A stretch of 64,000 bases of DNA. Origin: Cyclobacteriaceae bacterium (GTDB taxonomy: Bacteria; Bacteroidota; Bacteroidia; Cytophagales; Cyclobacteriaceae). Positions 1-64,000 of this stretch are shown piece after piece. Position numbers and translations under genes: made by a program. The notes below the pieces were generated by a model. The model saw only the letters and a list, made by a program, of their open reading frames with translations. It did not search any database and was not told the origin of the DNA. The DNA lies in assembly GCA_024644875.1 (NCBI GenBank), contig JAHEGY010000003.1, forward strand, positions 1 through 64,000. The letters run 5' to 3'. The stretch's first letter is position 1; each line of letters starts with the position of its first letter.

Positions 1-2631
1 AAGAAAGAGATTACTAGTGCCGTAGCCAGTGTAAAATCTGAAGATTTTAATGCTGGAAATGTAAATGATGCGGCACAGTTGATTCAGGGTAAAGTGGCTG
101 GTTTATCCATCTCCAAACCCGGGGGTAATCCCAATGGCACTTACGATATTCGACTCAGGGGATTGTCCACAGTGGGAGCAAATTCACAGCCATTAGTAGT
201 GATCGATGGCATCATTGGTGCATCATTAGAAAATGTGGATCCAAATGATATTGAATCCATGGATGTGCTCAAGGATGGTTCAGCTGCTGCTATTTACGGA
301 ACCAGGGGCTCCAGTGGCGTAATCCTTGTGACAACCAAATCGGGCCAGGAAGGTCGGTTTGATGTAGATTTCAATGGATATGTGGCCTTTGAATCGGTAG
401 CCAGGACTGTTCCTGTTATGGATGCGGAAGAGTGGAGAGCCTTATCTACGGAAACAGGACAGGGTACAGATTTTGGAGAAAGTACAGACTGGTTTGATGA
501 AACAACACAGACAGGGGTTCAACAAACGTATAATCTTGCACTTTCAGGTGGCACAAAAAATACAAGTTATAGAGCATCCATTAACTACAGGGATGCTGGA
601 GGTGTAGCCGTTAATACAGGATTCCAAAGGTTAAATGGAAGGTTAAACTTACAGCAGAAAGCAATAAACGACAGGTTGACATTGACGCTAAATTTCTCAG
701 GAACCTGGAATAAATCTAAATATGGTTGGGACGATGCTTTCAGGTATGCCACCATTTATAATCCTACAGCCCCTGTAAGAGATGAATCTAATCCTGATTT
801 TGATATATGGGATGGGTATTTCAACCAGGTATTGTTTGATTATTATAACCCTGTCCAGATTCTACAGGAAAATCCAAATGATGGAAAAGATACCCGTGTA
901 AACCTTGCTCTAAAGGGTGCATATGAAATAATTGATGGATTGATCGTCGATGCCTTTTACTCACTTCAGAGTGAAGATTTCATGAGAGGATCTTATCGAA
1001 AATCAACGAGTTTCTGGGTAGGAAGAGACAGGACTGGTCTTGCCCGCAGACAGTTGGATAATAATTTCAATCAATTATTTGAAACAACCGGACGATGGAA
1101 TGGGGATATTGGTTCAAATATAAACCTTGGTGCTTTAGTGGGATATTCATTTCAGGAATTTGTAAATGAAGGATTTCATGCTGAAGGCGGAGATTATATC
1201 AGTGATTTCTTTACCTACAACAATCTTTCAGCCGGACTTGATTTCCCAAATGGACTTGGAGATATCGACAGTTATAAAAATTCTGCCAAGCTGATTGCTT
1301 TTTTTGCCAGGGTGAATTTGAATATCAATGAAACCTGGTTCGTTTCTGCCAGTGTCCGGCAGGAGGGCGCAACTGTCTTTGGAGAAGAAAATAAATGGGG
1401 TACTTTCCCCGCTATCAGCGGTGGTGTTGAACTGGCCAATTTTATTGGATCACCTTCCATTGACAACCTTAAATTCAGGATCAGTTACGGGGTTACAGGA
1501 AACTTGCCACCAGATCCGTATTTGTCATTGTTACGACTGGGACCGGGTGCTAACTTCTTCTACCAGGGAGAATATGTGCCTGGGTTTGGACCTGTAAGTA
1601 ATGCAAATCCTGACCTGGGATGGGAGCAAAAGGGTGAGTTAAACATTGGTTTTGATTTTGCTTTTTTTGGGTCTAAATTATTTGGAGCGCTCGATTTCTA
1701 CACAAGAACTACTACAGACCTCTTGTTTGAGTATGGTGTTCCTGTGCCCCCCAACTTGTTTAATACGGCCTGGGTGAATGTGGGTGAAATACAAAATAGC
1801 GGTCTTGAATTGGCATTGACATGGAATGCTATACAGCAGGCCAATTTCACCTATTCAACAACCGTTACACCTACTTATTATATTAAAAATGACCTGGTAT
1901 CATTATCAGGTGAGTTTAATGGTGAAGTATTAGAATACGGATCTCGTGAATTGGGAGCCATGGGTGCTCCGGGGCAATCAGATGTGCCTACAACCAAAGC
2001 AGAAGAAGGTGGGCCAATTGGCCAGATATGGACGCAGGTATATGAAGGGATCAGCCCGGATGGAGAACTCTTATTAAAGGATACAGATGGAAATGGGACA
2101 GTGGATGATGCTGACCGCCAAATTACAGGAAACGGATTACCTAAGTTTGAATTTGGCTGGGGCAACACCTTTACTTTTGGCAATAACTGGGATTTAAATA
2201 TATTCTTCAGAAGTGTTCTTGGCCATGATCTGCTGAATACATTCAGGGCTTTTTATGAAGTTCCGAACATCATCGGTTCATATAATACACTGAAATCATC
2301 AGCAGATCTCAGAAATGAAGAAACTGGAACTCTGTTGAGTAACTCTTCCGGAGTACTGTCCAGTTTGCATGTAGAAAATGCTTCCTTCTTTGCATTAGAC
2401 AACCTGAATCTTGGATATAGTTTTAACTTAAAACCAGATGCTGCTTTCAGGAGAATCAGGCTGTATCTTGCAGGGAATAACCTGTTTTATATCACTGGCT
2501 ATTCAGGTGTTGATCCTAATCCAAGATATTCAGATGGTGATCCAGCCAATCCTTTAATAGCTGGTGTGGATCGTAGGAACACATGGTTCAGAACACGAAC
2601 TATATTGTTTGGAGTTAACCTGGGATTTTAG
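1..2631 (+). CDS. SusC/RagA-family TonB-linked outer membrane receptor (5' end outside window)
   Basis: The reading frame is open from base 1, so the gene begins before the window; 876 residues are visible. The first residues (KKEITSAVASVKSEDF, then AAQLIQGKVAGL) are the usual start of a SusC plug domain, so the signal peptide and carboxypeptidase-regulatory-like domain are probably missing to the left. The plug covers roughly the first 120 visible residues (RLRGLSTVGANSQPLVVIDG; DIESMDVLKDGSAAAIYG), and the rest is beta-barrel, ending in the aromatic strand RTILFGVNLGF. By family knowledge it imports oligosaccharides or similar ligands across the outer membrane using TonB energy, with its SusD partner 25 bases downstream as the lid. 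The ligand cannot be read from the sequence; the GH32 gene about 10 kb downstream suggests fructan, by inference only. Confidence 0.95.
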   Translation, partial: KKEITSAVASVKSEDFNAGNVNDAAQLIQGKVAGLSISKPGGNPNGTYDIRLRGLSTVGANSQPLVVIDGIIGASLENVDPNDIESMDVLKDGSAAAIYGTRGSSGVILVTTKSGQEGRFDVDFNGYVAFESVARTVPVMDAEEWRALSTETGQGTDFGESTDWFDETTQTGVQQTYNLALSGGTKNTSYRASINYRDAGGVAVNTGFQRLNGRLNLQQKAINDRLTLTLNFSGTWNKSKYGWDDAFRYATIYNPTAPVRDESNPDFDIWDGYFNQVLFDYYNPVQILQENPNDGKDTRVNLALKGAYEIIDGLIVDAFYSLQSEDFMRGSYRKSTSFWVGRDRTGLARRQLDNNFNQLFETTGRWNGDIGSNINLGALVGYSFQEFVNEGFHAEGGDYISDFFTYNNLSAGLDFPNGLGDIDSYKNSAKLIAFFARVNLNINETWFVSASVRQEGATVFGEENKWGTFPAISGGVELANFIGSPSIDNLKFRISYGVTGNLPPDPYLSLLRLGPGANFFYQGEYVPGFGPVSNANPDLGWEQKGELNIGFDFAFFGSKLFGALDFYTRTTTDLLFEYGVPVPPNLFNTAWVNVGEIQNSGLELALTWNAIQQANFTYSTTVTPTYYIKNDLVSLSGEFNGEVLEYGSRELGAMGAPGQSDVPTTKAEEGGPIGQIWTQVYEGISPDGELLLKDTDGNGTVDDADRQITGNGLPKFEFGWGNTFTFGNNWDLNIFFRSVLGHDLLNTFRAFYEVPNIIGSYNTLKSSADLRNEETGTLLSNSSGVLSSLHVENASFFALDNLNLGYSFNLKPDAAFRRIRLYLAGNNLFYITGYSGVDPNPRYSDGDPANPLIAGVDRRNTWFRTRTILFGVNLGF

Positions 2632-2656
2632 GCAACGTAATTGATACATTTAAAAA

Positions 2657-4375
2657 ATGAAAAAAATAAAAAACAATAAAATGAAAAGATCAATATTGTT
2701 AGGAAAAGTATTTTTGGCTGGATTGTTTTTGATGGTTTTTAGCCCATCATGTACCAATCTTGACGAAGAACTTTATAGCGATGTAACCCCGGATAACTTC
2801 TTCCAGAATGAAGAGCAGTTTGTCGCTGCCTTAGGAGAAGCATACGGAAGGTTACAGAATTATGCATCCAATGATCCATATTCATTAAATGAAGTATCTA
2901 CGGATGAAATGGTAGTCCCAACGCGCGGACAGGACTGGGATGATGGAGGTGACTGGAGAAGATTTCACCTGCATGCCTGGACAACAGAAAATGGTGGCCT
3001 TGACGGGGCCTGGCAATTTGGATTCCAGGGCGTGAACAGTTGTAATCGTTTGATTGCCCAGTTTCAGACACTTGTGGATGAAGGGTCGGTTGAACAGGAA
3101 GCAGCCGATGCATTTATAGCCGAATTGAAAGTACTCCGTGGATTTTTCTACTGGCAACTTATAAACTGGTTCGGAGATGTACCCTTAACCCTTGATTTTA
3201 CCACAGCCGAAGCCAAGCCCAGTAGGACTCCAAGGGCTGAGGTCTTCAACACCATTGTATCTGAATTGGAAGTAGAGGTTCCCAAACTATCAAAAGCAGT
3301 GGATGGAACAACTTACGGCCGAATGAACTATTATGCAGGTTATGCGCTTCTAGCCAACATGTACCTCAATGCCGAGGTTTATACTGGAACACCTGAATGG
3401 CAAAAGGCCAGTGATGCATGTGATATAATCATCGATGACGGATTATACTCTCTTGAAAGTGATTATTTTGCGAATTTCAATACCGAAAATTCTGGTTCAT
3501 CAGAGTTTATTTTTGCAATTCCTTATGATCAGGTATTCTTTCGGGAATTTAATTTAGTGATGAGAACCTTACACTATGGTAGCCAGGATACTTATAACCT
3601 GACAGCTCAGCCCTGGAATGGGTATTGTACTCTTGAAGAATTTTATAATTCATATGCGGATAATGACAGGCGTAAGGGTGGTGTAGGCACAGCAGATGAA
3701 CCCTATACAGGAAGAGGTAATTTTCTTGCAGGTTACCAGTACAAATCAGATGGAAGTTATGTGACCGACGATGGTGCTGAGAATCCAAATCCGGATCGTA
3801 GTCCTGAGCCTTTGCTCGGAGATCCTGAAGGCGCACCGCTTAATTTCGGTAATATGGGAACAGGACGACCTCAGATCCATGAACTGGGTCCTCAGGCCCT
3901 TCGTCAGGATGGGATCCGAATAGGTAAATGGCAATTCGCCCAAGGCGCTACAGAAAATTTGAGTAATGATAGGGCCGTGTTCAGATATGGCCAGATCTTG
4001 TTGATCAAGGCTGAATGTGAATGGCAATTGGGTAATGCGGGCGATGCGCTTATCCTGGTCAATGAAATACGTGCCAGAGCAGGTGCTGAAGCGCTCTTTA
4101 CACTTGATGGACCACTGAGTTTTGATGTGGAAAGTGGACCTGTTCCTGGAGGAGAACTTTTCAATGAACTGGGCAGGGAGATGTTTGCAGAGAGCTTCCG
4201 CAGAACGGACCTGATCCGATGGGGATTTTTTATAGATGTTGAGAAGTGGCTTCTCCCATTTTATAATCCACAAGATGTGTTGATAACAGATGAATATACC
4301 AATCTATATCCCGTACCGGCTAATCAATATCGTTCAAATGATAACTTATTGCCGAATAACGATGGGTATAATTAG
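2657..4375 (+). CDS. SusD/RagB-family nutrient-binding outer membrane lipoprotein
   Basis: This 572-residue protein is the SusD partner of the SusC receptor just upstream. It has a lipoprotein leader ending FSPSC (Cys32), followed by NLDEELYSDVTPDNFF, the normal SusD N-terminus. The RagB/SusD helical (TPR-like) core includes FIAELKVLRGFFYWQLINWF near residues 155-175, and the typical C-terminal segment (ELGREMFAESFRRTDLIRWG; LYPVPANQYRSN) is present. It should sit on the cell surface and hand ligand to SusC. The start at 2657 is favoured, but a second ATG eight codons in (2681) would give an equally good leader. The gene ends just before a strong terminator, which separates the SusCD transcript from the propeller genes that follow. 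Confidence 0.95.
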   Translation: MKKIKNNKMKRSILLGKVFLAGLFLMVFSPSCTNLDEELYSDVTPDNFFQNEEQFVAALGEAYGRLQNYASNDPYSLNEVSTDEMVVPTRGQDWDDGGDWRRFHLHAWTTENGGLDGAWQFGFQGVNSCNRLIAQFQTLVDEGSVEQEAADAFIAELKVLRGFFYWQLINWFGDVPLTLDFTTAEAKPSRTPRAEVFNTIVSELEVEVPKLSKAVDGTTYGRMNYYAGYALLANMYLNAEVYTGTPEWQKASDACDIIIDDGLYSLESDYFANFNTENSGSSEFIFAIPYDQVFFREFNLVMRTLHYGSQDTYNLTAQPWNGYCTLEEFYNSYADNDRRKGGVGTADEPYTGRGNFLAGYQYKSDGSYVTDDGAENPNPDRSPEPLLGDPEGAPLNFGNMGTGRPQIHELGPQALRQDGIRIGKWQFAQGATENLSNDRAVFRYGQILLIKAECEWQLGNAGDALILVNEIRARAGAEALFTLDGPLSFDVESGPVPGGELFNELGREMFAESFRRTDLIRWGFFIDVEKWLLPFYNPQDVLITDEYTNLYPVPANQYRSNDNLLPNNDGYN

Positions 4376-4399
4376 AATCTAAGAATAAGTTTGTAACTA

Positions 4400-4427
4400 A
4401 AAATCCCGCTTCGGCGGGATTTTTTTT
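4400..4427 (+). terminator. Rho-independent terminator after SusCD
   Basis: A perfect 9-bp stem (4401-4409 with 4414-4422) closed by a TTCG tetraloop is followed by a run of eight T (4420-4427). It lies 25 bases after the SusD stop codon and should end the SusCD transcript. Confidence 0.9.
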
Positions 4428-4492
4428 GAGACTCGGTCTGCCATAAAGCAGACAAACGATTAATAATTAAAAGATTATTATATTTTTCAGTT

Positions 4493-4552
4493 TAGTTTTG
4501 TTAATGAATCTTATGACCTTCCCAGGAAGAAATAATGAATATTCTATTTTTG
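4493..4552 (+). promoter_or_regulatory. Possible promoter region of the first propeller lipoprotein
   Basis: Two octamers fit the Bacteroidota -7 consensus TAnnTTTG: TAGTTTTG at 4493-4500 and TATTTTTG at 4545-4552, upstream of the ATG at 4579. No convincing -33 TTTG lies about 20 bases before either, so this is only a weak candidate. A promoter is expected here because of the terminator at 4400-4427. Confidence 0.25.
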
Positions 4553-4578
4553 AATACTATCCGGATATTTAAGAGACC

Positions 4579-7500
4579 ATGAAGACCAGGTTTTTGAAAT
4601 TATGTATATTGTTGATCTTCTTTTCGTGTGATCCGGATACGAAGCAGGATACATCCGAAAACACCTTATTTGAGCTTTTATCTTCCACCCGGACGGGTAT
4701 TGATTTTATTAACCAGCTTGAGTACACGGAGGAATTCAATATTTATACCTATCGCAATTTCTATAATGGTGGCGGGGTAGGTCTCGGCGATATCAACAAT
4801 GACGGTTTATTGGATATTTATTTTACTGGCAATATCGCTGATAATAAACTTTATTTGAATAAGGGTAATTTTTCCTTTGAGGATATAACCTTGAAAGCTG
4901 GTGTCGGCAGTAAGGATGTATGGTCTACGGGAGTAAGCATGGTGGATATAAATGGTGATGGCTTCCTGGACATATATGTATGTAAGTCAGGCAAGCCGGG
5001 TGGCGAGAATCGTCATAATGAATTATTCATAAATAACGGTGACCTTACTTTTACCGAGATGTCAGCCTCATATGACCTGGATGATGAAGGGCTTAGTGCA
5101 CATGCCGGTTTTTTTGATTTTGATAAGGATGGGGACCTGGATTGTTATTTATTGAACAATTCATTTAAATCCATCAGTAGTTATGAGATCGTCAAGGATC
5201 TTAGATTAATGAAGGATCCTGACGGTAGTAATAAATTGTACAGGAATGATGGGGATCATTTTACGGATATCAGTGAAGCGGCAGGTATATATACCTCACC
5301 CATAGGTTTCGGATTGGGTGTATCGATCGGGGATGTTAACCGGGATAACTGGCTGGACATATACGTATCTAATGATTTTTTTGAGCGGGATTATCTCTAC
5401 ATCAATAACCAGGATGGGTCATTTACGGAATATCTTGAGGATTACATTCGTGAAATAACCCTGGGATCCATGGGATCTGATATGGCTGATATAAACAATG
5501 ATGGGTATCCTGAGATATTTGTAACTGAAATGTTACCCGAAACAGAAGATCGCTTAAAGACAAAGGCTATGTTTGAGACCTGGGATACCTATCAAATGAA
5601 TGTGGTGAATGGCTACTATCACCAATTTGCCAGAAATGTCTTACAACTCAACAACAGAAATTCATCTTTCAGTGAAATTGGCAGACTGGCCAATGTTTAT
5701 GCTACAGACTGGAGTTGGGGGGCTCTGATATTTGACCTTGATAATGATGGCTGGAAAGATATATTTGTTGCAAATGGTATTTATAAGGATCTTCTTGATC
5801 AGGATTATATTAATTTTTATTCCAATCCCAGGATGATTCGACAAATGATCAAAACAGAAGAGCAAGCCATTTTGATAATGATTGACAATATACCCTCAGT
5901 AAGAATTCCGAACTATGCATTTCAAAATAATCACGATCTGACCTTTTCTAACAGCACGGCATTATGGGGTCTTGATGAACCTTCACATTCAAATGGAGCC
6001 GCATATGGAGACCTTGACAATGATGGAGACCTGGATATAGTCGTGAATAATGTAAATATGGAATCATTCATCTACAGGAATCATACTTCTGATCTTGGCA
6101 GAAACAACTACGTAGGATTTATCCTGAAGGGAGATCAGAAAAATTCACATGGAGTAGGCGCATCCGTCACATTATATTGTGGTGATCAGCAATTCTTTCA
6201 GGAGCAGATACCCACAAGGGGTTTCCAGTCCACGGTGGATAACCGGCTTTTAATAGGGATAGGCAAGCATACAAAAATTGATTCTGCTCGCATTGTATGG
6301 CCTGATGGTAAAGTTAACAGCTTAGATGAAATCCCGATTAATCAATATTTGATAATAGAAAGCAAAACGGGAAGAAATGAAGATGTCATTCTTAGTGAAG
6401 AGGTTTTACCAATGTTTGAAATAACTTCTGTTGAAGGTCTTGATGAATATAGGCATACGGAAAATAACTTCATTGATTTTGACAGGGATAAACTCATCTT
6501 TAATATGATCTCTAATGAAGGTCCGGGAATCTGCGTAAGTGATGTGAATTCTGATGGTCTTGATGATGTTTTCGTTGGAGGAGCTAAAAATATGCCGGGT
6601 AGTTTGTTCATACAGGACAAAAATGGTGTATTCAGTATTTCAAATCAAAAAGTCTTCGACAAAGACAAGATATCTGAAGATACGGACTGTGTGTTTTTTG
6701 ATGCAGATAATGATGGCGATGAAGATCTTTATGTTTGTCATGGTGGGAATGAATTCCCTTCCAGTTCCCTGGCGCTCGCTGACAGGTTATATCTCAATGA
6801 TGGAAAAGGGAACTTTGAAACATCTGACCAGTTATTCCCAGGCTCAAAACTGGAAAGCACTTCCTGTGTTCGTCCCGCAGATTTTGATCAGGATAATGAC
6901 CTTGATTTATTTGTAGGTACCCGATTGCGCCCTTTTCTTTATGGGGTGCCTGTAAATGGTTATATTCTTGAAAATGACGGAAATGGTATATTTAAGAATG
7001 TGACATCTGTTAAAGCTCCTGATCTCCAAGAAATTGGAATGATTACCGATATGCAGTGGACTGATCTTGATGGTGATTCCGATCTTGATATGATCATTGT
7101 CGGTGAATATATGCCTGTAAAAGTAATTATTAATCAAGCCGGCCATTTTATTGACCGAACGGCTGAATCTGTTTTGACGTCAAGTAACGGGTGGTGGAAT
7201 ACCATCGAAGCTGCAGATCTGGACCTGGATGGCGATATAGATTTTGTTTTAGGGAACCATGGCTTGAATTCAAAATTTAAAGCAAGCCCGGATCAACCCC
7301 TCACCATGTATGTGAATGATTTTGATAATAATGGACGGGTGGAACATATTATATGCACCCACAATGGAGATTCAACTTATCCAATGATCACCCGAGATGA
7401 ACTGGTTGAACAGATGCCTTATCTTCAGACAAAGTATCCTGATCACAAATCTTTTAAAGAACAGAAAATCAATGATATTTTCACACATGATCAGTTGGAA

Positions 7501-7890
7501 AGATCGGTAAGATTAATTGCGAACAATATGCATTCTTCCATTCTTTTCAACCAGGGAAATGGAAAATTTGATCTGGTACCATTACCGGTGCAAGCACAAT
7601 TTACACCGATATATGCCATTCAGATAGAGGATTTTAACTCAGATGGTTTTCCTGATATTGCAATGGGGGGTAACCTGTACAGGGCCAAGCCTGCATCAGG
7701 AATATACGATGGAAGCTATGGGGTGTTGCTGAAAGGGGATGGAAAGGGTAATTTTACATGTATGGATTATTTGAGATCAGGTTTTAATGTAAAAGGCGAA
7801 GTAAGGGATATTGCTAAATTGAATAAAGTAAACGGTAATCTACTGTTAGTCGCTGTTAACAATGGTAAACTGAAAATTTTTAAATATTAG
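4579..7890 (+). CDS. Giant VCBS/FG-GAP double beta-propeller lipoprotein with UnbV/ASPIC domain (copy 1)
   Basis: This 1103-residue lipoprotein has lipobox IFFSC (Cys17). Seven FG-GAP/VCBS calcium-loop motifs (first DINNDGLLDIYF at about 71; last DLDNDGDLDIVV before about 490) precede an UnbV/ASPIC domain at about 513-595 (QIPTRGFQSTVDNRLLIGIG, then IVWPDGK). Seven more motifs follow, from DVNSDGLDDVFV to DFNSDGFPDIAM. The 7+7 spacing suggests two seven-bladed propellers on either side of the UnbV domain. The human relative of this architecture is the extracellular matrix protein CRTAC1; Bacteroidota members are often annotated as RNA-binding proteins, which nothing here supports. A surface or periplasmic binding role linked to the SusCD/GH32 locus is inference. 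Copies 2 (8612) and 3 (19654) share the architecture. Confidence 0.9.
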   Translation: MKTRFLKLCILLIFFSCDPDTKQDTSENTLFELLSSTRTGIDFINQLEYTEEFNIYTYRNFYNGGGVGLGDINNDGLLDIYFTGNIADNKLYLNKGNFSFEDITLKAGVGSKDVWSTGVSMVDINGDGFLDIYVCKSGKPGGENRHNELFINNGDLTFTEMSASYDLDDEGLSAHAGFFDFDKDGDLDCYLLNNSFKSISSYEIVKDLRLMKDPDGSNKLYRNDGDHFTDISEAAGIYTSPIGFGLGVSIGDVNRDNWLDIYVSNDFFERDYLYINNQDGSFTEYLEDYIREITLGSMGSDMADINNDGYPEIFVTEMLPETEDRLKTKAMFETWDTYQMNVVNGYYHQFARNVLQLNNRNSSFSEIGRLANVYATDWSWGALIFDLDNDGWKDIFVANGIYKDLLDQDYINFYSNPRMIRQMIKTEEQAILIMIDNIPSVRIPNYAFQNNHDLTFSNSTALWGLDEPSHSNGAAYGDLDNDGDLDIVVNNVNMESFIYRNHTSDLGRNNYVGFILKGDQKNSHGVGASVTLYCGDQQFFQEQIPTRGFQSTVDNRLLIGIGKHTKIDSARIVWPDGKVNSLDEIPINQYLIIESKTGRNEDVILSEEVLPMFEITSVEGLDEYRHTENNFIDFDRDKLIFNMISNEGPGICVSDVNSDGLDDVFVGGAKNMPGSLFIQDKNGVFSISNQKVFDKDKISEDTDCVFFDADNDGDEDLYVCHGGNEFPSSSLALADRLYLNDGKGNFETSDQLFPGSKLESTSCVRPADFDQDNDLDLFVGTRLRPFLYGVPVNGYILENDGNGIFKNVTSVKAPDLQEIGMITDMQWTDLDGDSDLDMIIVGEYMPVKVIINQAGHFIDRTAESVLTSSNGWWNTIEAADLDLDGDIDFVLGNHGLNSKFKASPDQPLTMYVNDFDNNGRVEHIICTHNGDSTYPMITRDELVEQMPYLQTKYPDHKSFKEQKINDIFTHDQLERSVRLIANNMHSSILFNQGNGKFDLVPLPVQAQFTPIYAIQIEDFNSDGFPDIAMGGNLYRAKPASGIYDGSYGVLLKGDGKGNFTCMDYLRSGFNVKGEVRDIAKLNKVNGNLLLVAVNNGKLKIFKY

Positions 7891-7894
7891 TTTC

Positions 7895-8497
7895 ATGATC
7901 AAGCAAAGCAGATATTTGATAATTTTATTTGCAGCTTTTACTTTTCTATTAAGTTGCAATCCTAAAGACCGTTATGAGAGGCTGGTAAAAAAAGAGTTGG
8001 AAAAAGGAATACGAGCGGATAGCCTTTTCATGGGTATTCATCTTGGGATGACTGATAAGGACTTTTATACACATTGCTGGGAATTGAATAAGCAAGGCTT
8101 AATCAGACAGGGCACCTCCAATACGTCCGTGCTTTATAAAATGAATGAGTTAGATGATCCCGCTAAAATGAATTTCTACCCTAATTTTTATGAGGGCCGC
8201 ATTTATGAAATGCCAGTAAAATTTAGATACGATGGCTGGGCGCCGTGGAATAAGCACCTTAGTTCTGACAGTCTACAACTGGAAATTCTGAAGCTATATA
8301 AAAAATGGTATGGTGAGGATTTCATTGAAGTGGTGCATCCGAAAAGAGGCACTGCCTATGTTAAAGTAGATGGAAATCGAAGAATTACTTTATTTAAAAG
8401 AGATGAGGCAGAAGTATGGGCAATATTTACGGACCTGCTGATTGAAAGAGAATTAAAAGAAAGTACAACTATGTATGACAGCTTGGGCATCCAGTGA
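7895..8497 (+). CDS. Orphan lipoprotein of unknown function
   Basis: I do not recognise this 200-residue protein. It has a clear lipoprotein leader ending TFLLSC (Cys21), then a charged segment (NPKDRYERLVKKELEKGIRA), the stretch LFMGIHLGMTDKDFYTHCWE, and a mixed alpha/beta region rich in Trp and Tyr. The pattern GIHLGMTDKDF is like short repeats in secreted Bacteroidota proteins whose domain begins with a G-M-T/S turn, but no family can be named. It starts four bases after copy 1 of the propeller lipoprotein, so the two are almost certainly co-transcribed. Its position between two propeller paralogs suggests an accessory lipoprotein of that system; this is inference. Confidence 0.8.
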   Translation: MIKQSRYLIILFAAFTFLLSCNPKDRYERLVKKELEKGIRADSLFMGIHLGMTDKDFYTHCWELNKQGLIRQGTSNTSVLYKMNELDDPAKMNFYPNFYEGRIYEMPVKFRYDGWAPWNKHLSSDSLQLEILKLYKKWYGEDFIEVVHPKRGTAYVKVDGNRRITLFKRDEAEVWAIFTDLLIERELKESTTMYDSLGIQ

Positions 8498-8611
8498 AGC
8501 ATGAATGTAAATTCATCCCAAGAAACTTTCCATATATTGGAATGAGCTTTCCAGATTCCATAATTGTTAATTGCCTGAATGCTCAGTAACAAAGAATATC
8601 AAAAACCGAGA

Positions 8612-11600
8612 ATGCATAAAAAAGTAAGAATATATTATTTGTTAATTTTTCTCATATTAACAGCAGGATGTCAAAGCATAAATAATGATGTTCCTGAAAC
8701 CCTTTTTACGTTGATAGACCCAGATAGATCAAATGTAGATTTTGTGAACCGGCTGGATTACCTGGAAGAATTTAATATATACAGGTATCGAAATTTTTAT
8801 AATGGTGGAGGCGTAGCATTGGGTGATATTAATCAAGATGGTTTGATGGATATATATTTTGCTTCCAATATGCATGGGAATCGTCTTTACCTAAATAATG
8901 ATAATTTTGAGTTCGAGGACATAACTGAAATGGCGGGTGTCAAAGGCACCAGGTCCTGGTCAACGGGTGTAAGCATTGCCGATGTAAATGGAGATGGATG
9001 GTTGGATATTTATGTGTGTAATTCAGGGGATTTTAAAGGGGATAATAAACAGAATGAATTATTTCTCAATAACGGTGATTTGACATTCTCAGAGCAGGCT
9101 GAAAAATATGGGATAGCTGATATAGGATTATCAATACATGCTGCCTTTTTTGATTATGATAAAGACGGTGACTTGGATTTATACTTATTGAATAATTCTT
9201 CCAAGGCGATCGGATCTTTCAGCCTTAGTGATAACCAGCGAATGAACCGGAATCCGGATGGCGGAGATAAACTATTCAGGAATGATGGACAGGTATTTTC
9301 AGATGTCAGTATTGAAGCCGGGATATATGGATCCATAATAGGATTTGGCCTTGGTGTAACGGTTGGCGATATAGACCTGGATGGATGGATGGATATTTAT
9401 GTTTCCAATGATTTTTTTGAAAGGGATTATATATATATGAATAACCAGGATGGGACTTTTACGGAGAGACTGACGGAAATGATGCGTTCTATCAGCGCGG
9501 CCTCTATGGGCGCAGATATGGCAGATATAAACAATGATGGCTACCCGGAAATATTTGTCACGGATATGATCCCAGAACACGATGATCGATTGAAAACCAA
9601 AACAACATTCGATTCCTGGGACTCATACAACGAGGCCGTGGAGAATGATTATTATCATCAATTTACCAGGAATATGCTCAATTTGAATAATACCGATGGC
9701 ACATTCAGTGAGATAGGGCGTTTGATGAATGTTTATGCAACAGACTGGAGTTGGGGCGCCCTCATTTTTGATATGAATAATGATGGATATAAAGATCTTT
9801 TTGTTGCCAATGGGATCTACCAGGATTTGACTGACCAGGATTATATTAAATATTTTTCAAATCCCAGGATCATGAGAATGATAATTACCGACAATAATGT
9901 GGACTACCCAAAACTTATTGAAGCTATTCCTTCGGTGAAAATCTCGAATTATGCCTTTAGTAACGAGGGAGATTTAACCTTCAAAAATAAAGCAGAAGCA
10001 TGGGGACTCGCTCAACCAAGTCATTCTAATGGATCAGCATACGGGGACCTTGATAATGATGGAGATCTGGACCTTGTGGTAAATAATGTTAATATGCCTG
10101 CTTTTGTTTACAGGAACAATACCTCACAGTATTACCCCGAAAATCATTACCTGAAATTCATTTTAAGGGGAGAGGGTAAAAACAGGTATGCTATTGGCAC
10201 AAAAATCATTGTAAAAGATAAGGGTGAGGAAAGACATATTGAGCAAATGCCCACACGCGGCTTTCAATCCACAGTGGGTCATGACCCGGTCATCGGACTC
10301 GGTCGGATTGAATTCAGAGATTCTTCCGATTTGTTTCTGGATTCCATCATAGTCAAATGGCCGGATGAAAAGATTACTTTATTAACGAACGTAAAAGTTG
10401 ATCAGATCCTAACCTTATACCAGAAAGATGGTACAACGAAAGGATCTAATAAAGAATCCAAAAATGGAGCTACAGCTTATCTGTTTGAAGATGTCAGTAA
10501 AAATAAAATTATAGACTTTACTCATCAGGAGAATGCATTCATTGATTTTAGCAGGGATAGACTAATATATCATATGCTTTCAACACAGGGTCCCAGAATC
10601 TCTCATGGTGATATCAACAATGATGGTTTATCGGATCTCTTTATTTGTGGTGCCAGGGGATTGCCAGGAGCTCTTTTTTTACAGGTAAATAATGGATCAT
10701 TTATAAAAGTTAGTGAAAGTGTTTTTGAAAAGGATAAAACTTCAGAGGATACAGATGCTGTATTTTTTGATGCCGATAATGATGGAGACCAGGATCTATA
10801 TGTGGCAAGTGGGGGAACAGAATTCTCTACCAGTTCAAAGGCACTTAAAGATAGATTATATTTAAACGATGGTTTCGGCAGGTTTACCAATTCAGAACAG
10901 GTATTACCAGCAGGAAGGTATGAAAGCACCTCATGTGTCAGGGCAGCAGATTATGACCAGGATGGTATAATTGAATTATTTGTCGGGATAAGGCAGCAGC
11001 CATTTTTATACGGGGTTCCCGTTAATGGATATATTCTTGAAAATGATGGCCATGGAAACCTTACAGTTGCATCCGATAAACACCAGATTGGATTGACAGA
11101 ATTAGGTATGATCACCGATATGCAATGGGTGGATATAGATAATGACAAAGATCTGGATATGGTTATTGTTGGGGAATGGATGCCAATAACTATTTTTATA
11201 AATGACAGTGGCCAATTTAAAAATATTACCCCATCCTCAGGATTAGCGAAAACAAATGGTTGGTGGAACAGGATAAAGACAGGAGATTTTGATAAGGACG
11301 GGGATCTTGATCTTGTTGCAGGGAACCATGGCTGGAATACACGGTTTAAAGCATCTTTGGATAAGCCGGTAACCATGTATGTGAATGATTTTGATATGAA
11401 TGGGTCAGTTGAACAAATCATTTGCGTTTATAATGGCGAAAGATCTTATCCTTTAGCGTTGAAGCATGATCTTTTAAAGCAAATACCCTCTCTGGAAATC
11501 AAATACCCGAATTATGTAGACTATAAAGAACAGACGATCACAGATATCTTTACGGCTGACCAGCTACAGAAGGCACTGGAATTGAAAGCCTATCAGATGG

Positions 11601-11959
11601 CTTCCTCAGTAATCCTGAACAATGGTGATGGCACTTTTCAACTAAGACCTCTGCCTGTTGAGGTTCAATTGTCGCCTGTATATGGCATCCATATTGAAGA
11701 TGTTGATGAAGATGGTAAACTGGATATTTTACTAGGAGGTAATCTGTATGGGGTGAAACCTGAAGTGGGAAGGTATGATGCCAGTTACGGAAATTTTTTG
11801 AAGGGGAAAGGAGATGGCACTTTTAGCGTAATCGCTCCTAAATATTCTGGATTCAGATTATATGATGAGGTTCGGGATATAACACGTATTAATACTGTTG
11901 AAAGTAAATTACTGATTGTAGCCAAGAATAATCAACCACTACAGATTTTCAAGTATTAA
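8612..11959 (+). CDS. Giant VCBS/FG-GAP double beta-propeller lipoprotein with UnbV/ASPIC domain (copy 2)
   Basis: The frame is open from 8579, but the ATG at 8612 is chosen because MHKKVRIYYLLIFLILTAGC is a clean lipoprotein signal (Cys20); the earlier start adds eleven polar residues in front of it. The product is 1115 residues. As in copy 1, seven FG-GAP motifs (DINQDGLMDIYF to DLDNDGDLDLVV) come first. An UnbV/ASPIC domain follows at about 512-605 (QMPTRGFQSTVGHDPVIGLG), and then seven more motifs (DINNDGLSDLFI to DVDEDGKLDILL). The protein closely resembles copy 1 throughout, including DWSWGALIFD and NDFFERDYIYMNNQDGTF, which suggests local duplication and divergence. It is likely a surface or periplasmic binding lipoprotein; the ligand is unknown. 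A decayed relative of its 3' end lies immediately downstream. Confidence 0.9.
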   Translation: MHKKVRIYYLLIFLILTAGCQSINNDVPETLFTLIDPDRSNVDFVNRLDYLEEFNIYRYRNFYNGGGVALGDINQDGLMDIYFASNMHGNRLYLNNDNFEFEDITEMAGVKGTRSWSTGVSIADVNGDGWLDIYVCNSGDFKGDNKQNELFLNNGDLTFSEQAEKYGIADIGLSIHAAFFDYDKDGDLDLYLLNNSSKAIGSFSLSDNQRMNRNPDGGDKLFRNDGQVFSDVSIEAGIYGSIIGFGLGVTVGDIDLDGWMDIYVSNDFFERDYIYMNNQDGTFTERLTEMMRSISAASMGADMADINNDGYPEIFVTDMIPEHDDRLKTKTTFDSWDSYNEAVENDYYHQFTRNMLNLNNTDGTFSEIGRLMNVYATDWSWGALIFDMNNDGYKDLFVANGIYQDLTDQDYIKYFSNPRIMRMIITDNNVDYPKLIEAIPSVKISNYAFSNEGDLTFKNKAEAWGLAQPSHSNGSAYGDLDNDGDLDLVVNNVNMPAFVYRNNTSQYYPENHYLKFILRGEGKNRYAIGTKIIVKDKGEERHIEQMPTRGFQSTVGHDPVIGLGRIEFRDSSDLFLDSIIVKWPDEKITLLTNVKVDQILTLYQKDGTTKGSNKESKNGATAYLFEDVSKNKIIDFTHQENAFIDFSRDRLIYHMLSTQGPRISHGDINNDGLSDLFICGARGLPGALFLQVNNGSFIKVSESVFEKDKTSEDTDAVFFDADNDGDQDLYVASGGTEFSTSSKALKDRLYLNDGFGRFTNSEQVLPAGRYESTSCVRAADYDQDGIIELFVGIRQQPFLYGVPVNGYILENDGHGNLTVASDKHQIGLTELGMITDMQWVDIDNDKDLDMVIVGEWMPITIFINDSGQFKNITPSSGLAKTNGWWNRIKTGDFDKDGDLDLVAGNHGWNTRFKASLDKPVTMYVNDFDMNGSVEQIICVYNGERSYPLALKHDLLKQIPSLEIKYPNYVDYKEQTITDIFTADQLQKALELKAYQMASSVILNNGDGTFQLRPLPVEVQLSPVYGIHIEDVDEDGKLDILLGGNLYGVKPEVGRYDASYGNFLKGKGDGTFSVIAPKYSGFRLYDEVRDITRINTVESKLLIVAKNNQPLQIFKY

Positions 11960-12002
11960 ATGTATTGTCTTTATGTTCATGAGAGACTCATAAATAGGCC
12001 TG

Positions 12003-12270
12003 ATCTACGGATGGATCTGCTGAAAAACATTCACTTTGAGGTATCCTCCCGGGAGAAAATCTGCATAAGGATAAAGCGGAAGCAGGTCGTCATAATGTAA
12101 ACTGTGGATTACCCTTGGCGGGATTAGGTGATGGTTCATTTGAAGAGGTATTCCCTGAGCTATCCGGGATCCACCAGGAAGAAGAAAGTCAGGATCAGAT
12201 TACTTCATAATCAAAAGATCTGGGACAGATCATCTTTTCTAGAAACAATGAAGCAGTTCAGGTATTTAAA
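12003..12270 (+). pseudogene. Decayed 3' end of a further UnbV/VCBS propeller gene
   Basis: Between copy 2 and the GH32 gene, frame 1 from about 12040 reads ILPGENLHKDKAEAGR, then GLGDGSFEEVFPELSGI, then an in-frame TAA at 12208-12210, then DLGQIIFSRNNEAVQVFK and TGA. This aligns almost without gaps to the C-terminus of copy 2 (ILLGGNLYGVKPEVGR; GKGDGTFSVIAPKYSGF; ESKLLIVAKNNQPLQIFK). A possible frameshifted extension (IYG near 12003) matches the preceding VYG. Nucleotide identity to copy 2 is visibly low, so this is an old fossil or the remnant of a different paralog, not a recent tandem duplication. It fills most of the otherwise gene-free 11960-12298 interval. Confidence 0.75.
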
Positions 12271-12298
12271 TGAAATTGAAAAATAAAATCGAAAAACT

Positions 12299-13834
12299 AT
12301 GAAAGTTAGCGGCATATTTTTAGTATTGGTATTCATAGGAATCCTATCCTGTCAAAGGCCACATGAGCAGCAATCCGAGGGATTTAAACAAACAGAAGTC
12401 CAGGATCGATATCGTCCCTTATTCCATTTCACACCGGAGAAGAACTGGATCAATGATCCTAACGGGCTGGTATATCATAATGGGGAATATCATTTATTCT
12501 ACCAGTATAATCCATTTGGTGATACCTGGGGTCATATGAGCTGGGGCCATGCCATCAGCAACAACCTGCTCGATTGGACACACCTCCCTGTTGCATTGTA
12601 TGAAGAGGACAGCATAATGATATTTTCAGGAAGTGCGGTGGTGGATAAAGACAATACCGCCGGACTTTGTAAGGGCGAGCAATGCATTTTTGCCATATAT
12701 ACCGCACATGATCATTCCCGGAACAAACTGCAATACCAGAGTATCGCCTATAGTAGTGATAATGGACGCACATGGATAAAATATGCAGAAAATCCTGTTC
12801 TGAACCTGGGCATGCGAGATTTCCGGGATCCGAAAGTTTTCTGGTATGTAGAAGCCAGGAAATGGATCATGGTAGTAAGTCATCCCTTGGCTTACATGGT
12901 CCAGTTCTATCAGTCTGAAAATCTGGTTGATTGGGAGTTGACAGGAGAATTTGGTGGTGGCGGGGATGTGTCCAAGATCTGGGAATGTCCGGACCTGCTT
13001 AAGGTTCCCATTGAAGGCTCGGACGATCATAAATGGGTTCTTATCATTTCCTCCGGAAGTCAGTATGAAGGTTTTACCGGAATGCAGTACTTTATCGGGG
13101 AATTTGACGGGAAGGTGTTCAACACTTTACAAACTGGAGAGAATCCGGTTTGGCTGGATTATGGGAAGGACTTTTACGCTGCCATAACCTATAATAATCT
13201 ACCTGAAGGGCATCCTCCCGTTCTTATAGGCTGGGCCAACAACTGGGCCTATGCCAATGCCCTGCCCACCTCTCCCTGGCGGGGCATGATGTCGATTCCC
13301 AGGGAATTATCCCTTGCTGAGGTGAATGGGGAACTAAAATTGATCCAGAAACCAGTCCGATCGTTTTATGAAAAGGTTTCCAGATCAGAATTATTGACCT
13401 TCTCCGATCATAAGATTGAGGAGGGGGATAATTTGTTAAAGGAAGTATATGCCAGTGCCTTCCTCCTTAAAATGGAATTTAATGATATCGATGCGGAAGA
13501 ATTAGGTATTGAGGTCTTTAAAGATCAGCATGAGAAGACAATTATCGGATACAATTCAAAAGAAATGAAATTGTTCATTGACAGAACCCTATCAGGGCAT
13601 GTAGATTTTCACCAAGATTTCGCCTCCATAGATTATGCATCATACAAACTCTGGGATAAATCTCTAAAACTCGAAATCCTTGTCGACCAATCCATCGTCG
13701 AAGTATTCACCGGGAATGGCTCAGTGGTCATTTCAGATCAGGTCTTTCCCAATTCAAACCTGAATGGGATGCAATTGTTTGTAAAAGGAGGGACTGCTAA
13801 TCTAAAGAATATGGAATTATATCGGTTTAAATAA
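12299..13834 (+). CDS. Glycoside hydrolase family 32 lipoprotein (levanase/inulinase/invertase type)
   Basis: This 511-residue secreted fructan or sucrose hydrolase acts on beta-fructofuranosyl bonds. The leader ends GILSC (Cys18), so it is a lipoprotein. The GH32 five-bladed propeller shows all three catalytic acids: nucleophile Asp53 in WINDPNG (50-56), transition-state stabiliser Asp177 in FRDPKVF, and acid/base Glu229 in WECPDLL. WGHAISNNLLDW (82-93) and GWANNWAYANALPTSPWRG are also typical. The C-terminal GH32 beta-sandwich (about 370-511) ends DQSIVEVFTGNGSVVISDQV. Whether it is endo- or exo-acting, on levan or inulin, cannot be told by eye. It is the only clear carbohydrate enzyme near the first SusCD pair and suggests that the locus targets fructans; no fructokinase or hybrid two-component regulator is visible nearby. 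Confidence 0.95.
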   Translation: MKVSGIFLVLVFIGILSCQRPHEQQSEGFKQTEVQDRYRPLFHFTPEKNWINDPNGLVYHNGEYHLFYQYNPFGDTWGHMSWGHAISNNLLDWTHLPVALYEEDSIMIFSGSAVVDKDNTAGLCKGEQCIFAIYTAHDHSRNKLQYQSIAYSSDNGRTWIKYAENPVLNLGMRDFRDPKVFWYVEARKWIMVVSHPLAYMVQFYQSENLVDWELTGEFGGGGDVSKIWECPDLLKVPIEGSDDHKWVLIISSGSQYEGFTGMQYFIGEFDGKVFNTLQTGENPVWLDYGKDFYAAITYNNLPEGHPPVLIGWANNWAYANALPTSPWRGMMSIPRELSLAEVNGELKLIQKPVRSFYEKVSRSELLTFSDHKIEEGDNLLKEVYASAFLLKMEFNDIDAEELGIEVFKDQHEKTIIGYNSKEMKLFIDRTLSGHVDFHQDFASIDYASYKLWDKSLKLEILVDQSIVEVFTGNGSVVISDQVFPNSNLNGMQLFVKGGTANLKNMELYRFK

Positions 13835-13922
13835 CTTTGCTGGGTACCTGACGAATGCCGTTAACCCAGTTGACAGTCTTATAAAGCCGGTCCTATAAAT
13901 CCAATAAAATTAGTATTATATC

Positions 13923-15623
13923 CTATTCACCGGTAACCTGATAGATATATTTCCCTTCAAGCAAATTTCCATTTTCATCCATACCAATTAGCTGTATCAT
14001 ACAATGGCCTGTTATGTTATTGGTTTGAAAGTTCAACCTGGCAAATCCATTCTCATCCGTTTTAAGATCAGCCTGCCAGAAAATCAGCGGCTCCAGGTCA
14101 GGTGCAGCAGGATATGAGATGGATGATTCTTCATTTTGCACATTTTGAAGTCCGTTTATCTCTAACATATTAGGACTGGATTCAACATAATTACTCAGAA
14201 AATTGTTTTTCGTATATATGGCGATCACGCCACCCTGGACCATAATGGGTTCAAAATATTTAAATATACTTCTGTTGGTGATATACAGATCTATACGCTT
14301 AATCTGGGTGAAAGGTATGTTGTATACGAGCGAGTCATTGAATATGAAGTAATTATCTACGAGCAGCCAGGGTTTGGTCATGAAATATTTTTTTGTTTCG
14401 TTGTTGAAAAGTAATATTTTCCGGCTATCACCTTCCTTATAGGTTCCTGCGTTTGTTACGGCCTGATGGATAAAGTCCCCCATATTTTTAATGTATCTGT
14501 ATTTTCCCATATCATAGGATTTGTCCGGTAAGAACTGTAAATAAGGAGTTGATACAAGTTGAAGGGAATCCGTTGTGTCCTGATAGAAAATCTCCCGGAA
14601 ATGTCTTCTAAGCTTACTGAAATACAGGTATTTATTTACTTCAGGGGTTCGTTCCGGCGGACCTTTAATGATAGCTAGTTGCTCCACATCATAAAGTATG
14701 GTTCTGGTTTGAACTAGAGGTACCTTTTCCTGATAGGGATTCATATTCATGAGCTGAAGATTCGCCTTTCCGTGGAATAAAGGCAATTTAAATGAAAAAA
14801 CCCCGTCTTTACTTTTTATCCTTGTAAAAGTAAAATCCCGTTTATTGTAGAGGGATAACACATTGGATGTTATCGGATCTCCTGTACGTGGTTCTTTAAC
14901 GCTTCCCTGGACCAGGATGGACGCTTCCGGATCAAACCTGAGTTCGACCTCATCCATAGGTTGTCGCTTCAGTTTAGCAAGGTATTCATCATGCTGGTTT
15001 AAATCCAGTGGCTGAATAAGGTTCAAGTCAAAAACAGTCACAGATAAGTTGGCGGCTTTAGTTGATCTGGTTTGTATTTCGACAGATAAAGTATCCCTGG
15101 CATGGATGGGTTTGCAGTTTACAGTATTCACATTCAATTCCTGATTCTTAATATCCTTTAAACGGGCGGTATCCCTGGTTAAGTAGTCCATATTCTTATC
15201 TGCGGAGATTCCTGTGAGCCATTCGTTATAAACAGGTAAGGTCTTATAAAATATATATTCATTTCCGAAATTTATGTTCCAGGTGGTATAACACCGGAAT
15301 AAATAGTTCCCTTCCCGGAAAGAAACTGGTAACCGGAATTCGCCGGAAGCAGTATTGTCAGATATCAATACGATCTGTTCTATTTTAACACTGTCCTGTG
15401 CATCTACCAGGTCAACATGAACGATCTTCGAATCGATATCCCTCTCATTCAGGAAGTATATCTTATAATGTATGGATTCACCCGCAACATAGAATGATTT
15501 GTCCAGGTGAACGAAGATTTTATCCGGTTCAGGGGTAAAGGAATAGGCAGGGTGATTTCCTGTTACCGGGAATAACGGCAATATCAATGAACACATAACG
15601 ATATGAGCACAGAACTTCCTCAT
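13923..15623 (-). CDS. Secreted MG2/macroglobulin-like domain protein (third gene of TonB receptor operon)
   Basis: This 566-residue protein carries a Sec signal peptide. The segment after it (DKIFVHLDKSFYVAGESIHY) is the hallmark of macroglobulin-2-like beta domains common in Bacteroidota cell-surface proteins. A beta-sandwich region of about 220 residues follows, then a carboxypeptidase-regulatory-like stretch (VQGSVKEPRTGDPITSNVL, near 245-265). A later region (GVIAIYTKNNFLSNYV) resembles the TonB plug fold often fused to such proteins. Its ATG overlaps the stop of the DUF4249 gene (ATGA), so they are translationally coupled. The role is unknown; from its position it may be a periplasmic or surface partner of the TonB receptor. 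Confidence 0.75.
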   Translation of the reverse strand: MRKFCAHIVMCSLILPLFPVTGNHPAYSFTPEPDKIFVHLDKSFYVAGESIHYKIYFLNERDIDSKIVHVDLVDAQDSVKIEQIVLISDNTASGEFRLPVSFREGNYLFRCYTTWNINFGNEYIFYKTLPVYNEWLTGISADKNMDYLTRDTARLKDIKNQELNVNTVNCKPIHARDTLSVEIQTRSTKAANLSVTVFDLNLIQPLDLNQHDEYLAKLKRQPMDEVELRFDPEASILVQGSVKEPRTGDPITSNVLSLYNKRDFTFTRIKSKDGVFSFKLPLFHGKANLQLMNMNPYQEKVPLVQTRTILYDVEQLAIIKGPPERTPEVNKYLYFSKLRRHFREIFYQDTTDSLQLVSTPYLQFLPDKSYDMGKYRYIKNMGDFIHQAVTNAGTYKEGDSRKILLFNNETKKYFMTKPWLLVDNYFIFNDSLVYNIPFTQIKRIDLYITNRSIFKYFEPIMVQGGVIAIYTKNNFLSNYVESSPNMLEINGLQNVQNEESSISYPAAPDLEPLIFWQADLKTDENGFARLNFQTNNITGHCMIQLIGMDENGNLLEGKYIYQVTGE

Positions 15624-16693
15624 TCATCCTCACGAACAAATCCCCAATATCCAGGAACTTCCAATTGACTGTCCGGAATTTCCAGGCAATTACAACAGGC
15701 CGGATTCCCCCAGGTACGCCAGTCGTAGGGATCGCACAGGTCTGCTATGTATAAAGGTTCAAGATCCTCGGCATAGGTATATGTACGAATGGTATCCACG
15801 GCAGAAACCTCAAAGAATCCCAGTACACGATCCTCAGGATCATTGATGTTATATACATTTCCATTTATGGGCGCTGGTGGAGTATCAAAAATACTTCCGG
15901 TTGATTGCGCCACTTGTTTAACCGTATTCCAGTAATCATAAGCTTCCCTGGTAACGGAATGCTGGGCTATGTTGAAAAAATGCTTTTCAAAGAATTCCCA
16001 ATTTGGAAAAACCTTAATGGATCCTACCCTGAAATGCTCCAGTTTCCCACCGGACAGCTCTTCACTGGAGAAAAGTTTTATATCATCGCTTTGTATTTTC
16101 CTGGTAATATAGCAGACAGCAGGCGGCTTCAGCGGACTACAAAACAATTCGGTGAAGGAATAAGCGTGATCCATCCTCCAGATGAAATGGAAGTCATTGC
16201 CATTTTTAAATATCGGTGTATTAATATAAAGATTCAGGTATCTCCATATTACCGTATTTTCAAGATTGTTCAACTCTTCCATCTCTTCCAATTGGAAGTA
16301 GAGCTTATCAGGTTTAATGACTTCCGGCATCTTTTGTGGCATAGATCGATATGTATTTTCATTGGGAAGTATGATCTCGATGTAATAAGACTTTCCAGGA
16401 GCACGATCCAATACATTGCCCTCCAGAATGTATTTACCTTTATCCGCCGGGAAGTAGTTTTCATAGTTCCCTGTCTCATCATACAGGGTTACCCTTGCAT
16501 CCATAACAGGATTATAATGGGTGGATCCGGTGGCAGTGGATCTTCTAAGGATGAGTTCATGCGGCGTGTTTTTTTGTGTGATCTTCCCATCCACGACCAG
16601 AAGATATTCATTGGTATCATGTTCAAGGTTAAAGGAGGATATACAACCCGGCAGCAAAAAGATCAATCCATAGAGTAGTTGTTTTATTTTCAT
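15620..16693 (-). CDS. DUF4249 outer-membrane lipoprotein
   Basis: This is a 357-residue lipoprotein of the DUF4249 family, which regularly follows STN-containing TonB receptors in Bacteroidota. The open frame extends to 16762, but the ATG at 16693 is chosen: it gives MKIKQLLYGLIFLLPGC (Cys17) and lies just after the receptor's stop codon. The N-terminal beta-domain reads YLLVVDGKITQKNTPHELIL, then VTLYDETGNYENYFP, as in other members. The Cys-rich tail (CDPYDWRTWGNPACCNCLE) is also family-like. The probable role is a surface accessory or ligand-capture lipoprotein of the receptor, analogous to SusD, but its ligand is unknown. It overlaps the next gene by four bases. Confidence 0.88.
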   Translation of the reverse strand: MKIKQLLYGLIFLLPGCISSFNLEHDTNEYLLVVDGKITQKNTPHELILRRSTATGSTHYNPVMDARVTLYDETGNYENYFPADKGKYILEGNVLDRAPGKSYYIEIILPNENTYRSMPQKMPEVIKPDKLYFQLEEMEELNNLENTVIWRYLNLYINTPIFKNGNDFHFIWRMDHAYSFTELFCSPLKPPAVCYITRKIQSDDIKLFSSEELSGGKLEHFRVGSIKVFPNWEFFEKHFFNIAQHSVTREAYDYWNTVKQVAQSTGSIFDTPPAPINGNVYNINDPEDRVLGFFEVSAVDTIRTYTYAEDLEPLYIADLCDPYDWRTWGNPACCNCLEIPDSQLEVPGYWGFVREDE

Positions 16694-16697
16694 TTTA

Positions 16698-19463
16698 TTA
16701 AAATTCAAAATTGTAGGTAAATGAGGGGAAAATCGTCCCCAGAACCGATAGCCTGTAGGCATTCCTGCCTGTTGTCAGACTCTTCCTGTAGAATATGGAA
16801 TAGGTGTTCTCCCTGGCATACAGGTTATAGATGGAAAAGGTAAAACTGTCTTTATACCGCTTCTTCCTAATGACATTCCTCTTCAGGGTATAGGACAGGT
16901 CGAGCCGGTGATAGGGTGGTATCCTGAATTCATTCCTGCCGGTAAATTCCGGAATGAAAACACCATCAACCATATAAAAGGATCCCGGAACAGTTATGGG
17001 CCGGCCTGACCTATAAGTAAAATTAAGCGAAAAAATGCTGCTCTTGTTGAAATTATAATTAAACACGACGTTAAAGTTATGTGGCATATCCAGGTTGGAT
17101 GGGTACCATTCTCCATCATTAATGGTTTCTTCTTCATTGTCACCATCAATTCTTACATAGGAACGTGAATAAGTGTATGCCAGCCAGCCATTAAAGCGTC
17201 CTTTCTTTCTACGTATCAACACTTCGGCACCGTAGGCTTTCCCATCTCCAGAAAGCAGATCCGTTTCAAGATGGTCATTTAGCAGCAATTCGGCAAAATC
17301 CTTGTATTCAATTACATTTTGTAATCTTCTGTAGTAAATCTCCAGGGAAGTTTCCCATAAGTTGTTCATGAAATTCCTGAAATACCCGATAGAAAAGTTA
17401 TTCGACGTTTCCGGCGCATAATGTGGACCGCTTACCAGCCAGAAATCCACGGGTAAGGCCGCGGTGGAATTCGATACCAGATGGATGAATTGGCTCGTCC
17501 TGTTGTAGCTGAATTTTATTGAGGAACTTGGTGACAGACTATATTTCATCGAAAATCTGGGCATGAGATTATAATAAGTCTCTACTGCTTCTCCGGAACT
17601 ATATGAAATACTGTCGATGACAGTATCCTTACGCTTTGGTTCTCCTTCGGGGTAGATATATTCCGTGCCGGGTCCTAATTGTTGAAAGGCGTTGAACCGC
17701 AATCCAAAGGAGAAAGAAAAGAGATAGTTGAGTGTGAACTCGTCGTTTATATAAAGACCCAGTTCTTGTCCATTGTCTTTGGCTATAGATTCACTGACAA
17801 CCCTCGATTGGTCACCCTTTGGCGCCAGTTCATCTGGGAAAATGTCGTAACGTACGTACTCTATACCTGTTGAAAGGTTATGGTTTTTAATTGATGAAAT
17901 GAGTATATCCTCTTTTAATCGAAAATTTGCCAATCCATTGGTAAGGGTAAATGCTTTCAGGCCATTTGGTTCATAGGAAAGATTAGTGTTGTCACCCATG
18001 GAGGCAGAAAAAGCGGATGAAATGGTCGGTTTGATCATATGGTTCCACATCAGGCTGGCAGCCCGGTTCTTCCAGGAAAATCCATAGTCATCGGAGAATT
18101 GTACCTTGTCATAACTTTGATAGTAAGAGGCCGTGATCATGCCCTTCCCACTGTATCTATGGGAAATTTTTGCATTGATGTCATAGAAATATCCAGAGCT
18201 GTTCTGGATGTCTGGATCTTTGATCATTTTAAGAATCCAATCGGAATAGGTAATTCTTCCACCCAGCAAAAACGTGGTTCTGGGTGTATTCCCATTTTTT
18301 TTCGATTTTTTTGATTGCAGGGGCCCATCCAGTGTCAGTCGGCTGGCAACTATGCCTATACCCCCTTTGCCAGTCAGCTTATCCCCATTGTTGCCTTTCA
18401 ATTTAACATTCAATACGGAAGAAAGTCTACCACCATATTGTGCGGGGATATGACCTTTATACAGTTCAACTTCCTGAATGGCATCGGAGTTGAATATAGA
18501 GAAAAATCCCAGTGCATGAGAAGCGTTAAATATCAAAGCTTCATCCTGCAAGATCAGGTTTTGGTCGATGGCACCACCACGCACGTTGAATCCTCCAGCC
18601 CCTTCTCCAACTGTACTTACCCCGGGCAAGGTCATAAGACTTTTAATAACATCGGCTTCACCCAGAAAAACAGGCAGGTTTTCAATCTGTTGGGGACGCA
18701 AACGTGTAATCCCCATCATCACGGATTGAACATTGTTATCATCTGTTTCACCCGTGATCAGAAGTTCCTCCAACTCATAGGCGTCCGGTGCAAGCAAAAT
18801 CCTGATCTCTTCCTGTCCGGATACCTCCCATACGATCTTCTGTGTTTCATAACCGATGTAGCTGATCTCAACCAAGTTGTATCCCGTTGGTAACAGAATT
18901 TCGAATTTTCCGGCATTATCTGTTGAGGTTGTCATGTTTAATGCCTCGAAATGAAGATTCACGCCCCTAAGGGGTTCTTCATTCAACTGATCGACTATCA
19001 CACCTTTAATTACCACCTGACCAGCGGATATCTCCTTTGTAGAATCTCCAAGGTGTATGATATCGCTTGCTGTAATCCAATTATTGGACTTAAAAAGGTT
19101 TTTCTGCCGGTTCCTTATGACGAAGTATTCCCGAGTATAATCCTGGTTCAATATATCCTCTGGGGCAATGATTATCGAATTATAATATATCAGGAAATTC
19201 AGGTTGTAAGGCTTCGTCAATTTTTGTATTACATCTAAAATGGATTCCTCCTGAAATACAATACTCAGACGCATATCCTTTATCCATTCCTTCTTATAAA
19301 AAAATTGAACCGGGTAAACATTCTCTATATCATAAAATATGTTGGATAAGTTGGTGTCCTGATAATTTCCGGTTATAGATATCTTCTCCATTACCTGGGC
19401 CTGGCTAAGGAAGGTTACTGTCAATAAAGAGAATAAGGGAAAAATACTAAAAAAAAACTTCAT
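16698..19463 (-). CDS. TonB-dependent receptor with STN and carboxypeptidase-regulatory-like domains
   Basis: This 921-residue outer membrane receptor is the first gene of a three-gene minus-strand operon. A signal peptide (to about 22) is followed by an STN (secretin/TonB short N-terminal) domain at about 35-105. A carboxypeptidase-regulatory-like beta-domain follows at about 150-230 (DNAGKFEILLPTGYNLVEIS). The plug spans about 240-360 (GGFNVRGGAIDQNLILQDE; AQYGGRLSSVLNVKLKG), and the rest is a 22-strand-type barrel to the terminal Phe (FPSFTYNFEF). STN domains in receptors often talk to FecR-type anti-sigma factors, but no sigma/anti-sigma pair lies next to it here. Unlike SusC, its partner lipoprotein is DUF4249. 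The substrate is unknown. Confidence 0.93.
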   Translation of the reverse strand: MKFFFSIFPLFSLLTVTFLSQAQVMEKISITGNYQDTNLSNIFYDIENVYPVQFFYKKEWIKDMRLSIVFQEESILDVIQKLTKPYNLNFLIYYNSIIIAPEDILNQDYTREYFVIRNRQKNLFKSNNWITASDIIHLGDSTKEISAGQVVIKGVIVDQLNEEPLRGVNLHFEALNMTTSTDNAGKFEILLPTGYNLVEISYIGYETQKIVWEVSGQEEIRILLAPDAYELEELLITGETDDNNVQSVMMGITRLRPQQIENLPVFLGEADVIKSLMTLPGVSTVGEGAGGFNVRGGAIDQNLILQDEALIFNASHALGFFSIFNSDAIQEVELYKGHIPAQYGGRLSSVLNVKLKGNNGDKLTGKGGIGIVASRLTLDGPLQSKKSKKNGNTPRTTFLLGGRITYSDWILKMIKDPDIQNSSGYFYDINAKISHRYSGKGMITASYYQSYDKVQFSDDYGFSWKNRAASLMWNHMIKPTISSAFSASMGDNTNLSYEPNGLKAFTLTNGLANFRLKEDILISSIKNHNLSTGIEYVRYDIFPDELAPKGDQSRVVSESIAKDNGQELGLYINDEFTLNYLFSFSFGLRFNAFQQLGPGTEYIYPEGEPKRKDTVIDSISYSSGEAVETYYNLMPRFSMKYSLSPSSSIKFSYNRTSQFIHLVSNSTAALPVDFWLVSGPHYAPETSNNFSIGYFRNFMNNLWETSLEIYYRRLQNVIEYKDFAELLLNDHLETDLLSGDGKAYGAEVLIRRKKGRFNGWLAYTYSRSYVRIDGDNEEETINDGEWYPSNLDMPHNFNVVFNYNFNKSSIFSLNFTYRSGRPITVPGSFYMVDGVFIPEFTGRNEFRIPPYHRLDLSYTLKRNVIRKKRYKDSFTFSIYNLYARENTYSIFYRKSLTTGRNAYRLSVLGTIFPSFTYNFEF

Positions 19464-19623
19464 AGAAAGAAACTCGATATTTCTTAAAATCTGCAGATGC
19501 GTATATGTATAGCAACATATCCTTCTAAGAATGCACCCTTCAATATAAGTAATATATCTTCTTTAATGATACTAAAAAGCCGATATTGGTTTGAATTTAA
19601 GTATTTATTTCTTTATTAGGAAT

Positions 19624-19631
19624 TAGATTTG
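19624..19631 (+). promoter_or_regulatory. Candidate -7 box for propeller lipoprotein copy 3
   Basis: TAGATTTG matches the Bacteroidota TAnnTTTG -7 element and lies 22 bases before the GTG start at 19654, in the 190-bp divergent gap. No TTTG is found at the expected -33 spacing, so support is partial. Confidence 0.25.
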
Positions 19632-19653
19632 TTTTATTAAAGACTGTTTTCAC

Positions 19654-22600
19654 GTGCCTTTTATCGTCAGGACGATAATCATAATTTTCATCATAGTCCA
19701 TCTGGTTTCCTGCGGGGAAAAAGAACCGGAAAAATTATTGTTTACCCTGATGGAAGATTCTCACACCGGCATTACTTTTTCTAATGATCTTACCGAGACT
19801 GATTCTCTTAATATGATAGAGTATCTCTATTTTAACAATGGAGGCGGTGTGGCGGCTGGAGATATCAATAATGACGGCCTGATCGATCTTTATTTCAGTG
19901 CCAACCAGTTGCCTAACAAGCTTTATCTTAATAAAGGAGAATTTGTTTTCGGGGATATTTCTGATAAAGCCGGGGTTGAAGGAAAAGGGGATTGGTCAAC
20001 CGGTGTCACGATGGCAGATGTGAACGGGGATGGGTGGCTAGATATATATGTCTGCCAGGTAGGTGATTTTAAGGGGCTAAAGGGGAAGAATCAGCTTTTT
20101 ATCAATAATGGGGATCTTACCTTTACGGATAAGGCAGCAGAATTTGGCCTGGACTTTTCCGGATTTTCAACCCAGGCCGCTTTTTTTGATTATGATCTTG
20201 ATGGTGATCTGGACATGTACCTTCTGAATCATTCTGTACATGGTAGTCGAAACTATGGAATGTCTTCTCTGCGGTATGAGTTGGATCCCAAAGCTGGAGA
20301 CCGGCTTTTTCGTCATGATGTAAATAATGGATCGATTTATTATGCAGACGTAAGCAGACGGGCAGGTATTTTAAGTAGTCAGCTTGGCTACGGACTTGGT
20401 GTGAGCATTGCAGATATCAATGATGATGTCTATCCGGATATTTATATATCAAACGATTTTCATGAAATTGACTATTTATACATCAATAACAGAAATGGGA
20501 CATTCAGTGAAAAGCTTTTCGAAATGATAACCCATAGCAGCAGGTCTTCCATGGGTAATGATATTGCCGACTTCAACAATGATGGATTGCTGGATATTGT
20601 TGTGCTTGATATGTTACCTATAGAGGAGGAGATCAGAAAACGGTCTGGTGGAGAAGACGACTATGAGTTATATAAAATCAAAAGAAACTTTGGTTACTAC
20701 CATCAGTATGTCAGAAATATGCTACAATTGAATCTGGGAGATAATATGTTCAGCGAAATAGGCAGGTTATCGGGCATTTATTCAACGGACTGGAGTTGGG
20801 CACCATTGTTTTGCGATCTGGACAACGATGGATATAAGGATATATATATAACCAATGGAATATTCCGCAGGGCCAACGACCTGGATTATGTAAAATTCCT
20901 GTTGGATGATCGCAATGATCAGAAAAAACCGAATAACGAAATATTATCTAACAGGCAATTATACGAGAAGATGCCCCTGGATCCATTAGTAAATTATGTA
21001 TTCCAGAACAATGGATATCATAATTTGAATGATACAATACAACCCAGGCACATAAATAGATTTACTTTTTCTAACCATGCAGTTGAATGGGGGATGAATA
21101 GAAAATCATTTTCGAATGGAGCGACCTATGCAGACCTTGATAATGATGGGGACCTGGATATTATAGCAAATAATATAAATGAAAAAGCATTCATCTACAG
21201 GAATAATTCTGAATCAGTAACAAATAATCATTTTCTGAAATTTAAATTGAAAGGAAGTGAGAAGAATACTTTTGGTGTTGGGACCCGGATTATTGTTTTT
21301 ACCAACGGTGAAAAAAGAATGGTAGAAAACTATCAATCCCGGGGATTTATGTCATCAGTACCCCCCGGGGTACATGTTGGGATGGGTATCAATGACCAAG
21401 CTGATTCTATTCTTATCAGGTGGCCAAATAATAAAATTGAAATGAGATATGATGTTGCCGTCGATCAGGAACTTACAATCGATATTAAAGACGCCGTTTC
21501 ATATAGTGGAATACCTGATTTTAGTATTGAAAACAACACCTTATTTAAGGTTGCTTCAGAGAGTCTTGGATTAGATTTTATCCATAATGAAGACAGGTTT
21601 GATGAATTCGAAAAGCAGCATCTGGCACCACATAAATTGTCTTCAGAGGGTCCCGGATTAGCTGTTGGTGATGTAAACGGGGATGGTCAGGATGATATAT
21701 TTATTGGTGGGGCTAAGGGTCAGCGTGCAAAATTGTTCATCTGGCAGGAAGATGCTTTTGTCTTGAAGCCTAATCCTGATCTTGATAAGGATTTTGGTTG
21801 CGAGGATGTGGATGCTGCTTTATTTGATTCTGACATGGATGGGGACCTTGATCTTTTTGTGGTAAGTGGTGGGAATGAGCAATCCAGCTTGCAGAGATTA
21901 AGGATGGACCGTATATATATAAATGATGGTTCGGGAAATTTTGTTAGGGGGGAGAAATTATTGCCTGAATTCTACCACAATGGATCCTGTGTCAGGCCTA
22001 TGGATTTTGATCAGGATGGGGATACGGATCTTTTTGTAGGTTCCCGGTCTGTTTCTGGTCTTTATGGTATTTCAGCAGATTCTTATTTGCTGGAAAACGA
22101 TGGAAAGGGCTTCTATAAAGATATTACATCTCAAAAAGCAACTGATCTTTCCGGTATCGGGATGATAACTGATGCCTCCTGGTTCGACTATGACAATGAT
22201 AGTGATATGGATCTGGTGATTGCCGGTGAATGGATGAGCATAAGGATACTTGATAACGACAATGGATATCTGAAATCGATTCAATACCCGGAAGGGATCA
22301 TGAATTCATCAGGATGGTGGTTTTCCCTGAATACTGGAGATATAGACGGTGATGGGGATTCAGACATAATCGCAGGCAACCTGGGATTGAATTCAATGCT
22401 AAAAGCAGATCATGATAATCCGGTTCGGATGTATATAAACGATTTCGATAAGAATGGATCTGCTGAACAGATCATAACAACGATCAGGGAGGGTGAAGAA
22501 TATCCTTTTACCTACAGAGATGACCTGGCCAGGCAATTGGATTTTATATTGGAAAAATATCCACTGCATGCTGAGTTTGCAGGGCAAACCGTACAGGATA

Positions 22601-23022
22601 TATTTACTTCAGCGCAGCTTGATGAGTCATTGATCAAGGAGGCAAAAGTATTTGAATCCAGTATTTTCCTTAATGATGGTAATGGTGGCTTCGAAAAGAT
22701 ACCCCTTCCTGCTGAAATCCAGTTTGCGCCAATTCAGGATATGATCTTGAGCGATTTTGACCGGGATGGTTTAATAGATATTGTTTTAGGAGGGAATTTC
22801 AATTCAGTCAGGCCTCTCTATGGGAAGTATGAAGCAAGTTACGGTTGGTTTCTTAAAGGTGATGGAAAAGGGGGGTTTGATGTTCAGTATCCTGTGGAAA
22901 GCGGATTTTATGTGCGAGGCGAACTAAATACGATCAAACAATTTCAGGTAAACCAGAGGTACTTCTTACTTGGAGGTGTAAATAATGATAAAATTGTTGT
23001 TTTAGAAGTTGTGTTACACTGA
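19654..23022 (+). CDS. Giant VCBS/FG-GAP double beta-propeller lipoprotein with UnbV/ASPIC domain (copy 3)
   Basis: This is the third member of the family, 1122 residues. The GTG at 19654 is the only start that keeps the lipoprotein leader (lipobox HLVSC, Cys20). Seven FG-GAP loops (DINNDGLIDLYF to DLDNDGDLDIIA) precede an UnbV/ASPIC domain near 527-610 (NYQSRGFMSSVPPGVHVGMG, then IRWPNNK). Seven more follow (DVNGDGQDDIFI to DFDRDGLIDIVL). It is more diverged than copies 1 and 2: the opening reads NMIEYLYFNNGGGVAAGD instead of YRNFYNGGG, and a longer insertion lies before the seventh loop. It stands alone, divergent from the TonB receptor operon, so it may serve that receptor. A binding or scaffold role at the cell surface is inference. 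Confidence 0.9.
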   Translation: MPFIVRTIIIIFIIVHLVSCGEKEPEKLLFTLMEDSHTGITFSNDLTETDSLNMIEYLYFNNGGGVAAGDINNDGLIDLYFSANQLPNKLYLNKGEFVFGDISDKAGVEGKGDWSTGVTMADVNGDGWLDIYVCQVGDFKGLKGKNQLFINNGDLTFTDKAAEFGLDFSGFSTQAAFFDYDLDGDLDMYLLNHSVHGSRNYGMSSLRYELDPKAGDRLFRHDVNNGSIYYADVSRRAGILSSQLGYGLGVSIADINDDVYPDIYISNDFHEIDYLYINNRNGTFSEKLFEMITHSSRSSMGNDIADFNNDGLLDIVVLDMLPIEEEIRKRSGGEDDYELYKIKRNFGYYHQYVRNMLQLNLGDNMFSEIGRLSGIYSTDWSWAPLFCDLDNDGYKDIYITNGIFRRANDLDYVKFLLDDRNDQKKPNNEILSNRQLYEKMPLDPLVNYVFQNNGYHNLNDTIQPRHINRFTFSNHAVEWGMNRKSFSNGATYADLDNDGDLDIIANNINEKAFIYRNNSESVTNNHFLKFKLKGSEKNTFGVGTRIIVFTNGEKRMVENYQSRGFMSSVPPGVHVGMGINDQADSILIRWPNNKIEMRYDVAVDQELTIDIKDAVSYSGIPDFSIENNTLFKVASESLGLDFIHNEDRFDEFEKQHLAPHKLSSEGPGLAVGDVNGDGQDDIFIGGAKGQRAKLFIWQEDAFVLKPNPDLDKDFGCEDVDAALFDSDMDGDLDLFVVSGGNEQSSLQRLRMDRIYINDGSGNFVRGEKLLPEFYHNGSCVRPMDFDQDGDTDLFVGSRSVSGLYGISADSYLLENDGKGFYKDITSQKATDLSGIGMITDASWFDYDNDSDMDLVIAGEWMSIRILDNDNGYLKSIQYPEGIMNSSGWWFSLNTGDIDGDGDSDIIAGNLGLNSMLKADHDNPVRMYINDFDKNGSAEQIITTIREGEEYPFTYRDDLARQLDFILEKYPLHAEFAGQTVQDIFTSAQLDESLIKEAKVFESSIFLNDGNGGFEKIPLPAEIQFAPIQDMILSDFDRDGLIDIVLGGNFNSVRPLYGKYEASYGWFLKGDGKGGFDVQYPVESGFYVRGELNTIKQFQVNQRYFLLGGVNNDKIVVLEVVLH

Positions 23023-23138
23023 GATCAGAAAATAAAATATTTTAATAATGCCACAAATCTGGATTTCACATTCAGGTCATACGAACGGTTGTATTTAAAA
23101 ATGACTTATATTCTTACTCAACTCATCTATTTTTATCT

Positions 23139-23660
23139 CTAAAATCCCTTGATATTTAGATCTTTGGCGGTCGAATAATCAAGTTCGATCAAAGCCGTGG
23201 CCATTTCTCCAAAATAACCTCCAAAATCCCAATCTGGTTCCATCATACTCCTTAAATAAGATATCTGATTAGCATGAACCAGTGTGTGCAGCTGTAATCT
23301 GTATAGAATATATCCCTTTCCCTTTTCACCATTTTCGTCTATTTCTAGAAGATCATCATTGGTTTGCTGAAGATATTCCATCATAGCTTTGATACCATCT
23401 GTAATTACGTCGTTGACAAATGCAGGAGTTAGCGGATAATCACAGGGTCGGCAAGTATCCTCCGTCAATTCCCAGGGAGGATTCTGAGATAGAAAGTATC
23501 TGGGCCAGGACATGGTATGAACGACAAGTTGACCGATGGTCATCTTATGATCAGCAAATTTATGGTTAAGCAGGTCTTCAGAAATTCCTTCAATAGATGC
23601 CCTTAACCCCCTTTCTAACACCGGAATAACGCTTTGTATCGATTCGCAATGATTTCGCAT
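23139..23660 (-). CDS. DinB-like four-helix protein
   Basis: This is a 173-residue cytoplasmic protein of the DinB/YfiT-like superfamily. The putative metal-binding triad is visible: His48 in LVVHTMSW, and His125 and His129 in LHTLVHANQ, the latter pair on the usual third helix. The length is normal for the family. Members are often thiol-dependent (bacillithiol) transferases or uncharacterised hydrolases; the substrate cannot be assigned. It is monocistronic and divergent from the TspO-related gene, with 132 bases between them. Confidence 0.8.
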   Translation of the reverse strand: MRNHCESIQSVIPVLERGLRASIEGISEDLLNHKFADHKMTIGQLVVHTMSWPRYFLSQNPPWELTEDTCRPCDYPLTPAFVNDVITDGIKAMMEYLQQTNDDLLEIDENGEKGKGYILYRLQLHTLVHANQISYLRSMMEPDWDFGGYFGEMATALIELDYSTAKDLNIKGF

Positions 23661-23792
23661 GTTGAGAATAGAAATCCCTCTTCTTTTATTGTAAATTTAT
23701 CATAATAGTTTATACCCAACAATTAAACCCATATGCAAGTTTTATAAAAAATTATTTAAACTTTTAATAACCCTATTACAAAATCATTCAGA

Positions 23793-24587
23793 ATGAAAAA
23801 GATATTGCCATTAATTGTTATTTCCGCATTCCTGTCAATGATCTATGTAAACTATCTATCCGGTGCAGGGAGAATCAATGATATTTCGGCCGGGGGTGTT
23901 TCCGGTAAATACCCTACGCTTTTCACACCAGCTGGATTTACTTTTTCTATATGGGGCTTAATTTATCTTTTTAACCTGTTTTTCAGCATCAGATTGTTTT
24001 GGATAGGGGTGAAAGGTAATTGGAGCAAAGACCTTAATTCTATATCAGTATATTTTATTTTAACCTGCATCCTTAACATCAGCTGGATTTTTTCGTGGCA
24101 TTACGATAAGTTGGCATTATCTGTACTATTGATGCTTGGATTGCTCCTTACGCTAATATTGCTATACCAGAAAGTTTCTGAAAAGAATTACCCATCAATA
24201 TGGTCCTATCTGTCAACATATACCCCGATCAGCTTATACCTTGGATGGATATGCATAGCTACAGTAGCTAACTTCAGTGTCTGGTTAACCTCATTGAAAT
24301 GGGATGGAAGCCCACTCAGTACTGCATTCTGGGCTTCCCTGATGCTTATCGTTGCCGCCTTAATAAATCTATTCATTCTGGTTAAAAAGAAAGATATCGT
24401 TTTCGCACTTGTTTTTTTGTGGGCAGCCTATGGAATTTTTACAATCCGGTCTGTTGAGGCAGCCATTGAAAGTCTATGGGTATCAGGATCAGCCATAGCA
24501 GGAATGATAATTGTTTTATTAGGGATACTTTATGCCGGGAATATCATACTCAGGAAAGAAAATATCGGATTTCATAATGAAAAATAA
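23793..24587 (+). CDS. TspO/MBR-related tryptophan-rich membrane protein
   Basis: This 264-residue polytopic membrane protein has about seven hydrophobic helices. The segment YPTLFTPAGFTFSIWGLIYL (about 50-69) is characteristic of the tryptophan-rich sensory/TspO-related group, as are SWIFSWHY and NFSVWLTSLKWDG. Classical TspO proteins have about 160 residues and five helices; this longer form with extra C-terminal helices is common in Bacteroidota and may have a different role. TspO proteins bind tetrapyrroles and act in stress or porphyrin handling; such a function here is only suggested. No tetrapyrrole genes lie next to it. Confidence 0.75.
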   Translation: MKKILPLIVISAFLSMIYVNYLSGAGRINDISAGGVSGKYPTLFTPAGFTFSIWGLIYLFNLFFSIRLFWIGVKGNWSKDLNSISVYFILTCILNISWIFSWHYDKLALSVLLMLGLLLTLILLYQKVSEKNYPSIWSYLSTYTPISLYLGWICIATVANFSVWLTSLKWDGSPLSTAFWASLMLIVAALINLFILVKKKDIVFALVFLWAAYGIFTIRSVEAAIESLWVSGSAIAGMIIVLLGILYAGNIILRKENIGFHNEK

Positions 24588-24793
24588 TCTCTAACGAACA
24601 CGAAATATCTTTCTTTAGTTTTGGAATTAACTATTTGGTTTCATCTTCCATTTTCGTTTCATATTCCAACACCCATGTTGGATAATCCGACAATTATTGA
24701 CTATTATAGCATTTTAAATGTCTGATAGATAGGCAATTATAAAAAGGGCATTTTTTTTGGACTTACATTAGCAAATATTTTTACCTTAAGTTT

Positions 24794-27166
24794 ATGAAGT
24801 ATTTATTCAGGTTAAGTATCAGGAATCTGAAAAAGAATCCAACCATTAATTTTATAAACATATTCGGATTATCCCTGAGTATGACTGTTGTCATCCTTCT
24901 TTTTTCATTTTGTTACCATGAGTTGACCACGGACATGCATCAAGAAAATAAGGAGAATGGTTATCTGCTGATAAACAGCGATGGAAACAATTCGTTTGGT
25001 ATTAATATGCCCGGCGTTTTGTCCTATCATTTGGATTCATCTGTATTCGAAATTAAGAAGACAGTTCGTATGGCCGGTTTCTGGGAACAACCTGTCCTGA
25101 AATCAGAAAAGGCGGATCCTATGAAATCAAAGATTCTGTTTGTTGACGGCGATTTTTTTGAACTCTTTACCTATGAACCTGTCTCAGGTAATCTGGATAT
25201 GGCTTTTCAGGATCCAAGATCGATGGTTATTACTGAAAAGCTTGCGTCACGACTCTTTGGCAACATAGATGCTGTTGGTGAAACAATAATGCTGAATAAT
25301 GAACATCCCCTGGTTATCACAGCGATTGTCCGGGAACCGGGAAACAATACTTTTCTTGATTTTGAGGCATTGATATCTATGGAAGGAAGGAAGATCATTC
25401 AGTCCAATCCCGGAGAATATACAAACTGGAACTGGTGGAACTTCAACACCTTTATCCTGACGGACAAGGATTATGATCAACAGACTACTGAAGAAAAAAT
25501 TAGAAACATATTTATCGATCATTCTCAAAGCGAAAATTCTTTTGAGGGTATAGGTGTTCTTCCACTCCAGGATATTTATTTTTCAAAAATAGAAGCTGGT
25601 TGGCAGGATCATTTCCGGATCGGGAATAAGCAGCAGGTACTTGTTCTGGCCATGGTGGCTTTTTTGATTCTACTGATAGCTATTATCAATTTCATTAATA
25701 TATCATCTTCTCAGTATATTGACAGGTTGAAGCAGGCGGGTATTCAGAAAATTCTGGGTGCCACAAAATTCCACATCATAAGACAGGTGTTATTTGAATC
25801 AGCCATGCTATTTATGATTTCAGCCTGGATAGGTATTATTCTTACCGAAATCATTCAAATATACCTCAGTCAGTACCTTGAAATTCAACTGATCAGTGGA
25901 ATTATTTTTTCTCCTAAGATACTAATTTTGATTATTAGCTTATCAACTGTAATAGGTATCCTGTCCAGCCTTCCTACAGCCTATCTGATCAGCAGTTCAA
26001 AATCGATCGATAATCTGAAGAGCACTTTCTCCTTAAAGGCCAATAAGTCAGCACTAAGAAGTATTCTTGTGGTCACTCAATTCGCCATTGCCATTATACT
26101 GATCGGGTTTACGGTACTCGTACAGAAACAAATTCGCTTTGGTATTAGTAATCTGGGTTATGAAAAGGAAAATATCGTAGGCATCAAGTTCACCCAGCAA
26201 CTATATGGAAAATCTGAAATTCTTAAAAAAGAGCTATTAGATCAGGCCTTCATAGATAATGTTTCCATGACACAATTCTTCCCCGGGAAGGATTTGAGTT
26301 ATTGGGGCCTGGATACTGAGATTCGGGGAGAAAAAAAACAGTTATCTTTTAACAAATTTGATGCTGATCAGGCTTTTTTCGATATGCTGAACATTAAAAG
26401 TGTTAGCGGCCGGATCTATTCAGATGACTTCTCCACAGATAAAAATAAAGCCGTGGTCAATCAAGCATTTCTTAAGGCAAATGACATTTCCGATCCGATA
26501 GGGATTGAGTTGTATGCCAGGAATGATATTCATTTTGAGATCATAGGGATAATCGAGGATTTCCATTTTGAATCCGTAAATAAAGAAATAGGTCCTTTAC
26601 TGATCAATAATTCCGGGAATGCATCCGTATGCCTGGTTAATATGCAAAGTCATGATTTTAATGTATTAAGATCAAACATGGAAAGTCTCAGGGAGATATG
26701 TCATAATTTATCTCCGGATTTTCCCGTTGAAATACGGTTTATGGATCTGGCGGTAGAGAATATGTACAGAAGTGAGATCCGGTTCAGAAGGATCTTTACT
26801 TTGTTTTCCAGCAGCGCTATTTTCATCAGTTGCCTGGGTATTCTGGCCTTGTCCATTTTTGTATGTAACATAAAAACCAAAGAGATTGGGATCCGAAAGA
26901 CATTCGGAGCCTCTGTTCGAAGTATTTTTAATATGTTGAACCAGGAATTCGCACGTTCGGTAATCATTGCTTTCTCAATTGCCTGTCCGGTATCCTGGTA
27001 CCTTATGCAACTATGGCTGAAAGGGTTTTCATATAAGACTGATATAAGCTGGTGGATCTTTGCCTTGTCCGGACTTATGGCTATGGGAATAGCCTTCCTG
27101 TCAGTTAGCTGGCAAAGTTATCGTTCTGCCAGGAAAAATCCGGTTGATATCCTCAGGTATGAATAA
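24794..27166 (+). CDS. FtsX/MacB-type ABC transporter permease
   Basis: This 790-residue inner-membrane permease has the MacB periplasmic core plus two FtsX domains. The first helix follows FRLSIRNLKKNPTINFINIF at the N-terminus. The periplasmic core is at about 45-240, and three helices follow (about 285-410). The second core is at about 430-650, and the last three helices end with IGIRKTFGASVRSIFNMLN and SARKNPVDILRYE. Bacteroidota carry many such unpaired permeases that work with a LolD/MacB-like ATPase encoded elsewhere; no ATPase gene is present here. Function is not assignable: lipoprotein, peptide or antibiotic export are all possible. A fossil of a second permease's 3' end lies 29 bases downstream. 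Confidence 0.9.
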   Translation: MKYLFRLSIRNLKKNPTINFINIFGLSLSMTVVILLFSFCYHELTTDMHQENKENGYLLINSDGNNSFGINMPGVLSYHLDSSVFEIKKTVRMAGFWEQPVLKSEKADPMKSKILFVDGDFFELFTYEPVSGNLDMAFQDPRSMVITEKLASRLFGNIDAVGETIMLNNEHPLVITAIVREPGNNTFLDFEALISMEGRKIIQSNPGEYTNWNWWNFNTFILTDKDYDQQTTEEKIRNIFIDHSQSENSFEGIGVLPLQDIYFSKIEAGWQDHFRIGNKQQVLVLAMVAFLILLIAIINFINISSSQYIDRLKQAGIQKILGATKFHIIRQVLFESAMLFMISAWIGIILTEIIQIYLSQYLEIQLISGIIFSPKILILIISLSTVIGILSSLPTAYLISSSKSIDNLKSTFSLKANKSALRSILVVTQFAIAIILIGFTVLVQKQIRFGISNLGYEKENIVGIKFTQQLYGKSEILKKELLDQAFIDNVSMTQFFPGKDLSYWGLDTEIRGEKKQLSFNKFDADQAFFDMLNIKSVSGRIYSDDFSTDKNKAVVNQAFLKANDISDPIGIELYARNDIHFEIIGIIEDFHFESVNKEIGPLLINNSGNASVCLVNMQSHDFNVLRSNMESLREICHNLSPDFPVEIRFMDLAVENMYRSEIRFRRIFTLFSSSAIFISCLGILALSIFVCNIKTKEIGIRKTFGASVRSIFNMLNQEFARSVIIAFSIACPVSWYLMQLWLKGFSYKTDISWWIFALSGLMAMGIAFLSVSWQSYRSARKNPVDILRYE

Positions 27167-27195
27167 TAAAGCATTAATATTTTTTAATAACCGCA

Positions 27196-27288
27196 TTATT
27201 AAATTTGATAATTACTTTGTTAATGGTAAACTGGCAAATATTCAACTTTGCCAGGAAAAATCCTATTGATGTATTGCGTTGCGAATAC
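27196..27288 (+). pseudogene. Fossil C-terminus of a second FtsX-type permease
   Basis: The frame starting at 27196 reads LLNLIITLLMVNWQIFNFAR, then KNPIDVLRCE. It aligns with the end of the preceding permease (a hydrophobic helix, then VSWQSYRSARKNPVDILRYE), with only short nucleotide identity (GCCAGGAAAAATCC). No upstream part of a permease gene is present. It looks like the last 30 codons left after deletion of a tandem paralog, or an old partial duplication. Confidence 0.7.
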
Positions 27289-27638
27289 GAATATTTAAGT
27301 TTTTACTTCCTCCGCTATTCAGCGAATACTGGTACCATAAATTTTTAAACAATATCATTATAAAACGGAAAAACCCTGTGATATTTTTTATGAAAATTAC
27401 AACCGTATAATATAACATTTAGCTAACCTCGGCTGTTACATACTAAAATCTTCATTTTCTGTTAGATGCTTTATCGTCTAAATATGTAATTGTAAGAGGT
27501 TTTGATATGATATAAATAAGGCCATCCTATCCCGTAAGTTGTGGGATAATGATTTAAAAAAGTAATTTTAATTCAGTGTAAACCATATAATTAATATATT
27601 CACCAGATTAAACGTTAAATATTAATGAACGAGGGTAC
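27289..27638. other. AT-rich leader region before SusC
   Basis: These 350 bases between the permease fossil and the SusC start hold no credible gene. The only structure seen is a 6-bp inverted repeat, TATCCC (27528-27533) with GGGATA (27543-27548), without a T run. The region presumably contains the SusC promoter, but I find no clear TTTG/TAnnTTTG pair. Confidence 0.5.
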
Positions 27639-30600
27639 ATGATCAGAGCGGTTGCGATACTTTTTCTGACGGCGGTATGTTCTCTTACCGCTTTCTCCCA
27701 GTCTGGTATTATCAGTGGAAAAGTTATATCCTCATCAGATGGTACAGGTCTTCCTGGCGTAAACATCATAATCGAAGGCACCTCGCAGGGAACCACCACA
27801 GATCTGGAGGGAAATTTCTCAATTGAAGCTGAACCTGAAGATGTCTTGCTCTTCCAGATGGTAGGTATGGTGACCCAAAGAATTGAAGTCAACAACCAGA
27901 CCGTTATCGATATTGACCTGGAGGAAGAGCGTCAGTTGCTGGAAGGTGTAGTGGTAAATGGATTCAGGGAAATGGACAGGAATTTGTTTACCGGATCTGC
28001 TGAACGGGTAGCCATGGATGATATTGAGATAAGAGGAGAATCCGATGCAAGCCGGATGCTCGAGGGACAGGTTGCGGGGATGTCAGTGGATAACCTTAGC
28101 GCCACATTTGGCACTACTCCTAAGATCAGGATTCGCGGCAATACCTCCCTCAACGGAAACAATCAACCTCTTTTTGTTGTGGATGGAGTAATCCTGGAGG
28201 ATCTAACAGCGGTTAATACCGAAGACTTTATCTCAGGCAACGCAAATACGATAGTTAGCTCCTCCATAGCAAACATTAATCCCAATGATATTGAATCTAT
28301 CCAGGTTCTGAAAGATGCTTCAGCCACCGCGATATATGGAGCAAGGGCGGCAAATGGTGTTATTGTGATCAACACTAAAAGTGGTAGAAGTGGTGATCTG
28401 CAGGTAAATTATTCCGGTAACTTCTCATTTAAACTTCCACCAACATATCAACAGTTCGATCTCCTGAATTCTGCGGAGGAAATGTCAGTTTACCGGGAGC
28501 TATTTGAAAAAGGAATTATTGACATAAGTACCTCTGTAAGGGCACAGAATTATGGAGCGATGGGTAAAATGTTTACCATGATCGCTGATCATGAACTGGA
28601 ATGGGGTACCGGAGGCACCTTGAACGAGGAATTCCTTAATCAGTATGAAAATGCCAACACGGACTGGTTTGATGTATTATTTAATGATCCCGGTTTCCAA
28701 CAATGGCATTCCCTCGATTTTACTTCCGGAAGTTCCAAGAATAATAGTTTTTTTTCACTTAGTTTTCTGGATGATAATGGTCAGACTATAGCGGATAATG
28801 TTCAAAGAGTTACAGGTGCAGCCAGGAATACTTTCTTTATATCTGATGCCTTTTCTTTCGGATTTAAATTGTCAGCGAGTTATCGTGACCAACAGGTACC
28901 CGGTACACGCAACAGGGAGTTCGATCCCATAACCGGCCGCTATAACAGGAATTTCGATATAAATCCACTCAGCTATGCACTGAATACCGCCAGGTCGATC
29001 AGGCCCTACGATGATGAAGGAAATTTTGAGTATTTCCGAAGAAATTTTGCACCGTTTAATATCCTTGAAGAATTAGAATATAACCAGATGAATATACGTG
29101 TGGTTGATCTCTCAGGACAGGTTGATTTTGAGATACGACCAATTGCAGATCTATCTATTAACGGTGTTTTCCAGGCCAGGTATGCTGATACACGCCGGGA
29201 CCATACTGTACATGAATACAGCAATCAGGCCGAGGCATATCGGGCGGATGACACACAGTTTATTCAGGAAGCCAATAACCTGCTGTTTCGGGATCCGAAT
29301 AATCCGGGATTAAACCCCCAGGTGGTTCTTCCTGTTGGAGGATTCAAATTTCTGGATGATAGTGAATTGTTAAACCTGTTTACCCGGATAAGTGCTGAGT
29401 GGACAAAGGATATTACTGAATCGCATAAGATCAATCTATTTGGTGGTGGGGAATTGCGATATACCGATAGAAGTTCAACAAGTTCCACTGGTTTAGGTGT
29501 CGTTTATGAAAGTGGGGGTGTAGTTATCACAGATCCAAACATTGTTGAATTCTTTAATTTACAGAATATTCCCATTTTCTCCCTTGATGAACTCAGTGAC
29601 AGGTTCCTGGGATTTTTTCTGAATGCCGGCTATGCTTTCAGATCAAAATATATTGTTAATCTTACGGGAAGATATGACGGTTCAAACCAATTAGGGGAAA
29701 GCGATCAGGCCAGGTTTTTACCAACATGGAATGTTAGTGGAGCATGGAATGTGGACCAGGAAGCGTTTATGTCTAATGTTACATTCATGGATTATCTGAA
29801 GCTTAGAGCTACTTATGGACTTTCCGGAAATCTACCGCCAGAATCGAGTGCATTATTAAATTTGCTTGCAGACGTTACTGTAAGGCCGACAGATATTGAG
29901 CCTTATTTATATATACAGGATCTGACAAATACTGAGCTCACCTGGGAAAAACTAAAGGAATTTAATGTTGGTATTGATATTGGATTCTTCAATAGCCGGA
30001 TCAATACTTCATTCGACTATTATAAGCGGCAGTCTTTTGACTTAATCGGAGTCGTTCAAACAAGTGGTATCGGAGGACAGGGATTAAAGCTTGGGAATTT
30101 TGCTGATATGGAATCAGACGGATATGAGTTTAACTTAAGTACCATTAATATCCAGACAAAAGGATTTACCTGGACAACGAATTTTAACATCTCCTATACT
30201 ACAGACAGAATCACCAAGCTGGATTTTGGGCCCAGACTTGTTGATGCAATAAGTCAGAATGGAGCAGCTGTTCTTGGCGGACCCAGGAGAGGGTTATTTT
30301 CAACCAATTTCGCAGGTTTGAACCAGGTGGGCATTCCACAATTTTTTGATGAGAATGGCGAAAGGGTTTTTAATCTGGATCTTCAAAGCAGGGAAAACCT
30401 TCAAAATACATTGGTATATGAAGGTCCGACGGAACCCAGAGGAGTTGGAGGATTTAACAATACATTTTCATATAAAGGTTTTAGACTGAATGTATTTCTT
30501 ACTTATAAGTTTGATTATAAGATTCGCTTGAATGATGCTTTCTTCCCGGTTTACACTGATTTTGATGCGTTGCCGGGAGATCTCGTGGATCGCTGGGCTG

Positions 30601-30950
30601 TTCCGGGGGATGAGGAAAAGACCAACATACCTGTCGTTCTTGATGCTGGCGTCGCACAGGTAAGTGGGGATGTTGTTAACGCATATAACCTTTACAATAA
30701 AAGTACCGTACGGGTAGCAAATGGTGACTACATCAGGCTAAGGGCGGTTCAACTCTCCTATCAGTTTCCTGTAAAGTGGATCTCAAGACTTAAATTGAGG
30801 AATGCATTCCTGACGCTCGAAGGAAATAATCTGGCTCTTCTTCTTTCAGATGATGCGCTTAATGGTCAGGATCCGGAATTCTTTGCTACTGGCGGTGTAG
30901 CTCTTCCACCTCCCAGAACTGTTACACTATCAATTAATGTTGGATTCTAG
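27639..30950 (+). CDS. SusC/RagA-family TonB-linked outer membrane receptor (complete)
   Basis: This is a 1103-residue complete SusC. A signal peptide (MIRAVAILFLTAVCSLTAFS) is followed by a carboxypeptidase-regulatory-like domain at about 24-105 (DGTGLPGVNIIIEGTSQGTT). The plug is at about 120-245 (GNTSLNGNNQPLFVVDG; DIESIQVLKDASATAIYGA), then the barrel, ending RTVTLSINVGF. A plug insertion with SGNANTIVSSSIANINPND is typical of the RagA branch. It is paired with a SusD two bases downstream. The locus carries a metallopeptidase and DUF4302 instead of carbohydrate enzymes, which suggests peptides or glycopeptides as ligand; this is inference. It has no close similarity to the partial SusC at the left edge beyond family level. 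Confidence 0.96.
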   Translation: MIRAVAILFLTAVCSLTAFSQSGIISGKVISSSDGTGLPGVNIIIEGTSQGTTTDLEGNFSIEAEPEDVLLFQMVGMVTQRIEVNNQTVIDIDLEEERQLLEGVVVNGFREMDRNLFTGSAERVAMDDIEIRGESDASRMLEGQVAGMSVDNLSATFGTTPKIRIRGNTSLNGNNQPLFVVDGVILEDLTAVNTEDFISGNANTIVSSSIANINPNDIESIQVLKDASATAIYGARAANGVIVINTKSGRSGDLQVNYSGNFSFKLPPTYQQFDLLNSAEEMSVYRELFEKGIIDISTSVRAQNYGAMGKMFTMIADHELEWGTGGTLNEEFLNQYENANTDWFDVLFNDPGFQQWHSLDFTSGSSKNNSFFSLSFLDDNGQTIADNVQRVTGAARNTFFISDAFSFGFKLSASYRDQQVPGTRNREFDPITGRYNRNFDINPLSYALNTARSIRPYDDEGNFEYFRRNFAPFNILEELEYNQMNIRVVDLSGQVDFEIRPIADLSINGVFQARYADTRRDHTVHEYSNQAEAYRADDTQFIQEANNLLFRDPNNPGLNPQVVLPVGGFKFLDDSELLNLFTRISAEWTKDITESHKINLFGGGELRYTDRSSTSSTGLGVVYESGGVVITDPNIVEFFNLQNIPIFSLDELSDRFLGFFLNAGYAFRSKYIVNLTGRYDGSNQLGESDQARFLPTWNVSGAWNVDQEAFMSNVTFMDYLKLRATYGLSGNLPPESSALLNLLADVTVRPTDIEPYLYIQDLTNTELTWEKLKEFNVGIDIGFFNSRINTSFDYYKRQSFDLIGVVQTSGIGGQGLKLGNFADMESDGYEFNLSTINIQTKGFTWTTNFNISYTTDRITKLDFGPRLVDAISQNGAAVLGGPRRGLFSTNFAGLNQVGIPQFFDENGERVFNLDLQSRENLQNTLVYEGPTEPRGVGGFNNTFSYKGFRLNVFLTYKFDYKIRLNDAFFPVYTDFDALPGDLVDRWAVPGDEEKTNIPVVLDAGVAQVSGDVVNAYNLYNKSTVRVANGDYIRLRAVQLSYQFPVKWISRLKLRNAFLTLEGNNLALLLSDDALNGQDPEFFATGGVALPPPRTVTLSINVGF

Positions 30951-30952
30951 AA

Positions 30953-32485
30953 ATGAAGAGATTTAATAAAAATATCGCCCATTTTGTTAAGATATATCCT
31001 CACCGGATTATAAACAGAATTCTTTGGACCGGTTTGATATTCTTTCTGACCGGATGCTCGGATTTTCTTGATGAAGTACCCGATAACAGGGTTTCTCTTG
31101 ATAACCTTGAAAAAGCTTCTCAATTGTTGACAAATGCATATTCTGACGGCAGTTATGCATTTACAGACTGGATGACAGACAATGTCGCCTATACCCGGGG
31201 GGTTAATTTAAGAACAAGCCATATTGAGGCCTACACCTGGGCTGATGAAACAACGGATGGTACAGAGCAGGATACCCCAACTTTTTTCTGGAATTCAACA
31301 TACAATGCAATAGCCCACGCCAATGAAGTCCTGGCTGTAATCGACGAGTTTGACATCAGGTCAGATGAGGATGAAGCAAAGAAAAGTGCAGTAAGATCTG
31401 AGGCTTTGCTGACAAGGGCCTATGCCCACTTTATGTTGGTCAATCTGTTTGCAAAACATTATGATGATCAAAGATCAAATACTGATCCGGGAATTCCTTA
31501 TGTTGACGTACCTGAAACTGTATTTTTGAAAACGTATAAGAGAAATACAGTCCAGGAAGTGTATGGCAGGATTGAGGAGGATATGTTGTTGGGAATAGAA
31601 CTTGTAGATGACGGCTTTTTTGCCAACTCCGGCAAATACCATTTTAACAGAAATGCTGCCCTTGCCTTTGCGTCAAGGTTTTACCTGTTCAAAGGAGAAT
31701 ATGATAAATGCATTGAATATAGCAATATGTTATTGGGAGCTGATCCGGGTGCTTTTGTCCGTGATCTCACAAGTGATCAATTTCTTAATGCACGATCATC
31801 GATTGATGGCTATTCTCAATTATATACGTCTCCTGATCTCCCCAGTAATTTACTGCTTATGAGAAAGATATCACTGGTTCAACGTCCTGATTTTGCACAT
31901 GGGCCAACGACAGTTTTATACCGGGACCTGTTTTCTGCGAATCCATTTCCTTCAACTACAGATGAACGTGAGAACCCGGCACTTGTAAAGGGAGAAAATG
32001 GGGTATTTCCATTAAGATACCAGAGTTTGTTCCAGAGGAGTAGCTTGAATTCTAATGTAGGAACACCTTATCATATCCAAATAGCTTTTAGGGGCGAAGA
32101 GGTTTTGCTTAACAGGATGGAATCTTATGTAGAGCAAAACAGGATAAACGAAGCTATACAGGATATGCAGATTTTGATTGACAGAAGATATAGCGGACCA
32201 TCCATCCCCCTTACAATTGAATTGATCAGGGAAGCATTTGGCGTATCAGGCAATCCTTTTGTAAGTGACAAGTTTGTAATGGATATCTATGTACAGCTGG
32301 AAAGAAGAAAGGAATTTATTGTCCAGGGCTTAAGGTGGTTTGATATCAAGCGCTTTGAACTCGAAGTGGAGCATAACCAGGTGGATGGATCGATTATCAA
32401 TCTGGAAGAAAATGATAGAAGAAAAGTTTTACAGATCCCGGCCTCCGCAATTGAAGTTGGGAAACTGGAACCTAATCCAAGGTAA
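30953..32485 (+). CDS. SusD/RagB-family nutrient-binding lipoprotein
   Basis: This 510-residue SusD partner of the upstream SusC starts two bases after its stop codon. It has an unusually long, basic leader before the lipobox FLTGC (Cys35); the acidic segment SDFLDEVPDNRVSLDN follows the cysteine, as usual for surface export. The helical SusD core shows ALLTRAYAHFMLVNLFAKHY (about 150-170), and the C-terminal ERRKEFIVQGLRWFDIKRFE is diagnostic. The ligand is unknown. Because the leader is long, an internal start is possible, but no better ATG lies before the hydrophobic segment. Confidence 0.95.
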   Translation: MKRFNKNIAHFVKIYPHRIINRILWTGLIFFLTGCSDFLDEVPDNRVSLDNLEKASQLLTNAYSDGSYAFTDWMTDNVAYTRGVNLRTSHIEAYTWADETTDGTEQDTPTFFWNSTYNAIAHANEVLAVIDEFDIRSDEDEAKKSAVRSEALLTRAYAHFMLVNLFAKHYDDQRSNTDPGIPYVDVPETVFLKTYKRNTVQEVYGRIEEDMLLGIELVDDGFFANSGKYHFNRNAALAFASRFYLFKGEYDKCIEYSNMLLGADPGAFVRDLTSDQFLNARSSIDGYSQLYTSPDLPSNLLLMRKISLVQRPDFAHGPTTVLYRDLFSANPFPSTTDERENPALVKGENGVFPLRYQSLFQRSSLNSNVGTPYHIQIAFRGEEVLLNRMESYVEQNRINEAIQDMQILIDRRYSGPSIPLTIELIREAFGVSGNPFVSDKFVMDIYVQLERRKEFIVQGLRWFDIKRFELEVEHNQVDGSIINLEENDRRKVLQIPASAIEVGKLEPNPR

Positions 32486-32488
32486 TAA

Positions 32489-33370
32489 ATGAATAAACAA
32501 CGATTCATAAAAAGAGGCTTTATATTTTACCTGACAGGTATGTTCCTGATACTTTCTGGTTGTAACCAGGAGGAAGCACTCAATGTGCCTGTTAATCAGG
32601 GCCCGGATGTGATCCGAAATGATCTGGATCAATATATAGAGGATAACTTTACAGAAGAATTTGGTATGGCAATTCGATACCGGTTTGTTGACAGGTATGT
32701 TGGGCCGACACAGAGAGTTACCCCACCCCGATTAGAAGTGGTCAGGCCCATGCTTGATTTTATCGATGAATTCTGGATCGATCCCTACATATCCGTGGAA
32801 AACGGAGAAGATTTTTTCAGGAAGCATGTCCCGGCCGAAATCGTTTTTCTTGGAGGACTGATTTATAATGATGATGGAACCGTGATTCTGGGAACAGCCG
32901 ATGCGGGAGCCCAGATTACATTTACCGATGTTAACTCTGTTGATTTTGATGACATGAACTGGTTATTACAGCAATTGCAAACTGTTTATCACGAGTTTGC
33001 TCATGTTGTCCATCAAAGATATAAATTGCCGAATGCCTTTGAAACCATTACGCCTCAGGGGTATACCAGTGCGGGTGCATGGTTTACGCTTACAGATGAA
33101 GAAGCTTTGCAAAGGGGTTTTGTTTCTCCCTATGCTACAAGTTCTCCAAATGAAGATTTTGCAGAAGTTATAGCCCATTTTCTGTTTGATGAAAATTTCT
33201 ATGAAAACTATATTGAAGCTGAAACCGGTTGCATAACTCAAGACTGTGAAAGTAGAAATGAAGGAAGGGTTTATATCAATGAGAAATTAAACTCAATCCT
33301 GGCGCATTACGAAAAAGTGACCGGGGTAAAGCTGGAAGATGTCAGAGAACAGGTTCAGTCTAAACTTTAA
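32489..33370 (+). CDS. Secreted putative zinc metallopeptidase lipoprotein (Peptidase_Mx1 type)
   Basis: This 293-residue lipoprotein (leader ending LILSGC, Cys25) belongs to the group of putative zinc-binding metallopeptidases found after SusCD pairs in Bacteroidota. The zincin motif HEFAH is at 168-172, within LQTVYHEFAHVVHQ; a likely third ligand is Glu226 in NEDFAEVIAHF. The first part (60-160) is alpha/beta and conserved in the family. The acidic residues right after the lipid Cys (NQEEA) suggest surface display. The presumed role is trimming proteins or peptides at the cell surface before uptake by the SusCD pair; the substrate is unproven. It is in one operon with SusC, SusD and the DUF4302 gene (gaps of three bases). 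Confidence 0.88.
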   Translation: MNKQRFIKRGFIFYLTGMFLILSGCNQEEALNVPVNQGPDVIRNDLDQYIEDNFTEEFGMAIRYRFVDRYVGPTQRVTPPRLEVVRPMLDFIDEFWIDPYISVENGEDFFRKHVPAEIVFLGGLIYNDDGTVILGTADAGAQITFTDVNSVDFDDMNWLLQQLQTVYHEFAHVVHQRYKLPNAFETITPQGYTSAGAWFTLTDEEALQRGFVSPYATSSPNEDFAEVIAHFLFDENFYENYIEAETGCITQDCESRNEGRVYINEKLNSILAHYEKVTGVKLEDVREQVQSKL

Positions 33371-33373
33371 TGA

Positions 33374-34774
33374 ATGAGGAATATTTCTATATATATTGGG
33401 TTATTGATACTGATGCTCTTTTTCCAGGGATGTACAAAGGAAAAGGAGGCCTTACTGCCTTCTGTGGAGGAAAGGGTGACTGAGGCTGTTACTAATTTGC
33501 GAAATGAACTAACAGCTCCTGCAAATGGATGGAGACTTGAATATCAGCCAACAAATGCCTCAGGTATCTTTTATATGTTATTGGAGTTTGATGAAGATGA
33601 AGTTCATATAAAATCTGATGTAGCGGATAATAATGGAGAGTTTTTCGAGCATACCATTCCCTGGCGGGTTGATAATGCCTTAGGCCTGGAGCTTGTTTAC
33701 GAAACCTACGGGGTTTTTCATTATTTATTTGAATTGGACGCTGCTACTTTCGGTGCTGAATTTGAATGGGGGTTTATAGAAAAATCAGGTGACAATCTTG
33801 TATTCAGAAGCATTTCCGACCTTAGCTTCTCACCATCGACCATAACGCTTACTCCCGCAGCCCCCAACGATGACGGTAAATTTTCCAGAGATATAGCAGC
33901 TAACCTCAATGAATTTGTTGCTGTTGGGCCGAAAGCGCTTCAGGTACAAATACCTAAGCAGCAAATTATTCTTCAGGATGCCGGAGTTTCCGTCTATTGG
34001 TCTCTTGACGCAACAAAAAGGGTCATAACCTCTGATCTGGCTGCAACCGGAAATGATTTTGCTGATCCTGATCTTCAAGCTGTAGTTCTTAATCATCAAA
34101 GCGGATATATCCTTCAGAATGGAAATCTGGAGTTATTGGTACCCCTTCAGTTTGTTTTGGATGGAAGATCATATTCTGTCGACGCGATCAATTTCTCAGA
34201 ATTTACAAATACGGGACCGAATTACTGTGCTTTTTCTCCCGATAATGGACCATTGTATACAGGTCAGATAGCAGGGCTTGGATCTGTTTCAATGATATCC
34301 AGTCTCTTTGATCTGGAGGGGGCCGCATTCCAGCCTATTCCGGATTTCCCGTACAGCGTTAATTCCTTTTTTGTTTTTGACGAATCAGGTAGTTCACTAG
34401 CAGATGAAGGAGGTATTATTGCCGAAAGATTTCCTGGAGCAACAGGATTCCTGTTCTACTATGGATTTGAATCTGATGCTCAGCCTTCCTATGCCGTCGG
34501 ATTTATCATTGAAGATGGTCTTGGGAATTCGGAAATTATATTAAGAGAATTCGATCCAGTTACTACTGTCGGAAATATGGTCCAGGTTAATCTGAATAAT
34601 GATTATTATTTCTCAGGCACTCCAGGTCCAGATGATCAGGCAAATCTTGAGGAGATCACAAACCTCTTGTTCGAGGGAGGTGATATGTACGCATCAGACT
34701 TTCCGGTTGAAGGATTGAATGTCTTTAAACTATTCAATCCTTGTAATCAACATGAGATCTTCCTTGTACAGTAA
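33374..34774 (+). CDS. DUF4302 lipoprotein
   Basis: This 466-residue lipoprotein (leader ending FFQGC, Cys20) is the last gene of the second SusCD operon. The region after the leader (SVEERVTEAVTNLRNELTAP, then GWRLEYQP) is the family signature of DUF4302, and the protein is beta-rich throughout. DUF4302 genes commonly follow the Mx1 metallopeptidase gene and a SusCD pair in Bacteroidota, which is exactly the order seen here. Function is unknown; binding or presentation of the peptidase substrate is a reasonable guess. It converges on the PKD lipoprotein gene 20 bases away, with no clear terminator hairpin between them. Confidence 0.85.
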   Translation: MRNISIYIGLLILMLFFQGCTKEKEALLPSVEERVTEAVTNLRNELTAPANGWRLEYQPTNASGIFYMLLEFDEDEVHIKSDVADNNGEFFEHTIPWRVDNALGLELVYETYGVFHYLFELDAATFGAEFEWGFIEKSGDNLVFRSISDLSFSPSTITLTPAAPNDDGKFSRDIAANLNEFVAVGPKALQVQIPKQQIILQDAGVSVYWSLDATKRVITSDLAATGNDFADPDLQAVVLNHQSGYILQNGNLELLVPLQFVLDGRSYSVDAINFSEFTNTGPNYCAFSPDNGPLYTGQIAGLGSVSMISSLFDLEGAAFQPIPDFPYSVNSFFVFDESGSSLADEGGIIAERFPGATGFLFYYGFESDAQPSYAVGFIIEDGLGNSEIILREFDPVTTVGNMVQVNLNNDYYFSGTPGPDDQANLEEITNLLFEGGDMYASDFPVEGLNVFKLFNPCNQHEIFLVQ

Positions 34775-34793
34775 CAAGGTTTACTTGCAAGAG

Positions 34794-35555
34794 CTATTCC
34801 AATTCAAATATGAAATCAATTGCGTATTGATCAAAGGAAACCTGAATAAATCCATCCCCGTTCTCATCGACGTCACTGGTAGGGATTATTACAGGATTAA
34901 ATGTAATCGATTCCATAATTTCAAAATCAGTTTCCTGGGCGTTCTCCAGATCCTCACCGTCAAAATCAATAAAAGTTAATTCCCAATCTTCATTTGTCAG
35001 AACATATGGATCTCCTCCGGGATTCAGCTCAAAGGGAATGGGTAATTCAAATGGTGCCAGGTCAACCAGTATGGGAGTAATAAGGATCCGGCCGGGATCA
35101 CTTGTGGGTCCCATAGCAAGTATGAAATCCGGATATTTAGTTGAATCAGGCTGACCGGTTGGATCATCCCAGTCCTCTCCATTTCTGTTAACAAATTTAA
35201 GACCACTGATTTGAAGTGCTTTCATTACACGCTCGTAAACATCGATATCCATAGATAAAGAATCACTTTGATCATCATCGGTATAGGCAACCAAAGTCAC
35301 GGTATATTGTCCGGCTTCATCGTATTGTATAGATGGATTGATCTCAGTAGAGGTACGGCCATCTCCAAAATCCCATTTATAGCTTGATGCATTGGTGGTC
35401 ATGTTTTCAAATACAACATTTTTACCTACTTCAAGTATTTCCGGATCAGTGCTGAAATTAATTTCCGGAAGAGGTAATAATGGATCTTCTTCATTACAAC
35501 TTATTATCACCGTAAGAAGGACAAAAAATCCCAATAAATTGTAAAATCTTTTCAT
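34794..35555 (-). CDS. PKD-domain lipoprotein
   Basis: This 253-residue lipoprotein has its leader ending VIISC (Cys20), followed by the acidic NEEDP. A PKD domain at about 30-108 is recognised by SSYKWDFGDGRTS and the closing GQYTVTLVAY. The second half (110-253) is beta-rich, contains NRNGEDWDDPTG, and is not recognised. PKD domains are extracellular binding or spacing modules. The gene is convergent with the SusCD/metallopeptidase operon and may be a surface accessory of it, but there is no direct link. The 235 bases upstream (35556-35790) are AT-rich without further features. Confidence 0.8.
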   Translation of the reverse strand: MKRFYNLLGFFVLLTVIISCNEEDPLLPLPEINFSTDPEILEVGKNVVFENMTTNASSYKWDFGDGRTSTEINPSIQYDEAGQYTVTLVAYTDDDQSDSLSMDIDVYERVMKALQISGLKFVNRNGEDWDDPTGQPDSTKYPDFILAMGPTSDPGRILITPILVDLAPFELPIPFELNPGGDPYVLTNEDWELTFIDFDGEDLENAQETDFEIMESITFNPVIIPTSDVDENGDGFIQVSFDQYAIDFIFELE

Positions 35556-35790
35556 ATGCCTTTAATTTATGTTGAATTATTATGTTGAATTACTACTATC
35601 TTTCATTAATGCTTTACGATCAGTTTATTTTGTATTTGACAGAATATGAATATACCGATTTTTTATTTTAAAGCACTAAATTTCAAATTTATACTTTTGA
35701 AAATGTATATAACATTTACAATAATACTACTTTAGAGTTGATTAGAGGCAATTTGATTGTATAAACTCTTATTTATCCCTGAAGCTATCC

Positions 35791-38163
35791 TTACTCAGCA
35801 GGTTGAATTTTCCACACTTCAACACCGCTGCCAGGCATTTCTTTAGTGCCAATTTCTAAAACCAGCTTTTGTGGTAATTTGTTTTGGATCCTATCCTGAA
35901 GAATTTCATGTAATACAAATTCTGAATCCTGGTTAACGTTTAATTTAATATCAATGCTTTTTTTTGTGCGTCCCTGGTTTAAAACATAAAGCAAATATCC
36001 TTTCCGATTCGTGTGCAGTTTAACAACAATTGAATCCTGTTTACCATCATGTGATGTAGTAAATGGCCTTTCAATATTTGCCCAGTCGAGTAGGCCTAAT
36101 AAGAACGCATCATTATCCTCCTGAGAGGCAGCGTCAATATTGGCTGTCCCCTGGTAGCTGCTTGGAATCCGGTTAGCAAGAAATGATCCGATCAATATAG
36201 TTTGGCCTTCACCAAAATGCGATCCTGTTATAGCCGGTGTATTGTCATCAAATCTTGCCAGAACCTCAACCTCACTGCCAGTTATAACTTTTAGCGATTC
36301 CAGGAAGTATTCCCCGGTAAGGTAGGGCCGTGCCAAATGATTGAATGCGGGATGAGAAGTTTCCGAAATATTCATTCTCACTTTATTTTTAACTTCTACC
36401 TTGGTCTCTTTTACTCCAAAAACTTCGCTCAATCCCATCCCGGGTATTATATCGGTAGCATATCCTTTTTCATCATTCCAGGCAAACCTCGCCTCAGCAA
36501 GAAGGAATCCTCCATTCTTAACAAATGTTTTAAGGTTTGTTGCTGCTGTTTGAGTAAACATCAAAGGGTATGGTACAATTATCAGTTTGTATTGTTCAAG
36601 TTTCCCGGATTCCAGATCCCGTCTGTGAATAAAGTCCACAGGAATATTGTTGTCGGAGAAAACCCTGTAATACCCTATCAATGATTTGGAGTGCCCAGGT
36701 TGCCCTTCGATACGACCAGATCCACGACTTCCTCCAACCATTTGGGATAATGGATTGTACACTAGTGCTATTTCAGCTTCCACAGGTTTTGAATCCAGGA
36801 ACAGGTATTGGTTATCATTTACAAACTTCGCTGTTCTTCCAATTGATTTAGCCCTTTCTGTTAAAGATCCATCCAGTTGAATTAAACCATAACCTCCTGA
36901 TTCATACCCGGAACTCATTGGATAATAAGCGTATATGTTTACTGCTCTTGCACCAGTGGCAAGGGATGTCCAGAACCAGATGTTGTGATCCTGGGGTGTA
37001 ACCTCATCTCCTATTCTCAAACCAACCGTTCCGAATCCAGCCTGAAATTCACCAACATAGTATCCGCCATTATTTTTATTAGCGCTGTAGGAGAAATCAG
37101 CTGCGATCATAAAGTTTGACCTTATCCACTCCCCGGGCCGGTTATGTTTAGGGTATTGTGATATCCCATAATGATCAACCTGCTCAGCCATTAAAAAATC
37201 GTCTTCGGCTCCGGAACCTTGTGGTGAACTGAATATTGAAGGAGGCGATGCATGAGAAGTGATAATCCCTTTCTTATCTGCCAAACGCACTGCCTCATAC
37301 CTCATCCGAAGGTCTTCAGCCATTTTCTGATAAATGAAATTTTTCCAATCAATATAGTCTGTATAACTAAGTATGGTGTTGAATCTGGGAGGTGAGACTT
37401 CCTCCCAGGATTCAAATGTTCTATACCATGCAGTGTTCAGATCCTGAAGTGATGGATATTTTTCTTTCAACCATTCACGGAATCTTGATTGAGTATGTGG
37501 ACAAAAGCAATATTGGGCATTCGGAATCCAGCCTGGTCTGCCCCACTGTACAAGATGAGGCTCACTCCAGAGATCCCAACCATATAAATTGGAATATTGG
37601 GATGCCACTTTTGCCATTTCTGTGTAGAAATTTGAAAAAGCAAGGCGCACACCCGGGTGATCTATACAATATCCCGGTGCTGATTGCGGGATAATCCTGT
37701 CACCGCTGTGGGCTTCTAAAAGTCCGTCGGGGAATTTTTTCCCAACCCAATCCGGAGCAGATTCTCCATAAACCTGAATAAATATCTTCAGCCCGATTTC
37801 TTCAGCCAGTTCAGAAAGTAATTCTAAATTCCTGAAGTCGAACTGACCTTCCTTCGGCTCGGAATGCGTCCATTCCACCCATGTCCTTACCGTATTAAAG
37901 CCAAGAGCCTTGATCTGCCTCAGGTCGTTACGCCATTCCTCTTTAGATTCAGGCGTAATCTTAGAAAGCATAGGAGCCCTTGCTTTCCCACCACTGTACC
38001 AAACCGAAACGGGAAAAAAATCTGCCGATTCAGAAGTTGTTATTAAATCATTTCCCGGGGCCGGGTTGTTTTTGATTTCAGATCCATTTTTTTGATTACA
38101 GCCAAAGAATATGGCTAAAATTATTGTAAAAATTATTATGCCGTCTTTATTGCGAGTCATCAT
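35791..38163 (-). CDS. GH42-type beta-galactosidase-like lipoprotein
   Basis: This 790-residue protein has a lipoprotein leader (lipobox FFGC, Cys22). The catalytic (beta/alpha)8 barrel at about 50-420 includes GFNTVRTWVEWTHSEPKEG (88-106), acid/base Glu201 in WDLWSEPH, and nucleophile Glu372 in YYVGEFQAG. The trimerisation-like domain (about 455-690, with LIIVPYPLMF) and a C-terminal beta-sandwich follow, which is the normal GH42 order. GH42 enzymes remove terminal beta-galactose, or in some branches alpha-arabinose; a secreted lipoprotein form is less usual than the cytoplasmic enzyme. It is divergent from the cytochrome/DUF1501 module and may supply sugar to whatever that module oxidises or cleaves; that is speculation. 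It starts MMTR, so the second ATG is equally possible. Confidence 0.88.
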   Translation of the reverse strand: MMTRNKDGIIIFTIILAIFFGCNQKNGSEIKNNPAPGNDLITTSESADFFPVSVWYSGGKARAPMLSKITPESKEEWRNDLRQIKALGFNTVRTWVEWTHSEPKEGQFDFRNLELLSELAEEIGLKIFIQVYGESAPDWVGKKFPDGLLEAHSGDRIIPQSAPGYCIDHPGVRLAFSNFYTEMAKVASQYSNLYGWDLWSEPHLVQWGRPGWIPNAQYCFCPHTQSRFREWLKEKYPSLQDLNTAWYRTFESWEEVSPPRFNTILSYTDYIDWKNFIYQKMAEDLRMRYEAVRLADKKGIITSHASPPSIFSSPQGSGAEDDFLMAEQVDHYGISQYPKHNRPGEWIRSNFMIAADFSYSANKNNGGYYVGEFQAGFGTVGLRIGDEVTPQDHNIWFWTSLATGARAVNIYAYYPMSSGYESGGYGLIQLDGSLTERAKSIGRTAKFVNDNQYLFLDSKPVEAEIALVYNPLSQMVGGSRGSGRIEGQPGHSKSLIGYYRVFSDNNIPVDFIHRRDLESGKLEQYKLIIVPYPLMFTQTAATNLKTFVKNGGFLLAEARFAWNDEKGYATDIIPGMGLSEVFGVKETKVEVKNKVRMNISETSHPAFNHLARPYLTGEYFLESLKVITGSEVEVLARFDDNTPAITGSHFGEGQTILIGSFLANRIPSSYQGTANIDAASQEDNDAFLLGLLDWANIERPFTTSHDGKQDSIVVKLHTNRKGYLLYVLNQGRTKKSIDIKLNVNQDSEFVLHEILQDRIQNKLPQKLVLEIGTKEMPGSGVEVWKIQPAE

Positions 38164-38490
38164 TAAATATTTAAAGTTTTAGACATTTCATTTATATGTT
38201 TTACATTGTTTTTTGTAGCTATTTTGGTTTTCTATATAAATAAAGTCCTTTGGTTTGAAAAAATCTGTATTAGATTTTATAATATTTTCATCTACTGAAT
38301 AAATTACGAAAAAAAAGAAAGGATTGAAATGTCATTCATGATTTCTCACCATACCTATGATCAATAAATAGTTCAATGCGTTCAGATATTCCGGGATTGC
38401 TTTCAATTTATTTAACTTGTCATTAAAATTTTTCCTCTTGCATTAGTCCGGTAACAATCATATTTTTACAATCTGCGCGAAATGTAAAAT
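38164..38490. other. Divergent intergenic region between GH42 and the cytochrome module
   Basis: These 327 AT-rich bases contain no credible gene. The promoters of both flanking transcription units should lie here; one candidate for the plus strand is listed separately. No operator-like repeat was seen. Confidence 0.6.
38437..38469 (+). promoter_or_regulatory. Candidate promoter of the cytochrome/DUF1501 operon
   Basis: CTTG at 38437-38440 and TATTTTTAC at 38461-38469 are separated by 20 bases. This resembles the Bacteroidota -33 (TTTG) / -7 (TAnnTTTG) pair, each with one deviation. The start codon follows at 38491. Confidence 0.35.
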
Positions 38491-40836
38491 ATGAATCAAA
38501 AACAATATATACTACTTATTGGTCTCTTAGGGATTCTTTTTTTGGGTCTGTGGTTTAAGGCAAAAAATAATGAAAATGCCACCGTTAAAGGAAATCAAAT
38601 AGAGAAATTGCCGCCAGAGATAAGTTTTAATTTTCATGTTAAACCCATCTTATCGGATAAGTGTTTTGCTTGTCATGGACCGGATGGAAATAAAAGAAAG
38701 GCCGGATTAAGGTTGGATGTTGAACAGGATGCCAAAGCCGAACTAACAGAGAATCCGGGTAAATATGCCATTATGCCCGGATCCGTAGAAAACAGTGAAC
38801 TAATCCACCGTATAGTTTCTGAAGACCCGTCAATCATGATGCCTCCCCCTGATTCACATTTGAAATTAACCTCAGATGAGAAAGAAATATTAAGGAAATG
38901 GATAGATCAGGGTGCAAAATATGAAAGACATTGGGCTTTTATAACACCTGTCCTTTCATCCATGCCAGAGATCAGTTCAAGGGACTGGCCTTTGAATGAG
39001 ATAGATTATTTCGTTTTGAATAAGATGGAAGAGATTGGCCTCAATCCATCGAATGAAGCTTCACCGGAAAAACTGTTGAGACGATTAAGCCTTGACCTTA
39101 CGGGACTACCTCCCACAATTTCAGAAGTTAAAAAATTCACTACCAGCGAAACGCTAAATTATGATGAGATAGTAGATTATTACCTTTCCAAGCCGGCATA
39201 TGGTGAAAAAATGGCTAGAGATTGGATGGATGTTTCCCGGTATGCGGATTCTCATGGCTATCAGGATGACAGTTACAGGACGATGTGGCCTTGGCGGGAT
39301 TGGGTTATACACGCTTTCAACGAGAACATGCCATTTGACCAATTCCTCACCTGGCAGCTTGCGGGAGATCTGCTACCGGATACAGACAAAGAAAAGATCC
39401 TGGCCACAGGATTTAACAGAAATCATCCCATTACCCAGGAAGGGGGCGTTATTGATGAAGAGTACCGGTCAACCTATGTCAGCGACCGTACCAATACGCT
39501 TGGCAAAGGTATTCTGGGGCTAACCTTTGAATGTGCCAAATGTCATGATCATAAATATGATCCTTTCTCTCAGAAAGATTACTTTCAGGTATATGCTTTT
39601 TTTAATAACGTAAATGAAAAAGGCCTTCAGATGGATGCAGTCCAGGCAAAAAACAGAAAATACTATGCCGATGCGCCGTTTATATCTATTGAAGATGAAG
39701 ATCTTGATGGTATTTTGTCGTTTATAAAAAAGACTGATACAACCGACTTGAAGGTCATGGTAATGAATGATTCTGCCAGGAGAAAAGCCTTTGTGCTGGC
39801 AAGGGGTAATTACGATGCCCCAGCAGAGGAAGTAACCGCCTCCACCCCGGAAGCAATACTTGAATTTCCTGAAGAATATCCCAGAAATCGCCTGGGACTG
39901 GCTAAATGGTTAACAGATCCAAATAATCCTTTGACCGCCCGTGTCTATGTCAACAGATTATGGGCTTCATTATTCGGCCTTGGAATAGTAGAGACTATCG
40001 AGGATTTTGGAAGCCAGGGTGCTTTGCCATCACACCCGGAATTGCTGAACTGGCTTTCTGTTGAATTTATGGAAAGCGGATGGGATATTAAACACATCCT
40101 TAAAATTATGGTCAGTAGCGCCACCTACAGACAATCTTCTTCAAGCAACCCTGCACTGAAAGAAATTGACCCGGAAAATATTTATCTGGCAAGAGGGCCA
40201 AGATTCCGCTTAAATGCTGAAGAGATCCGTGATTATGTGTTAAGTACCAGCGGATTATTAAATGAGCAAGTTGGCGGACCGAGCGTAAAACCATATCAGC
40301 CACCAGGCTTATGGGAAGAGACAAATGCTGGTGGAAACAGGGGTATTCTGACCACTTATGTGGAAGATTCCGGCGACAAACTGTATAGAAGGTCTCTATA
40401 TACTTTCTGGAAGAGGACGCTGCCCCCTCCTTCCATGGCGATATTTGATGCACCAAACAGGGATTTATGTGAAGTCAGGCGCCAGAAGACAAATACCCCC
40501 CTTCAAGCCCTGGCCTTGCAGAATGATGTACAGGTTCTGGAATGCGCAAAAGTGCTGTCATCACAAATATCAGAAGAGGACTTGCCGGATGAAGAGGCGG
40601 TCAGATCTCTTTTTCAGCATGTTTTATTAAGGCAACCATCTGATGAGGAAATGGATTTACTGGTTGGTTATCATCAGGAATGTGTTGATAAATTTGATAG
40701 CAATAAAGAGGATGCAATAAAATTACTCGAAGTAGGCAATGCCGAACCCGGGGAAGAAAAGCAAACTGAGACGGCTGCCTTAATGATGGTCGCTCAGGTG
40801 CTGTATAATCTGGATGAAACCATAACCAAGGAATAA
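38491..40836 (+). CDS. PSCyt1-DUF1549-DUF1553 (PSD1) cytochrome c-like protein
   Basis: This 781-residue exported or membrane-anchored protein (one N-terminal helix, about 6-22) is of the planctomycete-type cytochrome family. It has a c-type heme motif CFACH at 58-62, followed by the Met-containing IMMPPP. The DUF1549 domain is at about 165-370 ([18 protein letters not shown]), with a second CxxCH ([11 protein letters not shown], near 348). The DUF1553 domain is at about 465-720 ([38 protein letters not shown]). Such proteins are abundant in Planctomycetes and Verrucomicrobia, always next to DUF1501 proteins as here, and are suspected to act in polysaccharide or sulfated glycan breakdown, but no reaction is proven. 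It is the first gene of a tightly packed three-gene operon. Confidence 0.93.
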
Positions 40837-40837
40837 T

Positions 40838-42304
40838 ATGGGAGAAGATAAGCATATAAATAAGGATGATTTTAAGGTTAACCGTCGACATTTCTTTTCC
40901 AAATTAAGTGCCGGGATAGGCACGCTTGCTTTGGGTTCATTAATGATCCCAGATCTATTTAAAAAAGGCAGTGGAGGTCTTTCCCAAAGTGGCTATACCC
41001 TTGGTTTACCGCATTTCGCACCCAAAGCTAAAAGGATTATTTATCTTTTTCAGGCAGGGGCCCCATCTCAACTGGAATCTTTGGATTATAAGCCTCTGCT
41101 CACGGAAAGAATGGGTGAGGATCTTCCGGAATCCATACGGGGGGGGCAAAGGTTGACCGGGATGACCTCTAACCAGGAGAGATTTCCACTGGTTGGTTCT
41201 TATACCGGCTTTAAACAATACGGCCAGAATGGGACATGGGTCAGTGATTATTTTCCACATATCGGTAAAATCGTGGATGAGATATGTATTGTTAAAAGTA
41301 TGCATACAGAGGCCATAAATCACGATCCTGCGATTACTTTTTTGCAGACCGGCAATCAGATCTCAGGACGGCCAAGTATGGGTTCATGGTTCAGCTATGG
41401 ACTGGGAAGTGAAAATCAGAACTTACCTTCATTTGTCGTTTTGACTTCAAGGGGGAAGGGTAATAGTCAGGGATTATATTCTAAACTCTGGTCAAGTGGG
41501 TTCCTGGATTCCCGACACCAGGGTGTTCTATTGAGATCAGGGAAAGATCCTGTATTATATCTTAATGATCCGGAAGGAGTAACACGTGAGGACAAGAGGG
41601 AGATGCTCGATAATATATCCGATCTGAATAATCAGCATTATAATGAGGTTCTGGATGATGAAATTCAATCCAGGATAGCACAATATGAGATGGCTTACAG
41701 GATGCAGATGTCTGTACCAGAGGTAATGGACTTAAAGCAGGAGCCTGAATCAATTATAAAACTATATGGTGCGGAGGCTTTGATTCCAGGCACCTATGCG
41801 GCCAATGCCTTGTTGGCAAGAAGACTGGCAGAAAATGGCGTAAGATTCATTCAACTTTACCATCAGGGCTGGGATCAACATGGTAATTTACCAAAAGAAA
41901 TGTCGGGCCAGGCCATGGATGTCGATCAGGCTTCAGCAGCACTAGTGCTTGACCTGAAACAGAGGGGCATGCTGGAAGATACGCTTGTGATCTGGGGAGG
42001 AGAGTTTGGAAGGACAAATTATTGCCAGGGTCGTTTCAGCCCTGAGAACTATGGTCGTGATCACCATCCACGTAGTTTCAGCATATGGATGGCTGGAGGA
42101 GGAGTAAAACAAGGTCTGTCTTATGGGGAAACCGATGAGTTCGGGTATAATATAATAAAGGATCCTGTCCATATTAATGACTTTCATGCTACATTATTAC
42201 ATTTGTTCGGCATAGACCATGAACAGCTTACATTCAAATACCAGGGAAGGAGATTCAGGTTGACGGATGTGGCTGGGAATGTTGTAAACGACTTACTGGC
42301 ATAA
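40838..42304 (+). CDS. DUF1501 protein with Tat-like signal
   Basis: This is a 488-residue exported protein of the DUF1501 family, which belongs to the alkaline phosphatase/sulfatase-like fold. The N-terminus has a twin-arginine-like motif NRRHFFSKLSAG (Arg16-Arg17), so folded export with a bound cofactor is likely. Family segments include IYLFQAGAPSQLESLDYKP (about 67-85), IWGGEFGRTNYCQG, and a His-rich metal-site-like stretch, GRDHHPRSFSIWMAGG. The start lies one base after the stop of the PSD1 gene. The two form a conserved pair in many phyla; their joint function is unknown. Confidence 0.93.
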   Translation: MGEDKHINKDDFKVNRRHFFSKLSAGIGTLALGSLMIPDLFKKGSGGLSQSGYTLGLPHFAPKAKRIIYLFQAGAPSQLESLDYKPLLTERMGEDLPESIRGGQRLTGMTSNQERFPLVGSYTGFKQYGQNGTWVSDYFPHIGKIVDEICIVKSMHTEAINHDPAITFLQTGNQISGRPSMGSWFSYGLGSENQNLPSFVVLTSRGKGNSQGLYSKLWSSGFLDSRHQGVLLRSGKDPVLYLNDPEGVTREDKREMLDNISDLNNQHYNEVLDDEIQSRIAQYEMAYRMQMSVPEVMDLKQEPESIIKLYGAEALIPGTYAANALLARRLAENGVRFIQLYHQGWDQHGNLPKEMSGQAMDVDQASAALVLDLKQRGMLEDTLVIWGGEFGRTNYCQGRFSPENYGRDHHPRSFSIWMAGGGVKQGLSYGETDEFGYNIIKDPVHINDFHATLLHLFGIDHEQLTFKYQGRRFRLTDVAGNVVNDLLA

Positions 42305-42307
42305 AAC

Positions 42308-44425
42308 ATGATATTTTTAAAGAGGATCTTAGATTACGCCATTTTTGCATGCGTTATTTTATTGACTTTTTTCCTTGTTTTCGAACAGTACCTGGAGATG
42401 CCCGCATTTGTGGGCTGGCTTGGCAGGTGGCATCCTCTGGTTTTACATTTTCCGATTGTTTTAATTCTGGTAACCGTTCTTCAGTACTGGAGAAAAGATA
42501 ATTATTTCGACTGGTATCTTAATCTGACAACTTTATTAACACTTATTACAGCGATTACCGGGTTTATACTTAGCCTGGAGGGATCTGCAAAGGGCAATCT
42601 CATATTAACACACCAGTGGCTGGGAGTTTCTGTAGCATACCTGATGGCAATATGGTATTGGATATACATGAATGATCGGGAAAAGTATTTACCACCAATA
42701 TTGATACAGGGTATTCTGGTCGTAATGATTGTAGTTACTGGTCATTATGGTGGAATGGTAACTCATGGAAATGATTTTTTATCCTTTTCGGGTAAGGACG
42801 AGGCGGGAATAACGACAATGCCAGATGATCCAATTGTATTTACTCATATAATTCAACCCATATTGAATGATAAATGCGTAAAGTGCCATAATGCCAATAA
42901 GGCGAAGGGAGAACTTATCCTGTCAGATATGGAATCCATTGTTGCCGCGGGGAAATCAGGAGCCATTATTGACCATAATGATTTTGGAAAGAGTAAGTTG
43001 TTGGCCAGTATTTCACTGCCATTGGAAGATGAAGATCATATGCCTCCATCAGAGGAGGAGCAACTTACCAATGATGAAATAGCATTAATATTCTCATGGG
43101 TTTCGCATGGAGCAACCGGGGACCTTAAATTCAGTGATCTGGATATCTCTGATCCCGGGCATGCTATTATTGATAAGCTTATTGCTGATAGTAAAACCTA
43201 TCGCTGGTCAGGTCTTCCGGATATTTCTGATGATGAAATAAGTAAGTTATCATCAAATTATATCCGGATACTTCGATTTTATAATAGATCCGATGCCCTT
43301 CAGGTCATCGTTTATCCTCACAAAAACTATGAATCCTCAGGAATATCGGAGTTAAGATCAATTGCTGATAACATTATTGAATTGAGTTTTAGTGGTATTC
43401 CTGTCCAGAATGATGAACTTGACTTTATTGGTTTATGTCAAAACCTTGAAAAATTGAATCTAAGCAACACAGGTATCGATGATGAGGGGATGAGTAAGAT
43501 TAAAAACCTGGAAAAACTCACTGAATTGAAAATCTATAATTCAAATATTACGGACATGGTGCTGGATCAGGTTGAAGAATATCCCCAATTTTCCAGACTC
43601 TATGCGTATAATTCAGGCATCACTGAGGAGGGAATTAACAGACTGGCTAAAGCAAAACCAGGACTGTCCATCATCAAGAGCGCTGAGGCAGCAGAGGATT
43701 TTAAATCGGTATTACCTCCCCCAACTGCTGATCCGCGCGTATATTTTTTCTCTGAGAAAGCCCGGGTAAAATTAAATCATCCTTTACAGGATATCGATAT
43801 ATTCTATACAACAGATGGTTCGATACCGGACGAGACCTCCGATAAAGCGGTGGATAGCCTTGAGATTATCGAAAGTTTAAAACTGAAGTTTTACGCGTCC
43901 AGGTCGGGGTGGGAACCAAGTCAAATAGATTCAATGAATATTTATAAGACCATTGGGCAACCAGATAGTTATGTCCTGAAAAATCCGCCAAACCCGAGAT
44001 TTACCGGGCGAGGTGAATCATTACTTTTCGATAAAGAAAAAGGCCCGGGAGATTTTAGCGACAGTACCTGGATGGCTTTTCGGGAGGAAAGTTTTATTCT
44101 GAATGCTGAATGGGACAGGGAGGTGACAATCAGCTCAGTGGTATTGAGTTCTATGGTACATACTGATCCATATTTATTTCCACCTGAATCAATTAGAATA
44201 AAGGGAGGGACGGAGAAATCAGATATGCATTTTTTGGCTGTTTTGGATCCGGAAAAGTTGGAAAAAAGGGAAGACAGACATTTAAGGTTTTTTGAGTGCA
44301 CATTCGATCCGGTTATGATCAGATATCTTGAGATAGAAGTTCAGCCACTCGAGCGCATTCCTATGTGGCATCCCGGGAAAGGCGAAAAGGGCTGGTTTTT
44401 TATTGACGAGGTGGTCATAGAGTAG
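42308..44425 (+). CDS. Membrane cytochrome c protein with DUF2231, leucine-rich repeats and chitobiase C-terminal-like domain
   Basis: This 705-residue protein has a modular layout. Four to five N-terminal helices (about 10-150) of the DUF2231 type carry GRWHPLVLHFPIVLIL. A cytochrome domain of the PSCyt1 type has CVKCH at 190-194 and axial Met245 in DHMPPS. About four leucine-rich repeats lie at about 370-455 (LEKLNLSNTGIDDEGMSKIK). A CHB_HEX_C-like beta-domain follows at about 490-555 (FYTTDGSIPDE), then a galactose-binding-like C-terminus. The arrangement anchors a heme and a binding region at the inner membrane, facing the periplasm. It starts three bases after DUF1501 and should receive electrons from, or act with, the two exported partners; that is inference. 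Confidence 0.87.
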   Translation: MIFLKRILDYAIFACVILLTFFLVFEQYLEMPAFVGWLGRWHPLVLHFPIVLILVTVLQYWRKDNYFDWYLNLTTLLTLITAITGFILSLEGSAKGNLILTHQWLGVSVAYLMAIWYWIYMNDREKYLPPILIQGILVVMIVVTGHYGGMVTHGNDFLSFSGKDEAGITTMPDDPIVFTHIIQPILNDKCVKCHNANKAKGELILSDMESIVAAGKSGAIIDHNDFGKSKLLASISLPLEDEDHMPPSEEEQLTNDEIALIFSWVSHGATGDLKFSDLDISDPGHAIIDKLIADSKTYRWSGLPDISDDEISKLSSNYIRILRFYNRSDALQVIVYPHKNYESSGISELRSIADNIIELSFSGIPVQNDELDFIGLCQNLEKLNLSNTGIDDEGMSKIKNLEKLTELKIYNSNITDMVLDQVEEYPQFSRLYAYNSGITEEGINRLAKAKPGLSIIKSAEAAEDFKSVLPPPTADPRVYFFSEKARVKLNHPLQDIDIFYTTDGSIPDETSDKAVDSLEIIESLKLKFYASRSGWEPSQIDSMNIYKTIGQPDSYVLKNPPNPRFTGRGESLLFDKEKGPGDFSDSTWMAFREESFILNAEWDREVTISSVVLSSMVHTDPYLFPPESIRIKGGTEKSDMHFLAVLDPEKLEKREDRHLRFFECTFDPVMIRYLEIEVQPLERIPMWHPGKGEKGWFFIDEVVIE

Positions 44426-44508
44426 GGCCGACCGTTAAGAAATGATCCTGAGGATCATTTTAGAGAGAAGCCAGCCTGCAGGTTTGGGATTCGATTCCAT
44501 CAAGAGAC

Positions 44509-44533
44509 AAAAAATCCCGCTATTAGCGGGATT
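44509..44533 (-). terminator. Duplicate terminator hairpin without a tRNA gene
   Basis: This is the first copy of the AATCCCGC/GCGGGATT stem (8 bp, 5-base loop) with a T run on the minus strand. It repeats the tRNA-Arg terminator 125 bases away. It could also act as a back-up terminator, and the hairpin alone may protect the 3' end of the plus-strand operon. Confidence 0.6.
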
Positions 44534-44633
44534 CAGTAGCCTCGCTAGAGGGCCGAATGAATAGAAAATATCCGGTGGATGTTTTCCATGAGGAGCCAGC
44601 TTGACGCGTTGGGGTTCGATTCCATCAAGAGAC

Positions 44634-44658
44634 AAAAAATCCCGCTATTAGCGGGATT
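44634..44658 (-). terminator. Rho-independent terminator of tRNA-Arg
   Basis: On the minus strand the 8-bp stem AATCCCGC/GCGGGATT (5-base loop) is followed by six T. It begins four bases after the tRNA 3' end. The plus strand lacks a T run, so it is directional. Confidence 0.85.
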
Positions 44659-44661
44659 CAG

Positions 44662-44733
44662 TAGCCTCGCTAGGAATCGAACCTAGATCTAGAGTTTAGG
44701 AAACTCCTATTCTATCCATTGAACTACGAGGCC
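44662..44733 (-). tRNA. tRNA-Arg (anticodon CCU)
   Basis: Read on the minus strand, 72 bases fold into a full cloverleaf. The acceptor is GGCCTCG/CGAGGCT (first pair G-U), the D stem is GTTC/GAAT, and the anticodon stem is GGAGT/ACTCT around loop TTCCTAA. The T stem is CTAGG/CCTAG with loop TTCGATT, and the discriminator is A. The anticodon CCT (44698-44700) decodes AGG. The CCA end is not encoded. A terminator follows within four bases. Confidence 0.96.
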
Positions 44734-44880
44734 AATGTTCAAATCGATGCAAAAATAATCCAATATATCCTATATTCAAATAAATGAATTGATTAGCGGA
44801 TTAAGTGCATTGATTTAAGGAATTGTCAGTTGAGCTGGAAAATCTTACTCAATCACAAACGAGGTCGTAAAGAATAAATT
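44734..44880. other. Gap between tRNA-Arg and hflX
   Basis: These 147 AT-rich bases hold no gene; the tRNA promoter should lie in the first part (minus strand). Together with 44426-44661 they make up the gene-poor interval. Confidence 0.4.
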
Positions 44881-46068
44881 TTAATAGTATTCATTCTTCA
44901 TGTAATTTGGATAGATCTTGTAATGCCTCTTTTTAACTTGTTTACCTAGTTTATCCCTGAATTCATCAATATTCTCCGCTTTTTTAGCTGATATGCATAC
45001 AGTGGAGAAGTTTTTTCTGGTGGCATAGTGTTTCTGTATCAGGGTGAGATTTTCTTCTCCATTCAAATAAACCGGATCTTCAGAAGATTCCAATAAGGAC
45101 CGGTATAGGTCCATTTTGTTAAATACAAGGATGGTTGGCTTATCCGCAGCATCGATCTCAGCAAGGGTTTTATTCACTATATCAATCTGTTCTTCAAAAC
45201 CGGAATGTGATACATCTACCACATGCAGCAAAATGTCAGCCTCCCGGATTTCATCTAATGTGGATTTAAAACTCTCTACAAGCGTGGGGGGTAGCTTTCG
45301 GATAAATCCAACGGTATCGGATAACAAGAACGGAATGTTATTGATTACAACTTTCCGGACTGTGGAGTCAACGGTTGCGAAAAGCTTGTTTTCCGCAAAA
45401 ACATCTGATTTTGACAATAATGTCATCAAAGTGGATTTACCCACGTTGGTATATCCCACCAATGCCACGCGTGTTATATTCCCTCTGCCTTTTCTTTGAG
45501 TAATCTTCTGCTTATCTATTTTCTCAAGCTTTTTCTTCAAAACAGATATCTGATTTCTTATTATCCTTCTGTCTGTTTCGATCTCTTTTTCACCTGCACC
45601 GCCTCTGGTACCTGTTCCGCCTCTTTGCCGCTCAAGGTGTGTCCACATTCGTGTTAGCCTGGGCAAAAGATATTGATATCGCGCCAATTCGACCTGGGTT
45701 CTGGCCTGAGATGTTTTAGCCCGCTTTAAGAATATTTCTAAAATCAGCAAAGACCTGTCAAAAATGGTTGTTTTTAGTACTTTTTCAAGATTCCTCAGCT
45801 GAGACGGAGAAAGGTCATCGTCGAAGATTACCTTATCTACACTCATTGCTTTTACATACTCCCTGATCTCCTCCAGTTTACCCTTGCCTACAAAAGTGGT
45901 TACATCAGGGATATCAAGTTTTTGCGTAACCGTCTTAATGGTTTTTGTCCCAAGTGTTTCAGCCAGAAAGGCAAGCTCATTCAGATATTCTTTGGTTTGC
46001 TCCTCTGATTGCCTCCTGTTGATCAATGCGACTAATACAGCTGTCTCTTCTTTTCCGGGATGTTTCAA
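44881..46068 (-). CDS. hflX: Ribosome-associated GTPase HflX
   Basis: This 395-residue GTPase splits or rescues stalled ribosomal subunits in other bacteria. The N-terminal HflX domain is at about 10-195, with the conserved DDLSPSQLRNLEK (83-95), DRSLLILEIF and the glycine-rich RQRGGTGTRGGAGE loop (148-160). The G domain shows G1 GYTNVGKS (205-212), G3 DTVGFIRKLP (251-260) and G4 NKMD (317-320). The start is TTG at 46068: no ATG precedes it in frame, and the next Met would remove the first 75 residues. The gene is divergent from the polysaccharide genes and monocistronic. Confidence 0.96.
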   Translation of the reverse strand: MKHPGKEETAVLVALINRRQSEEQTKEYLNELAFLAETLGTKTIKTVTQKLDIPDVTTFVGKGKLEEIREYVKAMSVDKVIFDDDLSPSQLRNLEKVLKTTIFDRSLLILEIFLKRAKTSQARTQVELARYQYLLPRLTRMWTHLERQRGGTGTRGGAGEKEIETDRRIIRNQISVLKKKLEKIDKQKITQRKGRGNITRVALVGYTNVGKSTLMTLLSKSDVFAENKLFATVDSTVRKVVINNIPFLLSDTVGFIRKLPPTLVESFKSTLDEIREADILLHVVDVSHSGFEEQIDIVNKTLAEIDAADKPTILVFNKMDLYRSLLESSEDPVYLNGEENLTLIQKHYATRKNFSTVCISAKKAENIDEFRDKLGKQVKKRHYKIYPNYMKNEYY

Positions 46069-46245
46069 TATATAAGTTTGTAAATGTGAATTTATATTTT
46101 GAATATGTGCAAAATTAGTTATCTTTAACCGATTTTAAGAAATTACTTGGGAGTTTGTCTTAACTAATAATGTGATTTGTTCAATTCAGGTTAATACCAA
46201 AATTCTTTTGCATTATCAGTTTCATTTAGATTTATTATATAAGCA

Positions 46246-47349
46246 ATGAAAATTGCGATTGTTTTAAACACATCCTGGAACATCTATAACTTCAGATTAG
46301 GTTTGGTCCGGTCATTAATTAATGAGGGACATGAGATCATAGCCGTTGCTCCTTATGATGATTATTCATCAAAATTAATTCAGATTGGGTGTAGGTATGA
46401 AAAAGTAACAATGGATAGCCGGGGCGCAAATCCTATAAAGGACTTTGGGCTCTCGATTGAGTTATTTAGGATTTATAGAAGAATTAAACCGGATTTAATA
46501 CTTCATTTTACTATTAAACCAAACATTTATGGTACGCTGGCGGCTAAAATGCTTGGAATACCAAGCATTAATAATGTCTGTGGTCTGGGCACCGTATTTC
46601 TTAATAGGGGTATCGTCTCATTTATCGCCAGGATGATGTACAAAATAGCCTTCAGGTTTCCGGCAAAGGTGTTATTTCAAAATGACCAGGATAAAAAACT
46701 TTTCATTGATGAAAAACTAATTGCGGAAGATATTGCCGAGCTCATACCAGGATCAGGAATTGATCTTTCTAAATTTGTTCCGGCAACATTGCCTCAAAAT
46801 AAGGAATTTACTTTCCTCTTAATATCAAGGTTAATTCACGATAAAGGTATTGTTGAATATATTGAAGCAATAAAAATACTTAAGAAGCGCGGCATTAAAG
46901 CCAGGTTCCAGATTTTGGGCGCTATTGATGAAGAACACCGGAGGGGGATTCCTGCAAATATAATTAACTCATGGATCCATAATGGCTTAATCGAATACCT
47001 GGGAAGGGTACCTGATGTCAGGAACTATATTAAAAATGCCGACTGTATTGTCTTGCCATCTTATCGTGAAGGAACACCGCGGACACTTCTGGAAGCTGCG
47101 GGAATGGCAAGGCCTATCGTCACAACTAATGTAGCCGGATGTAATAATGTAGTAAAAGATAATTATAACGGATTTCTATGCAGTTTGAAAGATGTTGATG
47201 ATCTGGCGAATAAATTGTTAAAAATGTATAATCTCTCCATTAAAGAAAGACAGACATTCGGGAATAATGGTCGTGAACTGGTGGAGAAATCTTATAATGA
47301 AAATGTGGTTATTAATAAATACCAGGAACTTGTTAATTATGTTGCCTGA
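46246..47349 (+). CDS. Family 4 glycosyltransferase
   Basis: This is a 367-residue cytoplasmic GT-B enzyme, first gene of a short exopolysaccharide set. The N-terminal half has the sugar-acceptor side (LHFTIKPNIYGTLAAKMLG, about 85-103). The C-terminal half carries the nucleotide-sugar site with LISRLIHDKGIVEYIEAIK and the EX7E motif in REGTPRTLLEAAG. It resembles transferases that add the second or later sugar to a lipid-linked repeat unit (WbnK/PglA-like), but donor and acceptor cannot be told. The gene starts with ATG and follows a 177-bp gap divergent from hflX. Confidence 0.9.
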   Translation: MKIAIVLNTSWNIYNFRLGLVRSLINEGHEIIAVAPYDDYSSKLIQIGCRYEKVTMDSRGANPIKDFGLSIELFRIYRRIKPDLILHFTIKPNIYGTLAAKMLGIPSINNVCGLGTVFLNRGIVSFIARMMYKIAFRFPAKVLFQNDQDKKLFIDEKLIAEDIAELIPGSGIDLSKFVPATLPQNKEFTFLLISRLIHDKGIVEYIEAIKILKKRGIKARFQILGAIDEEHRRGIPANIINSWIHNGLIEYLGRVPDVRNYIKNADCIVLPSYREGTPRTLLEAAGMARPIVTTNVAGCNNVVKDNYNGFLCSLKDVDDLANKLLKMYNLSIKERQTFGNNGRELVEKSYNENVVINKYQELVNYVA

Positions 47350-47376
47350 ATGGGATGGGGACTGGATTAGATTTTT

Positions 47377-47919
47377 ATGGAAGTAAAGCATTTTGATATA
47401 GAAGGACCATTTGAGTTGGTTCCTGATATTTTTACTGACGACCGTGGTATTTTTTTCGAATCATTCCGTGCCGAGACCTTCTCAAAACTTGGGATTGAGA
47501 AAGCCTTTATTCAGGATAATCATTCTTTTTCTTATAAAAACGTACTACGAGGCATTCATTTCCAGTTAAATCCCTATGAACAAGGTAAGCTCGTAAGGGT
47601 TACATATGGTAAAGCGTATGATGTGGCAGTTGATCTAAGAACAGGTTCAGATACTTTCGGGAAATACATATCAGTTGTCCTGGATAGCAAGCTGAATAAT
47701 ATGTTTTATATCCCCGAAGGATTTGGGCACGGTTTCGTTGCCCTGGAAGATTGCATCCTGCAGTATAAATGCACATCATACTATTATGCTCCTGCTGATA
47801 CGGGAATACGATGGGATGACCGGGATCTGAAAATCAGCTGGCCGGTAAAAAATCCAATCCTGTCAAAAAAAGATTCAGAATTACCCTCCCTCAAGTCTTT
47901 TATCCAGAATAATATTTAA
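47377..47919 (+). CDS. rfbC: dTDP-4-dehydrorhamnose 3,5-epimerase
   Basis: This 180-residue RmlC-type cupin matches the usual length of about 180. It epimerises dTDP-4-keto-6-deoxyglucose at C3 and C5 on the way to dTDP-L-rhamnose. The catalytic base His61 lies in VLRGIHFQ, the acid Tyr in the TSYYYAP segment (135-137), and the substrate loop is YIPEGFGHGFVAL (111-123). The partner genes rfbA, rfbB and rfbD are not in this window, so the rest of the pathway is encoded elsewhere, or this enzyme serves another dTDP-sugar. It lies 27 bases after the glycosyltransferase. Confidence 0.93.
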   Translation: MEVKHFDIEGPFELVPDIFTDDRGIFFESFRAETFSKLGIEKAFIQDNHSFSYKNVLRGIHFQLNPYEQGKLVRVTYGKAYDVAVDLRTGSDTFGKYISVVLDSKLNNMFYIPEGFGHGFVALEDCILQYKCTSYYYAPADTGIRWDDRDLKISWPVKNPILSKKDSELPSLKSFIQNNI

Positions 47920-47949
47920 TAAATCTGCCAGAGTATTCTATATTTGAAT

Positions 47950-48738
47950 ATGGACTTGTTTAATCCCATTATACGGAAAACTTTGGGTATAGGGCTGCTA
48001 TTGCTGTTTACGGCATGCTCCAGCTATAAACAGCATATCATGTTTAAAACTGAGGACGGGAACTATCCGCAGGATTTAGAGTATTCTAAAATCCTGGCTG
48101 AAAGGAATTACAGGATACAGATCAATGATCAGTTGGAGATAAGAGTATACACCAATGAAGGTGAACGCATCATTGATCCTGATTATGTTTTACAGGGCGA
48201 GATAGCAAACAATAATATTCAACGGGAAGAGGTCCGGTATTTTGTAGATAAAGAAGGGATGGTTAAAATACCGATGGTGGGACAGGTTAAGTTGAAGGAT
48301 TTCACCACCCATGAGGCTGAAGAACTTTTGGAAAAGAGGTTCTCGAATTTTTATAAAGATCCCTACGTAATCGTAAGTTTTAAAAATAAGCGGGTAATTT
48401 TTCTCGGAAAACCGGGAGGGCAAGTGATTAATCTCACCAATGAAGACATGACCCTGCTTGAAGTGCTGGCACTGGCCGGAGGACTGGAAAAAGATTCAAA
48501 GGCGCAGAATATTCGTCTATTACGGGGAGATTTGAAAAATCCTGAGGTTCAAATTATTGATCTGTCAACAATTGAGGGCATGATGAAAGCCGATCTTAAG
48601 ATATATTCCGGAGATATCATATATGTTGAACCTGTAGTAAGAGGATTCTCAGAAGGTACCCGGGACATATTACCTATAGTTAGTGTATTGGCTAGTCTTG
48701 TAGCTTTGATTGTTGCCATACAGGCTCTCGGAAATTAA
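47950..48738 (+). CDS. Outer-membrane polysaccharide export lipoprotein (Wza-like)
   Basis: This 262-residue lipoprotein has its leader ending LLFTAC (Cys23). The frame also opens at a TTG at 47944, but the ATG at 47950 gives the better leader. The Poly_export domain at about 48-150 contains YRIQINDQLEIRVYTNEGE and VDKEGMVKIPMVGQVKL; a SLBB-like domain follows (VIFLGKPGGQVINL; LEVLALAGGL). The last 22 residues are hydrophobic (LPIVSVLASLVALIVAIQAL), a common feature of Bacteroidota members. It forms the outer channel for capsule or exopolysaccharide and pairs with the Wzc-like gene nine bases downstream. Confidence 0.92.
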   Translation: MDLFNPIIRKTLGIGLLLLFTACSSYKQHIMFKTEDGNYPQDLEYSKILAERNYRIQINDQLEIRVYTNEGERIIDPDYVLQGEIANNNIQREEVRYFVDKEGMVKIPMVGQVKLKDFTTHEAEELLEKRFSNFYKDPYVIVSFKNKRVIFLGKPGGQVINLTNEDMTLLEVLALAGGLEKDSKAQNIRLLRGDLKNPEVQIIDLSTIEGMMKADLKIYSGDIIYVEPVVRGFSEGTRDILPIVSVLASLVALIVAIQALGN

Positions 48739-48747
48739 ATTTGAATA

Positions 48748-51108
48748 TTGGACGACTATAAATTTATACAGGAAATCGAACAGGATGACAAAGGAATTTC
48801 CTTTGATGAGGATCGATTTATTGTGGTTCTAAAGAGATCATTTCCATGGATCTTTTTCCTTTTTTTAGCTACTATAATTATATCATTCCTCTCCGTACGA
48901 TATACAAAACCATTATATGAATCCAGTTCTGTTTTAAAGCTGAATATTAAAAGAGATGCCTCTGTTTTGGGTTTACAGGAATACGATGAGGAACAGCAGT
49001 TTAACAGTCTATCCAGTGAGATGGAGTTGCTTAAATCAAAATTGTTCTTCAATAAAATTATCGATGCACTTAATCTCGATGTTAGTATTTATACCATTGG
49101 AAAGATTTTGCTGGATGAAAGGTATAATAATCCTCCATTTACAATTAGGAAAATCATTAAGGATAACCGGGTATATAATATTCCGTTCAGAGTGGATGTG
49201 ATAAATACAAAAGAGTTCAACCTCTCGTATGAGTTCGGTGGTCAGCGTTATGAATCAACATATAATTTCGGGGAAGAGATCCAAACAGAATATTTTAATT
49301 TCGAGATCCAGTTAACGGAATTCTATCAGCACGGCATACAGGATAATGAGTTTTATTTTTATGTCTACAGCAGGCAATATCTCCTGGATTTTATCGGGAA
49401 AAATATGAGTGTAGAACCACTTAATCTTAATGCCAATACCATTCAGATATCATTTAAAGGGTATAACATACATAAAGCAAGGGACCTGGTAAATGCTATA
49501 GATACAATTTATCTGAACTATACAAAAGCAGAAAAAAATAAGGCCAATGCGCAAAGAATTGAGTTTCTTAATCAGCAACTTGAATCTACAGAACAGAGGC
49601 TTTCTGATTTTGAAAACTATTTTGAAAGCTTCATAATCAACAATAAATCGATAGATCTTAACAGCAACCTGTCAGAAACAATTATTTCTCTTAATTCACT
49701 TGATTCCCAGGAATATCTTGTTAATAAAAAGCAAATAAGAATAGAAGAACTTGAGGAGGAAATAATTAACGGCAATCAAATTAATCTTGTGATATCAGAT
49801 TATAAGACACTGCCCCGGAATATGATCGATGAAATCACCAGCTTGAATGAATTAATAGAAAAACGCGAAAGCATATTAATTTCCCATAATGAAAATACAC
49901 TGGTATACAGAAAGTGGTCGGAAGAGATCAATACTTTATACAATAGAGTCAAAAGTTTTGTTGTGGAATTTAATAAAGAATTGAGCCAACAGCTGGATCT
50001 GATAAATGAACAGAGAAATCAATTAGAAAGCAAATTTGTGGGGATGCCATCAAAGAACACGGAGTATGCTAAAAGTCGGAGATATTATGCCTTATACGAA
50101 GGATTCTACCTTTCTTTAATGCAGAAGAAAGCTGAATTTCAGTTGGCGATAGCCGGAACGGTCACAGATTTTAAAGTTCTTTCCGGTGCCAGTTTTCCAT
50201 CTGAACCTTTAAAGCCACAGAAATACATCATATATGGAATCGGACTGGTAGCATGGTTTGTAGTTTCCTTTTTTATAATAGGAATTGGGTATTTATCATT
50301 TGATAAAATTACAGGAATTCAAGAACTGGAAAGGTTAACAGAGATTCCCGTACTCGGCACTGTTCCTTTCTATTTTGCTGAAAAATTGAAAACATCAAAG
50401 ATCATTATTCAGGAAGAATCGAAATCAGCCATCAGTGAGGCTTTTCGTTCAATTAGGACAAATATGAAATTCATCCTGCCTGAGAAAGAGGGTATTATAT
50501 CCTCATTATCTTCAACGGTGAGTGGTGAAGGGAAGACTTTTGTTGGATTGAACCTTGCAGCTGCTTTTGCATTATCCGGCAAAAGGATATTGCTCATGGA
50601 TATGGACCTTAGAAAACCAAAGTTCAACAACATCTTTACAGATATTCCAAAAGAAAAAGGCATAAGTACCATACTTATTGGGAAGGATACGGTGGATGAT
50701 TGTCTGATTTCTTCTGGTATTGATAATCTGGACCTATTGGCATCAGGGCCTATACCGCCAAATCCATCAGAATTGATTATGTCTGAAAGGTCAGATTCTG
50801 TATTTAGTGATCTGAAATCCAGATACGATATCATATTTATGGATACGCCACCGGTTGGGATAGTTACTGATGGATTGCTCGTGATGAAAAAAGCCGATAT
50901 CAAGATCTATATTATAAGGCCCGAGTATAGCAAGAGGCAGTTTGTTAATTTCCTCGCCAAGATAAATGATTTACATGAATTTCAGCATCTTTATATTATT
51001 GTCAATGGTCTGAAAAGAACGAAAGGCATACATTACGGGTATGGATATGGAAGTGGATATTATCGTGAGGCACGTAAACCCTGGTTTTCAAGGCTATTGA
51101 ATTCATAA
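48748..51108 (+). CDS. Polysaccharide co-polymerase / bacterial tyrosine kinase (Wzc-like)
   Basis: This 786-residue inner-membrane protein controls polysaccharide chain length and export. TM1 lies at about 34-54, a large periplasmic coiled-coil region at about 60-490 (EFLNQQLESTEQRLSDFENY), and TM2 at about 493-517. The cytosolic BY-kinase domain follows, with Walker A SGEGKT at 592-597, Walker A' LLMDMDLRKP, Walker B IIFMDTPP (about 695) and a Tyr-rich tail (YGYGYGSGYYREAR) that is probably autophosphorylated. The start is TTG at 48748: a stop lies two codons upstream, and the next Met would remove TM1. It follows the Wza-like gene by nine bases. Confidence 0.94.
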   Translation: MDDYKFIQEIEQDDKGISFDEDRFIVVLKRSFPWIFFLFLATIIISFLSVRYTKPLYESSSVLKLNIKRDASVLGLQEYDEEQQFNSLSSEMELLKSKLFFNKIIDALNLDVSIYTIGKILLDERYNNPPFTIRKIIKDNRVYNIPFRVDVINTKEFNLSYEFGGQRYESTYNFGEEIQTEYFNFEIQLTEFYQHGIQDNEFYFYVYSRQYLLDFIGKNMSVEPLNLNANTIQISFKGYNIHKARDLVNAIDTIYLNYTKAEKNKANAQRIEFLNQQLESTEQRLSDFENYFESFIINNKSIDLNSNLSETIISLNSLDSQEYLVNKKQIRIEELEEEIINGNQINLVISDYKTLPRNMIDEITSLNELIEKRESILISHNENTLVYRKWSEEINTLYNRVKSFVVEFNKELSQQLDLINEQRNQLESKFVGMPSKNTEYAKSRRYYALYEGFYLSLMQKKAEFQLAIAGTVTDFKVLSGASFPSEPLKPQKYIIYGIGLVAWFVVSFFIIGIGYLSFDKITGIQELERLTEIPVLGTVPFYFAEKLKTSKIIIQEESKSAISEAFRSIRTNMKFILPEKEGIISSLSSTVSGEGKTFVGLNLAAAFALSGKRILLMDMDLRKPKFNNIFTDIPKEKGISTILIGKDTVDDCLISSGIDNLDLLASGPIPPNPSELIMSERSDSVFSDLKSRYDIIFMDTPPVGIVTDGLLVMKKADIKIYIIRPEYSKRQFVNFLAKINDLHEFQHLYIIVNGLKRTKGIHYGYGYGSGYYREARKPWFSRLLNS

Positions 51109-51238
51109 TTATTACCAATAACAACACACGTAGAAAATTCTTTTAAAAATCCCATATTTTTCCTCAAGTTGGATCATATTTGCATTAGAGCAAAGGATAG
51201 AAAATGGGCTATTTGCCACTATAAACCTAAGTATCTTG

Positions 51239-52645
51239 ATGGAAGGAAAAGACAATTCAAATCCAAATTCATTACAACTGGTCAGTAAATTTGAAGATCA
51301 GCTTGAAAGAGGAAGATTGGGTTTTTTCCCTGCTGAGGATTTTGAGATTATTGTTGAGCATTACAACAATAAAAAGAAATTTAATAAAGCCCTGAACACA
51401 TGTTCTATTGCAATAGAAAGATTCCCATTCTCAACTGAGTTGAAATTTGCAAAAGCCCAGGTCCTGTCAAATATGGGACATTATGAAGAGGCGCTTGAAT
51501 TGTTAGATAGTGCCCTGATCTATCAGCCAAATGATGAAGAGATCCTGATTATTAAAGGATCAATTTATTCATTAATGGGTAAACATAAACTGGCTATACA
51601 GGAATATGAAAAAGTCCTGGAAAACAGTGAAGCAAAAGATGAGATCCTTTATAATATTGGAATGGCTTACCAGAATTCAGGACAATTTAATAAAGCAATC
51701 CTGAATTATGAGAGGGCTCTTAAAGTAAATTTAAATAATGAAAATGTCTTATATGAATTAGCCTATTGCCTTGATATCACCGGAAAGCTGGAAGACAGTA
51801 TTTCTTATTATAAAGAATTTATAGACAAAGATCCCTATTCTCAATATGGCTGGTATAATTTAGGAATTGTTTACAATAAACTGGAGAATTTTGAAGAGGC
51901 AGTCAATGCATATGAATTTGCAATAGCCATCGATGAAAAATTTGCCTCTGCCCATTTTAACCTTGGAAACACCTATATGTCGCTGGGTAAATATACCAAG
52001 GCCCTGGACTCCTATAAGAAGACCCTGGATATTGAAGGCCCTACTTCGGAGACTTCTTGCTGCATTGCTGTTGCCTATGAGAAACTTGAGCAATATGAAC
52101 TCGGGATTAAATACTATCAGAAAGCAATCAAACTGGATAATTTTAATGACGAGGCCTGGTTTGGGGTAGGCATATGTTTGAATGCTCAGGATAAATGGTA
52201 CGAAGCCATACATTTTCTTAACAAAGCCCTGAAATTTGATCCTGAAAATGCTGATTACTGGACTGCCGTAGCAGAGACAGAATACAAGCTTGGCAATATC
52301 GTATCGAGCCTGGATGCTTATGAAGAAGTGTGCTTACTGGATCCTGAAAACAAGGACATCTGGTTGAAGTGGTCACAGATCTATTATGAGCAGGGAGATT
52401 TTGAAAAGGCCATATTTATTATCCAAAGAGGCATTGAACAATTACCAGATGACTCCGACCTTTACTACCGGGCAACTGCATATATGATCGCAGCTGGAAA
52501 ATACAAAGATGCCTTTGTTTATCTTGAAAATGCGCTGGTCCTTAATTTTGAAAACCATACCGTATTACTTGAATTTTTTCCTAAATTGCAAACACAGAAA
52601 GCATTGTTTAAAATTATAGATCAATACAGAAAAGAAAATTTTTAA
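51239..52645 (+). CDS. Tetratricopeptide repeat protein
   Basis: This 468-residue protein has no signal peptide and is made of about eleven consecutive TPR units (for example MGHYEEALELLDSALIYQPN, SGQFNKAILNYERALKVNLN, LGKYTKALDSYKKTLDIEGP). The frame includes a preceding TTG; the ATG at 51239 is chosen. TPR arrays bind partner proteins; the partner is unknown. Its stop is directly followed by the ATG of the phosphosulfolactate synthase gene (no gap), so the two are co-translated. A 130-base gap separates it from the Wzc-like gene, so it need not belong to the polysaccharide set. Confidence 0.9.
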   Translation: MEGKDNSNPNSLQLVSKFEDQLERGRLGFFPAEDFEIIVEHYNNKKKFNKALNTCSIAIERFPFSTELKFAKAQVLSNMGHYEEALELLDSALIYQPNDEEILIIKGSIYSLMGKHKLAIQEYEKVLENSEAKDEILYNIGMAYQNSGQFNKAILNYERALKVNLNNENVLYELAYCLDITGKLEDSISYYKEFIDKDPYSQYGWYNLGIVYNKLENFEEAVNAYEFAIAIDEKFASAHFNLGNTYMSLGKYTKALDSYKKTLDIEGPTSETSCCIAVAYEKLEQYELGIKYYQKAIKLDNFNDEAWFGVGICLNAQDKWYEAIHFLNKALKFDPENADYWTAVAETEYKLGNIVSSLDAYEEVCLLDPENKDIWLKWSQIYYEQGDFEKAIFIIQRGIEQLPDDSDLYYRATAYMIAAGKYKDAFVYLENALVLNFENHTVLLEFFPKLQTQKALFKIIDQYRKENF

Positions 52646-53419
52646 ATGAACTATTCTTTAAAGGAAATTCCAGACAGGACTGACAAACCCAGGGAGACTG
52701 GCTGCACTATGGCGATTGATAAAGGACTTAGCCTTAGAGAAATTGAAGATTTTTTAAGTGTGGGAAGTGATTTCGTAGATATAGTAAAATTAGGTTGGGG
52801 AACATCCTTTGTGACCCCAAATTTAAAAGAGAAATTGAACCTATACCGGGAATTGGGTATCCCAACTTATTTTGGTGGGACTTTATTTGAAGCTTTTGTA
52901 GTAAGGAACCAATTTGAAGACTATATAAAAGTACTGGAAAAATATGACATGGAGTATGCCGAAGTTTCGGATGGCTCCATTGAATTGGATCATGATATTA
53001 AGTGTGATTACATTAATAAGCTATCAGAATATGTAACCGTTTTGTCTGAAGTTGGATCTAAAGATGCTGAAAAAATAATTCCCCCTTATAAATGGATTGT
53101 CCAGATGCAGGCTGAGCTTGATGCCGGGTCCTGGAAAGTTATCGGGGAAGCCAGAGAAAGTGGCACTGTTGGATTGTTCAGATCAAGTGGCGAAGTAAGA
53201 TCTGGACTTGTTGAAGAGATATTGACTAAGATCCCTTTCGAAAAAATCATATGGGAAGCACCTCAAAAAGCACAGCAAGTCTGGTTCATCAAGTTATTGG
53301 GGCCCAACGTAAATCTGGGTAATATTCCACCACATGAAATTTTACCATTAGAAACCATTCGCCTGGGATTAAGAGGAGATACTTTCGATCATTTTCTGAA
53401 GACGCAAAAAGATATATAA
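52646..53419 (+). CDS. Phosphosulfolactate synthase family protein (ComA-like)
   Basis: This is a 257-residue TIM-barrel enzyme of the ComA family. In methanogens ComA adds sulfite to phosphoenolpyruvate to give phosphosulfolactate, the first step of coenzyme M synthesis. Segments seen here include CTMAIDKGLSLREIEDFL, DIVKLGWGTSFV, YFGGTLFEAFVV, YAEVSDGSIEL, and the C-terminal LGNIPPHEILPLETIRLGLR; the length is normal. Bacteroidota do not make coenzyme M, but many make sulfonolipids (capnines) from cysteate, so sulfonate synthesis is the attractive role; that step is inference. No comB or comC neighbour is visible. Confidence 0.88.
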   Translation: MNYSLKEIPDRTDKPRETGCTMAIDKGLSLREIEDFLSVGSDFVDIVKLGWGTSFVTPNLKEKLNLYRELGIPTYFGGTLFEAFVVRNQFEDYIKVLEKYDMEYAEVSDGSIELDHDIKCDYINKLSEYVTVLSEVGSKDAEKIIPPYKWIVQMQAELDAGSWKVIGEARESGTVGLFRSSGEVRSGLVEEILTKIPFEKIIWEAPQKAQQVWFIKLLGPNVNLGNIPPHEILPLETIRLGLRGDTFDHFLKTQKDI

Positions 53420-53440
53420 ATCAATAATTGCATCAACATG

Positions 53441-53469
53441 AAGATCGAGGTGCTTGCTTCGATCTTTTT
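53441..53469 (+). terminator. Rho-independent terminator after the TPR/ComA-like pair
   Basis: An 8-bp stem AAGATCGA (53441-53448) with TCGATCTT (53459-53466) runs straight into a T run (53465-53469). It lies 21 bases after the ComA-like stop and ends that transcript before the DUF368 gene. Confidence 0.8.
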
Positions 53470-53483
53470 AATTTGATTCTATT

Positions 53484-54410
53484 GTGAAAAACAATATTAT
53501 ATTATTCCTGAAAGGGATAGCTATGGGAGCCGCAAATGTTATCCCGGGGGTATCAGGAGGGACTATCGCTTTTATTACCAATATCTATGAAGATCTGATC
53601 AACTCATTAAAAGCATTTGATATAAAAGCCATCAGGTTCTTCTTTGGCTTAAAACTGAAATCATTTTCAGAACATATAAATTTACAGTTTCTACTCTGGT
53701 TGTTTGCCGGTGTCTTTATCAGTATTCTCAGCCTGGGTAAAATACTTAGTTTTCTCTTTGATAATTATCCGGTTTATGTGTGGGCTTTCTTCTTTGGTCT
53801 TATTCTTGCATCCATATATTTTGTCGGGAAAACGATCTCAAATTGGAATTTAGTAAATTTCCTGGCTGTAGTTGTAGGTGTGATTATAGCTGTTGTGATC
53901 ACTTATTTAAATCCAGCCAGTAGAAATGAGAGCACTTTATATCTCTTTCTTTGTGGAATTGTGGCAATGGCCAGCATGCTGCTGCCTGGATTATCCGGTT
54001 CCTTTGTTCTGATATTAATGGGCAATTATCAATTGATTTTCCTTGAAGCGGTCCCGGACTTAAATATGAAGATTTTAGTCCCTGTCGTGCTTGGAAGCAT
54101 CGCTGGTTTTATAATTCTTTCCAGGATTATTTCTTTTCTAATTAACCGGTTCAGAGACCAAACAATTGGAGTATTGACTGGTTTTATTTTGGGATCCTTG
54201 TTAATCATCTGGCCCTGGAAAGATCCGGAATATCTTCTGGATGCCACTGGTGAAATTGTTGTCAGAAAAGGTAAAATGATTATCGAAGGGTATTCATGGC
54301 ACTTACCTGATATTGGGAATTCTGAAACCTGGATCTCAGCCATTTTCATTCTTTTAGGTATCGCCCTGGTTATTGTTATCGAAATATTCGCAAAAAGAAC
54401 AAAAGCATAA
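53484..54410 (+). CDS. DUF368 membrane protein (polyprenyl-phosphate transporter type)
   Basis: This 308-residue polytopic membrane protein has about eight helices. The signature GIAMGAANVIPGVSGGTIAF near the N-terminus and the mirrored MASMLLPGLSGSFVLILMG in the middle identify DUF368. Members named PopT have been shown to recycle undecaprenyl phosphate across the inner membrane, which fits cell-wall and exopolysaccharide needs. The start is GTG at 53484; no ATG precedes it in frame. Its stop overlaps the aroE start (TAATG), so the genes are coupled. Confidence 0.92.
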   Translation: MKNNIILFLKGIAMGAANVIPGVSGGTIAFITNIYEDLINSLKAFDIKAIRFFFGLKLKSFSEHINLQFLLWLFAGVFISILSLGKILSFLFDNYPVYVWAFFFGLILASIYFVGKTISNWNLVNFLAVVVGVIIAVVITYLNPASRNESTLYLFLCGIVAMASMLLPGLSGSFVLILMGNYQLIFLEAVPDLNMKILVPVVLGSIAGFIILSRIISFLINRFRDQTIGVLTGFILGSLLIIWPWKDPEYLLDATGEIVVRKGKMIIEGYSWHLPDIGNSETWISAIFILLGIALVIVIEIFAKRTKA

Positions 54411-55156
54411 TGAAAATCTTTGGATTGATCGGATTCCCCTTAGCTCATTCCTTTTCACAGAAATATTTTTCCGAGAAATTTATAAAGGAAAAGATTCGTG
54501 ATGTAGTCTACCAGAACTTTGAAATTAAACATATAGACGATCTGCCTGCCCTCCTTGATTCCTATCCAGATCTAAACGGATTAAATGTAACAATACCTTA
54601 TAAGGAAGACGTGAGGAAATATATTGATAATCTCGATCACAGTGCAGAGAAAGTGGGTGCTGTCAATGTGATAAAGATATTACCAGATGGCAGTAAAATT
54701 GGTTTTAATTCTGATTATTATGGCTTCAGGACATCTCTTGAAACATGGATAAGTAATAGCATCTCCAAACTAAAGGCTCTGGTACTTGGTACAGGAGGAG
54801 CAGCCAAAGCCGTCCGGATTGTACTTGATGATTGTAACATTCCCTACAGTACAGTTTCCCGCAATATCGCTAAAGCAGATTATGATTATTATGAATTAAC
54901 TGAAAATACTGATATTATTCAGGATCACCGGTTGATAATAAATACTACTCCGCTTGGGATGTATCCAAATGTGAATGAAGCGCCTCACCTTCCATACGAA
55001 TTATTGAATGCAGATTTCTATCTTTATGACCTAATATATAATCCAGAAACAACTCTTTTCCTTAATAAAGGGAGGGAAGCCGGCGCCAGGATAAAAAACG
55101 GGCTTGAAATGCTTGAACTGCAAGCTGAAAAGTCCTGGGATATTTGGAATGAATAA
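54410..55156 (+). CDS. aroE: Shikimate dehydrogenase
   Basis: This 248-residue enzyme reduces 3-dehydroshikimate to shikimate with NADPH in aromatic amino acid synthesis. The substrate side shows GFPLAHSFSQKYF (8-20), NVTIPYK with catalytic Lys65, and SDYYGF with Asp102. The Rossmann side shows VLGTGGAAKAV (about 125-135), and the C-terminal QAEKSWDIW is family-like. It is slightly shorter than the 270-residue E. coli enzyme, as is normal in Bacteroidota. It lies between DUF368 (one-base overlap) and uvrB (three-base gap). Confidence 0.95.
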   Translation: MKIFGLIGFPLAHSFSQKYFSEKFIKEKIRDVVYQNFEIKHIDDLPALLDSYPDLNGLNVTIPYKEDVRKYIDNLDHSAEKVGAVNVIKILPDGSKIGFNSDYYGFRTSLETWISNSISKLKALVLGTGGAAKAVRIVLDDCNIPYSTVSRNIAKADYDYYELTENTDIIQDHRLIINTTPLGMYPNVNEAPHLPYELLNADFYLYDLIYNPETTLFLNKGREAGARIKNGLEMLELQAEKSWDIWNE

Positions 55157-55159
55157 AAA

Positions 55160-57187
55160 ATGGGCTTTAAATTAACGAGTGAATACCGACCCACAGGGGA
55201 TCAGCCTGATGCCATTAAACAGCTTTCTGAAGGAATCTTGCAGGGCGAGGAAAGCCAGACACTGCTGGGCGTTACAGGATCCGGTAAAACTTATACTATA
55301 GCCAACGTTATCGCAGAGGTTGACAGGCCAACCCTTGTTTTAAGTCATAATAAAACCTTGGCCGCACAACTATACGGTGAGTTTAAACAATTCTTTCCTG
55401 ATAATGCCGTCGAATACTTTATATCCTATTACGATTATTATCAGCCCGAAGCCTATATGCCCACCTCTAATCTTTATATTGAAAAGGACTTGTCGGTAAA
55501 TGATGAAATTGAAAAACTAAGATTAAGTGCTACTTCAGCGTTGCTTTCAGGGAGAAGGGATATTATTGTTGTGGCATCGGTTTCATGCATTTACGGCATA
55601 GGTAATCCGGAAGAATTTGGCAAGAATATAATCCGCTTATCCGTTGGGGATCGTATTCCCAGGAACCAGCTATTGCATGCCCTGGTGGACATTCTTTACA
55701 GCAGGGCTGAACTTGATTTTCGCAGAGGTACTTTCAGGGTAAAAGGTGATACGGTAGATATATTCGTTGCCTATGCTGACTTTGGATACAGGATTATTTT
55801 CTGGGATGACGAAATTGAATCCATTCACCGGATATCCCCACTTACCGGGAAAAAACTGGAAGATGAAAAATCCATTTCTATTTATCCTGCAAACCTGTTC
55901 ATTACGGGAAAGGATCAATTAAATCTGGCTATCCGGGAAATCCAGGATGACCTCGTTTCGCAAATTAACCTTTTTGAATCTGAAGGAAGATTTCTGGAAG
56001 CTAAAAGGATCAAGGAAAGGACAGAATTTGATATGGAGATGATGCGTGAATTGGGTTACTGTTCCGGTATCGAAAATTATTCCAGGTACTTTGACAGAAG
56101 AAATCCGGGAAACAGACCATTCTGCCTGATTGATTATTTTCCTGAAGACTTCTTAATCGTAGTGGACGAAAGCCACGTAACGATACCACAGGTAAGGGCT
56201 ATGTGGGGAGGAGACCGTTCCAGGAAGGTAAATCTTGTGGATTATGGATTCAGGTTACCTGCGGCATTGGATAACCGGCCGCTGACATTCAATGAATTTG
56301 AATCTCTGATCAATCAGTCCATTTTTGTAAGTGCCACACCTGGAGATTATGAATTAAGAAAATCAGAAGGAGTGGTTGTGGAACAAATAATCAGGCCAAC
56401 AGGCTTACTCGATCCAGAGATAGTCGTGAAGCCCAGTACAAACCAGATTGATGATCTCCTTGGTGAGATTGATGAACGCGTTAGTAGAAAAGAGAGAACA
56501 CTTGTCACAACCTTAACCAAAAGAATGGCTGAAGAATTAACCAAATACCTTGAACAGGTAGGTGTTAAATGCCGCTATATTCATTCTGAAGTCAATTCCC
56601 TGGATAGGGTCGAAATTTTACGTGAGCTGCGTTTGGGTGTCTTTGACGTACTTGTGGGGGTTAACCTTTTGCGGGAGGGTTTAGATCTTCCGGAAGTGTC
56701 ACTAGTGGCAATACTCGACGCGGACAAAGAAGGCTTTCTAAGGAATCAGCGGTCTTTGGTACAGACCATAGGAAGGGCAGCCCGTAATGTAGAAGGAAAA
56801 GTGGTTATGTATGCTGATAAGATTACCGAGTCGATGCGGACTGCCATTGATGAGACAAACCGCAGGAGAAGGATTCAGAAGGAATATAACATCAAACATG
56901 ATATTACACCTACAACTGTAATAAAGTCAACAGAAGAGATTTTTGAACAGACAAAAGTGGCTGATTCAAAAAAAGGTGTCAGGAAAATATATTTTGAGAA
57001 TGAAAACACTTCTGTGGCAGCAGACCCGGTCGTGCAGTATATGGATAAAGATCAGTTAAGTAAGATGATAATTCAAACACAGAAAAAAATGGAAAAGGCA
57101 GCCAGGGATCTGGACTTTATACAGGCAGCTCAATTCAGAGACGAATTGGCAGAATTAAAGAAAATGGTGGATCAGAAAAGAAGGTAA
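55160..57187 (+). CDS. uvrB: Excinuclease ABC subunit B
   Basis: This 675-residue nucleotide-excision-repair helicase-like protein is of normal length. Walker A is GVTGSGKT (37-44), and the beta-hairpin that clamps damaged DNA is visible in YYDYYQPEAYMPTSNLYIEK. Other motifs are VVDESHVTIPQ (about 334-344), EGLDLPEVSLVAILDADKEG and SLVQTIGRAARNV. The C-terminal UVR motif that binds UvrA/UvrC is ARDLDFIQAAQFRDEL. It works with UvrA and UvrC, which are encoded elsewhere, and is the last gene of the DUF368-aroE-uvrB operon. Confidence 0.98.
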   Translation: MGFKLTSEYRPTGDQPDAIKQLSEGILQGEESQTLLGVTGSGKTYTIANVIAEVDRPTLVLSHNKTLAAQLYGEFKQFFPDNAVEYFISYYDYYQPEAYMPTSNLYIEKDLSVNDEIEKLRLSATSALLSGRRDIIVVASVSCIYGIGNPEEFGKNIIRLSVGDRIPRNQLLHALVDILYSRAELDFRRGTFRVKGDTVDIFVAYADFGYRIIFWDDEIESIHRISPLTGKKLEDEKSISIYPANLFITGKDQLNLAIREIQDDLVSQINLFESEGRFLEAKRIKERTEFDMEMMRELGYCSGIENYSRYFDRRNPGNRPFCLIDYFPEDFLIVVDESHVTIPQVRAMWGGDRSRKVNLVDYGFRLPAALDNRPLTFNEFESLINQSIFVSATPGDYELRKSEGVVVEQIIRPTGLLDPEIVVKPSTNQIDDLLGEIDERVSRKERTLVTTLTKRMAEELTKYLEQVGVKCRYIHSEVNSLDRVEILRELRLGVFDVLVGVNLLREGLDLPEVSLVAILDADKEGFLRNQRSLVQTIGRAARNVEGKVVMYADKITESMRTAIDETNRRRRIQKEYNIKHDITPTTVIKSTEEIFEQTKVADSKKGVRKIYFENENTSVAADPVVQYMDKDQLSKMIIQTQKKMEKAARDLDFIQAAQFRDELAELKKMVDQKRR

Positions 57188-57223
57188 ACCCGCACAGAAT
57201 AGTATATCAGATCTATGCGGGTT
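57187..57223 (+). terminator. Hairpin between convergent uvrB and sodB
   Basis: An 8-bp perfect stem AACCCGCA (57187-57194) with TGCGGGTT (57216-57223) encloses a long loop. T runs on either side are weak. It probably serves both convergent genes. Confidence 0.5.
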
Positions 57224-57230
57224 AAATAAT

Positions 57231-57839
57231 TTACATGGCTTCAGTGAATCTTTTTGCCACTTCTTGCCAGTTAACAACATCCCAGAAAGCAGATACATAA
57301 TCCGGACGGCGGTTCTGGTATTTCAGGTAATAGGCATGCTCCCATACATCAAGGCCTAGAATCGGGGTACCCGGACATTCAGCGATGTCCATCATAGGAT
57401 TATCCTGATTAGGTGTTGAACAAACACATAGTTCTTTTTTTGGATCAACACATAACCAGGCCCAACCGGAACCGAAACGTGTTGCAGCTGCGCTTGAGAA
57501 TTCATTCTTAAAGGTATCAAAGGATCCGAATTTTCCGTTGATTGCAGCAGCTAACTCACCATCAGGAGTGCCACCTCCATTAGGAGACATAATAGCCCAG
57601 AATAAAGAATGGTTAAAATGACCGCCACCATTATTACGAACAGCCGGACTGTTCTTTCCAATAACGGACATAAGTTCGCTCAAGGACATTTTTTCGAGTT
57701 CGGTGCCCTGAGTGGCGTCATTTAATTTTGCTACGTACGCAGCGTGGTGCTTACCATGGTGGATTTCCATAGTTAATGCATCAATAGAAGGTTCCAGTGC
57801 ATCAAATGCGTAAGGTAAAGGGGGTAATTCAAATGCCAT
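57231..57839 (-). CDS. sodB: Superoxide dismutase (Fe/Mn family)
   Basis: This 202-residue cytosolic enzyme converts superoxide to peroxide and oxygen. Metal ligands by alignment to the family are His27 (MEIHHGKHH), His77 ([10 protein letters not shown]), Asp164 and His168 ([19 protein letters not shown]). The frame opens at a TTG at 57845, but the ATG at 57839 gives the normal [10 protein letters not shown] start. Whether it prefers iron or manganese cannot be decided by eye. It lies 32 bases after tadA on the same strand and may share its transcript. Confidence 0.96.
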
Positions 57840-57871
57840 AATCAATAATTTTATTTGGTTTAATAATAATT

Positions 57872-58324
57872 TTAAATGTTTCTTATAGTATTAAAGAATT
57901 TATCAAGGATTTGTTTGCAATCCTCTGCTAAAATTCCTTCAATAACTTCTGTTTTGGGATGCAATATTTCTGATTTTACAGTTCTGTATCCCCGTTTCTG
58001 ATCGGGTGCCCCAAATATTATTTTTCCTATTTGTGACCAGTATAAGGCCCCTGCACACATTATACAAGGCTCTAGTGTAATATAAATTGAGCAATCGGGC
58101 AAATATTTTCCACCCAAATAATTAAACGCGGCTGTCAATGCGATCATTTCTGCATGAGCGGTTGAATCATTAAGTTTTTCGGTTTGATTATATGCTCTTG
58201 CAATGATCTTATTATTACATACTACAACCGCACCGACAGGAATTTCCTTGTCTTCAAATGCAATCTCTGCCTGCTTGATAGCTTCTTTCATGAAATGGTC
58301 ATCCGAATAAACGCTCAATCCCAT
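57872..58324 (-). CDS. tadA: tRNA adenosine(34) deaminase TadA-like
   Basis: This is a 150-residue zinc deaminase that converts A34 to inosine in tRNA-Arg(ACG). The active site is HAEM (His57, Glu59) and PCIMC (Cys87, Cys90), with the substrate-side PVGAVVV (29-35) and [19 protein letters not shown] typical of Bacteroidota TadA. A guanine or other nucleoside deaminase is a less likely alternative. It starts one base after the stop of the upstream secreted-protein gene, so the two share a transcript. Confidence 0.92.
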
Positions 58325-58325
58325 T

Positions 58326-58874
58326 TTATTTAATTTTTACTGTATGCATGATCTCTCCAGCAGCGGACCGCCATTCGTTCATGATCCGTTGTGGTGTGCT
58401 GAAACTGAATATCATTACTGATCCCTGCATAAGAGTATATTGAATATAGTAATACTTTTTGATACTGGCACCTTGCCGGAGTACACTTTGGGCTTCTGAT
58501 ATCGATGAGGTAAATTCAAACACAATATATTTCCTTTCATTTATCTCTTCTATCGATTCACTTAGAAATTCAATATTATCAAAAAGATTTGCAATATTAC
58601 TTTTATAAAACGACTGCACAAGTTCCAGATCAGAAGACTGCCATTTTGAAACAGAAAAATTTACGCTGAAGTCCACTTCCTTTGTAGAATTTGAGTACAA
58701 AGCGATTGGAGACCTGTAGGATATATATTTGGTACCCACATCACCTTCAGGTACCAGGGTAAAATCAGATGGTAATTTAACACTGATATTCTTGTCGACC
58801 TTCACCTTTACAAGCCTGTACTGCTGTGCTGATAGCAGAAGAATCAAAAATAAGAAAATCAGGTGGCGATGCAT
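58326..58874 (-). CDS. Secreted protein of unknown function
   Basis: I do not recognise this 182-residue protein. The frame extends to a TTG at 58895, but the ATG at 58874 gives a clean signal peptide (MHRHLIFLFLILLLSAQQ). The mature part is beta-rich, with ISVKLPSDFTLVPEGDVGTK near the start and SVMIFSFSTPQRIMNEWRSA near the end. The layout resembles PsbP/Mog1-fold or DUF1795-like proteins, which bind at membrane surfaces; this is a loose comparison. It is the first gene of an operon with tadA and perhaps sodB, and is divergent from aspS. Confidence 0.75.
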   Translation of the reverse strand: MHRHLIFLFLILLLSAQQYRLVKVKVDKNISVKLPSDFTLVPEGDVGTKYISYRSPIALYSNSTKEVDFSVNFSVSKWQSSDLELVQSFYKSNIANLFDNIEFLSESIEEINERKYIVFEFTSSISEAQSVLRQGASIKKYYYIQYTLMQGSVMIFSFSTPQRIMNEWRSAAGEIMHTVKIK

Positions 58875-59009
58875 CGATGTTTTCTTTACAAACAAAATCC
58901 AAATGTAAATTTAAGTAAATTAATCTTGCTCAAATTACTTAATATCAAAATTTTAGAATCAAAATGTACTTTCGATGATAAGTTTCCAGATTATATCTAA
59001 TTCAATTGT

Positions 59010-59017
59010 TAAATTTG
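59010..59017 (+). promoter_or_regulatory. Candidate -7 box for aspS
   Basis: TAAATTTG (followed by C) matches the Bacteroidota TAnnTTTG(C) -7 consensus and lies 19 bases before the aspS ATG at 59037. A TTTC at 58983-58986 could be a weak -33 element, with 23 bases between. Confidence 0.4.
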
Positions 59018-59036
59018 CCTCTGAAAATTCTGAAAT

Positions 59037-60785
59037 ATGTTAAGAACTCATAATTGTGGCGAATTAAGGATAGAAAATGCTGGTAATATTGTCACACTCA
59101 CTGGTTGGGTGCAGAAGATCCGGGATAAGGGTGGGATGATCTGGATTGATGTCAGGGACCGTTACGGTATAACCCAGTTAATTTTTGACGAAAGTAAAAG
59201 CAATCCGGAAGTATTAGAAATAGCCAGAACCACTGGGCGGGAATTTGTTATTCAGGCAGAAGGTGAGGTTATTGAACGCGTTTCTAAAAATAATAAAATT
59301 CGGACAGGTGATATAGAGATTTTTGTAAATGAACTGAAAATCCTGAATAAATCTAAAGTGCCGCCATTTACCATCGAAGAAGAAACTGATGGAGGGGAGG
59401 ATCTCAGGATGAAGTATCGGTATCTTGATCTCAGAAGAAGACCTTTAAAGGAAAACATGTTATTAAGGCACCACATCATGCAGGAAACCCGTAACTACTT
59501 CAGCAATAAAGATTTTATTGAGGTAGAAACACCTTTCCTTATCAAATCCACACCGGAAGGAGCAAGGGATTTTGTAGTGCCATCCAGGATCAGCAAAGGT
59601 GAATTCTATGCCCTGCCTCAATCTCCACAGACATTTAAACAACTTTTGATGGTTTCAGGATTTGACCGTTATTTCCAGATTGTCCGGTGTTTCAGAGATG
59701 AAGATCTGCGTGCAGACCGTCAACCGGAATTCACACAGATCGATTGTGAAATGTCCTTTGTTACAAGGGAAGATATAATGCAAGTCTTCGAAGGTATGAT
59801 GAAACATCTATTTAAAACCATCAAGGATATTGAGTTGGATGATTTTCCTGTCATGCAGTACAGTGAGGCTATTAAAAAATATGGCTCAGATAAGCCAGAT
59901 ATCAGATTCGGAATGACCTTTCATGAATTGAATGAACTGGCTAAGGGCAAAGGATTCAATGTGTTTGACAATGCCCAGCTGGTTGTCGGGATAAAAGTGG
60001 ATGGTGCTGCCGACTGGTCCAGGAAGCAATTGGATGCTTTAACAGATTTTGTGCGTAGGCCTCAGGTTGGAGCAAAGGGGCTGGTGTATGTAAAATACAA
60101 TCAAGACGGCTCATATAAATCTTCCGTAGATAAGTTCTTCAGCCAGGAGGATATTGGCAAATGGGCTGAGGTCTTTGGTGCGAAGCCTAATGATCTACTA
60201 TTGATATTAGCCGGGGAATCGGAACAAACCAGAAAAGCTTTGTCGGAACTCAGGTTGAAATTAGGAGAGGAAATGGGTCTTAGAGATCATTCTGTATTTG
60301 CTCCTTTATGGATTGTTGATTTTCCCTTACTTGAGTGGGATCAGGAAAGTCAAAGATATTATGCCATGCATCATCCATTTACATCTCCTAATCCTGGCGA
60401 AATTGAAATGCTGGATACAGAACCGGGAAAAGTGAATGCAAACGCATATGATATGGTGATCAACGGTGTGGAACTGGGCGGAGGGTCCATAAGGATCCAT
60501 GATAAGGAAATTCAGCAGAAGATGTTTAAGGCGCTTGGATTTAGTCCAGAGGAAGCCAGGGCACAATTTGGATTCCTGCTGGATGCTTTTGAATACGGTG
60601 CACCACCTCATGGAGGTATCGCATTTGGATTCGACCGAATATGCGCTTTATTTGGAGGAACAGAATCCATACGTGACTATATAGCCTTTCCGAAAAATAA
60701 TTCGGCCAGAGATGTAATGATTGATGCACCATCACCAATATCAGGCGACCAACTGCAAGAATTACATATTCAATTGAGATCCTGA
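59037..60785 (+). CDS. aspS: Aspartyl-tRNA synthetase
   Basis: This is a 582-residue class II synthetase of the bacterial type (usual length about 585). The N-terminal OB-fold anticodon-binding domain is at about 1-105 ([20 protein letters not shown]). Motif 2 is [20 protein letters not shown], and the bacterial GAD insertion is at about 285-400. Motif 3 is [15 protein letters not shown] near the end. It charges tRNA-Asp; whether it also charges tRNA-Asn depends on asparaginyl-tRNA synthetase elsewhere. It is monocistronic. Confidence 0.97.
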
Positions 60786-60821
60786 GATTTTACATTTAAG
60801 GTATTAATATTCAGAATGAGA

Positions 60822-61526
60822 TCATTTATACCCGGTAAGCAGAGAGTAACTGGACAGGTTTCCCTTTTTGTTATAGGATTCTGTTTTGATTACTCCTACT
60901 CCTTCTGACACATAATCAATTCCTTTCATATTAACCTTGTTGTTCATTCCCATAACTTTTGTTGAACTTTCCATATCATATGCGATCTTATAACAGGTGA
61001 AACTGCCTGCAGGTGTTGTTAAATCCTCCTTTGCCTCAACTTTCCGGTTGAAAATCTTTACTGATAAAGCCATATTAGCCATAGCAGGATTTCCTTCCAT
61101 GGTCATTTTACCTTCTATCATCCCATCTTTCAAAGATTGACCAATTTCCAGACTTTTAGGAAGCTCGAGATAATCTCCTTCCATTTCAAATTCAATATCA
61201 GCATCACTCCCGAACATATCTTTGGGAATAAACTTGTTCATGTCCATCTTTAGTACTCCATCATCACAGATGTATTCAAAATTCATACTGGTTATCTCAT
61301 CCCCCTTTTTATCAAAAGCCGTGCCCTTAATATGCGCAGTTAAAACCCCTCCATTATCTTCAACACTGAGTATCTGAGATAAAGATTTTCCCGTTACTTT
61401 ATCCTTACCAGAATAATGGGTCATTTCATACTCTGTACCCTCCTTAAAGTTGAAGTATGTGTTACATTGACTTATTGATTCGTAAGACATAAAGGAGATC
61501 AATAAGATTAGATAGAAATTCTTCAT
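60822..61526 (-). CDS. Secreted DUF3108-like (TapB-family) protein
   Basis: This 234-residue protein has a signal peptide (MKNFYLILLISFMSYESISQ). The mature beta-rich domain contains YFNFKEGTEYEMTHYSGKDK and DLTTPAGSFTCYKIAYDME, a pattern of DUF3108-like proteins often annotated TapB in Bacteroidota. The function is unknown; the fold suggests lipid or ligand binding. It is convergent with aspS (36-base gap), and the 205 bases upstream (61527-61731) are AT-rich with no further gene. Confidence 0.8.
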   Translation of the reverse strand: MKNFYLILLISFMSYESISQCNTYFNFKEGTEYEMTHYSGKDKVTGKSLSQILSVEDNGGVLTAHIKGTAFDKKGDEITSMNFEYICDDGVLKMDMNKFIPKDMFGSDADIEFEMEGDYLELPKSLEIGQSLKDGMIEGKMTMEGNPAMANMALSVKIFNRKVEAKEDLTTPAGSFTCYKIAYDMESSTKVMGMNNKVNMKGIDYVSEGVGVIKTESYNKKGNLSSYSLLTGYK

Positions 61527-61731
61527 TTTTACAAGTTTTTAATGTTATTAAATGTCTTTAGAATAGCAGATAACAATCATTATTCTAAGTGAGGATTTAA
61601 TTTACAGAATTTTAGATTTTCGTAACAGTTATTCACCTTTAATTTTTCTACTTCAAAATGTTTATTGAAATTTCTTGATTAAGTGAATAATTTTTACAAG
61701 TTTTTATTTCTTATTTTTATTGAGTTAATAT

Positions 61732-62907
61732 TTGATAAAGAGAATTCGACATATCATTTTCCTTCGCGATGTTCTGTTACTTTCAATCAGTGCTTTTGGT
61801 GGGCCGCAAGCTCATCTAGCTCTTTTCCTGAAAATATTTGTAGAGAAGCGGGGATACCTCACAGAAAAGGACCTAATAGAATTAAATGCTTTGTGCCAGG
61901 TTTTACCAGGGCCTACTTCCACACAGACTATTACCGCCCTGGGATACAGACTGGGTGGTCATAAACTGGCATATCTTACCTTGTTGGTATGGGCACTTCC
62001 TGCCGTTTCTATTATGACATTCCTTGGGATATTGATGTCCAGATTCCATGAACAGGACATCTCCATTAATTTTACCCGTTACATTCAACCGATGGCCGTA
62101 GGCTTTGTGGGTTATGCCTCCATACATATAGCATGGCGGGTGGTAAGGACCAAAGCGGCCTTTATTTTAATGGCGATGTCGGCTTTCTTATTATATATAT
62201 TTCCATCACCTTTTATATTGCCAGCTATTTTAATAGGTGCCGGGGGATTGACAGCATTTAAATTTAAAAAGCAGCCAGTAGAAGATAAAGGCAGCATCAA
62301 AATCAAGTGGAACAACTTTCTTCTGTGGGCTGGCGTATTTGTAATAGCCGCCATTATTGGTCATTATACAAAAGAATTACCTGTCAGATTGTTCGAGAAT
62401 TTTTACAGGAATGGTAGTTTGATCTTTGGTGGGGGGCATGTACTTGTTCCACTTCTCTTTACTGAGTTTGTAGAATTTAAGCATTACTTAAGTTCTGAGG
62501 AATTTCTTGTTGGATTTGCTTTTGTTCAGGCAGTACCTGGGCCGGTATTCTCCTTCTGTTCCTATGTAGGGGCTTTGTCCATGAGGGAATATGGCGTATT
62601 GGGTGAAATAACGGGAGGATTGATTGCTTCTGCCGGCATATTTTTACCAGGCACATTCCTGATTTATTTCCTGATCAGATTCTGGGACAGCCTCAAACAA
62701 TACCGGGTTATCAGGGCCTCAATAGAAGGTATTACTGCAGCTAGCACAGGATTATTAATGACAGCTACAGTATTTATGATACAACCTATTGAAATGAATT
62801 TGATGAATCTCGGGATAATACTGGGAACATTTACGCTTTTAAATTTTGTGAGTTCCTTTGCCCCACTTCTGATAATAATTGGATTAGTCGCCGGGATATT
62901 TTTTTAG
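61732..62907 (+). CDS. chrA: Chromate transporter (ChrA family, two CHR domains)
   Basis: This 391-residue inner-membrane transporter has the usual pair of homologous halves. The first shows SAFGGPQAHLALF and CQVLPGPTSTQT (about 19-65); the second shows LIFGGGHVLVPLL and FVQAVPGPVFSF (about 230-270). Ten to twelve helices are expected. ChrA proteins export chromate or related oxyanions; in organisms without chromate exposure the true substrate may be sulfate-like. The start is TTG at 61732, with a stop two codons upstream. Its last 24 bases overlap the convergent LD-carboxypeptidase gene. Confidence 0.92.
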   Translation: MIKRIRHIIFLRDVLLLSISAFGGPQAHLALFLKIFVEKRGYLTEKDLIELNALCQVLPGPTSTQTITALGYRLGGHKLAYLTLLVWALPAVSIMTFLGILMSRFHEQDISINFTRYIQPMAVGFVGYASIHIAWRVVRTKAAFILMAMSAFLLYIFPSPFILPAILIGAGGLTAFKFKKQPVEDKGSIKIKWNNFLLWAGVFVIAAIIGHYTKELPVRLFENFYRNGSLIFGGGHVLVPLLFTEFVEFKHYLSSEEFLVGFAFVQAVPGPVFSFCSYVGALSMREYGVLGEITGGLIASAGIFLPGTFLIYFLIRFWDSLKQYRVIRASIEGITAASTGLLMTATVFMIQPIEMNLMNLGIILGTFTLLNFVSSFAPLLIIIGLVAGIFF

Positions 62908-63801
62908 GTTTATTTTAGCTGTATCTTTATCTACCAAAAGTGATATCTCGTGTCCGACTATAACCGGATAATTTGGCATAACATGTCCAATTGGCGCTCC
63001 AAAACATACGGGGAAATTGAAATTCGATGTATGGGATAATATCAGGTCTTCAAGGGAATTCCCAAAATCCTCATTTTCTGTTATTTTGGTAAAATGCCCA
63101 ACGATCAATCCCTTCAGCTTATCGAACATCCCCGCTCTTTTCAAATGGACAAGCATTCGGTCAATCCTGTACATTCTCTCATCAATATCTTCTATAAAAA
63201 GGATTTTTTCGTTAGTATTTAATTGTGTACTGGTGCCTATACTGTTTGTCAACATAGTTAGATTTCCTCCAACAATCTCACCTGATACATATCCTTCACG
63301 ATTATGGTGATTTTTTGAGCAGCTTATCTCCGGATAGGTGCCGGAAAACAGGAAATTCTTCAGAATCTGAATTGATTTTTCCGAATTGTCTTCATGGAAA
63401 TTTATTGGCATCGGGCCATGTATACCTCCATATTGATGTATAATAAGTTTATTTAACAATACGGTAATATCACTAAATCCGATAATCCACTTTGGTGATA
63501 GGGAGAATTTACTGAGATCAAGTTGGTCAATGATCCTGGAAGTACCATATCCTCCCCTGGCACAGAATATACATCTTACCTCCTCATTATCCAGAAGATC
63601 CTGTAATGCCTGGCGTCTTTCATCATCAGTACCTGCAAAGCCATAATGGTTCTTGTCCCAATTGGTTGAAAGAAGTACTTCCAGGCCCCATGATTGGATA
63701 AGTGCTTTGGCTTGTTCGATAAATTTATTTGAAATTCTGCTTGCCGGAGGTACTATCCCTGTTAGGTCAGAGGGTTTTAAAAACGGAGGGAATTTGATCA
63801 T
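62884..63801 (-). CDS. LD-carboxypeptidase (peptidase S66)
   Basis: This 305-residue enzyme cleaves the L-Lys(or DAP)-D-Ala bond of tetrapeptides in murein recycling (LdcA) or related substrates (MccF). The Ser-Glu-His triad is Ser110 in IIGFSDIT, Glu204 in LFIEDIDERMYRIDRM and His273 in GAPIGHVMPNYP. The absence of a signal peptide points to a cytosolic recycling role. The ATG at 63801 is natural. It converges on chrA with a 24-base overlap and lies downstream of a terminator that ends the next gene. Confidence 0.92.
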   Translation of the reverse strand: MIKFPPFLKPSDLTGIVPPASRISNKFIEQAKALIQSWGLEVLLSTNWDKNHYGFAGTDDERRQALQDLLDNEEVRCIFCARGGYGTSRIIDQLDLSKFSLSPKWIIGFSDITVLLNKLIIHQYGGIHGPMPINFHEDNSEKSIQILKNFLFSGTYPEISCSKNHHNREGYVSGEIVGGNLTMLTNSIGTSTQLNTNEKILFIEDIDERMYRIDRMLVHLKRAGMFDKLKGLIVGHFTKITENEDFGNSLEDLILSHTSNFNFPVCFGAPIGHVMPNYPVIVGHEISLLVDKDTAKINLKKYPGD

Positions 63802-63807
63802 ATTAAT

Positions 63808-63852
63808 AAAAACAGATGTTTTATCCTGCTTTTACCGGACAAAACACCTGTT
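63808..63852 (-). terminator. Rho-independent terminator of the gene at the right edge
   Basis: On the minus strand a 16-bp stem (63837-63852 with 63811-63826), fully paired with two G-U pairs, is followed by a short T run. The same two positions would be A-C mismatches on the plus strand, so it works for minus-strand transcripts. It lies eight bases after the stop at 63861. Confidence 0.8.
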
Positions 63853-63860
63853 AATTGACC

Positions 63861-64000
63861 CTATTCACTTGCTTCAACAGGTGCTTCAATACCCAGTTCA
63901 GCGAGTACGAGGTCAGTTATGTTTGAATCTTCATTTGCATATAATAAGACAGCAAAAGCTCCAACATCACTGCTAAAAACATGAGAATAATTATTTGCTT
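63861..64000 (-). CDS. Unidentified protein, C-terminal fragment (cut by window edge)
   Basis: The minus frame ending at the TAG at 63861-63863 is open to the window edge. The visible 45 residues include NNYSHVFSSDVGAFAVLLYA, then EDSNITDLVLAELGIEAPVE. The last part is a short amphipathic and acidic tail. I cannot assign a family from this piece. A strong terminator right after the stop supports it as a real gene end. Confidence 0.6.
   Translation of the reverse strand, partial: ANNYSHVFSSDVGAFAVLLYANEDSNITDLVLAELGIEAPVEASE

Follow-up and report, generated by a model that had tools for sequence, protein, structure and literature searches.

Bacteroidota import nutrients mainly through SusCD systems, and additional lipoproteins decide what these systems catch. 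Among such lipoproteins, SusE/SusF and the other surface glycan-binding proteins of PULs resemble the proteins described here in that the gene lies right after SusD. In FjDexUL, the branched-dextran PUL of Flavobacterium johnsoniae, SusCD is likewise accompanied by a GH65 kojibiose hydrolase (PMC10316084). At the protein level, a seven-bladed FG-GAP propeller followed by an UnbV/ASPIC domain is common to CRTAC1 and our proteins, and the VCBS propeller superfamily with tachylectin and integrins has the same kind of calcium-loop blades (PMC8023676).

Organization of the locus

In this work, we analyzed a window of 64,000 nt that begins at contig base 1. The following features were annotated:

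1..2631, + strand: SusC-type TonB-dependent receptor, 5′ end lost to the contig end (Pfam Plug and TonB_dep_Rec)
2657..4375, + strand: SusD/RagB lipoprotein of the lineage accompanying UnbV arrays (PF07980/PF14322; best-match survey)
4401..4430, + strand: terminator-like hairpin, 9-bp stem and T run, in the intergenic region separating SusD from gene 1
4579..7890, + strand: gene 1, double-propeller UnbV lipoprotein of clade A (A1), UnbV domain at 6151-6351
7895..8497, + strand: 200-aa lipoprotein without Pfam/NCBIfam match, adjoining the A2-type UnbV gene
8579..11959, + strand: gene 2, double-propeller UnbV lipoprotein of clade A (A2), start probably 8612
12043..12270, + strand: fossil of a clade-A-like UnbV gene (3′ end)
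12299..13834, + strand: GH32 lipoprotein of the fructosidase family (PF00251 and PF08244)
13923..19463, − strand: MG2-like protein, DUF4249 lipoprotein, and its TonB receptor, between A2 and B
19654..23022, + strand: gene 3, double-propeller UnbV lipoprotein of clade B, apart from the array

The ORFs of genes 1-3 are open and full length at these coordinates, and for gene 2, Met12 (8612) is a likelier start than 8579. A sequence-only reading had described three intact lipoproteins and a fossil within 19 kb, flanked by SusC, SusD, GH32, and DUF4249 with its receptor; ORFs, lipoboxes, and domains confirmed the former (lengths 1103-1126 aa) and Pfam matches the identities of the latter. The fossil is real: over 76 residues it shares 36% identity with the terminal part of gene 2, at an E of 4e-13 in a search of small size, and it contains an in-frame stop. 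It was also considered as a remnant of a B gene, but A2-type ends fit better (50 bits vs. 33 for the best B, over only 76 residues).

The host genome (5.06 Mb) contains 18 UnbV genes, over half of them of the long form, which confirms the proposed expansion of the family; SusD_RagB matches number only seven. Long UnbV genes adjoin SusCD in the window, C114, and C137, while most others do not. The window also contains another SusC/SusD pair (27639-32485), which no UnbV gene directly adjoins. Elsewhere in this genome, L021:9199-11376 encodes a short UnbV protein that has a tail for type IX secretion sorting, and genes in the same run encode SusC, a SusD-like_2 protein, and an arylsulfotransferase.

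Domain architecture and predicted structure

Each of the three proteins has one match to UnbV_ASPIC (PF07593; 45-73 bits vs. the curated cut-off of 23.4) and repeated matches to FG-GAP_3 (214-265 bits vs. 26.9). These were the sole domains matched in the profile search of genes 1-3, which returned neither an RNA-binding domain nor a SusE/F family match. In all three proteins, seven calcium loops are located N-terminal and seven C-terminal of the UnbV domain, as claimed in the sequence-only reading; this count includes a degenerate DFDNNGRVE loop of P0001, read by eye in the sequence. The proposed lipid anchor is also well founded, given that all 13 aligned relatives keep the lipobox Cys and 41/41 clade A/B proteins have it.

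Structure prediction was run on the gene 1 protein, to which the full-length identities of the gene 2 and gene 3 proteins are 57 and 45%, respectively. The AlphaFold2 model, based on an alignment of 13 relatives, has a pLDDT of 80.3 and a pTM of 0.80. Residues 28-597 of this model match the crystal structure of murine CRTAC1 (9etn) with VIA Z 36.1 and rmsd 2.5 over 458 residues, and the sequence match to CRTAC1 has an E of 5e-11. Residues 609-1103 match LGI1 EPTP (Z 31) and aldos-2-ulose dehydratase (Z 28), both of which we take to be seven-bladed propellers. The model thus supports a predicted CRTAC1-like core of propeller and UnbV domain followed by a second seven-bladed propeller, and the two propellers expected from the loops are borne out for gene 1. 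In the C-terminal half, the number of loops matches the number of blades, but there is not one loop per blade. The spacing from loop 5 to loop 6 is only 34 residues and that to the last loop is 104; judged from this spacing and the strands of the model, the sixth loop is part of an insertion and the last blade is loopless.

Association with SusCD and evolution of the array

Of 198 genomes of the class, 34 contain strong relatives of gene 1, of which no more than a few were scored in each genome. For the neighborhood survey (48 loci and ten named ones), ORFs were classified by iterated HMMs seeded from the window. In this survey, which was ranked by likeness to gene 1 and favors SusCD-linked copies, 13 of 25 UnbV clusters were directly 3′ of a SusD gene (14 genomes totalling 59.2 Mb, with 185 SusD_RagB genes). 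With genes spaced at one per kb, about 0.08 clusters would be expected in this position, and the chance of such linkage is about 1e-26 if the loci are independent and relatedness among genomes is ignored. The order SusC-SusD-UnbV occurs in Flavobacterium, Saprospiraceae, and Chitinophagaceae, and in the recurrent arrangement SusC and SusD precede one to three long UnbV genes, which are often followed by genes for a 300-aa protein, GH65, and a PAP2-like protein. Furthermore, the best match of the window SusD is UnbV-linked in 10 of 12 genomes, each holding 4 to 37 SusD genes, which shows that UnbV arrays accompany one dedicated SusD lineage. The association that had been anticipated from the window is therefore real, widespread, and conserved in Bacteroidota. 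It is apparently undescribed; among the open-access papers searched, we found none that links UnbV/VCBS proteins, the double form included, to SusCD.

Most of the SusCD linkage falls in two ancient clades of paralogues, A and B. In a tree of 86 long UnbV proteins, with SusD linkage scored per row, 21/24 rows of clade A and 15/17 of clade B are SusD-linked (36/41 together), vs. 5/45 of the other long UnbV proteins. Under a mixture model with 49 rows, A and B each form one side of a branch with support of 100 and 99. Both types are present in 14 SusD loci, and A is nearest SusD in all but L064, where the order is B-A-B (13 loci with A nearest). In one Flavobacterium locus (L005:9992-13314), the A-type gene is broken in pieces and B is intact. 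Within clade A, an old A1/A2 split is common to the window's family and Saprospiraceae. A recent local tandem duplication of genes 1 and 2 was rejected, since gene 2 is closer to the Saprospiraceae A2 (59%) than to gene 1 (57%) and the pair is thus old. The suggested expansion within 19 kb is more plausibly an old set of A1, A2, and B that stayed together than the product of a local burst. In genome G142 (L053 and L054), the array is split, with A1 plus SusCD and A2 plus the 200-aa gene about 94 kb apart on one contig.

Gene 3 had been tied to the DUF4249 receptor operon from which it diverges. This partnership was not retained, as none of the other surveyed UnbV loci has a DUF4249 neighbor and gene 3 belongs to clade B. 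The neighbor is accordingly taken as incidental, and the operon at 13923..19463 was judged to be outside the UnbV-SusCD system. Because the other members of clade B are nearly all in SusCD arrays, gene 3 is best read as a displaced B member of such an array, which is also the simplest reading. Two other genomes of the window's family (L056 and L057) have the order SusC-SusD-A1-200aa-A2-B-PAP2; in the window, the fossil and GH32 occupy the place after A2, and B is 7.7 kb off, past the opposite-strand DUF4249 operon. Gene 3 is sister to the third genes of these two loci with LG support of 95, a relation that the mixture model leaves unresolved.

The hairpin after SusD is a further recurrent feature of these loci. 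Perfect hairpins with at least nine pairs and a T run, no more than 150 bases from the SusD stop, were found in 12/23 SusD-UnbV loci, vs. none in shuffles, 3/109 after UnbV genes, and 1/36 after SusC. The position is kept across the window and 11 other loci, and the sequence is not. A general scan of the window did not list the hairpin at 4401..4430. Given this hairpin, the UnbV genes may be transcribed partly apart from SusCD, and it may lower UnbV expression relative to SusCD.

Neighboring genes

The gene for the 200-aa lipoprotein adjoins UnbV in every occurrence (4/198 genomes in a dedicated search, and the named loci) and precedes A2 wherever the order is readable. Members of this family are located at L001:9382-9999, L009:2141-2710, L010:13317-13928, L053, L056, and L057, only beside clade A UnbV genes. 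The protein has no Pfam or NCBIfam match, and its fold prediction gave no convincing PDB match; with a best Z of 6.7, no fold is claimed.

A PAP2-like gene is directly 3′ of UnbV in about 20 loci. It encodes a 440-aa PAP2/vanadium-haloperoxidase-like protein, often a lipoprotein, that adjoins long UnbV genes with or without SusCD (L056, L057, L058, L062, L063, L065, L068, L070, L074, L078, L081, L094, L095, L099, and others). These genes also co-occur at the genome level (24/34 vs. 6/164 genomes; Fisher 1e-17 with phylogeny ignored). The PAP2-like proteins match PF01569 and keep the KX6RP, SGH, and SR...H residues, so that their sequences would be compatible with either a phosphatase or a haloperoxidase. 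As a partner of the window's own proteins, PAP2 was rejected, as none was found in the host genome at E 1e-30.

GH65 genes are present in nine UnbV arrays, and the seven that were tested all score above the NCBIfam cut-off for kojibiose hydrolase. For a kojibiose hydrolase, the host genome offers just a partial, below-threshold GH65 match. At L107, PAP2-like and GH65 genes are near each other with no UnbV gene. GH32 adjoins the arrays in the window and three Flavobacterium loci. From the GH65 and GH32 neighbors, our guess is that the substrate contains alpha-1,2-glucosyl or fructosyl moieties.

Membrane placement and putative function

We give about even credence to the three proteins being dedicated accessory outer-membrane lipoproteins (A/B) of one SusCD lineage. 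Each protein would be a calcium-stiffened body, with a CRTAC1-like propeller and UnbV domain followed by the second propeller. Since A and B are supplied together by one locus, it is probable that the two work as a pair or complex next to SusCD. The likeliest job of these proteins would be to hold the substrate and/or co-encoded enzymes (GH32, kojibiose hydrolase, or the PAP2-like protein) at the transporter. Counted against this reading are the hairpin after SusD, the UnbV and PAP2 pairs without SusCD, the bias of the survey ranking toward SusCD-linked copies, and the lack of a PAP2 match in the host genome at the above threshold. A more specific version, in which an A+B hetero-assembly and the PAP2/haloperoxidase-like protein form a new accessory machine of one SusCD lineage for sugars containing alpha-1,2-glucosides or fructosides, possibly periplasm-facing, is put forward tentatively.

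The side of the outer membrane on which these proteins reside bears on two alternatives. Published surface export signals are acidic (QKDDE, SDDDD, and SDDFE; PMC5080379). From position +2 to +6 relative to the lipid Cys, the net negative charge averages −0.4 in 41 clade A/B proteins vs. +1.2 in 26 SusD proteins (Mann-Whitney p 2e-5), such that A/B are slightly basic on average and SusD is acidic. Some SusD proteins also have no clear acidic signal. The surface exposure suggested in the sequence-only reading is thus not supported and is weakened, and the missing signal, as read from sequence, may argue against surface placement of A/B; a periplasmic position is not thereby proven.

Surface glycan-binding proteins in the SusE/SusF sense, the role proposed in the sequence-only reading, which would catch polysaccharide on the cell surface and hand it to SusCD, are consistent with the place right after SusD, the lipid anchor, and the large propeller folds, and the fold neighbor aldos-2-ulose dehydratase is a sugar enzyme with a seven-bladed propeller. 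The charge at +2 to +6 is unlike that of SusD and of the acidic published signals, however, and there is no SusE/F sequence match, which leaves this role rather unlikely. Periplasm-facing lipoproteins that dock the PAP2-like protein, kojibiose hydrolase, and GH32 under the transporter would explain the absence of the acidic signal from A/B, and the position of PAP2-like genes after UnbV and their genome co-occurrence point the same way. Yet export signals vary among Bacteroidota groups and are weakly conserved, with exceptions among SusD itself, and we consider this docking role unlikely.

In another scenario, the real unit is UnbV with the PAP2/haloperoxidase-like protein, and SusCD is one of several neighbors to which it hitchhiked. 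Such pairs without SusCD are found in L058, L068, L081, L094, L095, and L099, but A and B nearly always accompany SusD, and PAP2 is missing from several arrays, among them that of the window, making this scenario quite improbable. The old RNA-binding label, which comes from inherited annotation only, is contradicted by the export signal and by exported lipoproteins with just FG-GAP and UnbV domains; its rejection in the sequence-only reading was correct, and such a role has a negligible probability.

Comparison with known systems

Accessory lipoproteins of the kind favored here would add to SusCD biology a conserved set of undescribed role, made up of two types of 1100-residue propeller protein and tied to one SusCD lineage. 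The UnbV/CRTAC1 fold also gains a testable bacterial context, with a target for knock-out and pull-down in culturable Flavobacterium.

Compared to FjDexUL, which has eight genes including SusE/F, GH66, GH31, and GH97 and no UnbV protein (PMC10316084), the arrays described here combine SusCD with UnbV genes. Unlike SusE/SusF, to which they have no sequence match, the UnbV proteins have a propeller fold, lack the acidic export signal, and come as an A+B pair. Whereas CRTAC1 has a single propeller, the bacterial protein has an extra seven-bladed propeller, a lipid anchor, and a transporter locus.
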